Source: a virus. From it: DNA of 34,699 bases. Below the pieces are notes generated by a model. That model did not search any database. It had not been told where the DNA came from and was given only the letters and a program-made list of their open reading frames with translations. The translations under genes were made by a program, and so were the position numbers. This document shows, piece after piece, positions 1 through 34,699 of the stretch (the stretch's first letter is position 1; each line of letters starts with the position of its first letter). The stretch lies in IMG/VR virus record IMGVR_UViG_3300032220_001013, positions 1 to 34,699 of that record; one strand, written 5' to 3'.

Positions 1-123
1 CCCGCGCAGCATGAACCCGGATAGCGGCGCCGCGATAGCCGCAATCATCGCGCCAATGGGTCCACAAGGCGCTTGCCAATACCGCGCAAGCCGCGCGCCG
101 ATACTCAGTCGGCCAATACTGCC
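1..123. repeat. Terminal direct repeat, left copy
   Basis: These 123 bases recur exactly at 34577-34699. A gene reads through the join, so this is most simply the overlap left when a circular or circularly permuted genome was assembled. A true short terminal repeat is possible but would cut a gene. Confidence 0.95.
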
Positions 124-379
124 CGACGCAATAGTCCAGCGCCTTGCCATCCCATAACAGCCTGCCGGCAAAAGCGCGCTTGAAAGCTTCAGCCAATTGC
201 TCGCCAGTTATGCCCGACAACTCTACATGGCGCAGCAATGTGCGCGCGTGCTGTAAATCGCGCGTGATGCCGCGCAACTCGGCACGATAGGATATAACAT
301 CCCCATAATTGCCGAACTCCAAGCCTGGGCGCTGCTTAATCCAGCTATCCAGCGCGCTGATAATTGCCTGCTTTGTCAT
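1..379 (-). CDS. Phage protein of unknown function (N-terminal part; gene crosses the circle junction)
   Basis: The ATG at 379 follows a GAGGGAAG ribosome-binding site. The frame stays open to position 1. On the circular molecule it continues through 34576 to a TGA at 34539-34541, giving 138 aa. I do not recognise a function, although from memory this type of protein, ending in GRGI.SRWFN, recurs in phages. The start MTKQAIISALDSWIKQRPGL and the ending GRGITSRWFN look like a compact helical protein. It is the third gene of the leftward block read from the promoter near 880 and is followed by a 41-aa gene at 34526. An uninterrupted frame across the join is the best evidence that the genome is circular or permuted. 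Confidence 0.8.
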   Translation of the reverse strand, partial: MTKQAIISALDSWIKQRPGLEFGNYGDVISYRAELRGITRDLQHARTLLRHVELSGITGEQLAEAFKRAFAGRLLWDGKALDYCVGQYWPTEYRRAACAVLASALWTHWRDDCGYRGAAIRVHAAR

Positions 380-489
380 GTCGTGCTTCCCTCGTTTGGC
401 GGTATCGCCGCCGCATGACGCCACAATGACGCCATGGGGAGGCGGGGCCGTAGCCCGCGCCGATCAATAGTCCCCATTCACAATGGCGC

Positions 490-693
490 TTAGTTCCGCA
501 TCCAGCGCCAAAGAGTTTCCGCGCATTCGTCGCGGGTATCTATCACCTGGACATGACGCCAACCCCCAGCGTCCTCTTTGGACACATAGCGCAGCATCCA
601 AGCCCGCGCCTCGCCGGAGTTATCGAAGCATTCCAGCAGCGTTGCGCTACCATCTTCTTCATCAATGCCAACAACATGAAATGGCTTTTCCAT
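490..693 (-). CDS. Small hypothetical protein, 67 aa
   Basis: An open frame of 67 codons starts at ATG 693, six bases after a GGGGAAAC site. The protein begins MEKPFHVVGIDEEDGS and mixes beta-like and acidic stretches. It has no transmembrane segment and no motif I can name. It is the second gene of the leftward early block, between the 21-aa membrane peptide (762-827) and the junction-spanning gene. Overlapping rightward frames have no ribosome-binding site and are treated as shadows. Function unknown. Confidence 0.65.
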   Translation of the reverse strand: MEKPFHVVGIDEEDGSATLLECFDNSGEARAWMLRYVSKEDAGGWRHVQVIDTRDECAETLWRWMRN

Positions 694-761
694 GATAGTT
701 TCCCCATAATGAACCGTGATTGGCTCAGAAAAGCGCAGCTATTACCCTGCGCTTGCCAGAA

Positions 762-827
762 TCAACCAACTAGAATGTAAATCCAAAGCGCCAGCAAAGC
801 AGCACAAATTGCAAGATCATCACGCAT
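762..827 (-). CDS. Putative 21-aa membrane peptide
   Basis: On the minus strand a strong site (GTAGGAGC) precedes ATG 827 by seven bases. The frame encodes a short charged start, MRDD, then about 17 hydrophobic residues (LAICAALLALWIYILVG) and a stop. That is a single membrane-spanning helix with almost nothing else. It would be the first gene of the leftward transcript from the promoter at 877-905. Tiny membrane peptides are common in phage early regions and may affect the envelope or a host membrane protein; that role is inference. It is short enough that chance cannot be ruled out. Confidence 0.55.
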   Translation of the reverse strand: MRDDLAICAALLALWIYILVG

Positions 828-850
828 AGTTTATGCTCCTACATATAGAC

Positions 851-867
851 AAAAGCACCACGCTTTT
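851..867 (-). promoter_or_regulatory. Short hairpin in leader of leftward transcript
   Basis: AAAAGC and GCTTTT form a six-base-pair stem around a five-base loop. It lies just downstream of the predicted leftward start site and upstream of the ribosome-binding site for the gene at 827. It could be an operator or an RNA hairpin; only the inverted repeat is seen. Confidence 0.35.
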
Positions 868-876
868 GATGTAAAA

Positions 877-905
877 GATATAACATCATGCATCATACAT
901 TGCAA
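877..905 (-). promoter_or_regulatory. Predicted sigma70 promoter for the leftward early block
   Basis: Read on the minus strand, TTGCAA (900-905) and TATATC (877-882) are separated by exactly 17 bases. The promoter points at the genes starting at 827, 693 and 379. It sits in a strikingly AT-rich stretch (about 830-1020) that also holds -10-like hexamers for the other direction. Confidence 0.55.
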
Positions 906-943
906 TAGAATATAGAGTATAATTGCATTAAATCTTCGTAATG

Positions 944-973
944 TTAGAAGAAAAACGCAAGCCTATATATAAT
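944..973 (+). promoter_or_regulatory. Candidate rightward (late) promoter
   Basis: A perfect TATAAT at 968-973 has TTAGAA (944-949) 18 bases upstream. A second perfect TATAAT at 918-923 lacks a good -35. Either could drive the late block beginning at 1352 through a leader of about 370 bases. Two copies of ACTAATAT (979-986 and 1009-1016), 30 bp apart, lie just downstream and could bind a regulator. Confidence 0.4.
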
Positions 974-1020
974 ACATAACTAATATACTAACTGGTCCAT
1001 AAGCTAATACTAATATTCCA

Positions 1021-1351
1021 TCCCAGGGGATTAATCAGGCGGGATGTTAGGCCACTCCCTCGCGCCGCAGAAACGCAAACCTATGGTTGCATGGTCATGG
1101 CGCGCAACCATAAGGCGAATGGGGTCGGGACGTGTCGCATAGCCTGCAAGCGCTGCCGCGTGTCATGGCATGGCAGGGAATGGTCTGGGCTTGGGCATGG
1201 GTAGGGTTCGACCAGCTACAGCCTCCGGCGGACCTCGGCAGGGCCAGGGGGGTGGGTAGGCGCGTGCACCCCAACTGGCTCCCCCCATAGAAAAAAACTG
1301 GTTTTCTTGTTTTGTTAATGTTACAACGTTTACGCAGGAGGTATGGTTGTT
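1021..1351 (+). other. Gene-free GC-rich leader upstream of the terminase genes
   Basis: About 330 bases carry no convincing gene. Two inverted repeats are visible. ATGGTTGC (1083-1090) pairs with GCAACCAT (1104-1111). A longer imperfect hairpin spans 1244-1278 (CCAG and GGGGTG pairing with CACCCC and CTGG). The stretch after 1280 is A- and T-rich. Lying between a likely late promoter and the terminase genes, it could be a structured 5' leader or the packaging initiation site; neither is shown by sequence alone. Confidence 0.4.
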
Positions 1352-1729
1352 ATGGATATGGATAAGTTGAATCGTGTTTGTGCGATGTATGCGGCTGGTC
1401 AGACGGTGAAGGTTATTGCGTCTGATGTTGGTGTGAGCAGCAACACGATATGGTTATATTTACAGCGTGCACGTGAGATGGGTGATGTGAGGGCTAGGCA
1501 TCGTCGTGTGCGTGGTGATGCGGTGGTGAAGGTATTGGCTGATTCGTTTGAGGCGGCTGATGGTGGTTTTTTGGGTTGGGATGATTTTCGGATGTTGTTA
1601 TGGGCTGGTCGTGATGTGCCGGCGACGTGGCGTACTGTGGTGAGGGTTGGGATTACTGATTGTCGGAAGCGTTTTGGTTTGGATATTGTGCATGATCGTG
1701 TGCGCAAGGGTTATAGGTTGGTGAGATGA
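1352..1729 (+). CDS. HTH / winged-helix protein at the small-terminase position
   Basis: A 125-aa protein. I chose ATG 1352 because AGGAGG (1336-1341) is ten bases upstream; the ATG at 1343 is only one base from it. Residues about 5-40 look like a helix-turn-helix (MYAAGQTVKVIASDVGVSSN). The last 35 residues (VGITDCRKRFG..I..DRVRKGYRLV) resemble the OmpR-type winged helix with its terminal hairpin. It overlaps TerL by four bases, the usual place of a small terminase subunit, so a DNA-recognition role in packaging is the leading inference. A late-gene regulator is the alternative. Confidence 0.7.
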   Translation: MDMDKLNRVCAMYAAGQTVKVIASDVGVSSNTIWLYLQRAREMGDVRARHRRVRGDAVVKVLADSFEAADGGFLGWDDFRMLLWAGRDVPATWRTVVRVGITDCRKRFGLDIVHDRVRKGYRLVR

Positions 1730-3483
1730 GTTTTGATCTGAAGAAGTTTTATAGATTTTGTGCGCAATTACAGATTGAGACCAAGGAGAAGGGTCTTCAG
1801 CGTTTGGGTAATTTGTTGGGCACGCAGACGTATGTGATGCAGGAGATTGCGAGGGGTTTGGAGGATGGTGCGCACCATTATGTGATTTTGAAAGGTCGTC
1901 AGTTGGGGATAACGACGATTAGTTTAGCGTTGGATTTGTATTGGGTTTTTACGCATCCTGGGTTGGGTGCGACGTTAGTGACGGACACGGAGGAGAACCG
2001 TGAGATGTTCCGTTCGACGTTGGGTATGTATCACGAGCATTTGCCCAAGGAGTTTAAGATTCCTGTTGATGGGCATAATCGCAATCAGATGGTGTTGAGA
2101 AATCGGTCCCGGCTTTTCTACCAAGTTGCCGGCCTTAGAGCCAAAGGGAGCCTTGGGCGTGGTAAAGCCATCACTTATTTGCACGGTACAGAAACATCCT
2201 CATGGGGTGATGAGGAGGGTTTGGCGAGTTTGTTGGCTTCGTTGGCTGAGACCAACCCCGACAGGTTGTATATGTTTGAGAGCACGGCGCGCGGCTTCAA
2301 CATGTTCCATGATATGTATGTTACCGCCAAGCGGGCGCGGACGCAGCGTGCGATATTCTGTGGTTGGTGGCGGAATGAGTTTTATTCGTCGGACCCAGAA
2401 TCGGCGGTGTACAAGACTTATTGGGATGGTCGATTGACGCCGGAGGAGCGTGAGTGGACGCGCGATATTAAGAAGTTATATGGCGTGGAGATTAATTCGC
2501 GTCAGATGGCGTGGTGGCGTTGGAAGTTGGCGGAGGGGATACGTGATGATGCGTTGATGTATCAGGAGTTCCCGCCGACTGAGGACTATGCGTTTGTTAT
2601 GACGGGTACCTCGTTCTTCAGTAATGCGCGTTGTACGGATGCGATGAAGGAGGCGAAGAAGGATGTGCCGGCGTATTATCGTTATGTGATGGGTGCGACG
2701 TTTGCGGATACTGAGGTGATTAAGTCGCAGGAGCGTTTAGCGACGTTGAAGGTTTGGGAGGAACCCATTGATACGGCTTATTATGTCATTGGTGCGGACC
2801 CTGCTTACGGTTCTTCTGATTGGGCCGATAGGTTTTGTCTTTCTGTGTTTCGTGTTTACGCGGATGGGATGGAACAGGTTGCGGAGTTCGCTACGTCGGA
2901 GTTGAATACTTATCAGTTTGCTTGGGTTATTGCGCATTTGGCTGGTGCTTATCGGAACAGTACTTTGAATTTGGAGGTGAATGGTCCTGGTCAGGCGGTG
3001 ATTAATGAGTTGCGGAATTTGAAGCGTCAGGCGGCGTCGTTGGGTGGGCCGCAGGGCAAGGACTTGATGAATGTGTTGGGTCACATGCAGAATTATATGT
3101 GGCGCAAGAATGATAATCTTGGTGGTATTACAAACAGTATTGGTTGGTTGACCACGGGTCCGTCCAAGGAGCGGATGTTGAATTACATGAAGGATTACTT
3201 CGAGCGTGGGATGATGCGCGTTCGCAGTGTTGATACGATTGAGGAGATGAAGTCTATTGTGCGTGATGGCGGGTCTATTCAGGCTGGTGGTCGCGGCAAG
3301 GATGATCGTGTGATTGCGACGGCGTTGGCTTCGGCTGCTTATGCGGAGCAGTTGTGGCCGCGTTTGGTACAGATGAAGATTACGCGGGAGAATAACCGTG
3401 CGCAGGACAATATGCGGCCTGAGGATGTGCAAGGTTCTCGTGCGGTGAGTACGTATCTCAAGAGGATAGGGTTGTATTCATGA
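1726..3483 (+). CDS. terL: Terminase large subunit (TerL)
   Basis: The 585-aa ATPase-nuclease motor that cuts concatemeric DNA and pumps it through the portal. An N-terminal Walker A-like loop is seen at residues 57-64 (GRQLGITT; no lysine at the usual GKT position, with R58 available, as in many TerL proteins). A strand ending in TE near residue 145 (YLHGTETSSW) fits Walker B plus the catalytic glutamate. The RNase H-like nuclease has D358 (IGADPAYGSSDW), E417 (LEVNGPG) and D526-D527 (GKDDRVIATALA). Length is normal for the family. It starts inside the end of the HTH gene and ends ATGA with the methyltransferase gene. The coding strand is unusually rich in G and T, with TTG as the favoured leucine codon. 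Confidence 0.95.
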   Translation: MSFDLKKFYRFCAQLQIETKEKGLQRLGNLLGTQTYVMQEIARGLEDGAHHYVILKGRQLGITTISLALDLYWVFTHPGLGATLVTDTEENREMFRSTLGMYHEHLPKEFKIPVDGHNRNQMVLRNRSRLFYQVAGLRAKGSLGRGKAITYLHGTETSSWGDEEGLASLLASLAETNPDRLYMFESTARGFNMFHDMYVTAKRARTQRAIFCGWWRNEFYSSDPESAVYKTYWDGRLTPEEREWTRDIKKLYGVEINSRQMAWWRWKLAEGIRDDALMYQEFPPTEDYAFVMTGTSFFSNARCTDAMKEAKKDVPAYYRYVMGATFADTEVIKSQERLATLKVWEEPIDTAYYVIGADPAYGSSDWADRFCLSVFRVYADGMEQVAEFATSELNTYQFAWVIAHLAGAYRNSTLNLEVNGPGQAVINELRNLKRQAASLGGPQGKDLMNVLGHMQNYMWRKNDNLGGITNSIGWLTTGPSKERMLNYMKDYFERGMMRVRSVDTIEEMKSIVRDGGSIQAGGRGKDDRVIATALASAAYAEQLWPRLVQMKITRENNRAQDNMRPEDVQGSRAVSTYLKRIGLYS

Positions 3484-4124
3484 CGCCGGAGAAGTTTGAT
3501 CGTTATTTGCAGTTGGCACGTTCAACTGTTTATTCGGAGCCTGAAGATGGAAACTTCCACAACGCGCTTATCAAAGAAGCCGTGCAAACATTTATCCCAT
3601 TATTCGGTTTGCCGGATACTCCCTTCGTGCTTGATACGGGATGTGGCCCCGGCGTCTTCATGGACGAAATGCGGAGTGCCGGCTTTTCCTCTCTCTGGGG
3701 AGTAACGTTGAGTGAGGAGGATGTTGCTGCGTGCCGTGCCAAAGGGCATGGGTGCACGTTGGGTGACATTTCTGACCTTGATGACCCGGATGACACGGTG
3801 GATTTGGTTTGGTGTCGGCACGCAATTGAGCACAGCCCTTATCCGTTGTTTACTTTGTATGAGTTCAACCGCGTGTTGAGGGTTGGTGGTGGTTTGTATG
3901 TGGAGGTGCCGGCGCCTGCGTTGCCGCGTGGTCACGAATGGAACCCCAATCACTATTCGATCCTCGGGCCGCACATGTGGGTAGCTTTGATGCAGCGTGC
4001 TGGGTTTGAGGTGTTTGATACGCGCGAGATTAGGTTGGAGTTGCAGCAGGGGGACCAGAAGGTGCCGGAGTTGTTTTATGCGTTCATGGCGAAGAAATGT
4101 CGGTCTATAGCAAGCGCGAACTGA
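3480..4124 (+). CDS. Class I SAM-dependent methyltransferase
   Basis: A 214-aa protein with a Rossmann methyltransferase core. Motif I is at residues 50-59 (VLDTGCGPGV), followed by a strand ending in GDISDL and the post-motif LVWCRHAIEHSPYP, typical of Methyltransf_11/UbiE-type folds. The substrate cannot be read from sequence. It lacks the NPPY or PC motifs of DNA adenine or cytosine methylases, so a small molecule, glycan or protein target is more likely than DNA. It overlaps TerL by four bases and the next gene by 28. It is an accessory gene carried between terminase and portal genes. Confidence 0.85.
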   Translation: MTPEKFDRYLQLARSTVYSEPEDGNFHNALIKEAVQTFIPLFGLPDTPFVLDTGCGPGVFMDEMRSAGFSSLWGVTLSEEDVAACRAKGHGCTLGDISDLDDPDDTVDLVWCRHAIEHSPYPLFTLYEFNRVLRVGGGLYVEVPAPALPRGHEWNPNHYSILGPHMWVALMQRAGFEVFDTREIRLELQQGDQKVPELFYAFMAKKCRSIASAN

Positions 4125-4498
4125 AGGAGCGCATGGGGCGCTTTATTGCTGACCCCAATCGTGGGATCAGTTTGACCTTGTTTTGTGAGTTGTGTGGGTT
4201 CAGTGAGCAAAGCCTGCGCAATATCTTTGTTAAGGGCACGGCTGATTTGAGTGAGGTGTTTCAGATTAGGGTTAGTCGTGTGTTAAAATCGTGGGAGGAC
4301 GGGGAGATTGCGGTCATGCAGGGCCGGTACAACACTCGTTTTGCCGAGTATCGTAAGCAGCCGCGTTTGCGTTTGGCCCGCAGTTGGGGGTTGAAGATGA
4401 CCCCGGAGGGGTTGAAGGTGGATGCGCGGGTGCGGAATAAGGCTGATTATGGGGAACCGACCCTTTTGGAGCAGATGGAGGGAAACAAATGCCGATAA
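4097..4498 (+). CDS. HTH-containing hypothetical protein, 133 aa
   Basis: Starts at ATG 4097 inside the methyltransferase gene. Residues about 22-50 (ISLTLFCELCGFSEQSLRNI) look like a helix-turn-helix, followed by a basic C-terminal half (YRKQPRLRLARSWGLKM). It lies between TerL and the portal gene and overlaps its downstream neighbour by ten bases. It could be the true small terminase or a regulator; the sequence does not decide. Confidence 0.65.
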   Translation: MSVYSKRELKERMGRFIADPNRGISLTLFCELCGFSEQSLRNIFVKGTADLSEVFQIRVSRVLKSWEDGEIAVMQGRYNTRFAEYRKQPRLRLARSWGLKMTPEGLKVDARVRNKADYGEPTLLEQMEGNKCR

Positions 4499-4947
4499 AA
4501 CGGGACTATAAGTGCGAGGCGCATGGGTTTTTTGAGGCTTGGGAGGCGCAATGCCCCCATGGATGCCTTGATGGGATTATGATTGTCCATTTACAGGCGC
4601 CAAATTACATGTCTGACCGGACCAAGGGCGTTGATGGCACCCTGAAGGGGCTTGCCAAGGACTTTGACATGACGAATTTGAAGTCCACGCGGGAGGGTGA
4701 GCATCAGGAGGGGTATTTGACCCGGAATAATGCCCCACAGCCCAAGGACCAGCCTCCGCAGACCCCGAGTGGGGTTATTTGGGGTGGTGGTGCCGGTTAC
4801 AACATGCAGAATGTGCTTGCCGGCGGGGCTATTAAGTCGGTAAGGGGAGAAAGTGTTGGCTTTAACCCCAAGGATGCTGGTAATCTGTCTGGGCCGAAGC
4901 CGGCGTCGTATATGGCTGACCATGAGGGCTTGAAGATCAAGTCATGA
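4489..4947 (+). CDS. Hypothetical protein with N-terminal zinc-ribbon-like motif, 152 aa
   Basis: Residues 9-26 read C-x2-H then C-x3-C (YKCEAHGFFEAW..QCPHGC), a pattern like the short zinc ribbons of phage and FmdB-type proteins. The rest is glycine-, proline- and polar-rich with no clear fold (NNAPQPKDQPPQTPSG). It sits directly upstream of the portal gene, overlapping it by four bases, so a head-assembly role is likely. The exact function is unknown. Confidence 0.65.
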   Translation: MPIKRDYKCEAHGFFEAWEAQCPHGCLDGIMIVHLQAPNYMSDRTKGVDGTLKGLAKDFDMTNLKSTREGEHQEGYLTRNNAPQPKDQPPQTPSGVIWGGGAGYNMQNVLAGGAIKSVRGESVGFNPKDAGNLSGPKPASYMADHEGLKIKS

Positions 4948-6563
4948 GAATCCCAACCGAAGCCGTTGAACGCGAACAATTCTACCTTGATTTGGTGGAT
5001 AAGTGTTATGTGTCGCGTGACGAGCGGCGCGGGGATTATGCGAGCCTTCGCAGCTATTATTTGTTTGGGTCGGGGCCGCACGACAGTCCGGCGCACTTCA
5101 ACAAGATTTATCCGCACATAGATCAGCTTGTGAGTTTCATGTACTCCGCTGATACGACGCGGTTTTCAATTAGTCTTGGTGCGGCGGTTGATGAGCAGGA
5201 GCACAACAAGGTTCCTGTTCTAACGCATTACCTCAATGACGAGTGGAACAATTCAAATGCCGATCAGGTCTTTGGCATTGGTCTGACTTGGGCGTTCGTT
5301 TACAACTGCGCTTACATCAAATTGGTGCGCCGCAATCGCGGCATTACGCCGTACATGGTGGAGCCTGGGAGCATTGGGGTTCTGCGTGAGGACGTGATGT
5401 ACACGGACCGGCAGGAAGCCTTTGTGCATACTTACTACATCACCCGGTCTGACTTGGCGTCGCGTTTGTATTCGCACCCCAAGCGCAAGGATTTGATGAA
5501 GCGGATTACCGCGCAGAAGTACAAGCCGCAGGAAATCCCTAACGGCGTTGATAAGATCATCATGTCGGCGGTGGACCCGACCATTTACGGTAACGTTAAT
5601 CTGGACTTGTCCGGCACCAATCGCATGAAGCCTGAAGTGGCTGAAGACACGATTGAGATGCGGGAGTTGTATGTTTGGAACGACGAAACCAATGATTATC
5701 AGGTAGTTACCATCGCCGAGCCGGATGTGGTAATTTACGATCGCTCTAATGAGTCGATGTTTATCAAGGGTGAGTTGCCGTTCATTCAGATTTGCCCGAA
5801 CCCGATGCCGGACTATTACTGGGGTCAGTCGGAGGTTTCTCGTTTAGTTTATTTGCAGGACATGCGAAATAAACGAATGGCGGAAATCCTTGATTTGTTG
5901 TCCAAGCAAGTCTCTCCGCCCACGAGTATTATGGGTTTTACGGGCATTTTGGATGAGAAGAACTTTGCGTTGAACCGTCCTGGCGGGTTGTTATCTACGG
6001 ACATGCCCAATGCGAAGGTTGAGCGTTTGGCGCCAAACATTCCGCAGGACTTGTTTAGGGAACTAAATGAAATTGACGCCATGTTTGCAGAAGCGTCCGG
6101 CATATCCAGCGTGTTGTCAGGGCGGGGTGAGAGTGGCGTTCGCTCACAGGGACATGCTTCACAACTCGCGCGCCTGGGGTCGTCCCGCGCGAAGAAGCGT
6201 GCTTTGGTGGTCGAGGATGCCCTCGAAAAGATGGCGACCCTGTACCTGAAAATTATGCAGCAAGACGATGCGACGGTTTTGACCGCAGCGGATGGGTTAC
6301 GGTTTATTCCCGAGCAATTCACCAAAGATTTTGTGGTGAAGGTTGATGCTCACAGCAATTCTCCAATTTTCATGGAGGATTTGCGGTCATTGGCGTTCAA
6401 CTTGTTCAAGGCGCAGGCGATTGACAAAGAAAGTCTGCTTGACTTGTTGGAGCCGCCCATGAAACAGTTGTTGAAGGATAAGCTGAAGAAGGCCGAGGTT
6501 AAGGGTCAGGAACAGGCGCAAGCCCAACCTTCTGCCCCGCCGGCTTTGAAGAAGGTGGTGTGA
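4944..6563 (+). CDS. Portal protein
   Basis: A 539-aa protein at the head vertex through which DNA is packaged and ejected; portals are dodecamers. The assignment rests on length, on position between TerL and scaffold/capsid genes, and on features of podovirus portals. There is a tyrosine-rich N-terminal region (DYASLRSYYLFGSG, HIDQLVSFMYSADT), a central strand-rich part with PFIQICPNPMPDYYWGQSEV, and a helical stem starting RLVYLQDMRNKRMAEILDLL. A region resembling the portal tunnel loop follows (SGISSVLSGRGESGVRSQGHASQLA). The last 50 residues are lysine-rich and probably flexible. It shares ATG/TGA bases with both neighbours. Confidence 0.9.
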   Translation: MRIPTEAVEREQFYLDLVDKCYVSRDERRGDYASLRSYYLFGSGPHDSPAHFNKIYPHIDQLVSFMYSADTTRFSISLGAAVDEQEHNKVPVLTHYLNDEWNNSNADQVFGIGLTWAFVYNCAYIKLVRRNRGITPYMVEPGSIGVLREDVMYTDRQEAFVHTYYITRSDLASRLYSHPKRKDLMKRITAQKYKPQEIPNGVDKIIMSAVDPTIYGNVNLDLSGTNRMKPEVAEDTIEMRELYVWNDETNDYQVVTIAEPDVVIYDRSNESMFIKGELPFIQICPNPMPDYYWGQSEVSRLVYLQDMRNKRMAEILDLLSKQVSPPTSIMGFTGILDEKNFALNRPGGLLSTDMPNAKVERLAPNIPQDLFRELNEIDAMFAEASGISSVLSGRGESGVRSQGHASQLARLGSSRAKKRALVVEDALEKMATLYLKIMQQDDATVLTAADGLRFIPEQFTKDFVVKVDAHSNSPIFMEDLRSLAFNLFKAQAIDKESLLDLLEPPMKQLLKDKLKKAEVKGQEQAQAQPSAPPALKKVV

Positions 6564-6724
6564 TGCAGCAGACTTATACCAGCAGTGGCGACCAGCCTCG
6601 TATGACCCAAAGTGATTTATCTCGCGGTGAGGCGCCGGCGTCTTTGCAATATCGCGTGACTTCCGTCCGCTCTATGGATAACAATCGCTCTATGCGCCCC
6701 ATGGGGCGTGAAGGAAGGAGGTGA
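6563..6724 (+). CDS. Small protein after the portal gene, 53 aa
   Basis: Starts on the last base of the portal stop (TGATG) and ends GREGRR followed by TGA. It is polar and serine/arginine/methionine-rich (RSMDNNRSMRPMGREGRR) and probably unstructured. Its last codons contain the perfect ribosome-binding site of the next, 13-codon frame, so part of its end may be constrained by that site. Function unknown. Confidence 0.65.
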   Translation: MQQTYTSSGDQPRMTQSDLSRGEAPASLQYRVTSVRSMDNNRSMRPMGREGRR

Positions 6725-6728
6725 TTGT

Positions 6729-6770
6729 ATGTACCGTGCGATGCGCAAGGCGCGTAAGACCCGCCGCTAA
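6729..6770 (+). CDS. Tiny basic peptide, 13 aa
   Basis: The frame reads MYRAMRKARKTRR and stops: seven of thirteen residues are Arg or Lys. Upstream at 6715-6725, AAGGAGGTGAT matches the anti-Shine-Dalgarno end of 16S rRNA over eleven bases. The spacing is ideal: seven bases from GGAGG to ATG. Such a site is better than that of most genes here and argues that it is translated. The role is unknown; the charge suggests binding to DNA or RNA. Confidence 0.55.
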   Translation: MYRAMRKARKTRR

Positions 6771-6817
6771 TGCGGAGTTCCAGGGAAACTCACCCTAACC
6801 GGAAAGGAGGTTGTACC

Positions 6818-6853
6818 ATGGCTCGCAAGCGTGGCCGTAAGGCGAAGCGGTAA
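6818..6853 (+). CDS. Tiny basic peptide, 11 aa
   Basis: Begins at ATG 6818 and reads MARKRGRKAKR: seven of eleven residues are basic and none acidic. AAAGGAGG (6803-6810) is seven bases before the ATG. Having two such frames in a row, both of the same composition and both behind near-perfect sites, makes chance unlikely. Possible roles are DNA charge neutralisation in the head or a translated leader; both are inference. Confidence 0.55.
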   Translation: MARKRGRKAKR

Positions 6854-6860
6854 CTAAATG

Positions 6861-6904
6861 ACGGGGGGAACCCGTTATTACCGTTGTGCGCCGGGGGGAC
6901 GCAC
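6861..6904 (+). promoter_or_regulatory. Two small G-loop hairpins
   Basis: ACGGG (6861-6865) pairs with CCCGT (6871-6875), and GTGCG (6886-6890) pairs with CGCAC (6900-6904). Both loops contain GGGGGA- or GGGAA-type runs. They lie in a 129-base gap between the 11-aa frame and the gene at 6983. No T-tract follows closely, so they are not a classic terminator. They could be mRNA stability or processing elements. Confidence 0.35.
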
Positions 6905-6982
6905 TCTGTAAATATATCTCCCCGCTTGATTTTTTATGGACTAATAGACTAACCAACTGTTACGAAGTGTTTGGAGGCGTAA

Positions 6983-7459
6983 ATGGCAGTACCTTCAGAG
7001 CGTATGATGAAGCTGATGGCAGCGGGTCGCGGTGGCGAACCGAATGCCGAGCCTGCGCTTGATGAATTGGTGCCGCCGATGGGCGCTCCTATGATGACCC
7101 CCGAACCGAAGATGGGCAACAAGGAAGCTGCGCTCATCAATGTTGGGCTTGCGCTGGACTTGCTTGAGCAATCGCTGCCGGCGCTTGGGTATGAATCGAA
7201 TGAAGGTCAGAAGGTTATGTCGGTTTTGCGCACCCTTACGGGTATGATGCAGCCGCGTCAGGCCAAGACCAACGAGTTGAAGAACGCAGAAATCCTTCAG
7301 CTTCTCCAATCCTTGCCGCAGGCGGGTGGTGGGACGCCGGAAGGAAGGGCTATGGCGAGCGCTCCGCCTATCCCTGGAATGGCTGGTGGGGCGATGCCGC
7401 CTCCGATGCCGCAGGGCGCACCCCCAATGCCGCCTCCGGGCGGCGCCATGCCTATGTAG
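6983..7459 (+). CDS. Head-region protein with proline/glycine/methionine-rich tail, 158 aa
   Basis: ATG 6983 follows TTGGAGG. Residues about 40-110 are predicted helical (EAALINVGLALDLLEQSLPALG, LKNAEILQLLQSL). The last 45 residues are low-complexity PPP/GG/M (PPIPGMAGGAMPPPMPQG). It lies between the portal and scaffold-like genes, where podoviruses often have internal head or assembly-factor genes. The low-complexity tail may be a flexible linker. No named family recognised. Confidence 0.65.
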   Translation: MAVPSERMMKLMAAGRGGEPNAEPALDELVPPMGAPMMTPEPKMGNKEAALINVGLALDLLEQSLPALGYESNEGQKVMSVLRTLTGMMQPRQAKTNELKNAEILQLLQSLPQAGGGTPEGRAMASAPPIPGMAGGAMPPPMPQGAPPMPPPGGAMPM

Positions 7460-7469
7460 GAGAAAACCT

Positions 7470-7655
7470 ATGGACCTTTTTAAGCCGCGTGGCGCCGCGA
7501 GTGTTCGTCGCCCGACTGACAACAGCCAGCAGAACGGTCAGATTATCAACACGCCGCGTTATGCGACGATGGGTGGTCTTTCCACTGCCGCCAAAATCGG
7601 GACCAAGAACAAGATGGCTATTGTTCCGCCCGGTGATGGCAAGCGCGTAATCTAA
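7470..7655 (+). CDS. Small hypothetical protein, 61 aa
   Basis: ATG 7470 follows AGGAG. The protein (MDLFKPRGAASVRRPTDNSQ...) is basic, polar and probably mostly disordered. It sits in the gap between two head-assembly genes in the same direction. A longer frame opening further upstream overlaps the preceding gene and lacks a ribosome-binding site. Function unknown; likely a minor virion or assembly protein by position. Confidence 0.6.
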   Translation: MDLFKPRGAASVRRPTDNSQQNGQIINTPRYATMGGLSTAAKIGTKNKMAIVPPGDGKRVI

Positions 7656-7672
7656 GCCAGAGGTAGGGAAAC

Positions 7673-8218
7673 ATGGCTTCGCTTGAAGATTTGACACCAG
7701 ATGCGCGGGATGAGTTGGCTCTCCTCGCGCGTCAACTTGCAGAAAACCCACACACTCGCAAAGAGTTTTTGCGCCTGACAAAGCGGGCTAAGCCCGACAT
7801 TCCTATTCCAGAGTTGGAAATTGAGGATTCTGTCACGCGCCAAACTCAAGCCTCTAATGCCAGGGTTGAGGCGCTTGAGGCACAACTGCGCGAGCGTGAG
7901 GCGATGGACGAATTGTCGCGTCGTCGCAACGCCCTTTTGAAGAAGGGCAAAGTTTCTGATGAATCCGAGATTGAGCAGATCGAAAAGATCATGCTCGAGA
8001 AGGGCATCACTGACCATGAAACCGCAGCGGACTACCACAAGTGGATGCGCGAGCAAGCAGCGCCGACGCCAACTTCTTTCACACGCAATGTGATGGATGT
8101 TACGGCGCGCAGCACGCTTTCGTCCTTTTGGAAGAACCCGCAAGTCGCGGCACGAGATGAGGCGAGCAAGGCTCTGATGGAACTTCGGGGAAAACCCAAC
8201 CGTCCCATTGGACTTTGA
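7673..8218 (+). CDS. Putative scaffolding protein
   Basis: A 181-aa highly charged, mostly helical protein immediately upstream of the major capsid gene, the standard place for scaffold. Residues about 55-110 form a likely coiled coil (ARVEALEAQLREREAMDELS, SEIEQIEKIMLEKG). The C-terminus is basic (ALMELRGKPNRP), the type of end that contacts capsid in other phages. Scaffolds direct procapsid assembly and leave before or during packaging. The start is ATG 7673 after AGGGAAAC. The call is from position and composition, because scaffold sequences are poorly conserved. Confidence 0.7.
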   Translation: MASLEDLTPDARDELALLARQLAENPHTRKEFLRLTKRAKPDIPIPELEIEDSVTRQTQASNARVEALEAQLREREAMDELSRRRNALLKKGKVSDESEIEQIEKIMLEKGITDHETAADYHKWMREQAAPTPTSFTRNVMDVTARSTLSSFWKNPQVAARDEASKALMELRGKPNRPIGL

Positions 8219-8258
8219 TCGCATCTAGGGAAACGTAACTTCGCTTCGGAGATAAACC

Positions 8259-9269
8259 ATGCCTATCGGTGGTGGTATTCTTCCGGCTACGGGTAGTACG
8301 CAATACACCGAGTTGACTTATGTGACTCGTAGGGCGTTTATCCCGAAGCTGGTTGTTCAAATCTACAACAGCACCCCGCTCATGGCGGCGCTCATTGCCA
8401 ATAGCCAACAGGCTACGGGCGGTGTGTCCTCCGTGACCGTTCCGGTGCAAGGCGCTCAGTTCGTCAACGCCCAATGGTCTGATTACAGCGGCTCCTTTGC
8501 GCAGCCGTCTGTACAGCAGGGCGCGTACAACGCTGAGTTCAACCTGAAACTGATGATCGCGCCCGTGCCGTTCCTCGGCATGGAAGGTGCGGTCCAGCAG
8601 GATCACGCCATTATCCCGCTCATCGAGGCTCGCATGAACGATGCGACCAACGTGATGATGGATGGTATGGCTACCGCGCTGTACACCAACACGACCAACA
8701 CGCAGCAGTTCACGGGCCTGCCCGCCGCTGTTGACGATGGCACCGGCACCGCGACCTACGGCAACATCAATCGCTCGACCTACACTTGGTGGAAGTCGAA
8801 GCAGTATGCCGCCGGTTCCGTGAACCCGACCCGTCAGAACATCCTTCAGTACATCTCCGGTACGGTGAAGAACGGCGCTGAAGTGCCGACCTTTGGCGTG
8901 TGCGGCTTTGGTACTTGGACGCTGCTGGCGCAGGACTACGTGGGTCAAGAACAGTACGTCATTACGCCGGGTTCCGGCTTTGACGGCGACCCGAATGGTC
9001 CGCAGTCCGGCTTCCGCGCCCTTATGGTCGCTGGCGTGCCGATTTACCCCGACCCGTACTGCCCAGAAGGCACGGTGTACTTCCTGAACACTAACTACCT
9101 GTCGCTGTATATTCATGACCAGGGTTCGTTCGTGTTCACGGGCTTTGAGTCCACCCTGCCGAATTGGCAGATTGGTTATGTCGGTGCCGTTCTCATGATC
9201 GCGGAATTGGTGAATACCAAGCCCAAGGCCATGACGAAGGTCACCGGCTATAACAGCTTGAGCATCTGA
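8259..9269 (+). CDS. Major capsid protein (HK97-fold type)
   Basis: A 336-aa protein after the scaffold-like gene. The N-terminal part (YTELTYVTRRAFIPKLVVQI, NSTPLMAALIANSQ) and the later GMATALYTN, GFRALMVAGVPIYPDPYCP and SLYIHDQGSFVF segments match the layout of phage coat proteins with an HK97 fold. Length suits a small head. Codons here end mostly in C or G (CTG, ACC, AAC), unlike the T- and G-rich terminase genes, as expected for the most abundant virion protein. The leader 8219-8258 carries AGGGAAAC and a GGAG site. Confidence 0.9.
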   Translation: MPIGGGILPATGSTQYTELTYVTRRAFIPKLVVQIYNSTPLMAALIANSQQATGGVSSVTVPVQGAQFVNAQWSDYSGSFAQPSVQQGAYNAEFNLKLMIAPVPFLGMEGAVQQDHAIIPLIEARMNDATNVMMDGMATALYTNTTNTQQFTGLPAAVDDGTGTATYGNINRSTYTWWKSKQYAAGSVNPTRQNILQYISGTVKNGAEVPTFGVCGFGTWTLLAQDYVGQEQYVITPGSGFDGDPNGPQSGFRALMVAGVPIYPDPYCPEGTVYFLNTNYLSLYIHDQGSFVFTGFESTLPNWQIGYVGAVLMIAELVNTKPKAMTKVTGYNSLSI

Positions 9270-9282
9270 GGAGGATTGAACC

Positions 9283-9639
9283 ATGGCTCTTGGCCTTAAC
9301 AAAATCCTCGTTGCGAACACATCCGCCAACACTTCTGGTGCGTATCTTCAGCCGGTTTCTGTTGCGAACGTTGGTGCGGGCAATGCCACCGCCATGTCGA
9401 GCGCGCAGTTTATCCCGGCTGGTACGTACCTGATGCTGCCGGCGGCGAACGTGACCATCGAGGTCAATAACTACACGGGTTCCGCTAATAGCTGGACGAC
9501 CCTTCTCGCCAATAACACTGGCGGGGTGCTGATTTCCGATGGGTTCAACGTGCGCGCTAACGCGGTCACGGGTACTCAGACGGTTACGCTCCTCACGGTG
9601 AATGGCGGTCAGGCAGCTTCCGGCACCTACAACTCGTAA
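9283..9639 (+). CDS. Putative head decoration or minor structural protein, 118 aa
   Basis: ATG 9283 follows a strong GAGGAGG site. The protein is rich in Ala, Asn, Thr and Val with alternating beta patterns (ANVTIEVNNYTGSANSW, TQTVTLLTVNGG) and almost no charge. It lies directly behind the capsid gene and shares its C-ending codon use, suggesting high expression. Position and composition fit a capsid-stabilising or decoration protein. No family recognised with certainty. Confidence 0.65.
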   Translation: MALGLNKILVANTSANTSGAYLQPVSVANVGAGNATAMSSAQFIPAGTYLMLPAANVTIEVNNYTGSANSWTTLLANNTGGVLISDGFNVRANAVTGTQTVTLLTVNGGQAASGTYNS

Positions 9640-9651
9640 GGAGGCGTAGGT

Positions 9652-10086
9652 ATGGCAAACAACAACAGGGTTGGTTCAGAAACCGCGCTGGACTTTGATC
9701 GCTATGTGCTCGGGTCCGCAACTGGCGTGTCGGTAACAGCTACGGGTAATGCCGTAGCTACTATTCCGATCATGTCTGGTGGTCTGACTGCCAATACGGG
9801 TTGTTACATTGTTCGTGCCATTACGGTGACGAACGCCAACAAGTCGATCAACACGGCGAACGTTATTGTCCTTACCACCAGTGATGGCAATAACTCTAAC
9901 AACGTGTCCAATGCGACGGTTTTGTCCAACGTCACTGCTGCCACAACCAAGTGGCAAGATTTGACGTTGAGCACCACCGCTGCGACGGATGCGTTTACGG
10001 CGCCGGCACTGTTCGTGAAGGTCAATACTGCCGTTTCTGGCGGCACTTGCGACATTCGCGTTATTGGGTTGTTGGTAAACGCATGA
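9652..10086 (+). CDS. Putative structural protein, 144 aa
   Basis: ATG 9652 after AAGGAGG. A beta-rich, Asn/Thr/Ala-rich, low-charge protein (GVSVTATGNAVATIPIMSGG, CDIRVIGLLVNA), in style similar to its neighbour at 9283. It ends by sharing ATGA with the next gene. Likely a virion surface or head-tail component on position and composition. Specific role unknown. Confidence 0.65.
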   Translation: MANNNRVGSETALDFDRYVLGSATGVSVTATGNAVATIPIMSGGLTANTGCYIVRAITVTNANKSINTANVIVLTTSDGNNSNNVSNATVLSNVTAATTKWQDLTLSTTAATDAFTAPALFVKVNTAVSGGTCDIRVIGLLVNA

Positions 10087-10439
10087 CCGATACCGTGTAT
10101 GTGTACAACGATGGCTCGATGCCTCTGACCGACGGTTGGGATGGGAAGACTTATACTTTCCTTCCTGGCGAAACGGTGGAAATACCGGTGTTCGTCGCTG
10201 GTCACATATTCGGTTATGGTTTTGAGGACAAAGTGCCTCATGTAACGCGGCTTGGTTGGGCAAAAACGGCTAATGATGTGCCGAAAGCCCTAACGTGGCT
10301 TGAGAACTTCAAGATCACGACTGAGCCACCCCAGGTTCGGCGCTCAAGTTTCCCGGCGCCGGACTCCGGCAAACCTCTCCCGGCTGTGGCTTCCCCGCGC
10401 CGGGAGAGGGGAGTCCAATCTGCCGCCACTATTCAGTGA
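10083..10439 (+). CDS. Hypothetical structural-region protein with repeat-encoded C-terminus, 118 aa
   Basis: Starts at ATG 10083, overlapping the preceding stop. Residues 1-80 look like a compact beta domain (DTVYVYNDGSMPLTDGWDGK, TFLPGETVEIPVFVAGHIFG). From about residue 92 the sequence changes to SSFPAPDSGKPLPAVASPRR, encoded by a large hairpin repeat at 10361-10416. The original gene probably ended sooner and gained this tail when the repeat inserted. The N-terminal domain suggests a minor connector or head protein. Confidence 0.65.
   Translation: MTDTVYVYNDGSMPLTDGWDGKTYTFLPGETVEIPVFVAGHIFGYGFEDKVPHVTRLGWAKTANDVPKALTWLENFKITTEPPQVRRSSFPAPDSGKPLPAVASPRRERGVQSAATIQ
10361..10416. repeat. 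Large palindromic hairpin repeat inside a coding end
   Basis: GGACTCC (10361-10367) plus CCTCTCCCGG (10374-10383) pair perfectly with CCGGGAGAGG (10400-10409) plus GGAGTCC (10410-10416). The only interruptions are a six-base bulge and a 16-base loop. Seventeen paired bases of high GC content resemble the CCTCTCCC-type intergenic palindromes of proteobacterial chromosomes. It lies inside the last 27 codons of the gene at 10083. Confidence 0.7.
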
Positions 10440-10448
10440 GGTGCGTAA

Positions 10449-11087
10449 ATGGCTGTTACATTGTCGCAGTACATTACGCAGTGCCGGCGGCTTCTGCATG
10501 ATGCCAATGGCAACTTCTACACTGATCAAGAATTAACTGATTACATCAATGATGCGCGTAATCGCTTGGTGCGCGATACTGGATGCTTGCGCACACTACA
10601 GACAAGCGCCACAGTCACCAATCAAGAAACCTATGCGTTTTCGTCGTTGCCGCAGGGCACTCAGACGATGGATATTATCAACATTAATTTGTACTGGGGT
10701 AATTCGCGCCTGCCGCTGTTGTACCGGCCTTGGACGGACTTTAATGCGCAACTGAGGTATTGGCAGAATTATACCGGGCGCCCGGTGGCCTTTAGCATGT
10801 ATGGGCCGCAGCTTATTTACCTGGGTCCGGTGCCCGATCAGGTTTACACGATGGAGTTGGATACGGTCATTGAGCCATTGCCGTTGGTTGCGGCTTCTGA
10901 CCCTGACACGATCCCTGATATTTGGACTCAGCCTGTGGCGTATTACGCCTCGCACACCGCCAAGTTTAAGGAGCAATCCTATGGCGAGAGCGAAATCTTC
11001 AAGCAACAGTATGTGAAAAACGTGCAGGCGTTGCTTGTCGGTACTTATACCCGTAGGTTGCCCACGGCTTACTCGCAGGCGTACTAG
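10449..11087 (+). CDS. Head-to-tail adaptor (P22 gp4-like)
   Basis: A 212-aa protein beginning TLSQYITQCRRLLHDANGNF then YTDQELTDYINDARNRLVRD, an opening typical of podovirus head-completion/adaptor proteins that dock below the portal. The middle has an aromatic beta region (NLYWGNSRLPLLYRPWTDFN, RPVAFSMYGPQLIYLGPVPD) and the end is helical (IFKQQYVKNVQALLVG). It is followed after two bases by the large tail-hub-like gene, matching the gp4-gp10 gene order of P22-like tails. Confidence 0.75.
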   Translation: MAVTLSQYITQCRRLLHDANGNFYTDQELTDYINDARNRLVRDTGCLRTLQTSATVTNQETYAFSSLPQGTQTMDIININLYWGNSRLPLLYRPWTDFNAQLRYWQNYTGRPVAFSMYGPQLIYLGPVPDQVYTMELDTVIEPLPLVAASDPDTIPDIWTQPVAYYASHTAKFKEQSYGESEIFKQQYVKNVQALLVGTYTRRLPTAYSQAY

Positions 11088-11089
11088 CC

Positions 11090-13063
11090 ATGGCCGCAGC
11101 CGAGCAACAGAAAAAATATCATGTCACCAAATCCTTCAAAGGGTTGAACACGAAGGCCAACCGCACTTCTATTGACCCTGATGAGTTTGCTTGGATTGAA
11201 AACGCGCAGCCCATTGGCGCCGGCAACATCAAAATTACGCCAGCACAGGTAACTGTTACTAACAGTGGCAATAACACTGTAGCGTTTGCTAATACCGTTT
11301 CGACGTTTGAAAGCGTCAACATCAACAATAACGATTATTTGTTGGCGTTTGAGTCAAATGGTGCGGCCCAGGCTTTCAACATTACGACAAGCACTTTATC
11401 GAACATTGGCGCGGCGGGTACGTTTAGTAACTCGGGTGTGCAAATTACTCAGTGGAAAGACGAGCGTGCCATGATTATTGACCCTGCGAAGGGTCTTTAC
11501 ACATGGGACGGCACTAGCCTCATTACCATCGGCTCTGTTGGCACGATTGCGGTTACAAATGGTGGTACTGGTTACACGTCGGCGCCGGCAGTTAGCATTA
11601 GCGCCCCGAATGAAGCTAATGGTGTTCAGGCAACGGCTGTGGCGTTTGTGACGGCTAATGCGGTTAGTGGTATTAGCATTACGGAAGCGGGTACTGGTTA
11701 CACCTCGGTCCCTACTGTTACGCTGACCGGCGGTGGCGGCTCAAATGCGGCTGCGATTGCCTCTTACACAACCTTCAAAACCGGCACTGTTTCGGTAACG
11801 GTGCTCAACGGTGGCACGGGTTACACCAATGCGGCGAACATCACGGTTTCGTTTAGCGGTGGCGGCGGGACTAACGCGGCAGCTACGGCGGTTACTTCGG
11901 GCAATATCATCACTCAGATCGTGATGACCAACCCCGGCGACGGGTACACTTCGGCTCCGACGGTCACGATTACCGGAGGCGGCGGTTCCAACGCTATTGT
12001 GCGTGCCAATGTGGTGACGCAGCCTAATGTGGATGTTGAAACCTTCAGCGGGCGTGTTTGGGTGGCGCAGGGGCGGAACGTGTATTTTTCCGCTGCTAAT
12101 AGCTATTCGGATTTCACGTCTATTAGCGCCGGCTCGCTGACGCTGACTGACGCAACATTGCACAATAATATCAGGGCTTTGCTGTCGGCTAATAACTTCC
12201 TCTACATCTTCGGCGACGACAGCATTAACGTGTTTAGTGACGTGCGTGTAACCAATACTGGCACCACTTTGTTCACTAATACCAACATTAGTGCGTCGGT
12301 TGGCAGCAACAAAATTGACAGCATCTTTCCATTTTTCCGGTCAGTGCTGTTTATGAACGACTATGGGATGTATGCCCTGGTTGGTTCGACCACGACCAAG
12401 TTATCGGACGCTTTGGACGGCATTTTTAGCAGCATTGACTTTACGCAGCCGATTACGGCGGGTCAGGTGTTGCTTAACAACATTTTGTGTGCGGCTTTCA
12501 ACTTCTATTACAATGACCCGACGGTTGGCTTGCGGCCAATTCAGGCGGTGTTCTTTGACCGGAAATGGTTCATTACGAGTCAGGGGACTGTGAAGCGGGT
12601 AAGCAGTATTCCGGTGGCGGGTGTTACACGGCTGTATGGCACGGACGGCACCAGTTTGGAGCGTCTTTACGCAAATCCGTTGGCTGGCGTGCCGATGACT
12701 ATTAAAACGGCGCTGTGGCCTATGGGCGACCCGATTCGGGACAAGCAGGCGCTGAAGTTTGGGGTAGAAGCCATTATCAGTCAGGGTGGCGGTATTACTG
12801 CTACGGTTGATAGTGAGGTCGGCAGCAGCCCCAGTTACAACTTGGCCGATAACCAAGTTATTTGGACCAACATTTTTGGCAATACTGTTGGTTGGACCAA
12901 TAACGCCAGCGCCACAATTGGCTGGATTAACTCTGGTTATCAGTTGTATAAATCTGATGCCCAGCAATGGGGTAAATATCTTGGTTTAACCTTGAGTTCC
13001 AATTCGGCGGGCATTGTGGTGAGCACGCTTGAAATGGAGCACGAACTCAGAGCGAGGTTCTGA
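11090..13063 (+). CDS. Tail hub / stabilisation protein (P22 gp10-like) with internal beta repeats
   Basis: A 657-aa protein. The opening (FKGLNTKANRTSIDPDEFAW, ENAQPIGAGNIK) and the later beta-propeller-like segments (GRVWVAQGRNVYFSAANSYS, FLYIFGDDSINVFSD, VLFMNDYGMYALVGSTTTKL) fit podovirus tail-nozzle or hub proteins. Residues about 150-300 hold four imperfect repeats of G-x-GYTSAPTVTITGGGGSNA type, probably an inserted beta-rich domain. It follows the adaptor gene by two bases and overlaps the fibre gene at TGATG. The hub role is inferred from position and overall pattern. Confidence 0.75.
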   Translation: MAAAEQQKKYHVTKSFKGLNTKANRTSIDPDEFAWIENAQPIGAGNIKITPAQVTVTNSGNNTVAFANTVSTFESVNINNNDYLLAFESNGAAQAFNITTSTLSNIGAAGTFSNSGVQITQWKDERAMIIDPAKGLYTWDGTSLITIGSVGTIAVTNGGTGYTSAPAVSISAPNEANGVQATAVAFVTANAVSGISITEAGTGYTSVPTVTLTGGGGSNAAAIASYTTFKTGTVSVTVLNGGTGYTNAANITVSFSGGGGTNAAATAVTSGNIITQIVMTNPGDGYTSAPTVTITGGGGSNAIVRANVVTQPNVDVETFSGRVWVAQGRNVYFSAANSYSDFTSISAGSLTLTDATLHNNIRALLSANNFLYIFGDDSINVFSDVRVTNTGTTLFTNTNISASVGSNKIDSIFPFFRSVLFMNDYGMYALVGSTTTKLSDALDGIFSSIDFTQPITAGQVLLNNILCAAFNFYYNDPTVGLRPIQAVFFDRKWFITSQGTVKRVSSIPVAGVTRLYGTDGTSLERLYANPLAGVPMTIKTALWPMGDPIRDKQALKFGVEAIISQGGGITATVDSEVGSSPSYNLADNQVIWTNIFGNTVGWTNNASATIGWINSGYQLYKSDAQQWGKYLGLTLSSNSAGIVVSTLEMEHELRARF

Positions 13064-14610
13064 TGCCTGTACCCAATACGTTTGCGAATGCGACGACCTC
13101 GATTCCGCTTTCGCAGTTGGACACCAACTTTGCTACGGCGATTACGCTGGGCAATACGGCTATTCAGCTTGGGAACACGGTAAGTACGCTCAACAATATG
13201 ACGTTGGCGAACGTGACAATCAGCAGTGGCACGGTATCTGTTGCCAATGCGACGGTCACGGGCAACGTGACAATGAGCGGCGGCAACCTTTCGTTCACCA
13301 GTACGGGGCAGCGCATTACGGGTGACTTTAGTAATGCGACTATTGCAAATAGGTTAATAGTTCAGACCACTACGACAAATGGGGGAACAACATTTTCAGC
13401 AATTCCAAATGGAACCAGTCAGGTTGGTTCATTTGTGGCGTTTAATAATTCGGACCCAACAAACGGGTCAACCGTTCAGATGGTGGTTACTTCTTCTGAA
13501 AGTAGATTTAGTGCCGGAGCGGCGGGAACTGGCACCTACCTTCCTATGACGTTTTATTCAAACAATGCCGAGCGGATGCGCCTAGATACGTCTGGCAATT
13601 TGGGGATTGGGACGAGTTCGCCGTCTGCGCTTTTGCACGTTAATGGCAACAGTAAGTTTGGGGCATTAGTCACCACAGGGTTAGGTGTTTCTACAGGTGA
13701 CGTAGGTATAGAGGTTGGTGGCGAAAGAAGTGGAAACGGGAATAGCATTATAGATTTGCACGCTACGGCAGGAGCGGATTTTTCAGCCCGTCTTCTTCGC
13801 ATTTCAGGTGCAAACGGACAGTTTGAAATTACTAATAGCGGCACGGGGGCATTGGTCTTTGCCACCAACAGCGCCGAGCGCATGCGCATCGATAGCAGCG
13901 GCAACGTGGGGATTGGGACGAGTTCGCCTGCGGCTCGAATGGATGTCCGCGGCACTATTTACGCGGCCAATACGGCGTCAGCGTATGTTGCCCTTAACCA
14001 CGACGGGACTAATGGATCAATCACTAATAATACCGGCTTCATGTTGTTCTATGCAAACGGCGCAAATCCTATTCTCTGGCACACCAACGGCGCCGAACGC
14101 GCGCGCATCGACAGCAGCGGCAATTTGTTGGTGGGGACGACGAGTTACAACTATTCTTTCACCGGCGATGCTGTTCAAATTGGCAGTGCTGGTAACACAG
14201 TGATTCTGTCAAAAAACACAACCGCCAATACAAACATGATTGTCTTTAATAATCCTAACGGACAGGTCGGCTATATCAATACATCAGGGTCAGCTACCAC
14301 TTACAGTACATCTTCTGATTATCGCTTGAAAAGAAATGTACAGCCAATGATTACAGGATTGGCAACAATTACTGCACTCAAGCCTGTCACTTATGAATGG
14401 AAAATTGATAGCGAAAAAGGCGAAGGCTTTATCGCGCATGAATTGCAGGCCATAATCCCTCAAGCTGTGAGCGGCGAAAAAGACGCCGTGAACGATGATG
14501 GCTCCATCAAGCCGCAGGGCGTTGATTACAGCAAGATCGTGGTTCACCTTGTCGCAGCTATTCAAGAACTCAAAGCAGAGTTTGACGCATATAAGGCAGC
14601 ACATCCATGA
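13063..14610 (+). CDS. Tail fibre / spike with C-terminal S74 self-cleaving chaperone
   Basis: A 515-aa protein. The N-terminal part is low-charge and repetitive (NTVSTLNNMTLANVTISSGT). The centre has three copies of an NAERMRIDSSGN-(V/L)GIGTSSP unit near residues 165-190, 265-290 and 340-365, typical of trimeric fibre shafts. From S417 the sequence SSDYRLKRNVQPM starts a Peptidase_S74 intramolecular chaperone, which in other phages trimerises the fibre and then cuts itself off at a serine in this motif. It probably binds the host surface. Confidence 0.9.
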   Translation: MPVPNTFANATTSIPLSQLDTNFATAITLGNTAIQLGNTVSTLNNMTLANVTISSGTVSVANATVTGNVTMSGGNLSFTSTGQRITGDFSNATIANRLIVQTTTTNGGTTFSAIPNGTSQVGSFVAFNNSDPTNGSTVQMVVTSSESRFSAGAAGTGTYLPMTFYSNNAERMRLDTSGNLGIGTSSPSALLHVNGNSKFGALVTTGLGVSTGDVGIEVGGERSGNGNSIIDLHATAGADFSARLLRISGANGQFEITNSGTGALVFATNSAERMRIDSSGNVGIGTSSPAARMDVRGTIYAANTASAYVALNHDGTNGSITNNTGFMLFYANGANPILWHTNGAERARIDSSGNLLVGTTSYNYSFTGDAVQIGSAGNTVILSKNTTANTNMIVFNNPNGQVGYINTSGSATTYSTSSDYRLKRNVQPMITGLATITALKPVTYEWKIDSEKGEGFIAHELQAIIPQAVSGEKDAVNDDGSIKPQGVDYSKIVVHLVAAIQELKAEFDAYKAAHP

Positions 14611-14753
14611 AACTCGAACTCACCATCAACGAGATCAACATGATCCTGCAAGCATTGGGCAATGCGCCATACGCACAGGTCTTTGAACTCGTAGAGAAGA
14701 TCCGCACCCAGGCACAGGCACAGGTGCAAACCACGGAGCAAGCAAATGGCTAA
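14607..14753 (+). CDS. Small helical protein after the fibre gene, 48 aa
   Basis: Starts on the fibre gene's ATGA overlap and ends eight bases inside the next gene. The protein (MKLELTINEINMILQALGNA...VFELVEKIRTQAQAQVQ) is predicted to be two helices with Gln/Ala repeats at the end. Proteins of this size and style are common in phages beside fibre genes. Function unknown, possibly an assembly factor. Confidence 0.7.
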   Translation: MKLELTINEINMILQALGNAPYAQVFELVEKIRTQAQAQVQTTEQANG

Positions 14754-15075
14754 TACCTATACCTGGGTCATTGAGGCGATGGATTGCGTGCCTCAAGAGG
14801 ACGGCCAGACCGATGTGGTGATCACCGTGCATTGGCGCCAGAACGCCACCGATGGCACATACAACGCCACTGTGTATGGCACTGTGGGTCTGACCTATAC
14901 GCCGGGTTCCCCGTTCACGCCGTATGCTGACTTGACGCAGGATCAAGTCATTGGCTGGGTCCAAGGTGCGCTTGGCTTCGATCAATGCGCGCAACTGGCC
15001 GCGAACCTTGATCAGCAGATTGCCAATCAGGTGAACCCGCCCGTGGTGACGCCGCCGCTGCCTTGGGTTGCTTGA
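14746..15075 (+). CDS. Hypothetical structural protein, 109 aa
   Basis: ATG 14746. A beta-rich N-terminal half (YTWVIEAMDCVPQEDGQTDV, VITVHWRQNATDGTYNATVY) is followed by a helical part (DQVIGWVQGALGFDQCAQLA) and a proline-rich end (NPPVVTPPLPWV). Proteins with this layout are frequent in phage tail regions, but I recall no experimental function. It lies between the fibre gene and a small membrane protein gene. Confidence 0.7.
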   Translation: MANTYTWVIEAMDCVPQEDGQTDVVITVHWRQNATDGTYNATVYGTVGLTYTPGSPFTPYADLTQDQVIGWVQGALGFDQCAQLAANLDQQIANQVNPPVVTPPLPWVA

Positions 15076-15092
15076 TTTTTTTGGGGGATCGC

Positions 15093-15311
15093 ATGGCGAT
15101 GGAAATTGATCCGCGAGATTTCGGGCGACTAGAAGCTGAAGTTCAGCAGTTGCAAGATAAGGTTGCGGAAATCCATAACGACATGAAAGCCGTGCGTTCA
15201 GTTTTGGATGCGGCGGGTGGGAGTTGGCGCACTCTGGTTGGTGTTGCAACGGCATCCAGCGCCATAACGGCGTTTTTGGTAAAACTCATGCCATCGTTTG
15301 CTTGGAGATAA
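15093..15311 (+). CDS. Small coiled-coil plus membrane protein (XhlA-like)
   Basis: I chose ATG 15093 behind TTGGGGGAT, giving 72 aa. Residues 8-40 form a heptad-like coiled coil (FGRLEAEVQQLQDKVAEIHN). A single hydrophobic segment follows at about 48-66 (TLVGVATASSAITAFLVKLM). This two-part layout is that of XhlA/hemolysin-type lysis accessory proteins. It is far from the main lysis genes at 24.7-26.2 kb, so a tail-linked or membrane-anchor role is also possible. Confidence 0.6.
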   Translation: MAMEIDPRDFGRLEAEVQQLQDKVAEIHNDMKAVRSVLDAAGGSWRTLVGVATASSAITAFLVKLMPSFAWR

Positions 15312-15313
15312 CC

Positions 15314-15643
15314 ATGGGTATCAACGCCTTCACCAAGATGGGTAATACAGTGGCGTTTACCGCCTCCACAACTGCGCCCAGCCCGGTGCAGGCGTTATCC
15401 ACCAGCCTAGGTGGCAACCAGTACCGGATTATTAACGCCGGCACAGTCACGGTGTTTCTGGGGTACGGGTCAACATCAGCGGAGGCGAGCAACAATGCCG
15501 TGGTGGTTTCCTCGTCCCAGGCGGCTTTTCCCTTGCTTCCCGGCACTGACGAAATCCTTACCTTTGTGCCCAACGCTTACTTCACGGGCATTACGTCCAG
15601 CGGCACCGCGTCCATTTACATCACTCCCGGCGACGGGGTGTGA
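15314..15643 (+). CDS. Beta-rich structural protein, 109 aa, paralogue of the gene at 24386
   Basis: ATG 15314 after GGAGATAACC. The protein (FTKMGNTVAFTASTTAPSPV, NQYRIINAGTVTVFLGYGS, LLPGTDEILTFVPNAYFTG, ending YITPGDGV) is nearly all strand and uncharged. It shares with the protein at 24386-24733 the order MGNT, NQY, V-x-VG/GYG, PGT, VP.A.F, and the ending (V/I)TPG(E/D)G. Likely a small virion surface component, such as fibre cap or decoration. Confidence 0.65.
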   Translation: MGINAFTKMGNTVAFTASTTAPSPVQALSTSLGGNQYRIINAGTVTVFLGYGSTSAEASNNAVVVSSSQAAFPLLPGTDEILTFVPNAYFTGITSSGTASIYITPGDGV

Positions 15644-15646
15644 CCT

Positions 15647-16231
15647 ATGTTAAAGACCGTCAGCAGCGTCACCAATGCGATAGGCGCCCTTAACTACAAG
15701 GGCACATGGAATGCCTTGACCAATAGCCCGACGTTGACTTCGGGGGTTGGCACCAAGGGCGATTACTATGTGGTGAGCACTGCCGGTAGCACTAACCTTG
15801 ATGGCACTACCCTGTGGGGTGTGGGCGATTGGGCCGTGTTCAACGGCTCCATCTGGCAAAAGGTGGACGGTGGCGATACAACCACTGTGACCACGCTTAC
15901 TGTTACCGGGTTGACCGGTTACATGTACGCCAACAACACCTCGCCCGTTACCGCTTCAACCACGATCCCTAACGCCGGCCTTGCCAACAGCACGACGACC
16001 TTGGGAAACGCGACCCTTACCCTTGGTTCGACCACGACCAGTGTTGGGAACCTTACCCTCAACAATGTAAACGTGGCGTCCGGTAACGTTACATCGAACA
16101 ATGTCAACTTGACCGGCACGACTGCGGCCACCGCAACCTTTGCGACTGACAGTTTGCCTTTGGTTCCAGAGGGTTACATCACCATCCAGATAGGGGGTGT
16201 CAACAAAAAGATACCCTATTACGCGGTGTGA
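15647..16231 (+). CDS. Tail fibre-type protein, 194 aa
   Basis: Residues about 12-75 (LNYKGTWNALTNSPTLTSGV, GTKGDYYVVSTAGSTNLDG, WGVGDWAVFNGSIWQKVDGG) are a module that recurs in phage tail fibres and is rich in aromatic residues, probably sugar-facing. It is followed by a repetitive Asn/Thr/Leu shaft (TTLGNATLTLGSTTTSVGNL). The C-terminal end (YITIQIGGVNKKIPYY) is a compact strand. It lies downstream of the main fibre gene and may be a second receptor-binding fibre. Confidence 0.75.
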   Translation: MLKTVSSVTNAIGALNYKGTWNALTNSPTLTSGVGTKGDYYVVSTAGSTNLDGTTLWGVGDWAVFNGSIWQKVDGGDTTTVTTLTVTGLTGYMYANNTSPVTASTTIPNAGLANSTTTLGNATLTLGSTTTSVGNLTLNNVNVASGNVTSNNVNLTGTTAATATFATDSLPLVPEGYITIQIGGVNKKIPYYAV

Positions 16232-16234
16232 GCC

Positions 16235-16576
16235 ATGGATTTCGACACCCTGAGTATTGTGAAGTTTGGGGACAAGGACAGTCTCGGGGTTTTTCTATTC
16301 GAGAATGGGCGTCAGCACCAAGTTTTTCGTGAGTCATTTTTTGACCTAAACATCACTGTTCCGGCTTTTCCGTTGATTGATGCCGACCCTGACAACTTGG
16401 ATGATTGGTTGTTAGCGCACCAAACGGAGCATCAGGCGTTTGCCACACTTTTAGGTTTAGATAATCCCATAGATTTGCTAGATGTTGATTGGAATGATGA
16501 GGAAGATTTCTATGAGTGGCTTTCGGGTCATTTAGCCATTCATCAGCAAATCGCTACAGCTTTGGGGATAACGTAA
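16235..16576 (+). CDS. Acidic hypothetical protein, 113 aa
   Basis: ATG 16235, three bases after the fibre-type gene. It is strongly acidic with many Asp and Leu (DADPDNLDDWLLAHQTEHQA, LLDVDWNDEEDFYEWLSGHL). The two segments DDWLLAHQTEHQAFATLLGL and DFYEWLSGHLAIHQQIATAL look like an internal duplication of one helical unit (W-L--H---HQ--AT-LG). Function unknown; a virion or assembly partner by position. Confidence 0.65.
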   Translation: MDFDTLSIVKFGDKDSLGVFLFENGRQHQVFRESFFDLNITVPAFPLIDADPDNLDDWLLAHQTEHQAFATLLGLDNPIDLLDVDWNDEEDFYEWLSGHLAIHQQIATALGIT

Positions 16577-17131
16577 ATGGTGGCGGAAAATCCAGTTTTG
16601 AAGCCCCTGCCGGCCACTACGGGTCTTGGCGAAAAGGCTGCGCCCGCTGACGTAATGGGCGCCATGAACCGCGAGCGTGGTGGCGCTCCGACTACGACGA
16701 GCAATTCCGTGGATATTTTGCGCGAAGGGTTAATGGAGCAACTTGGCGATGAGCAACAAGTCCAGCAAGCGATTGCGGAGTTGGATAAGTTGTCGAGCGT
16801 CGGATTGAGCGGTTTAGTGCAAATTGGCAATACCGTTTTTCTTGTGAACAAGTTCGATAGCAACCGGAAGATGTTGCCTGTGGGCACTGCGGAAGTGCAC
16901 ATTTTTACTAATGAATCTTTGCAGGCCTTGGCGCAACGTTTGTTGGTTGGCGCTAACACTTTCCGTCAACTTGGGTATCGGCGCATTATTAGCTTCAGTA
17001 CCGACCCAGGCATCACGCGCGTTTTACAAGGTTTGCAACAACAAACGGGCGCTCAACTTCGTGTGACGCAAGATGTGCAAAACATGGGGGGTAACATGAC
17101 GCCCGTTTATCGCATTGAGGTGACACTCTAA
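16577..17131 (+). CDS. Hypothetical virion-associated protein, 184 aa
   Basis: Starts right after the preceding stop (TAAATG). The N-terminal 45 residues are probably disordered. Residues about 50-184 alternate helices and strands (LMEQLGDEQQVQQAIAELDK, VGLSGLVQIGNTVFLVN, VGTAEVHIFTNESLQALAQR, LGYRRIISFSTDP). The second half looks distantly like a GNAT-type alpha/beta fold, including an RRIISFS strand and a V-x-HIFT strand, but I see no clear acetyl-CoA loop. It leads the group of ejection-protein-like genes. Confidence 0.65.
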   Translation: MVAENPVLKPLPATTGLGEKAAPADVMGAMNRERGGAPTTTSNSVDILREGLMEQLGDEQQVQQAIAELDKLSSVGLSGLVQIGNTVFLVNKFDSNRKMLPVGTAEVHIFTNESLQALAQRLLVGANTFRQLGYRRIISFSTDPGITRVLQGLQQQTGAQLRVTQDVQNMGGNMTPVYRIEVTL

Positions 17132-18654
17132 TGGCGCTCATGGGCAAAAAACGTAGTCCCGGCGGTGGTGGTGGTCGTAGTGGTGGCGGTAAAGGAGCAA
17201 CCGTTTTAGTTGCTGTGGTAGCCGTTGCGGCAACTATAGTTGCAACACCTTTGGCTGGTGCCGCCGTTGGCTCAACGTTGCTTGGTTCAACTGCTGCTGC
17301 ATCTGTGGCAACCGGAGCCTTGTCGGGTGCGGCTGCTGGCGCTGCTGCCGGGGCTACGGCGGCGAGTTTGTCAGGGGGCAATTTGGGTGAAAGCGCGCTG
17401 CAAGGTGCTGCTGTGGGTGGCGTTGGTGGTGCGATTGGTGGTGGCGTGGGGGCTGCTATGCCGGCGGGTACTCCGGCGGCAGTGACGCAAGCGGCATCCG
17501 GCGCGGCGCGTGGTGCTGCTACATCTGCAATAACGGGTCAGGACGTTGGCACTGGCGCGTTGGCTGGCGGTGTCGCGGGCGGTTTAGCGGGTGGTGCTGG
17601 CTCTGCGTTGCAAGGTACTGTGTCACCGGAAGTTTTGGGTGCAGTAACGGGGGGCCTTTCAGGTGCCGGCGCAAGTGCTGTGAAGGGTGGCGATGTTGCG
17701 CAAGGTGCCTTGATGGGGGCGGCGAGTGGCGCAGCGGGGGCGGCGTTACAGCCGGTGCAGCAAGCCATAGGTTCTGCTGTTGGTGCGCCTTCTGCCCAGT
17801 CGGGCACTGGGGGATCGCCTGCACCATTTGCGCAAGAGGTGGTGCCTGGGGGCGAAGGGCCGGCGCGGCCATTGCAGCCGGGCGAGGAGTTACTGTCGGG
17901 CAACGTTGGTATTGTTGGCGTGCCCCAAGGTTACGGCGAAGCGCAGGGCCTTCCGAGTGTAAATCTTCCTCAGTTGCCTCAGTATGATCCTAACGAACCT
18001 CTGCCCATGCCGGAGCCTAGTGGGCAAGTCATTGAAGTTCAAAAGGAATTTGATCTTGCCGCCGGGCCAGACGTAGAGGTGGTGCCAGACACTCCTCAGT
18101 TTGCGTTGGCAGATGTGTACCAGCAAATCCCTGACATTCTGCGGTTTGTTGAGGCTGACATGGCGCGCACTCAACGGCGTGCTGCTGGCCAACCGTCAGC
18201 GCCTTCAACCGCTTCGCTCGGCTTTGGTGGTGGTGGGATGAGCGCGCAGGATCGTCAGATTGCCAATTTGATTGGTTTTTCGGCGGAAGCGCCGACTTCT
18301 CAGACGACATACCTTGGCGGTACTGGTGAAGCGCCGGGCCGGGCACGCGGCGGTGAAACCGGGGTTGGAGCCGCTGGTGAGGGTACCGGCGTTTCGGGCA
18401 CTGGCGAAGGCACTGGTGGTGGTAGGACGCCGACTTATGCAACTGCGTCGGGTACCTCGGGTTATCGTTCTCAACTGCCGGGTCTTTTGACCGGGTTCTC
18501 GCCTAGCAGTGGCGCGCTTGGCGGTTTTGCTAGTGGCGACCCTGAAGGATTTGCGCCTGCGCAGTTTGACGGTGGCGAAAGAAAGTTGAAACCCAAGCGC
18601 CCGGTGTGGAATATAGCGTCGTTGCGCGTCAAAGAAGATGAAGGGGTTGCCTGA
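17131..18654 (+). CDS. Gly/Ala-rich internal (ejection) protein, 507 aa
   Basis: After a basic start (MGKKRSPGGGGGRSGGGKGA) come about 200 residues of almost pure Gly/Ala/Val/Thr with glycine-zipper spacing (LSGAAAGAAAGATAASLSGG). Such segments can insert in membranes and are typical of podovirus ejection proteins that pass into the cell envelope. Residues 238-256 carry the motif VPGGEGPARPLQPGEELLS, which recurs in the gene at 19718. The C-terminal third is Gly/Thr-rich and disordered, ending in a basic KLKPKRPVWN segment. A channel or envelope role is inference. Confidence 0.7.
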   Translation: MALMGKKRSPGGGGGRSGGGKGATVLVAVVAVAATIVATPLAGAAVGSTLLGSTAAASVATGALSGAAAGAAAGATAASLSGGNLGESALQGAAVGGVGGAIGGGVGAAMPAGTPAAVTQAASGAARGAATSAITGQDVGTGALAGGVAGGLAGGAGSALQGTVSPEVLGAVTGGLSGAGASAVKGGDVAQGALMGAASGAAGAALQPVQQAIGSAVGAPSAQSGTGGSPAPFAQEVVPGGEGPARPLQPGEELLSGNVGIVGVPQGYGEAQGLPSVNLPQLPQYDPNEPLPMPEPSGQVIEVQKEFDLAAGPDVEVVPDTPQFALADVYQQIPDILRFVEADMARTQRRAAGQPSAPSTASLGFGGGGMSAQDRQIANLIGFSAEAPTSQTTYLGGTGEAPGRARGGETGVGAAGEGTGVSGTGEGTGGGRTPTYATASGTSGYRSQLPGLLTGFSPSSGALGGFASGDPEGFAPAQFDGGERKLKPKRPVWNIASLRVKEDEGVA

Positions 18655-19718
18655 TGCCTAGTCTTGCCAAGGTTTTGAAGACCGACGTTATGGCCGACCT
18701 TGATATGAGGGCGTTGGCGCAAGTGTTGCGTGCGCAGGGGCGTGGCCGTGACACGGTGTTGGCGCACATTACGCCGGCTGAAGCGCGTAAACTGAAGCGG
18801 GAAGGCGGCGCTGGCACGATCAATCCGGCGACGGGCTTGCCGGAGTTTCAGGAAGATTTTTCTTTTGCTGATTATGCGGAAGCCCCGGCGGCAGCCTTTG
18901 AACCGGAGAGTCAGTATCAGGCTTATGAAAGTCCTGTTTACAGCAGCGGTGAGTTCACGCAGTCGTTGGTTCCTGGCAGTGTTGGTGAGGCGACAGCGCA
19001 GCCCGGTGTAGAATACTTGTCGGCTCCTGCTGCGTTGCCAACCACCGCACGAGAAGTTTTTGACCGAGGTATTCCTGTTCCGCCCGTGCAACCTACTGGC
19101 GGGGCAGCGGAGGGTGCGGCCTTTTTGCAGAGTTTACGCGGCGAACAAATCCCGTTGGAGCAAATGCAACAGCCCGGCGGCGGTGGTTTTTTTGATCGCC
19201 TTGGTACTTCGCTGGAAAAGCAGTTGTCAGACCCGGCAACACTCGCGCGTTTGGGGTTAGGGCTTGGCGTCGGCGGTCTTGGCTTGTTGCAGCAGCAGCG
19301 TGCTACAGGCGCGGCGCGTCAGGCGAGGCGTGAAACCGCCAATATCGGCGCTCCGTACCGTGCGCAAGGGCAAGAACTGATCGCGCAGGCTCGCGCCGGT
19401 GAATTGTCCCCCGCTTCCATGCAGGCGTATCAGGCCGCACAGGCGCAGATTGCGCAGCAAACGGCGCGTCAGGGTGGTGTCGGTGCGGCGCAGGGCGCTG
19501 CAACGCTTGAACGGCTACGGGCGCAACTGCTTCAGAACCAGTATAACCTAGGGCTGAATGTCGCTAACATTGGCGACAGGTATTTGGCCGGCGCCATCCA
19601 AACTGGTCAGCAGGCAAACCAACAGCTTATGACCGCGACCAATCAATTCTATTCAACCTTGGGTAGCATGTTGTCTGGTCCCACGGGTCAAGCTGTGGCA
19701 ACCGCTGTGAGGGCATAA
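18654..19718 (+). CDS. Putative internal (ejection) protein, 354 aa
   Basis: Overlaps its neighbours at TGATG and TAATG. An N-terminal charged helix pair (DLDMRALAQVLRAQGRGRDT, HITPAEARKLKREGG) leads into a disordered middle with a degenerate copy of the shared ejection motif at residues 106-123 (VPGSVGEATAQPGVEYLS). A hydrophobic glycine-zipper stretch follows (LARLGLGLGVGGLGLL), then a long Ala/Gln-rich helical region to the end. This layout resembles internal proteins released with phage DNA. No enzymatic motif seen. Confidence 0.65.
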   Translation: MPSLAKVLKTDVMADLDMRALAQVLRAQGRGRDTVLAHITPAEARKLKREGGAGTINPATGLPEFQEDFSFADYAEAPAAAFEPESQYQAYESPVYSSGEFTQSLVPGSVGEATAQPGVEYLSAPAALPTTAREVFDRGIPVPPVQPTGGAAEGAAFLQSLRGEQIPLEQMQQPGGGGFFDRLGTSLEKQLSDPATLARLGLGLGVGGLGLLQQQRATGAARQARRETANIGAPYRAQGQELIAQARAGELSPASMQAYQAAQAQIAQQTARQGGVGAAQGAATLERLRAQLLQNQYNLGLNVANIGDRYLAGAIQTGQQANQQLMTATNQFYSTLGSMLSGPTGQAVATAVRA

Positions 19719-21706
19719 TGAGCGAAGCCATCGTTGCAGACATCCGCCGCATAGCGCAGGAAGAAGGCGTTGACCCTGACCTCGCCGTAAGGGTGGCAAA
19801 GCAGGAGAGTGGCTTCAGGCAAGACGCCACAAGTCGTGCTGGTGCGCGCGGTATCATGCAACTGATGCCGGATACTGCCAAAGAACTCGGCGTTGACCTT
19901 AATGATCCAATGCAAAACATTCGCGGTGGTGTGCGTTATCTCGGTCAACAGCAGCGCGCGTTTGGTTCTCCCGATTTGGCTTTGGCTGCGTACAATGCAG
20001 GGCCGGGGCGGGTGCGCGAGTATTTGCGCACTGGTCGTCAGTTGCCGCAAGAAACCAAAAATTACGTCAGCGCCCTTTCCGGCGCCGGTATATCTCCTGA
20101 TATTATGTCGGCTGAATACAGAACTGCCGCTGGCGACATTATTGTTCCCGGTGGCGAAGGACCACGCCGTACCGCGCCGGGCGAAGAACTTCTGTCGGCA
20201 GACGTGACTCCCACTACAGGGTTTACCCAGGCCGAGTTAGCGTCATTCAGCCCAGAAACGCGCGCGATTATTCAGCGTGGTGAAAGTCTGCGTGGTGACT
20301 TGGCGAAGGCCACAGAGGAAATTGCGCGACTAGCCGGCCAAAAAGAGGAAACTCTAACCGCTGGCGCGGCAAGGGCTGCAAGGCAATCTGCCGAAACGCA
20401 ACGCCGCGCGGTTGAGGAGTACGAAGCCAACAGGAAAATTGCTCCTGAGTTTGTGCCGACTCAAGAAACCGCTGGCGATATTGCGTCACTATTTGGTTTG
20501 ATTGGCGTTTTTGGAACGTTGGTTGGCGGTGGTGGCAAGCAGAACGCGGTTGCTGCAATGAACGCCATGACCGGCATGATGAGCGGTTGGCGGCAAGGTC
20601 GCCAAGACCTTTACAACCGTGAGCGGCAAATCTTTGACACTAACGTTCGGCAGTTGGAAGCGCGCAACGCGGAATTGCGCCGTAGCCTCGAAAGCAACTT
20701 GAAGTTAGCGCAAACCAATCTGGATGCGGCTTTGGCTAACATTCGGTCCGATGCGGCACGGCTTGGGTCTTCTATTTTGCTTGAACAGGCCCGTGCCGGC
20801 AATTTGCAGGGCTTGGTGCAATCCAACCAAGAGTTGCAGAAAATGCAATTTGAGGTGGAAAAGTATCGCCGCCAACAAACTGAACTTGTCGCAAGGCAAG
20901 AAGAAGCGGAGCGGCGCAGGCGTTTGGCGTCTGCTGGGCCTATGGCCGATCAAATTATGGAGCGTCAATCGCCCGAAGCGGCGCAACGCACTCGTGAACT
21001 ATTGTCTCGCACTGATTTGGGTGCGCGTGGTCGTCAAAATCTGGAAGCGTCTTATGCGGCCCTTGAGGGCAGTGAGCGTGTGGCGCGTAGTGTTTCACAA
21101 AACCAAGACGCAGTAGATGCGTTGGCATCTGCAATGAACCGTGTGCGAGCCGATCAGGTGGCGGGCTTGTTGCAACGGTTTTTTAATGGTCAATCTAATG
21201 AACAACAACTTTTCAATGGCCTTGATCGCGTTATTGACCAAGCCGGATTATCTGGCGACGTAGCATCACGCGCAAAAGTCATTCAAAAAGAATTGTTCTC
21301 GTTGGCGTTGTCGGATGCGCAAGCAACAGGTCGCCCAACGGTCTTCCTTGAACGTGCCTTGTCCGGCTTTTATGCGCAAAACTTGCGGCCAGAAACCTTG
21401 ATTGAACTGATCAAGGACCGCGCCAAAGAAGCGGTAACGCGCATCCCCAACGCTACATTGAGGCCGGATACCTTGACCAATTACCGTCAAGACTTCTCTC
21501 TGTTGGCGACGCCAAATGCCAACGAGTTTATGCGGCTGCACCCTGAACCTGAGAGTCGGCGTCGCAGCCGTACAACTCAACCGGCAGCGCCACCGGCAGA
21601 CCAGAGAAGCAGAGGATTGCAGGCCATAGAGCGCGCTCGCCAAGAATTAGGGCCGAATGCTTCGGATGATGATGTGGTGGCACGCGCAAGGGAACTACTG
21701 AGATGA
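19718..21706 (+). CDS. Ejection protein with N-terminal lytic transglycosylase domain
   Basis: A 662-aa protein. Residues 1-125 are a soluble lytic transglycosylase (SLT) domain: catalytic E30 in KQESGF, the GARGIMQLMP loop (42-51), and AYNAGPGRV (91-99). It would cut peptidoglycan strands so DNA can enter. Residues 143-160 hold the motif VPGGEGPRRTAPGEELLS shared with the gene at 17131. A glycine-rich hydrophobic patch near 255-285 and a long coiled-coil region (LEARNAELRRSLESNLKLAQ) follow. This resembles other virion-carried muralytic internal proteins in podoviruses. Confidence 0.9.
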   Translation: MSEAIVADIRRIAQEEGVDPDLAVRVAKQESGFRQDATSRAGARGIMQLMPDTAKELGVDLNDPMQNIRGGVRYLGQQQRAFGSPDLALAAYNAGPGRVREYLRTGRQLPQETKNYVSALSGAGISPDIMSAEYRTAAGDIIVPGGEGPRRTAPGEELLSADVTPTTGFTQAELASFSPETRAIIQRGESLRGDLAKATEEIARLAGQKEETLTAGAARAARQSAETQRRAVEEYEANRKIAPEFVPTQETAGDIASLFGLIGVFGTLVGGGGKQNAVAAMNAMTGMMSGWRQGRQDLYNRERQIFDTNVRQLEARNAELRRSLESNLKLAQTNLDAALANIRSDAARLGSSILLEQARAGNLQGLVQSNQELQKMQFEVEKYRRQQTELVARQEEAERRRRLASAGPMADQIMERQSPEAAQRTRELLSRTDLGARGRQNLEASYAALEGSERVARSVSQNQDAVDALASAMNRVRADQVAGLLQRFFNGQSNEQQLFNGLDRVIDQAGLSGDVASRAKVIQKELFSLALSDAQATGRPTVFLERALSGFYAQNLRPETLIELIKDRAKEAVTRIPNATLRPDTLTNYRQDFSLLATPNANEFMRLHPEPESRRRSRTTQPAAPPADQRSRGLQAIERARQELGPNASDDDVVARARELLR

Positions 21707-23175
21707 GCGACGCACTTCTTGATCGAGTTCTGGCGCCCGAATCAAGCCCCGACGCTTTGCTTGATAGGGTGATGGCACCAGAACCCGCGCAAGTGACGCA
21801 GCCTCAAGCACGCGGTCCTAGGTCTGTGCGCGAAGCCGTAAGCCCTGGTTTACGGATGCCGTCGCAAGCAACGCCAGAGTTTTACAAAGGCGCAACCGCT
21901 GGTTTCTTGGGCCAGGGCGGAGACATTATTGAGTTTGGCCGATACTCTGTGCCAGAGTTTTTTGGTGCACGACCAACACCAGCGCAGGAACGGCGCACTT
22001 ATCTTCCAACAACTGAAGATGTTACCCAGCGGCTTTATGGCGAACGTCCGTCAGGCGAGGCGGGGCAGTATCGCGGCTTGGGTGAAATGGTTGGCGGCGT
22101 TGTCGGTTTGCCAATCAAGGCTGGCGGCGCATTGTTGACCGGCTTGGGGCGGCGCGCTCAAGAAACATTAAGGCCAGGGCGTGTTGTTGAACAATTTGGC
22201 GAGCAAGCACCACAAACTTCACGTGCAGTTGAAGGGGTTGCCGGCGCCGCAAGGCCCCCTCAAGCGCCGCGCGTTACTGGTACTGTAAGTGATGTTGGCG
22301 AAGCTATTGAAAGAGGCGTTGGCGAGCGGCTTTCAAAACTGCGTGCCGAGAGAACGGACCAAGCCAATCAAGCCTTTTCGCGTTACTTCCGTGAGGGCGC
22401 TAAAGTCGAAGATGACATTATCCGTGACTATGCAACGGCACGTGATGACATTCTGAGGCAGAGCGGCGGGTCGATGGCACCGGATATGCAAGCCGTGTTT
22501 GACCAGAGTGTCAGTCGTTTGCAGCCCCGCGTTGTGAGAACGGCTGACGGTCAAGAACAGTTCATTAAGCCCAACATCGAAGCCATCGAACTAGAACGTC
22601 GCAGGCTGCGTGATATTGCGTTTGGTTATGGTGAAGAACGTTATTCGGCGGCGCAAAAGCAATTTGCTAGCGAGTTGGCGGATATGTTTGAGGGCATTAT
22701 CACAAATCGCGTTAAGTCAGGTGGCGACGCCATTCGCATTTACCGCGAGGTTTCCGAACCCATCAACCGCTATGCAACTGCGTTGGGCCAAAGGGTGACG
22801 CAACGGGCGGGTGAGTATTTGCCCGAAGTTCCAAAGATGGACCCTGCTCAGTTGCCGGGCCAATTCTTCAAAAGCCGTCGCTCAGTCCAAGAACTGAAAG
22901 AGTTCTCTGGGAACCCAGCGTTGGTTGAATCGGCTGCGCGCCGGCATGTGGGCAATGAAATTTCGGGCATGACGAAGCCGGAGCAAGTTCGGACGTATTT
23001 GCGGAACAATGAAGATTGGCTTCAAGAGGTTCCGGCAGTGCGGCAGGAGTTGAGCCAACTCGCGGATCGCTTGCAGCGTGGCGAAACAACACGTTCTTTA
23101 GCAAGGCTAGGGGCGGTGGGGCTTGGCGCTGGCGCTGGCGCAACAGGAATATCTCGTTTGTTAGGAGGACGATAA
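21703..23175 (+). CDS. Putative internal (ejection) protein with N-terminal tandem motif, 490 aa
   Basis: Opens with two copies of DALLDRV(L/M)APE at residues 3-13 and 17-27. A Pro/Arg-rich middle follows, then long charged helices (SKLRAERTDQANQAFSRYFR, RRLRDIAFGYGEERYSAAQK). The end is hydrophobic (SLARLGAVGLGAGAGATGIS), a possible membrane segment. It is the last large gene of the ejection-protein group. It shares ATGA with the transglycosylase gene and TAATG with the next gene. Role inferred from context. Confidence 0.65.
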   Translation: MSDALLDRVLAPESSPDALLDRVMAPEPAQVTQPQARGPRSVREAVSPGLRMPSQATPEFYKGATAGFLGQGGDIIEFGRYSVPEFFGARPTPAQERRTYLPTTEDVTQRLYGERPSGEAGQYRGLGEMVGGVVGLPIKAGGALLTGLGRRAQETLRPGRVVEQFGEQAPQTSRAVEGVAGAARPPQAPRVTGTVSDVGEAIERGVGERLSKLRAERTDQANQAFSRYFREGAKVEDDIIRDYATARDDILRQSGGSMAPDMQAVFDQSVSRLQPRVVRTADGQEQFIKPNIEAIELERRRLRDIAFGYGEERYSAAQKQFASELADMFEGIITNRVKSGGDAIRIYREVSEPINRYATALGQRVTQRAGEYLPEVPKMDPAQLPGQFFKSRRSVQELKEFSGNPALVESAARRHVGNEISGMTKPEQVRTYLRNNEDWLQEVPAVRQELSQLADRLQRGETTRSLARLGAVGLGAGAGATGISRLLGGR

Positions 23176-23327
23176 TGCCTTTGAAACTCGGCGGAAGCCA
23201 AGCGACCATCAGCAAGAACATCCGCAAGATGATGCGTGAGGGGTACAAACAATCTCAAGCTGTTGCGGCATCTTTGTCTTCAGCCAGAAAATCTAAAAAA
23301 CCGGCACGCCGCGCTGGTAGGAGCTAA
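23175..23327 (+). CDS. Small basic phage protein, 50 aa
   Basis: Starts on TAATG with an AGGAGG site 14 bases earlier. The protein ([20 protein letters not shown]...[20 protein letters not shown]) belongs to a recurring class of short phage proteins with an S-x-K-x-I-x2-L/M-x2-EGY-x-Q-x-QAVA pattern and a basic tail ([12 protein letters not shown]). Function unknown. Its last 35 bases are overlapped by the oppositely oriented HNH gene. Confidence 0.75.
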
Positions 23328-23736
23328 TGCGGCCATGCTCACGCATATGGAGTACGCGCAAGTTTTCCAACCTATTGTCGGTTTTGATGCGATTTATGTG
23401 ATCAACGTGTTCCCATTTTTCCAGCTTGCGCCCCAAGTGCTGCTCCATAATCCATCGGTGTTCAAAATAGCGAACGCCATTGACAGTAATGCGGCGATAT
23501 TTATCGCAGTTATTTACGCGCTGATGTTTGGAATAACACTCTTGCGTGCAAAACTTTTTGGTTTTCTCTTTGGATTTCGGGCAGCGGAAAACCGTTTGGC
23601 AACTCAAGCACTTAATGGAGCCTTTTTGATATTCAGCGTCAACTCGACACCGTTGAGAGCAAAATTTCGCTTTGTATTTGCGATATGTTTTGACTTCAAA
23701 AGAAGATGTGCATTGTTGGCAAATCAACGTAATCAT
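23293..23736 (-). CDS. HNH homing-type endonuclease with two zinc fingers
   Basis: A 147-aa protein read against the surrounding late genes. Two zinc-finger-like blocks are seen: C6/C9 with C26/C30, and C43/C46 with C63/C67. An HNH nuclease follows: [20 protein letters not shown] with H110, D112, H113, then N121 in [12 protein letters not shown]. This is the layout of free-standing phage HNH homing endonucleases. It is more AT-rich than its neighbours and overlaps the end of the 50-aa gene, fitting insertion between two ordinary late genes. No intron boundary is apparent. Confidence 0.9.
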
Positions 23737-23770
23737 GCGGCACTTGTAGCCGCAGAATCAGGCGGTTGCA

Positions 23771-23977
23771 ATGGCTAAGAAGCCCAAAGGCCTTAACGCT
23801 GACCTTGAAGCGGCTGTGGCACAGCTTCTCAAGGAGGTTATGGCTGACCCGACGGCATCCCTGACCGACAAGACCAAAGTGATTGACCGCGCCATTAACC
23901 TCGAAAAGATCAAACAGAAGATTTCTGATGATGAATGGGGTTCGGGCTTCACGAATACTGATGACGAAGAAGCGTAA
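23771..23977 (+). CDS. Small acidic helical protein, 68 aa
   Basis: ATG 23771. The protein reads ADLEAAVAQLLKEVMADPTA, SLTDKTKVIDRAINLEKIKQ and a D/E-rich end WGSGF....DEEA. Short proteins of this form are common in podovirus genomes between virion and lysis genes. I know of no proven function. On composition it is soluble and helical, possibly dimeric. It resumes the rightward operon after the HNH insertion. Confidence 0.7.
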   Translation: MAKKPKGLNADLEAAVAQLLKEVMADPTASLTDKTKVIDRAINLEKIKQKISDDEWGSGFTNTDDEEA

Positions 23978-24017
23978 ATGTTGTATGGCTTACGTTCCAA
24001 AATAGGGAAACATAGCC

Positions 24018-24239
24018 ATGGATTTGACGCTGCGTGTAATCAGGATCGCGTTCGAGGTGCTTTCAGAGCGGGTCTTTTCTATTCTGGCAATGGTCATGAC
24101 TTTTGCGCTAAGTTGTTGGGCAATGTCAGAACCGACTTACGAGCGCCTCGGCATGGCCGGGTTCTTTGCAGTCGCCGTGTTTATTCCGAGTTTGGCTCGT
24201 GAAAGGAAGCGTAATGGAAAAGATGGTGAAACCGATTAG
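24018..24239 (+). CDS. Two-helix membrane protein, 73 aa
   Basis: ATG 24018 after AGGGAAACATAGCC. Two hydrophobic segments at about residues 19-38 (VFSILAMVMTFALSCWAMSE) and 45-58 (GMAGFFAVAVFIPSLA) are separated by a short polar turn. The end is basic (RERKRNGKDG). The layout fits a small holin or a membrane accessory protein, and the lysis genes begin about 500 bases downstream. A holin role is inference, because a different holin-type gene lies at 25725. Confidence 0.7.
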   Translation: MDLTLRVIRIAFEVLSERVFSILAMVMTFALSCWAMSEPTYERLGMAGFFAVAVFIPSLARERKRNGKDGETD

Positions 24240-24393
24240 GCCGCAAATCCCGCAAGACACTTACGGTCTGGGCGGCGGTTACTTCACTCCCGGCAAGGTG
24301 CCGGCGGGCGGCTTCAGCAGCATGTGGTGCTTTGGCGGGTCGCATGACCCCAAGAAGTCCCCGACCACGAAGCCGGAGAAAAACCGTGGCTAA
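24214..24393 (+). CDS. Small Gly/Pro-rich hypothetical protein, 59 aa
   Basis: ATG 24214 sits behind AAAGGAAG and inside the end of the membrane-protein gene. The protein (PIRPQIPQDTYGLGGGYFTP, AGGFSSMWCFGGSHDPKKSP) is rich in Gly, Pro and aromatic residues and probably has little secondary structure. It overlaps the next gene's GTG start by eight bases. Function unknown. Confidence 0.65.
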   Translation: MEKMVKPIRPQIPQDTYGLGGGYFTPGKVPAGGFSSMWCFGGSHDPKKSPTTKPEKNRG

Positions 24394-24733
24394 TAACATT
24401 GCCTTTCAACCGATGGGCAATACTTTCAAGATTTCGTTGCCCACGGCGAACACGGCTGTAACAATCGAGGTTACGGCTGACAGCCCGTCAAACCAATACC
24501 TGTTCGGCAACCACGACGCCTCGAACAAGCCTGTGTATGTGCGCGTTGGCAATGCCAATGTGACGGCTACGCTGCCTATCAGCGGCACGCCCGGCAACAC
24601 CATGTCTGTCCCGGCAAACGCCAAGTTTGTGATCTCGGGCCCGCAGACCAGTACCACAAAGACGGTTTATGTCTCGGCCATTGCTCAACATAATAACGCT
24701 GAAGTTTTTGTGACACCGGGCGAGGGCTTGTGA
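24386..24733 (+). CDS. Beta-rich structural protein, 115 aa, paralogue of the gene at 15314
   Basis: I chose GTG 24386 with GGAG eight bases upstream; an ATG frame extension to 24332 would overlap the preceding gene and is basic and unlike the rest. The protein (FQPMGNTFKISLPTANTAVT, VYVRVGNANVTATLPISGT, FVTPGEGL) matches the protein at 15314 in motif order. It is probably a virion decoration or fibre-associated protein, located just before the endolysin gene. Confidence 0.65.
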   Translation: MANNIAFQPMGNTFKISLPTANTAVTIEVTADSPSNQYLFGNHDASNKPVYVRVGNANVTATLPISGTPGNTMSVPANAKFVISGPQTSTTKTVYVSAIAQHNNAEVFVTPGEGL

Positions 24734-25257
24734 AGATAAACTTTGCGGAAGCCCTGGGGCTTACGTTGCGGCATGAAGGCGGCTTCGTATCACATCCGAA
24801 AGACCCCGGCGGCAGTACGAACAAGGGCGTTACCCTCGCCACCTTCAGCTTGTACCTAGGTCGCAAGGCTAGTGTGGACGAGTTGAAGATGATTAGTGAC
24901 ACGCAGTTGTGCGAGATTTACCGCAAGCAGTATTGGGACAAGGTACGCGGTGACGACCTTCCAGGCGGCTTAGACTTCTGTGTGTTTGACTTTGCCGTGA
25001 ACAGCGGGCCGGGGCGTGCTGCCAAGATGTTGCAGGCTTTGGTTGGCGCGGAGGCGGACGGGTCTATCGGTCACAAGACTGTTGCGGCGGTGCTAGACTA
25101 CGTTTCACGTGAAACGCTACCCAAGGTCATCGAACAGTATCAAGCCAAGCGTTTGCATTACTTGCAGGCATTGCCGCATTGGGAAACCTTTGGCAGAGGC
25201 TGGGGTCGGCGCGTCAATGAAGTGCTCGACGAAGCTATCCTGATGATGAAGGCATGA
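24730..25257 (+). CDS. Endolysin: GH108 muramidase with peptidoglycan-binding C-terminus
   Basis: A 175-aa enzyme that cuts the glycan backbone of peptidoglycan at the end of infection. The GH108 signature is complete: E16 in LRHEGGF, then D25-PGGSTNKGVT. The C-terminal half (GSIGHKTVAAVLDY, AKRLHYLQALPHWETFGRGW) matches the PG_binding_3 domain usually fused to it. The start is a GTG overlapping the previous stop. No signal peptide is seen, so release should need a holin. The gene contains a parS-like palindrome at codons 124-129. Confidence 0.93.
   Translation: MKINFAEALGLTLRHEGGFVSHPKDPGGSTNKGVTLATFSLYLGRKASVDELKMISDTQLCEIYRKQYWDKVRGDDLPGGLDFCVFDFAVNSGPGRAAKMLQALVGAEADGSIGHKTVAAVLDYVSRETLPKVIEQYQAKRLHYLQALPHWETFGRGWGRRVNEVLDEAILMMKA
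25101..25116. promoter_or_regulatory. parS-like centromere palindrome
   Basis: CGTTTCACGTGAAACG is a perfect 16-bp palindrome. Its inner 14 bases, GTTTCACGTGAAAC, equal the core of the conserved bacterial parS site (TGTTTCACGTGAAACA) bound by ParB. It lies inside the endolysin gene, in a stretch not critical for catalysis. No other copy and no parA or parB gene was seen, so any binding would be by host ParB. Confidence 0.75.
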
Positions 25258-25258
25258 A

Positions 25259-25723
25259 ATGGAACTACCCAAGCTAACGCCCGTTATCCAATTTGCGACC
25301 GCCAGCTTTGCCTTGGCGGTTGGTGGATACACGGCAGGCGAAAAGTTCGGGTGGTTCAAAAATGAAATCATCGCCTGGGCGCCAGAACACTTTCGAATTG
25401 CCGACACGAAAATCGGCCAACCTGTGACCGTAACGGTAGCGCGCATCAAAAAGCGCGACGACTGTTCTGTGGAAAACTTTGAGGTAACGGTGCGGGATGG
25501 TGCCGGTGTGATACATCAGGCCACCCCAAGCATGACGCGCTTCACTGGCCCTGCTGGCCCTGAAATTGATACGTTTACATATCTGTTGGACATATCCGAC
25601 AAGGAAACGATAGCGTCGGGTAAAGCAACATTGCTTGCTACCATTAAATATAAGTGTCCTGAAGGTGAGCGCACGGTAACGTATCCTCGGCACCAAAACC
25701 TGACCTTCATGTTGGAGAGATAG
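25259..25723 (+). CDS. Membrane-anchored protein in the lysis region, 154 aa
   Basis: ATG 25259, two bases after the endolysin stop. Residues about 9-28 are hydrophobic (VIQFATASFALAVGGYTAGE), suggesting an N-terminal anchor or uncleaved signal. The remainder looks like an immunoglobulin-like beta domain (VTVTVARIKKRDDCSVENFE, FTYLLDISDKETIASGKATL), with two cysteines at about 65 and 139. Placement between endolysin and holin suggests an envelope role such as a spanin-like or anti-adsorption protein; no lipobox seen. Confidence 0.65.
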   Translation: MELPKLTPVIQFATASFALAVGGYTAGEKFGWFKNEIIAWAPEHFRIADTKIGQPVTVTVARIKKRDDCSVENFEVTVRDGAGVIHQATPSMTRFTGPAGPEIDTFTYLLDISDKETIASGKATLLATIKYKCPEGERTVTYPRHQNLTFMLER

Positions 25724-25724
25724 G

Positions 25725-26249
25725 ATGGATCAGCTTTTGAACCTTGTTCGTACTGTTGCGCCATCCATTGCAAGTGCTGTTGGTGGCCCTCTTGCGGGTA
25801 TGGCGACGCGCGCTATTTCCGAGGCGTTACTCGGCAAGCCCGATGGCACTGAGCAAGAGATGGCGGAAGCCGCTGCCAAGGCAACGCCGGATCAGTTGTT
25901 GGCGCTGAAGAAGGCGGAACAAGACTTCGCGGTGCGAATGCGCGAGTTGGACATTGATCTCGAACGACTTTCCAATGATGACCGCGCCAGCGCCCGTGAG
26001 CGCGAAGTGAAGGTCGGCGATTGGATGCCGCGCATCCTTGCTTTTGTTATTGTCGCCGGGTTTATGTTGACGGTGTTTTTGGTGTTGCTTGGGCATGTCG
26101 AAGGCATGAAAGACCCGCTCATGGCGACAACGGTGGGCACCTTGATTGGTTTTGTCAGCGCCAAGTGTGAGCAAGTAGTAGCGTACTACTTTGGCTCATC
26201 AGCGGGCAGCAAGGCCAAGGATGAAGCCTTGAAAGTGGCGAGGAAGTAA
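25725..26249 (+). CDS. Holin of GTA_holin_3TM type
   Basis: A 174-aa protein. The N-terminal 30 residues (APSIASAVGGPLAGMATRAI) are moderately hydrophobic, then a charged helix (AEQDFAVRMRELDIDLERLS) leads to DRASAREREVKVGDWMPRIL. Two clear membrane segments follow: AFVIVAGFMLTVFLVLLGHV and TTVGTLIGFVSAKCEQVVAY. This order, especially the ARERE..VGDW.PR sequence before the membrane segments, fits the three-helix holin family first described from gene transfer agents. It would permeabilise the inner membrane and release the endolysin. Confidence 0.85.
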   Translation: MDQLLNLVRTVAPSIASAVGGPLAGMATRAISEALLGKPDGTEQEMAEAAAKATPDQLLALKKAEQDFAVRMRELDIDLERLSNDDRASAREREVKVGDWMPRILAFVIVAGFMLTVFLVLLGHVEGMKDPLMATTVGTLIGFVSAKCEQVVAYYFGSSAGSKAKDEALKVARK

Positions 26250-26506
26250 TGGCAAGCGATAGTCTTTCCGTAGGGCGTGGTGAGAAGCTGCCGGCGCGTC
26301 AGGGCGCGGGCTTAACTGCCAAGGGGCGTGCGAAGTACAACCGCGCCACTGGTTCCAAGCTGAAGGCACCTGTGACCAAGGTGAAGACAAAGCGCGATGC
26401 GGCGCGTCGCAAGTCTTTCTGCGCCCGTATGAAGGGCGTGGTGCGTAAGGCCAAAGGGCCTGCGACACGCGCCAAAGCATCATTGAGAAGGTGGAAGTGC
26501 AGATGA
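26249..26506 (+). CDS. Very basic small phage protein, 85 aa
   Basis: Starts on TAATGG. Twenty-seven of 85 residues are Lys or Arg. The stretch GLTAKGRAKYNRATGSKLKA followed by RRKSFCARMKGVV and AKGPATRAKASLRRWKC is a well-conserved pattern of short phage proteins (I recall a domain of unknown function, possibly DUF6321). The function is unproven; the charge and late position suggest packaging with DNA. It overlaps the next gene by four bases. Confidence 0.8.
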   Translation: MASDSLSVGRGEKLPARQGAGLTAKGRAKYNRATGSKLKAPVTKVKTKRDAARRKSFCARMKGVVRKAKGPATRAKASLRRWKCR

Positions 26507-26646
26507 AACCCGGTCTTTACGCAAACATTCACGCCAAGCGCGCACGCATCAAAGCCGGCTCCAAGGAGCGGATGCGTAAGCCCGGCAGCAAGGGCGCTCC
26601 TACGGCAGCGGCATTCCGTAAAAGCGCCCGCACGGCGAAGCGTTAA
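26503..26646 (+). CDS. Very basic small phage protein, 47 aa
   Basis: Begins at ATG 26503, inside the previous gene's last codons (AGATGA). Fifteen of 47 residues are basic (MKPGLYANIHAKRARIKAGS, KERMRKPGSKGAPTAAAFRK). From memory, proteins starting MKPGLYANIHAKR recur in many phages, often beside the preceding family. It is the last gene of the rightward late block. Its TAA overlaps the stop of the opposing gene at 26643, so the two transcription units meet here. Confidence 0.8.
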   Translation: MKPGLYANIHAKRARIKAGSKERMRKPGSKGAPTAAAFRKSARTAKR

Positions 26647-26762
26647 AGTATTGCGCGGGCGAAGTAAGCGAACACTGCGCCCACGACAAACCCGGCAACG
26701 AAGATGATTCCCAACAGCATAAAGGCTGCGAGGTAATCGGGGTCAGCGTACCGGCGCCTCAT
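26643..26762 (-). CDS. Single-helix membrane peptide, 39 aa
   Basis: ATG 26762 overlaps the glycosyltransferase stop (ATGA). The protein is a basic start MRRRYADPDYLAAF followed by one membrane helix (MLLGIIFVAGFVVGAVFAYF). It is the last gene of the leftward block and shares its stop region tail-to-tail with the late block. The positive-inside start predicts an N-in orientation. Possibly a partner of the glycosyltransferase; function unknown. Confidence 0.65.
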   Translation of the reverse strand: MRRRYADPDYLAAFMLLGIIFVAGFVVGAVFAYFARAIL

Positions 26763-27511
26763 TTGGGAGCGTCCGGTATTAGGCCACCTTCAAAGGCATA
26801 GGTGCCGTTATGCCCCAGCTTAACCCAGGGTGCGCCGTGTATCTTGCCGCCTATTTTCCGCCACTCGATGCAGAAGTGGTAATCCTCTGACAACAGGCGG
26901 TTGCTCTCAGGGCAGATGCTCACGTCGAAGAAGTTGTGGATACGCTCGCCTGTGATGTTGTTAGAGAGGTCAAGCACGTCGTTGGTATAGGCGGGCGTTA
27001 CCTCCGCCAGTTTCTCGAACACTTCACGCTTGATGAGCATACAGCCCGTGCCGCCGGCCAGGATTTCAAACGGCTTGTTCTGCGGGATGGTGATGCTGGT
27101 CGCACCGCCGAGAAGGTTCACCACAAAGCTGCCTGTGTGGTTCTTCAGTTCTTCAACCGGCACGCCGGCCTTCACGGCATTGGCGACCTGATGCCAGTTG
27201 ATTTCCTTCTTCGGGTAAATGCCGCAAATGATGTCCACGTCGGCTTCAACCATGGCGAGGATTTCATCTGCCTCGAAGCGAATGTCGGCGTCAATGAACA
27301 GAAGGTGCGTTGCCTCGCCTTTCAGGAACAAGCGCGCGATTGCGTTGCGTGCGCGGTTGATAAGGCTTTCATTGAACATGAAGCTGAATTGGATTTGCCA
27401 ACCGCGTTGCCGGCAGGCGTCTTGCAGCTTGAACACGCTCTGCGCGTAAAAGCCGAAACATTGGCCCCCATACATAGGGGTTCCGAGAAAGATGTTAGGT
27501 GTCTTTGTCAT
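26759..27511 (-). CDS. Glycosyltransferase (GT-A type)
   Basis: A 250-aa protein from ATG 27511, which follows AGGGAAAC. An upstream in-frame extension would cover the HTH gene and is rejected. Seen: IFLGTPMYGGQCFGFYAQSV at the nucleotide-binding start, NESLINRARNAIARLFL, and the metal-binding LLFIDADIRF motif with D74 and D76. A C-terminal LLSEDYHFCIEWRKIGG follows, a likely acceptor-side ED motif. The sugar and target are unknown; virion proteins, host surface or modified DNA bases are options. It lies among early-type genes, which favours action during infection. Confidence 0.85.
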   Translation of the reverse strand: MTKTPNIFLGTPMYGGQCFGFYAQSVFKLQDACRQRGWQIQFSFMFNESLINRARNAIARLFLKGEATHLLFIDADIRFEADEILAMVEADVDIICGIYPKKEINWHQVANAVKAGVPVEELKNHTGSFVVNLLGGATSITIPQNKPFEILAGGTGCMLIKREVFEKLAEVTPAYTNDVLDLSNNITGERIHNFFDVSICPESNRLLSEDYHFCIEWRKIGGKIHGAPWVKLGHNGTYAFEGGLIPDAPK

Positions 27512-27659
27512 TAATGGTTTCCCTATAAACTGTCTGGTTACGGACGGATTGAATGGTGCGTGCGGATACGCCGAAGTATTTGGCGATGTGGTTGGCCGGA
27601 AGCGGGTTTTCCCTAATCGCAGCAACCTGTTCTTGGGTTAGCTTTCTGTCTCTTTGCAT
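27495..27659 (-). CDS. Small HTH protein, 54 aa
   Basis: ATG 27659 lies inside the end of the upstream gene, and the frame runs 17 bases into the glycosyltransferase gene. The protein (MQRDRKLTQEQVAAIRENPL, PANHIAKYFGVSARTIQSVR) is essentially one helix-turn-helix of the resolvase/homeodomain-like kind, as often found in phage HNH or regulator proteins. It could be a small DNA-binding regulator or a detached DNA-binding module of a homing nuclease. Confidence 0.65.
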   Translation of the reverse strand: MQRDRKLTQEQVAAIRENPLPANHIAKYFGVSARTIQSVRNQTVYRETINDKDT

Positions 27660-27907
27660 TCCTTTTCTCCCAGCGCCGCGTAGGCTTGCTCGATTGGTGT
27701 GGCCAATACCGCCTTTTTGAGTTTTGCTTCGGTTGGTGTTGGCGCGCTGTAATATGTCAGCACTCCACGCAGCGCCGCCCGCAGCTTTTCGATTTCGTCG
27801 GCGGCTTCCTGGCGCGCCAGCCGTATCATATGCCCAATCTTTGCCGCCGCCTCTGCGTTGAGCGTCAGTCCGGTGGCGGCGTAGATTTTATCTGCGATGT
27901 CGGTCAT
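27638..27907 (-). CDS. Hypothetical helical protein, 89 aa
   Basis: ATG 27907 overlaps the nuclease gene stop by four bases. The protein (ADKIYAATGLTLNAEAAAKI, GHMIRLARQEAADEIEKLRA) is helical, with a coiled-coil-like central part and a charged end. No motif is recognised. It lies between a small nuclease and the HTH protein in the leftward operon. Confidence 0.65.
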   Translation of the reverse strand: MTDIADKIYAATGLTLNAEAAAKIGHMIRLARQEAADEIEKLRAALRGVLTYYSAPTPTEAKLKKAVLATPIEQAYAALGEKECKETES

Positions 27908-28227
27908 TGCTTTTCTCCCTTGTCCTTCAGCAGCGGCAGGAAGTCGGTCAGGCGCATAATGACCACCGCTTCCCGCCTATCGCCGCGCGCAACCACTAGG
28001 GGCGTTTTCTGACCCTTGCAGGCGTCCGTGCATTGATCCAGCCAGTCATAGACTGCGATGCTCGCCCGGCGCTTGCACTCGATCAGATAAGGCCCAAGCG
28101 CAATGTCATGCCCGCCGTCGCGCCATTGATCGAGGTTGCGCTTAACCTGTTCGCCAAGCGCCTCCTTGATAATGTTCACAACCTCGCGCTCAAACGCAGC
28201 GCCCTTGGTGCGTTGCGACTTGCTCAT
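27904..28227 (-). CDS. Small PD-(D/E)xK nuclease (resolvase-like)
   Basis: A 107-aa protein with the core of a restriction-like nuclease: E13 in AAFEREVVNIIKEAL, D41 in GGHDIALG, and E50-C-K52 in YLIECKRR. A helix with Y and W (ASIAVYDWLDQC) and a strand TPLVVARGDRREAVVIM follow. This size and motif spacing match phage Holliday-junction resolvase or VRR-type nucleases. In this recombination and replication operon it may resolve branched DNA before packaging. Confidence 0.8.
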   Translation of the reverse strand: MSKSQRTKGAAFEREVVNIIKEALGEQVKRNLDQWRDGGHDIALGPYLIECKRRASIAVYDWLDQCTDACKGQKTPLVVARGDRREAVVIMRLTDFLPLLKDKGEKQ

Positions 28228-28706
28228 TACGGTTTGATACCCATGCTGTCTAACTCCTTATGGCGTTGTTTGTGGCAGGGTTGGCATAACCACATGACAT
28301 TCAACGGTTCGTCGTAACTGTCATGATGGGCATAAGCCTTTTCACACTGGCACCGCTCACAACCCGTTTTGGTCAATCGTCCGGTTTTGACGGCATACCT
28401 AACGGCATTGTGACAATGCGTTCTCCTTGGATCAGCTTCACGCCACCGCCGAGTTGTTTCAACTTGCCGCGCTTTCCGCGCCAGATTGGCTGCTCTATCT
28501 CGATCATACTGACGTATCCTTCCCAAGTTCTTCAGTCTGTTTTGCCCAACAAATGAACGGTGGCAGGATTTACACTTTTCTTGATAACCGTCTGCCGTTT
28601 TCGGATGTTTGTAATATTCCTCTAACGGCAGATCGGCCTTGCACTTGTTACACTTTTTGAGACTGACCACGCTTTGCGTCCTTGTGCTGGAAAGCAAAGC
28701 TATCAT
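28227..28706 (-). CDS. HNH endonuclease with N-terminal zinc finger
   Basis: Residues C19/C22 and C45/C48 form a CxxC zinc finger of the type found in phage HNH nucleases (CNKCKADLPLEEYYKHPKTA). A basic linker (GRIRQYDRDRAANLARKARQ) leads to an HNH-like core: CERCQCEKAYAHHDSYDEPL then VMWLCQPCHKQRH. A GTG at 28670 has AAGGA eight bases upstream and may be the real start, whereas the ATG at 28706 has no clear site. It could be a homing nuclease or take part in packaging. Confidence 0.85.
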   Translation of the reverse strand: MIALLSSTRTQSVVSLKKCNKCKADLPLEEYYKHPKTADGYQEKCKSCHRSFVGQNRLKNLGRIRQYDRDRAANLARKARQVETTRRWREADPRRTHCHNAVRYAVKTGRLTKTGCERCQCEKAYAHHDSYDEPLNVMWLCQPCHKQRHKELDSMGIKP

Positions 28707-28709
28707 AGG

Positions 28710-28997
28710 TCAGCCAAACTTAAAAGGGATTTCTGAATCAATCTCATCCTTGCCGCGCACCTCACGCGGATAGGAAGGCTTTTGGTAATTCGGGTCCGGC
28801 TTCCAGTTATCAATGCGAAGCCCGACGCGCGTGCCCCAACTGTACTGGTTGATCCAGCCGTTCAGCTTCACGGTTTCGCCCGCCTTGTAATCGCGGTCCA
28901 AAACCAATTCCCCCTTATAGTCGGGGGACTTTTCGTTCTGCTTTTCGCCGCGTGCACTGATAGAACCCGTGCCGGGCTTGTGTTGAAAACTACTCAT
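28710..28997 (-). CDS. Putative single-stranded DNA-binding protein, 95 aa
   Basis: A small beta-rich protein (YKGELVLDRDYKAGETVKLN, GWINQYSWGTRVGLRIDNW) with a disordered start. Near the end is DEIDSEIPF followed by KFG, which resembles the acidic DDDIPF tip that SSB proteins use to contact partners, though here it is not the last residues. It lies directly beside the RecT-like gene, overlapping it by eight bases. The SSB role is an inference from these features. Confidence 0.6.
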   Translation of the reverse strand: MSSFQHKPGTGSISARGEKQNEKSPDYKGELVLDRDYKAGETVKLNGWINQYSWGTRVGLRIDNWKPDPNYQKPSYPREVRGKDEIDSEIPFKFG

Positions 28998-29742
28998 CTG
29001 CGAGTTCCTTTCTCAGTTGATCCGTAACGCTGGATGGCAGGCTATCAATCAGTTCCTTATTCGCTGACCAAAGCCCACGCATTTTCTCGCCCTTCTCCTC
29101 AACGCTCAGTTTGTCGGAGAACAGCACCTTGCCGGCGAGTTCGTTGAAGGTCTTGACCCAACCCTCAACGCTGCTGGCCTTGGAGTAAATGCCACCGCCC
29201 GGCACCATGACCGGATAGGTTTCAGCCGGAGGCGTAACCTCAACGACGGTGGCCTTAACGTCGCGCGCAGGCTCCATGTCCTGCACTTCCTCAGGCGTGT
29301 ACACGCCGACAATGCAGCCGGGATACACGGTGCGGATGCCTTCGCTGATGCAGCGAGCGCGCAGCATTGCCTTCGGGTAGTTCTTCCAGTTGTCCTTGGT
29401 GGCGAGGCCGATAGCCTTGGCTTGCGCCATGGTCCAAGTCACTTCGAGTGAGCCACCTTGCGGGTGAGCAAAAAGACCGCTCACCACCTCATCTGTGTAT
29501 TTTGTCCAAGATACAGACCCGCCCGCCTGTTGGAAGCGCGCCAGCATCGCGTCAGCCTTGAGCGCCGGGCGCCCCTGAATGACGTGATAATCGCGCATGG
29601 CAATGGCCGGATGCAGCCCCTCGCCCTGGCAGAGAAGCATGATTGCGAGCGCCTCGTCGGCAGACTTGAAGCCAAACATGCGAGATTTGGCCGCAACGTC
29701 AGCCATAGCCCGCATGTCAGCGAATGGGATGATGTCGCTCAT
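28990..29742 (-). CDS. RecT-like single-strand annealing protein
   Basis: A 250-aa protein. The segment KSADEALAIMLLCQGEGLHP, IAMRDYHVIQGRPALKADAM and the later AIGLATKDNWKNYPKAMLRA then VYPGCIVGVYTPEEV match the pattern of phage proteins annotated as RecT/recombination mediators. They anneal complementary single strands made by the partner exonuclease. The YqaJ exonuclease gene at 30193 in the same operon supports this. The C-terminal 80 residues are variable and charged. Confidence 0.75.
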   Translation of the reverse strand: MSDIIPFADMRAMADVAAKSRMFGFKSADEALAIMLLCQGEGLHPAIAMRDYHVIQGRPALKADAMLARFQQAGGSVSWTKYTDEVVSGLFAHPQGGSLEVTWTMAQAKAIGLATKDNWKNYPKAMLRARCISEGIRTVYPGCIVGVYTPEEVQDMEPARDVKATVVEVTPPAETYPVMVPGGGIYSKASSVEGWVKTFNELAGKVLFSDKLSVEEKGEKMRGLWSANKELIDSLPSSVTDQLRKELADE

Positions 29743-29942
29743 GCTTCTTCTAGCCCCCTAAGAAAGTGCTTTATGATCTTGTTACGCTGCTCGCGTGCAA
29801 ACGGATCACCGTGCTCCACCCCCTCATCAAAACTGTGCCAAATTTCGATGGCGCGCTTAGTAAGTCGCTCAACATCTACATCCCGACCTTCCGCATACAG
29901 CATCTTGAAAAGGTCAAAGATCATTTCGTAATCGGTTTTCAT
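29739..29942 (-). CDS. Small acidic helical protein, 67 aa
   Basis: ATG 29942 overlaps the stop of the alpha-CTD-like gene by four bases. The protein (DYEMIFDLFKMLYAEGRDVD, ERLTKRAIEIWHSFDEGVEH) is all-helical and charged. No family recognised. It lies between an RNA polymerase-like fragment and the recombination genes. Function unknown. Confidence 0.6.
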   Translation of the reverse strand: MKTDYEMIFDLFKMLYAEGRDVDVERLTKRAIEIWHSFDEGVEHGDPFAREQRNKIIKHFLRGLEEA

Positions 29943-30181
29943 GCCGCTTCTCCTATCGGGCGGTGCATGGGATGGCGCACGTCCTTGCCGGCACGCGCAT
30001 CATCCAACAACGTCTGCAAGCTGTTGCGCCCAACGCCACCAAGTCGAGGCAGGCGCGACAGTTCAAACGGCGTCTTCTTGGCAAGTTCGCCAAGAGCAAT
30101 GTCACCCCACTCATTGAGCACGGCATTGATCGCCGCGCGCTTGGCCATGGTGGTGCTAATCGGAATCAGTTCCCACTTCAT
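29939..30181 (-). CDS. RNA polymerase alpha C-terminal-domain-like protein, 80 aa
   Basis: After AAAGGA the gene encodes a small protein whose residues about 12-60 follow the helix-hairpin-helix pattern of the alpha-subunit C-terminal domain: AKRAAINAVLNEWGDIALGE, LAKKTPFELSRLPRLGGVG, RNSLQTLL. Compare the host pattern of GDLV..T..ELL..PN.G.KSL.EI. No N-terminal assembly domain is present. It may bind DNA or act on host transcription; a plain DNA-binding HhH protein is the alternative. Confidence 0.6.
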   Translation of the reverse strand: MKWELIPISTTMAKRAAINAVLNEWGDIALGELAKKTPFELSRLPRLGGVGRNSLQTLLDDARAGKDVRHPMHRPIGEAA

Positions 30182-30192
30182 TTCACATTCCT

Positions 30193-31092
30193 TTACTTCA
30201 AAAGAAACCGCCGAGAACCCGGCGATTCGACAACGAATTGACTGTAAATATCAGGCATTGACTGCTTGAACAAGTCAGCATTGAAACGCTTTGTGGGCTT
30301 CGTTGCTTTCCATGTTGCTAGAGTTGTGCCGTCTATCGCTCTGATTTCGCTGTAGTTTTCCATCGCGCGCTGCAAATAGGTTTGCAGTTCACCTTCTTTT
30401 GCTTCGAGCATACTGATTTGCTGCTTGATGGTTTTGAGGTCAGCGCAGGCTTTCTCCATCATGCCGTCGGCTTCTTTGAAGCTGCCTTCATCCTTCGGCC
30501 AAGCAATGCGCGCTTGCGCCGGGCTTTCGGGCATTGGCACGGTGTTGGTTCGCACGTGCCCCCAATATACCGCCATCTGCTTGATCAACGCTTCCTTCTC
30601 CATTTCGGAAACGTCAACGCGGTAGGTGCGGAAGAATTGCCCGCCAAAGAGCACCGCGAGGTAAACGGTGTCCACGCCGGCAACGGCAGCTTCATGGATG
30701 CACTGAGCACGATCCGCGTCAGGGATGCGAACCGGCTCGCCTTCGTCGCTGAACTTGTTCATGACCGCCAGCGCGTAGTTCTTGCACTCCACCAAGGTTT
30801 TATTGTCCTCGGTGATGTAATCAAAGTGGCAGCGCAGCCATGTCTCGCGCGGATGGGTGCCGGCGATGTCATAATCCTTCAGCCGTTGCTCGTGTTTATC
30901 TTCCCAAAGCCGGGCAATGACGGGCTGCATGGTGTGACCCATACGCACGTTCTCGAGGTGCGAGATGTCCTCGCGCTCCATCTTGCCAAGTTTGATGGCA
31001 ACGGCTTCAAAGCCGCGCCCGTTGGCGACCAAGCGGCTATCGCCTGACCACCAAGCCGCGTTGCGAACGGCTGGATCGAAGTCGCTCATCAT
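30193..31092 (-). CDS. YqaJ-type viral recombinase / lambda-exonuclease family
   Basis: A 299-aa protein. The nuclease core is seen in residues 14-180: WWSGDSRLVANGRGFEAVAI, MGHTMQPVIARLWEDKHEQR, then catalytic D91 in HFDYIT and E102-C-K104 in LVECKNYAL. A following ADRAQCIHEAAVAGVDTVYL matches the family's Q-containing helix. It chews one strand from a double-strand end so the RecT-like partner can anneal. A C-terminal coiled coil (LKTIKQQISMLEAKEGELQT) is extra. Two adjacent ATGs (31092, 31089) are possible starts. Confidence 0.88.
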   Translation of the reverse strand: MMSDFDPAVRNAAWWSGDSRLVANGRGFEAVAIKLGKMEREDISHLENVRMGHTMQPVIARLWEDKHEQRLKDYDIAGTHPRETWLRCHFDYITEDNKTLVECKNYALAVMNKFSDEGEPVRIPDADRAQCIHEAAVAGVDTVYLAVLFGGQFFRTYRVDVSEMEKEALIKQMAVYWGHVRTNTVPMPESPAQARIAWPKDEGSFKEADGMMEKACADLKTIKQQISMLEAKEGELQTYLQRAMENYSEIRAIDGTTLATWKATKPTKRFNADLFKQSMPDIYSQFVVESPGSRRFLLK

Positions 31093-31382
31093 CCAAACTC
31101 CACCATGCTTGCCAACAACCGCTTGCCTTGCGGTGTCAGGCTAATGAAAACCTTGCGACGATCTTCTTTGTCGCGCGTGCGATTGATCAGCTTTTTGGCG
31201 ACAAGCGCGTCACAACTGCGAGATATGCAGGGAGCCGAGACATTCCCCAAGTCCGCCAAGTCCTGAACCAACAACGGTTCGTTCAACATGCCGAGATTAG
31301 TAATGATCTCGATGCAAGTCGCGTTCATGTCGGCAATGCGAATAGCCTGATTGACCAACGCGACACGTTGACGGGGGGTCAT
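31089..31382 (-). CDS. MarR-like winged-helix regulator, 97 aa
   Basis: ATG 31382 follows GGGAGGG. The protein has a winged helix: VQDLADLGNVSAPCISRSCD as the recognition part, then KLINRTRDKEDRRKVFISLT as the wing, and PQGKRLLASM, all typical of MarR proteins. It is shorter than full-length MarR (about 140 aa) and lacks most of the dimerisation helices. It shares four bases with the exonuclease gene. It probably regulates this operon or its divergent neighbour. Confidence 0.8.
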   Translation of the reverse strand: MTPRQRVALVNQAIRIADMNATCIEIITNLGMLNEPLLVQDLADLGNVSAPCISRSCDALVAKKLINRTRDKEDRRKVFISLTPQGKRLLASMVEFG

Positions 31383-31588
31383 TGATCCCTCCCAATCACA
31401 GGTGCCAGCCGTGCGGCCAGCGTTTCAACAGCAGCTTCCAGCGTTTCGGAGCGCGCCACATCTTCCAGGGCTTGCAGCATCCCGGTCCTCGCCCCCTCGG
31501 CAAACCAGCGATACCGCTCGCGAGCGCGAGCAACTTGCTCATCGCGTTCAATCTCGCGCTGCATCTCTTTCCACTCCGCGTCAGTCAT
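31379..31588 (-). CDS. Small charged helical protein, 69 aa
   Basis: I chose ATG 31588 (MTDAEWKEMQREIERDEQVA...). An upstream extension overlaps the previous gene and differs in composition. It is a single long charged helix followed by a shorter one (SETLEAAVETLAARLAPVIG). It lies between two genes of the leftward operon with short overlaps. Function unknown. Confidence 0.6.
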   Translation of the reverse strand: MTDAEWKEMQREIERDEQVARARERYRWFAEGARTGMLQALEDVARSETLEAAVETLAARLAPVIGRDQ

Positions 31589-31913
31589 AGCGATGCTTCC
31601 TCTCACGCTCTTGATAGGTGTCATCCGCCCAGTCCCACGCCAGCGCGCTAATGTCAGAACAGGCATCTTCGCAGGCATTGGACAGGCCATAGCGGCCATT
31701 CAGGATGGCGCGCACCGGACCATGTTCGGCTTGCAGATACAGCGCCCGCATCTTCGCAGAGAAGGTCGCAACCTCCTCCAAAGCCTCGAGCAAGATGCTG
31801 ATTTCAGGATGAGATTTAGCGTGAGTGATCAACTCATTGCGACACTTTGCCACATAGAATGGCTCGGGAAGCCGCCGCTCTGCCGGTTGATCCGGTAATA
31901 GATTTAGTGCCAT
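31581..31913 (-). CDS. Hypothetical helical protein, 110 aa; first gene of leftward operon
   Basis: I chose ATG 31913, with AAAGGA about nine bases upstream. The longer frame to 31994 would begin in the promoter region. The protein (YVAKCRNELITHAKSHPEIS, ILLEALEEVATFSAKMRALY) is helical and mixed in charge. It is the promoter-proximal gene of the leftward block. Function unknown. Confidence 0.6.
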   Translation of the reverse strand: MALNLLPDQPAERRLPEPFYVAKCRNELITHAKSHPEISILLEALEEVATFSAKMRALYLQAEHGPVRAILNGRYGLSNACEDACSDISALAWDWADDTYQERERKHRYD

Positions 31914-31966
31914 TCGCGTTGTCCTTTCGTCTAAACGGCGATGTAAATGGAACACAATGTTAGGCG

Positions 31967-31988
31967 ATTCGCAAGAGCAAAAACGAAT
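31967..31988. promoter_or_regulatory. Candidate operator in divergent promoter region
   Basis: ATTCG (31967-31971) and CGAAT (31984-31988) form an inverted repeat 17 bp apart centre to centre, touching the -35 of the rightward promoter. It is a plausible site for the Arc-like or MarR-like protein encoded on either side; only the symmetry is seen. Confidence 0.3.
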
Positions 31989-32015
31989 TGACATGAAAAA
32001 TAATGAATGTATGCT
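31988..32015 (+). promoter_or_regulatory. Predicted sigma70 promoter for the replication operon
   Basis: A perfect TTGACA (31988-31993) is followed after 16 bases by TATGCT (32010-32015). Transcription would begin about 20 bases before the gene at 32043. The opposing operon starts at 31913, so this is a divergent control region. Confidence 0.6.
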
Positions 32016-32042
32016 GCCTCAGTCAGAAGCAAAGTGAGTCAC

Positions 32043-32273
32043 ATGGACCAACAGATAACAATTCGCGTCCCGGCGCAGCTAATGGACATTCTGCATGAGG
32101 TGGCGAGGATCGAGGATCGAAGCCTGAACAAAGCCATTCTCCTCCTGTTGAGGTTTGGCGCTTGGGAATGGCTCGACCAGAAACGGAACATGCCAACCGT
32201 GGGGGAATTGATCGAGAGAAAGATTCAGACCCTACGCCCATCGAGGAAGGCGATAGCGGATGAGCAAGAGTAA
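32043..32273 (+). CDS. Arc/CopG-like ribbon-helix-helix protein, 76 aa
   Basis: I chose ATG 32043. The opening strand QQITIRVPAQLMDILHEVAR and the helix EDRSLNKAILLLLRFG fit the ribbon-helix-helix fold of small dimeric repressors, which bind DNA with the N-terminal strand. Residues ARIEDRSLNKAI match the usual helix A to helix B turn. It is the first gene after a strong promoter and overlaps the initiator gene by 14 bases. It is probably an autoregulator of this operon and perhaps of the opposing one. Confidence 0.75.
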   Translation: MDQQITIRVPAQLMDILHEVARIEDRSLNKAILLLLRFGAWEWLDQKRNMPTVGELIERKIQTLRPSRKAIADEQE

Positions 32274-33042
32274 CGCTTGGATGCCGCTCTACGTTGGCGA
32301 CTATATGCGTGATACCTTGCATTTGGACGCCACCGAGCATGGCGCTTATCTCATGCTCATCATGCACTACTGGAACACCGGGCCAGTAAGGGATGATGAC
32401 CGGGCATTGGCAAACATCACACGCGCGGGCGTGCAATGGCCGCAAATCGCCCCAACCATTCGGGCTTTCTTTACCTCTGAAGGCGGCTTCCTGAGACACA
32501 AGCGCATTGACGCCGAACGCGCCAAGTCAGCCGACCTGTCCGACAAACGACGCGCCGCCGGCCAAGCCCGCCAAAGCAAAAGCATAGCAAGTGCTGAGCA
32601 AGTGCTGAGCACACGCTTAGCAAGTGCTGAGCAATTGCACACACAATCACAATCACATTCACAATCACATATACATTCACATATACAGTCACCATCACAG
32701 CTAGAAATAATTCCGCCGTTAAGTCGGCTGACGCCGAAGCCGCGCGCAAAGCGCGCTGAAGTGTTTGATCGAGATTTTGAAGACTTCTGGGCAGCATACC
32801 CGCGCAAGGTCGCTAAAACCGACGCTAGGCGGGCTTGGGACAAGGCGATGGGGGTGACTACCCCGGAGGCCATTGGGGCCGCTCTACGGGCCGCAAAATG
32901 GTCGGAAGACCCCAAATTTATCCCGCACCCCTCAACATGGCTGAACCAGGGGCGATGGGACGACGAAGCCCCCCAAGTAATCCTTCGGGAGCGTCCCGAA
33001 GATATTCTCGCAGCAGCCCAAGAAAGTGACGAACAATGGTAA
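32260..33042 (+). CDS. Replication initiator-like protein (DUF1376 / lambda O-like)
   Basis: A 260-aa protein. The N-terminal 85 residues (WMPLYVGDYMRDTLHLDATE, HGAYLMLIMHYWNTGPV, GGFLRHKRIDAERAKS) are a clear DUF1376 domain, a winged-helix-like domain of phage and prophage replication proteins. Residues about 109-150 are encoded by origin-like DNA repeats and read as low-complexity Ser/Gln/His. The C-terminal part (FEDFWAAYPRKVAKTDARRA, PHPSTWLNQGRWDDE) is a domain common in O-like proteins. It would bind the origin and recruit a helicase loader. Confidence 0.85.
   Translation: MSKSNAWMPLYVGDYMRDTLHLDATEHGAYLMLIMHYWNTGPVRDDDRALANITRAGVQWPQIAPTIRAFFTSEGGFLRHKRIDAERAKSADLSDKRRAAGQARQSKSIASAEQVLSTRLASAEQLHTQSQSHSQSHIHSHIQSPSQLEIIPPLSRLTPKPRAKRAEVFDRDFEDFWAAYPRKVAKTDARRAWDKAMGVTTPEAIGAALRAAKWSEDPKFIPHPSTWLNQGRWDDEAPQVILRERPEDILAAAQESDEQW
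32586..32700. other. Predicted replication origin inside the initiator gene
   Basis: Five abutting 11-bp units occupy 32586-32640. Copies 1, 2 and 4 are AGCAAGTGCTG exactly; copies 3 and 5 are variants. Each exact unit contains the inverted pair AGCA/TGCT. Directly after, 32641-32700 is a hexamer-like CACAAT/CACATT/CATATA tract, AT-rich with almost no G on the plus strand. Iterons followed by an easily melted tract inside the initiator gene is the layout of the lambda origin. Confidence 0.7.
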
Positions 33043-33680
33043 CTGCCCTGCCCCACAATCCGCGCGAGCGCACGGTCAAGGCTTGGTTGCGCGCCCTCCA
33101 CGCGCGCTGCAACGTCAACGCTCTCGATCCGCAGCACGACGCCTATGCTGAAAACCTTTATGACATGATCGGCCAATTTGGCCGGGACTACTTCAGCCAA
33201 GATTCTTACCGTTGGGTCGCCACCGAATGCCCAAAGGGCGCCCCCAATGCCGCGCAGCTTATCGCCCTGCTTACTCAATGGGGGCGAGATCACGACCTTC
33301 AAACCATGAGCAGCGAGGCGCGCGCCTATGTCGCCAAGTTTGAAGCGCGCTGGAGCGAAGGCGCCGACAAGGACATGATCATATCCATTGCCCGGCGCTA
33401 CTACCCGCGCGAGGCATGGGCCGAAATCAGACGTAAGTTTGCCATCCCTGACCCTGACAAGCGTGAGGTCATGACCGACGAAGAACGCGCGGCCACACGT
33501 GATAAATTCGCGCAATTTAAGGCCGAATTTCAGGCCAATATGGAAGCCAGAGAGCAGGGAAAGCCCTTGCCCTTCCCGCCCAAAATGACCGACATCGCCG
33601 ACGAAAACACCACAGAAGACCCGCGCGAAGCCGCGCGAACCGGGAAGCGTTATCGCCCCGTTCATCGGAAACAAACATAA
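33036..33680 (+). CDS. Putative replication partner protein (helicase-loader position), 214 aa
   Basis: Starts seven bases inside the initiator gene (ATG 33036). The protein (PRERTVKAWLRALHARCNVN, DAYAENLYDMIGQFGRDYFS, YRWVATECPKGAPNAAQLIA) is soluble and mostly helical, with a charged C-terminus (DEERAATRDKFAQFKAEFQA). No ATP-binding loop is seen. Its place after the O-like gene matches lambda P and other helicase loaders, but sequence similarity is not evident, so this is a positional inference. Its coding strand is C-rich, unlike the late genes. Confidence 0.65.
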   Translation: MVTALPHNPRERTVKAWLRALHARCNVNALDPQHDAYAENLYDMIGQFGRDYFSQDSYRWVATECPKGAPNAAQLIALLTQWGRDHDLQTMSSEARAYVAKFEARWSEGADKDMIISIARRYYPREAWAEIRRKFAIPDPDKREVMTDEERAATRDKFAQFKAEFQANMEAREQGKPLPFPPKMTDIADENTTEDPREAARTGKRYRPVHRKQT

Positions 33681-33707
33681 AAAGACCCCGACACGTGAGC
33701 GCCGGGG
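33679..33707 (-). terminator. Rho-independent terminator for the leftward early block
   Basis: On the minus strand CCCCG (33703-33707) and CGGGG (33686-33690) form a stem extended by four more pairs (two G-T wobbles) around a TCAC loop. TCTTTTT follows at 33685-33679. The plus strand has no T-run after the stem, so it serves the leftward genes. It overlaps the stop of the gene at 33036, so the operons end face to face here. Confidence 0.75.
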
Positions 33708-33751
33708 CCAGTTGGGACAGGGAAGAAACAAATCGAAAGGACCCCATCAGC

Positions 33752-33973
33752 CTAGAAAGGCTTTCCGCCCAGGTCAATATCTTTCCGCACAGGCTTGGGG
33801 CGGAAGGGTTCTTCCAGCGCGTAAAGGCGCCGCTCAAGGTCAGCAAGGTCGCGCTGCAAGCGCCACCACTCCGCGCTGTCCGGGTGGCATTGCCGCAGGA
33901 ACTCAAGCCTCACGGATATCCGCGCGCGTAGCATGGCCGGGGTTTCCGGCAGGGGTTTGGTCGGTGCGTTCAT
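33752..33973 (-). CDS. Small charged helical protein, 73 aa
   Basis: ATG 33973 lies three bases after the stop of the upstream gene. The protein is proline-rich at both ends and has one long charged helix pair (AMLRARISVRLEFLRQCHPD, WRLQRDLADLERRLYALEEP). It is the last gene before the terminator at 33679-33707. Coiled-coil-forming and soluble; function unknown. Confidence 0.65.
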   Translation of the reverse strand: MNAPTKPLPETPAMLRARISVRLEFLRQCHPDSAEWWRLQRDLADLERRLYALEEPFRPKPVRKDIDLGGKPF

Positions 33974-33976
33974 TAG

Positions 33977-34243
33977 TCAGTCATTCCCAGCATTGTTTTT
34001 TGCGCCATAGATCGGCCTGGTTTTTTGCTGATCCCGAAAGGAATACCCAGCGATTTCCCACGTAAATCCTTTTGGTGGTTTCTGGTTTTCGGCAGGGCAA
34101 CAAAGATAGAGCCAAGGATTTCCCGCCCGCGCATATACGCGCGGCGCCCTGTAGCGGCTCGTTTGATAAGCGGCGCGCTTCACCTCTGCCAAATCTTCGC
34201 ACATGAAATCGGCTATAAGTTCCGGGGCTGCGTAACGTTTCAT
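33977..34243 (-). CDS. Hypothetical protein, 88 aa
   Basis: I chose ATG 34243, which overlaps the preceding stop (CGATGA) and has GGGGGTGG just upstream. A longer frame to 34294 has no site. The protein (MKRYAAPELIADFMCEDLAE, RYRAPRVYARAGNPWLYLCC, PPKGFTWEIAGYSFRDQQKT) mixes helix and strand, with two adjacent cysteines. Part of the leftward block of small genes. Function unknown. Confidence 0.6.
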   Translation of the reverse strand: MKRYAAPELIADFMCEDLAEVKRAAYQTSRYRAPRVYARAGNPWLYLCCPAENQKPPKGFTWEIAGYSFRDQQKTRPIYGAKNNAGND

Positions 34244-34413
34244 CGCCACCCCCCGATAAAGGTGCCTGGTATGTAACGGCGTAGGAACCACCAAAGGGCC
34301 GGCGCTTCATCCTGCCTTTCCAAGCGCAGCGCCTCGGCAGCGCGCTTATCCCACAGGGTCGCAATGGGCATGGGGGGCTTACACCCCCCTCGCCAGACTG
34401 TTACTTGCCACAT
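34240..34413 (-). CDS. Small tryptophan- and arginine-rich protein, 57 aa
   Basis: I chose ATG 34413 with GGAGGG nine bases upstream, inside the previous gene's end. A second in-frame ATG at 34371 would give 43 aa but sits at the foot of a GGGGGG/CCCCCC hairpin. The protein (MWQVTVWRGGCKPPMPIATL, ALWWFLRRYIPGTFIGGWR) is amphipathic at the end and may touch membrane. Overlaps both neighbours. Function unknown. Confidence 0.6.
   Translation of the reverse strand: MWQVTVWRGGCKPPMPIATLWDKRAAEALRLERQDEAPALWWFLRRYIPGTFIGGWR
34372..34389 (-). promoter_or_regulatory. G/C hairpin over an internal start codon
   Basis: Six Gs and six Cs (34372-34377, 34384-34389) form a six-base-pair stem with a six-base loop, directly before the in-frame ATG at 34371. 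It could slow or regulate translation of the shorter product; only the symmetry is seen. Confidence 0.3.
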
Positions 34414-34526
34414 TGCGCTGCGCCCTCCGCCAGTATGCGCCGCACCTCGGCGCAGGCTTCCGCATGGGTAGGTTCACGCCCAAGGCGCGCGGCCAATGCT
34501 TCCCAGATTGTCGGCTTGCGTGTCAT
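34401..34526 (-). CDS. Small helical protein, 41 aa
   Basis: ATG 34526 follows GAGGGAGG with ideal spacing. The protein (MTRKPTIWEALAARLGREPT, HAEACAEVRRILAEGAAQCG) is one or two helices with two cysteines. It is preceded by the junction-spanning gene (stop at 34539, 12-base gap) and overlaps the next gene by 13 bases. Function unknown. Confidence 0.65.
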   Translation of the reverse strand: MTRKPTIWEALAARLGREPTHAEACAEVRRILAEGAAQCGK

Positions 34527-34538
34527 GCCGCGCCTCCC

Positions 34539-34699
34539 TCAATTAAACCAACGGGAGGTAATGCCGCGCCCAAAAACCCGCGCAGCATGAACCCGGATAG
34601 CGGCGCCGCGATAGCCGCAATCATCGCGCCAATGGGTCCACAAGGCGCTTGCCAATACCGCGCAAGCCGCGCGCCGATACTCAGTCGGCCAATACTGCC
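34539..34699 (-). CDS. C-terminal part of the junction-spanning hypothetical protein
   Basis: This is the same gene as at 1-379. Here the frame is open from the right edge of the window to TGA 34539-34541 and ends GRGITSRWFN. The stretch 34577-34699 duplicates 1-123; only 34539-34576 is unique to this end. Joined, the two parts give one 138-codon frame. Confidence 0.8.
   Translation of the reverse strand, partial: QYWPTEYRRAACAVLASALWTHWRDDCGYRGAAIRVHAARVFGRGITSRWFN
34577..34699. repeat. Terminal direct repeat, right copy
   Basis: Identical to positions 1-123 over its full length. See the left copy for interpretation. Confidence 0.95.

Follow-up and report, generated by a model that had tools for sequence, protein, structure and literature searches.

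In microviruses, the J/VP8 proteins are about 25–40 aa in size. They are described as arginine-lysine-rich proteins that are important for genome packaging and lie on the capsid interior; the 38-aa VP8 of SpV4 has a C-terminus that is buried in the capsid protein and ends in an aromatic residue (PMC11281519). The T4 internal proteins IPI, IPII and IPIII (8.5–20.4 kDa) are reported to be highly basic and to occur in many copies in the head, and have been credited with charge balancing (PMC6071114). In adenovirus, the 19-residue arginine-rich peptide mu (core protein X) is given as 100–300 copies per virion and as helping to condense the dsDNA together with other core proteins (PMC7998265). The operator of T4 gene 32 is described as a pseudoknot in the 5′ leader before the gene for a nucleic-acid-binding protein (PMC535899), and the Downstream-peptide motif (RF01704) as a structured 5′ UTR that precedes conserved short ORFs belonging to no known family (PMC2864571). 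As for size, the GMSC catalogue of small proteins is stated to reach down to 9 aa (PMC11364881).

Here we describe two genes, of 13 and 11 codons, that encode the basic peptides P1 and P2 next to a phage portal gene. The peptides share with viral basic core peptides a small size and a strongly basic composition with no acidic excess, traits for which the frames were in part preselected (K+R ≥45%). Like the T4 internal proteins they are small, highly basic phage proteins, but at 13 and 11 aa they fall outside the size range given for the T4 proteins (PMC6071114), and their packaging in the head is putative. The J/VP8 proteins belong to ssDNA phages. P1 and P2 are 9–17 aa long across the loci, nearly always end in K/R and have no tail like that described for SpV4 VP8 (PMC11281519). 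Adenovirus mu is described as a protein of an animal virus that a protease releases from a longer precursor (PMC7998265), whereas P1 and P2 each have their own start, stop and Shine-Dalgarno (SD) sequence. Since size, processing and tail features differ wherever they were compared, we filed P1 and P2 under none of these classes. Comparison of the T4 gene 32 operator (PMC535899) with the pseudoknot RE1 described below involves a different RNA and a different protein, and RE1 lies in a sister clade, not in the DNA analyzed here. The Downstream-peptide ORFs are described as typically 17–100 aa long and cyanobacterial (PMC2864571); the P1/P2 region gave no Rfam match. In a limited, non-exhaustive literature search, no title or abstract opening described these peptides.

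The window, by which we mean the whole stretch of DNA that was analyzed, is a 34.7-kb virus record (34,699 nt; IMG/VR IMGVR_UViG_3300032220_001013) encoding an SU10-type adaptor and portal, a terminase, a major head protein, a transglycosylase-bearing protein and a RecE-like exonuclease. The features listed here from portal to capsid gene are on the + strand. The SU10-type portal gene (4944..6563; Pfam SU10_portal, 5.3e-14; PHROG portal, 8.8e-12) was used as the anchor of the locus. Its stop overlaps (TGATG) the start of a small reading frame, gene X (6563..6724; 53 aa), which contains a GDQPR motif, has RR at the C-terminus and is begun at an upstream GTG in the ORF list. A DQP[RKN] motif near the portal stop was found in 154 of 220 related regions, as against 0/220 on the antisense strand. 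Gene X is followed by P1, MYRAMRKARKTRR (6729..6770; ATG at 6729, stop ending at 6770), in which 7 of 13 residues are K/R, and by P2, MARKRGRKAKR (6818..6853; ATG at 6818, stop ending at 6853), in which 7 of 11 are. Their SD sequences are AAGGAGGTGAT (6715..6725), which overlaps the end of X and is held in part by its last codons, and AAGGAGGT (6804..6811); in both, a GGAGG core lies 7 bases 5′ of the ATG. Just 3′ of the P2 stop is a short putative hairpin, ACGGG...CCCGT (6861..6875), which recurs in relatives, followed by an H-type pseudoknot, RE2 (6886..6924), and directly thereafter by a −35-like hexamer, TTGATT (6926..6931), which is often TTGACA in relatives. The next gene, a Met/Pro-rich reading frame of 158 aa (6983..7459), opens the following head group; a homologue was present in 6 of 8 loci tested, and in one of the bin-derived contigs, L314, it stands at another place. 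A 60-aa protein (MDLFKPRG..RRPTDN.., 7473-7655), encoded between two pre-capsid genes, was found in 7/8 loci at 37–68% identity. The gene of 181 aa that follows (7673..8218) had no match in Pfam and PHROG searches and would be scaffold-like, judging by its place and composition; it precedes the major capsid gene (8259..9269; PHROG major head protein, 1.3e-37).

To estimate how often such frames arise by chance, 200 dinucleotide-preserving shuffles of the whole window were scanned on both strands for ORFs of 8–16 aa with K+R ≥50% and an SD match of at least 6 bases. The shuffled windows contained a mean of 0.01 such frames (maximum 1), and none when an ATG and an SD match of at least 7 bases were demanded, whereas in the real window P1 and P2, and no other frames, passed. 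The two basic micro-frames behind strong ribosome-binding sites that the preliminary description had reported are therefore borne out by the sequence, shuffles almost never matching them. Its further observation, that the first site (6715-6725) pairs with the 16S tail over eleven bases, is correct for the window but does not extend to the lineage: the full eleven-base match was present in only 18 of the 189 MY/MAYK-form first peptides, and in 90 of them no match longer than AGGAG was seen. Among 100 loci in which both could be recognized, the P1 start lay between 1 base inside and 19 bases past the X stop. Elsewhere in the window (26572-26646), a basic frame, MRKPGSKGAPTAAAFRKSARTAKR, stands behind AAGGAG and could be the 3′ part of a longer ORF; a simple scan revealed no counterpart in two annotated metagenomic phages, L081 and L082.

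Relatives were collected with the portal protein as query, which gave 79 IMG/VR loci, the two annotated metagenomic phages, four more distant contigs and nine contigs in bacterial genome bins, and with two peptide-pattern scans, which gave at least 221 loci. From 287 loci with a portal end, 220 distinct downstream regions were retained, duplicates over 400 nt and regions with too little sequence 3′ of the portal being left out. Neither these 220 regions nor the portal clusters given below include the nine bin contigs. Frames in relatives were required to have an ATG, a length of 8–20 aa and K+R ≥45%. Such basic ORFs were found 3′ of the portal gene in 219 of the 220 regions, the pattern-found matches listed included, as against 0/220 on the antisense strand and 0/220 in equal stretches inside the portal gene. 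There were two ORFs in 171 regions, three in 39, one in nine and none in one; in this last region (L030) a 270-aa ORF separates the portal gene from the peptide genes, and P1 and two copies of P2 follow further downstream. Because the pattern scans select carriers, the portal-found subset gives the fair figure: with the window included, 65 of 66 regions had basic ORFs, and 54 of the portal-found regions combined an MY/MAYK-form P1 with a P2-class frame. Dereplication of 179 portals longer than 420 aa at 85% identity yielded 47 clusters, 40 to 100% identical to the window portal, each with at least one basic frame. Among the matches listed, the portal was present in 209 of 221 pattern-found loci; in 11 of the 12 others the peptide lies within ~510 bases of one end of the stretch, which explains why no portal was seen. 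In L264 (2728-3450), P2 and the next head gene adjoin an inverted adaptor gene rather than the portal, possibly owing to a rearrangement or a chimeric assembly.

The conserved start, stop and charge that the preliminary description had proposed to look for in related genomes were thus found, and its view of the frames as real micropeptides is upheld by the conservation of start, stop and composition together with synonymous drift. It had also predicted that gene callers would miss them, as is the case in the two annotated relatives, where both genes are absent from the annotation and CDSs are drawn on the opposite strand. The hypothetical CDSs annotated antisense to the peptide genes there (L081:25683-25943, MW202825; L082:4740-5038, MW202753) are probably spurious. 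Relatives with lost frames had been named as the finding that would count against the peptides, and a mild form of this did occur among the bin contigs, the frames being otherwise kept. Eight of the nine contigs had readable regions (L313 ends too early to judge) and six carried strongly basic peptides; L312 has just a weakly basic P1-like peptide of 20 aa, and L317 has no P1, P2 or RE2, though its portal, X and capsid genes are present. These two cases indicate that the set can be lost and is not universally needed. In L317 (5653-5885), TTGACA stands directly 3′ of X. The bins of L309–L317 are named after beta- and alphaproteobacteria, Legionella, Paludibacterium, Balneolaceae, Patescibacteria, Saccharibacteria and Lentisphaerae, a mixture such that the bins do not tell the host.

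Searches of the phage collection with portal, capsid and adaptor proteins revealed no cultured member; the lineage is known almost only from environmental DNA. No ATG-started basic pair was found in five other phages, namely SU10 and phiEco32 (first 30 kb of each), BUCT555, a Bradyrhizobium phage and Mx8 (15000-32000), where the basic frames were TTG-started and scattered, apart from a single ATG frame with 42% K/R. The peptides look like markers of one phage lineage, and the gene order of the collected loci establishes, as far as genome comparison can, that they belong to its portal/head module.

Selection was assessed with Nei-Gojobori dN/dS on 88 distinct 13-codon P1 sequences, which encode 42 peptides, and 89 distinct C-terminal stretches of the P2 class, many of them pattern-found; this class takes in every basic frame outside the MY/MAYK form, among them a few P1 variants. 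P1 had an in-frame dN/dS of 0.205, and the last eight codons of the P2 class one of 0.383; one or two bases off frame the ratio was 1.63–1.70, rows with stops having been dropped (51 and 30 rows kept for P1, 91 and 8 for P2). As the pattern-found rows fix some codons, the calculation was repeated on the portal-found subset, giving 0.244 (13 codons, 12 distinct) and 0.474 (14 codons, 17 distinct) for P1, 0.471 (40 distinct) for P2 and 1.22–1.78 off frame (4 to 38 distinct rows). Identity at the first, second and third codon positions was 0.77/0.79/0.50 for P1 and 0.64/0.66/0.41 for P2, the third varying most. A column-permutation test was uninformative, because it keeps codon-position conservation, and only the contrast between in-frame and off-frame values was used. 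Lysine and arginine are exchanged at P1 positions 3, 6, 7 and 10, where most of the codons seen need at least two base changes. The codon statistics demonstrate, within these alignments, selection on P1 and P2 at the amino-acid level with K and R interchangeable; with conservation in relatives settling their gene status, the two frames are almost certainly true genes.

Aspartate and glutamate are absent from all 189 P1 sequences. Mean net charge is 7.4 for P1 (range 6 to 8) and ~7.0 for P2 (6 to 9, last 13 residues), a level that is partly selected because of the K+R threshold. The last residue is K/R in 88/88 distinct 13-codon P1 and 108/112 distinct P2-class sequences. The main forms of P1 are MYKxxKRGRKTRR and MYKSVKRSRRSRRK, and those of P2 are MARKxRKGRKxRK, MARRGRKGRK and MRRKGRKARR; frames range from 9 to 17 codons, some starts being ambiguous. 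In the 39 regions with three frames, P1 is followed by two more basic frames, which were two P2 copies in those inspected. L078 and L305 have P2 and another basic peptide that ends in RY, and L316 (3997-4470), whose portal is 43% identical, carries four small basic ORFs in succession 3′ of that gene (12, 19, 32 and 18–29 aa). In the window, P1 and P2 use the same codons as the portal and capsid genes, none of them rare; the one CGG in P2 is present in the portal gene and absent from the capsid gene.

In a sister clade of the window, an H-type pseudoknot, RE1 (GGGTRTGGCTGC...CCC...GTGGCC), is situated directly 5′ of the P2 ribosome-binding site (for example L034:2621-2668, L310:5966-6013 and L315:6171-6218). 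The 75 distinct sequences of the alignment (A2) were collected with a regular expression in which part of both stems is fixed, and the structure was derived from the alignment by eye; the invariant pairs are therefore uninformative. Pairing was found in 95.0% of cells, as against 85.1% after shuffling (0/500 as high), and 97 cells held double changes, as against 21.8 (0/500). Of the five measures, two were weaker: the pairs with double changes numbered 5, as against 3.1 (16/500 shuffles as high), and for further pair types 7/500 shuffles were as high. Slid versions of the structure were at most 62.8% paired. In L088 and L095, which lie outside the collecting motif, stem 2 is rewritten with its pairing kept. 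Of the P1–P2 spacers, 46/91 with a TGGCT motif beat 20 shuffles of themselves, as against 1/50 without it, which indicates that the clade of the window has no detectable 5′ pseudoknot. A candidate at 6775-6795 of the window, plausible by eye, was dropped on the same ground. No element like RE1 was seen before P1. Rfam searches were negative for the window up to E = 1 and, in 8 relatives up to E = 5, yielded just two hits, a tRNA and a PhotoRC-I below threshold, each in L315 and off P2. RE1 was also considered, and rejected, as a host riboswitch: model R1 matched one genome out of 185 in the class that includes G001, in a search whose stricter filters lose weak matches, and that match was a phage contig. 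In 3/3 genomes holding phage contigs, R1 matched one copy each, on the phage contig.

The 3′ element, RE2, pairs 6886-6890 with 6900-6904 (stem 1) and 6892-6899 with 6917-6924 (stem 2), and its loop 3 (6905-6916) is A/U-rich, as is typical in relatives. Its stacking score in the window was −26.6, as against a shuffle mean of −14.6. Among 135 distinct regions, from which RY-ending peptides and regions with N or too short had been excluded, 102 beat all 12 of their own dinucleotide shuffles, and the mean by this simple stacking score was −25.2, as against −15.4 shuffled. The stems vary in sequence yet pair (GTGCG/CGCAC, CTTCCG/CGGAAG, CGACA/TGTCG). Plain hairpins were seen by eye at the place of RE2 in L312, L314 and L315; these replacements, and the loss of RE2 together with the peptides in L317, suggest a role as or near a transcript end. 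The hexamer TTGA[CT][AT] follows RE2 in 177 of 215 regions, as against 29.2 expected from base shuffles; a sigma-70 promoter scan of the window called none. A promoter and terminator around P2 in L314 and L315 had been noted by eye, but the scan called neither, and gene order was used in the argument below instead. Past RE2 in L042, L046 and L047, the near-palindrome TTTGTAAGTGGTTACAAA or a close variant stands right after TTGACA and looks like a candidate operator of the following head operon.

As to function, we favor, with slightly less than an even chance in our estimate, the view that P1 and P2 bind phage nucleic acid, most likely the DNA in or entering the head. Short polycations would be expected to bind nucleic acid, and the linkage to the head module favors DNA. 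The two genes close the terminase–portal group and their products have a net charge of ~+7; translation would closely follow that of X, so that the peptides would be made alongside head proteins and, as unfolded polycations, may bind DNA as charge-balancing or DNA-guiding core peptides. RE2 would mark or protect the 3′ end of the transcript, and RE1, in the clade that has it, may set or self-limit translation of P2. The frames remain basic across their variation in sequence, length and copy number, which fits an electrostatic role. Against a role with DNA in the head, conservation of a GRK core and of the MY at the start of P1 points to something beyond charge alone, L317 and L312 do without typical peptides, and the adjoining structured RNA equally fits an RNA target. 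The general view of tailed phages, moreover, is that a motor packs their DNA and that no such peptides take part. A narrower version, in which protamine-like peptides of ~10–15 residues, among the smallest structural proteins with separate genes, are packed with or guide the genome and in part of the lineage a pseudoknot operator restrains translation of one of them, is tentative and somewhat less probable. The pseudoknots make RNA binding the main rival: minimal arginine-rich motifs would bind the adjoining pseudoknots and control their own translation or the transcript end. The covarying RE1 right before P2 (75 distinct sequences) and RE2 after it are placed as this would require, L314 and L315 keep RE1 with P2 though the genes around P2 differ, and T4 gp32 is described as repressing its own translation via a 5′ leader pseudoknot (PMC535899). 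However, a 5′ pseudoknot is undetectable in the clade of the window, which is among the motif-less spacers of which 1/50 beats shuffles, no such element precedes P1, and self-regulation would still require a primary function; we consider this reading somewhat unlikely, though a serious competitor.

That the peptides are assembly factors, binding portal, scaffold or terminase and steering head assembly, would account for their position always 3′ of this portal where both are visible (L264 excepted) and for the recurring GRK/RK spacing in P2 and MYK..KR in P1; the interchange of K and R and the variable lengths and copy number argue the other way, and we regard it as unlikely. The preliminary description had also raised translated regulatory leaders, that is, translation of the short frames controlling the scaffold and capsid genes by attenuation or coupling. 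Short frames, strong SDs and nearby RNA structure do have the look of a leader, and the P1 start near the X stop fits coupling with X. The set closes a gene group, however, with a −35-like hexamer before the next gene in 177/215 regions, a position that makes a leader peptide unlikely; in L314, other genes occupying over 1 kb separate P2 from the next head gene, and a different gene follows P2 in L315 (the stretch ends ~0.5 kb past P2). A stalling leader is likewise disfavored by the common codons in the window, and selection acts on amino acids, so that the leader role now appears highly improbable. Another reading would make the structured RNA between portal and scaffold the functional element and the frames incidental. 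Although two pseudoknot types show pairing-preserving changes, third codon positions vary most, in-frame dN/dS is far below off-frame, SD matches and stops are kept, and Rfam has no match there; an RNA acting without its peptides must be counted among the most improbable of these explanations. Single windows often contain short frames behind purine-rich stretches, but chance or an annotation artefact is refuted by conservation, the shuffles, dN/dS and the 47-cluster result, and its probability is negligible. On genomic grounds we would rank a role with DNA in the head first and RNA binding second; the peptides are short enough for direct synthesis and testing.

Judging from its genomes, a large group of tailed phages usually has two or three genes of ~10–15 codons for basic peptides beside the portal gene. 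Genes of 10–13 codons are normally discarded by annotation, and here two families of them, supported by more than 200 distinct regions in a phage head module, are under clear protein-level selection. Should RNA be their target, the peptides would count as some of the smallest genetically encoded RNA-binding regulators, with ready-made pseudoknot targets beside them. If they are in the virion, something akin to protamine would exist in tailed phages, and the lower bound on structural gene size would fall to about ten codons. If they are packed with the genome or guide it, dsDNA tailed phages would have a protein-assisted step of DNA packing, and it would have been overlooked because its genes lie below the usual limits of gene calling.

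Follow-up and report, generated by a model that had tools for sequence, protein, structure and literature searches.

A candidate replication origin within the coding sequence of a DUF1376 phage initiator gene

Why a protein-coding gene should carry, near its middle, a block of short tandem DNA repeats is the question raised by the locus described here. The window, which is the whole stretch of DNA that was analyzed, is the 34,699-nt IMG/VR virus record IMGVR_UViG_3300032220_001013. Positions 1–123 of the window recur at 34577–34699 (base 1 = base 34577). Direct terminal repeats of this kind, here of ∼123 bp, usually indicate that an assembly is circular and complete, and the record appears to be a whole genome of 34,576 bp that is circular (or circularly permuted). 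In L002, a relative with 97% identity, the end of the window is likewise joined to its start. The features of the locus are collected in Table 1.

The initiator gene and its repeat block

The gene that contains the repeats encodes a protein that matches the Pfam family PF07120 (DUF1376) with E = 5e-19 and 68.8 bits, well above the curated cut-off of 30.1, and that also matches PHROG 9327 ("primosomal protein," E = 3e-43) and PHROG 270 ("replication initiation protein"). The AlphaFold2 model of the DUF1376 domain, built from 121 sequences with a mean pLDDT of 92, consists of four helices, a beta hairpin, and a long helix, an order that is predicted to be winged-helix-like. A Foldseek search with this model returned weak matches to MarR-type regulators and to the winged helices of the DnaD N-domain, none with E < 0.001, and no significant match to a solved structure came from sequence or fold searches with the domain. 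The residues encoded by the tract (133–161) are modeled with low confidence and are predicted to form a disordered linker. No functional account of DUF1376 was found in those parts of the open-access literature that were searched.

Pfam and PHROG profile searches gave no confident family match for the product of the gene that overlaps the initiator stop. A leftward module on the minus strand at 28990–31092, divergent from the replication genes, contains genes for a RecT-like annealing protein and a RecE/YqaJ-like exonuclease. The cumulative GC skew of the genome has no turning point at 32.6 kb; its maximum lies near 27.6 kb and follows the switch in coding strand.

Table 1. Features of the initiator locus in the window
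Feature	Coordinates	Strand	Basis
Small ribbon-helix-helix (Arc/CopG-like) gene overlapping initiator start; possible regulator	32007..32273	+	PF03869 E=0.0026, below cut-off
Initiator gene, 260 aa: DUF1376 N-domain, repeat-encoded linker, C-terminal initiator domain	32260..33042	+	ORF, Pfam, PHROG
DUF1376 domain, predicted winged-helix	32278..32517	+	PF07120 residues 7-86; AlphaFold2; weak Foldseek matches
Degenerate sixth unit AGCAAAAGCAT, 5′ edge of array	32575..32585	.	Period-11 segment begins 32572
Iteron array: five 11-bp near-palindromic units (AGCAnnTGCT)	32586..32640	.	
Period-6 tract, coding strand A/C-rich, almost G-free; candidate unwinding element	32642..32699	+	
C-terminal domain FxxFWxxYPRK...PHPxTWLNQGRWDDE, common to initiators with other N-domains	32752..32982	+	
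214-aa gene overlapping initiator stop; place of the helicase loader/helicase of relatives	33036..33680	+	

The array sits mid-gene, between the regions that code for the DUF1376 and C-terminal domains. Its five abutting units are, in order, AGCAAGTGCTG, AGCAAGTGCTG, AGCACACGCTT, AGCAAGTGCTG, and AGCAATTGCAC, of which units 1, 2, and 4 are identical; including the weaker sixth unit, the period-11 segment spans 32572–32638. Each unit is near-palindromic, a property that the preliminary description of this DNA had missed. The tract that follows directly 3′ is unstable and strand-asymmetric, has periods of 6, 12, and 18, and is built from the units CACAAT, CACATT, and CACATA; only 2 G occur within the 68 nt from 32632 to 32699. 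Only two other 70-bp stretches of the genome are less stable (99.6th percentile). Array and tract are the top-scoring short periodicities of the whole 34.7-kb window, which confirms the preliminary account of five 11-bp units, three of them identical, followed by ∼60 bp of almost G-free hexamers. In L002, the span 32000–32774, which covers the whole block, carries zero changes, and 11 synonymous changes fall in the 3′ part of the initiator gene.

The gene was compared with synonymous-codon shuffles, in which the protein is kept and DNA-level repeats are destroyed. At lags 6, 11, 12, and 22, the gene scored higher than all 2000 shuffles, by a large margin over the shuffle maximum at lags 11 (28 versus 17) and 22 (21 versus 14) and by a narrow one at lags 6 (23 versus 22) and 12 (31 versus 28). 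Codon choice is also skewed, as all 7 serine codons of the tract are TCA as compared to 2 of 14 in the remainder of the gene. It had been stated earlier that the repeat is not preserved as peptide. This statement requires amendment since three 11-bp units make 33 nt and the array thus leaves an 11-residue echo in the protein (ASAEQ...ASAEQ); what stands is that the strength of the DNA repeat exceeds what the encoded peptide can account for.

Array and tract among related initiators

Relatives were fetched with the N-domain alone as the query, so the linker was unable to bias the sample. The search yielded 80 viral loci and 80 bacterial genome loci, which are the best-scoring matches rather than a random sample, together with 10 phage records. 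From these, 138 genes under 70% identity were retained, and the 130 with at least 180 nt after the domain form the tested set. The region scanned was 270–330 nt around and after the DUF1376 domain, and 630 other ORFs from the same loci served as controls. Detector thresholds were chosen with the data in view, and identical thresholds were used on the controls. A helix-spaced array was detected in 79/130 DUF1376 linkers as compared to 5/630 control ORFs, a short-unit tract in 65/130 as compared to 8/630, and the two together in 44/130 as compared to 0/630. In all 19 genes in which the two could be mapped, the tract is 3′ of the array. The detector reported neither feature in 30/130 linkers and missed some visible palindromic repeats (e.g., L109).

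In a lag scan of the 130 genes, scores above the 99th percentile of synonymous shuffles were reached by 30 genes at lag 11, 15 at lag 22, and 23 at lag 23, where 1.3 are expected for each, and by no gene at lags 10, 20, or 25; the scan also peaks at multiples of 6. The 8-mers enriched in the relatives over the shuffles include CACCTTCA (41 versus 3), GCAAATGC (34 versus 8), AGCAATGC (33 versus 9), and ACAATCAC (18 versus 2). Counted in 50-nt bins, GCA(n)TGC palindromes reach 68 and 96 within the 100 nt that follow the domain, as compared to ∼5 in other bins; they occupy all three codon frames, with spacings that include 11, 12, 22, 23, and 24. The 9-mers with at least three copies are mostly spaced by 11 or 12 bp or multiples thereof, and their sequences differ among relatives (GCAAGTGC, ATGGCAAA, GGACGCAG, AACG-type, and others). 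The expectation of the preliminary description that unit sequences vary while position and spacing stay is thus borne out. The co-variation of unit and protein that it also anticipated is not, since the Mantel correlation between iteron unit and DUF1376 identity (0.087, ∼2 SD of permutations) is no stronger than that of the C-terminal control (0.075). Repeats elsewhere, which it had named as a point against an origin at this site, are at most in mild excess in the flank examined, with 14 of 51 array-less genes as compared to 11 of 79 array-bearing genes.

The tracts of the relatives are composed of 33% A, 38% C, 10% G, and 19% T. Their hexamers are mostly TCACCT, TCACAG, CCACAA, TCACCA, and TCACAA, with GATACA hexamers in a few phages of gamma-proteobacteria, and the median tract is at the 93rd percentile of local instability. 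Serine is encoded by TCA in 168/193 tract codons (87%) and in 179/1218 codons (15%) of the remainder of these genes, a bias that points to selection on DNA. Together with the shuffle tests, it bears out the earlier proposal that the repeats are conserved as DNA rather than as peptide. The TCAC core stands in a single codon phase in 150/155 cases, and a codon phase that is nearly fixed suggests that the peptide matters too. In addition, the tracts of near-identical phages (L147 versus L153 and L155) differ by two hexamers (12 bp), an instance of copy-number variation.

Not all DUF1376 proteins have the same architecture. Several short ones of ∼150–200 aa (L114, L123, L127, L146, L157, L162, L181, L227, and similar) have no C-terminal initiator domain. 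Arrays were found in 6/14 and tracts in 4/14 of these genes, and retention in some of them suggests that the C-domain may be dispensable or split off. In the linkers of L194 and L245, and in L066, which has another N-domain, a stretch that by eye resembles an HNH endonuclease domain (CxxC...DH...GG.D...NLQPLC..CN) is found between the N- and C-domains, where others carry iterons. This insert is possibly a homing endonuclease aimed at the origin.

The C-terminal domain also occurs with other N-domains, and 67 such non-redundant genes were compared (L006 is out of frame and was left out of the C-domain alignment). Scores above the shuffles were found in 17, 17, and 18 of the 67 genes at lags 10, 11, and 22, with 0.7 expected; tracts of 5-nt units contribute some of the signal at lag 10 through their second harmonic. 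The tracts of this group are A-rich on the coding strand, with 4-nt units in 7 genes and 5-nt units in 12, and the array is again 5′ of the tract (12/12 genes). The same layout in initiators with other N-domains indicates that the design is not tied to DUF1376.

Several pairs of DUF1376 genes (L088/L090, L163/L218, L193/L218, L217/L218, and L201/L215) have unrelated C-domains. Here, the N-domain, array, and tract are mostly 80–95% identical, everything further 3′ is unrelated, and the recombination breakpoints are concentrated immediately 3′ of array and tract. Together with the N-domain, this block appears to behave as a cassette, a pattern for which physical linkage alone could account.

Comparison with known origins and competing explanations

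Phage lambda has its origin within gene O, with iterons to which O dimers bind and a strand-asymmetric tract (PMC7466680, PMC5043065). As a positive control, lambda gene O was subjected to the same scan. Only lags 20 and 23 were flagged, at locus positions 535–618, which correspond to the four annotated ori iterons, and the A-rich tract and then gene P follow 3′. The lambda origin and its Stx-phage variants thus resemble the present locus in having iterons followed by an unstable, asymmetric tract inside the initiator gene, between the regions that code for the N- and C-domains. In lambda, the helicase loader gene follows the initiator gene. At this place, the window has the gene without a confident family match; among 61 DUF1376 relatives, the products of the downstream genes include loaders of the lambda P and DnaC types, DnaB, primase/helicase, and DnaA-like proteins, with P-like, DnaC-like, or DnaB genes present in a share of them. 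However, the DNA-binding family of O (PF04492) was not detected in the initiator of the window, in which DUF1376 (PF07120) is the sole Pfam domain found, and comparison of the two profiles by hhalign gave a probability of 0.6%. The units also differ, with 7–11 bp every 11–12 bp in the DUF1376 genes and 18 bp every 20–24 bp in lambda, and where lambda has an A-rich run, the tract here consists of ordered repeats of period 6 built on a CAC core.

Three other systems were considered. An iteron plasmid replicon was rejected because such replicons have iterons of ∼20 bp outside the rep gene, whereas the units here are 11 bp and inside the gene. The iteron plasmid origins of F, P1, RK2, and R6K are similar in that helix-phased initiator sites lie beside an unwinding element, and they differ in that they bind initiator monomers (PMC5043065), whereas the units here are near-palindromic. 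For Francisella phage KIRK (Phg_2220_C gene fhv_0043), an origin was proposed from the in-gene repeats of a replication gene by analogy to lambda (PMC7924643); that putative origin involves another protein family and is a single-genome prediction without a comparative test. Lastly, the Rac prophage of E. coli K-12 carries an active origin, oriJ (PMC3945230), and encodes the DUF1376 protein YdaU; the next gene, ydaV, is putatively ATP-binding. In the linker of ydaU, weak repeats occur at lags 23 and 33, and the tract in K-12 is short. Where oriJ lies with respect to ydaU was not found in the literature searched.

On these grounds, the feature is very probably a lambda-O-like replication origin within the coding sequence of the phage's own non-homologous, predicted winged-helix initiator. 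This reading, which the preliminary description had put forward, draws its support from the comparison of sequences: array and tract recur in most DUF1376 genes with their position and order unchanged and almost never in control ORFs, they are conserved at the DNA level, loader or helicase genes are often neighbors in relatives, and the lambda control behaves alike. One rival explanation, which we consider improbable, is that the block is only a flexible, low-complexity protein linker grown by slippage, with selection on the peptide or none. The predicted disorder of the tract-encoded residues would fit such a linker, as would the dipeptide linkers (SP, SQ, DT, and QP) that are common in the DUF1376 set. 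Moreover, the fixed codon phase of the TCAC core and the two-hexamer difference between near-identical phages suggest that peptide constraint and slippage each have some part. However, none of the array lags (11, 22, and 23 nt) is divisible by three, shuffles that keep the peptide lose the signal, and neither the preference for TCA serine codons in the tract, the 4- and 5-nt units of initiators with other N-domains, nor the rarity of both features in control ORFs would be expected of a linker.

About equally improbable is that array or tract is an operator or partition site, bound by the initiator or by the upstream Arc-like protein. In favor of this, the gene for the Arc-like protein runs into the start of the initiator gene. 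Omega repressors, which are ribbon-helix-helix proteins, recognize WATCACW repeats, and AATCACA, a sequence similar to this heptad, is present in the tract. Nevertheless, the period of the tract is 6 rather than 7, the hexamers of relatives are mostly of other sequence (TCACCT, TCACAG, or CCACAA), and the upstream neighbors in annotated relatives are unrelated (e.g., PAPS reductase and a cro-like gene). The site is also inside the gene, downstream of the start, in the array-then-tract layout of the lambda origin. Least probable is that the palindromic units act as mRNA hairpins, either as an attenuator or as a stability element. The strand does fold better than shuffles (DNA parameters, z = −3.0), but palindromic repeats fold by construction, the window has zero Rfam family matches, and an RNA role predicts neither the 11–12 bp helical spacing nor the adjoining tract of low stability.

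Proposed mechanism and implications

If the block is an origin, dimers of the initiator would use the DUF1376 domain, with its predicted winged-helix fold, to bind the palindromic, helix-spaced units and would stack into a nucleoprotein array. This array would strain the adjacent G-poor, period-6 tract, which would then open. The opened tract, probably as one strand, and the C-terminal domain would recruit the helicase loader or helicase, which in relatives is often encoded next door. We infer binding, melting, helicase loading, and replication start from the observed anatomy and the DNA-level conservation.

Origins inside initiator genes are already known from lambda and have been predicted for Francisella phage KIRK (PMC7924643). 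What seems to be new, as judged from the open-access literature searched, is the assignment of an in-gene origin to the DUF1376 family, the palindromic array of 11–12 bp, the conserved short-unit tract, and a layout that appears to be general across unrelated N-domains. Our broader hypothesis is held tentatively, with somewhat less than even confidence: DUF1376 may define a widespread, unrecognized class of phage initiators with in-gene origins, the short-unit tract (4–6 nt; TCACNN-like hexamers in DUF1376 genes) may be read as single-stranded DNA in steps of fixed length, similar to the DnaA-trio idea, and the cassette of N-domain, iterons, and tract may be exchanged between C-domains.

How initiators open DNA was still considered an open question in a 2016 review (PMC5043065), and the DUF1376 genes offer a natural series of short-unit tracts with which to study it. 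The family occurs in phages and prophages of many bacteria. If the origin reading is correct, a Pfam family without an assigned function, with ydaU of E. coli K-12 among its members, would gain a testable function as an origin-binding initiator, and origins could be read directly from DUF1376-bearing genomes.
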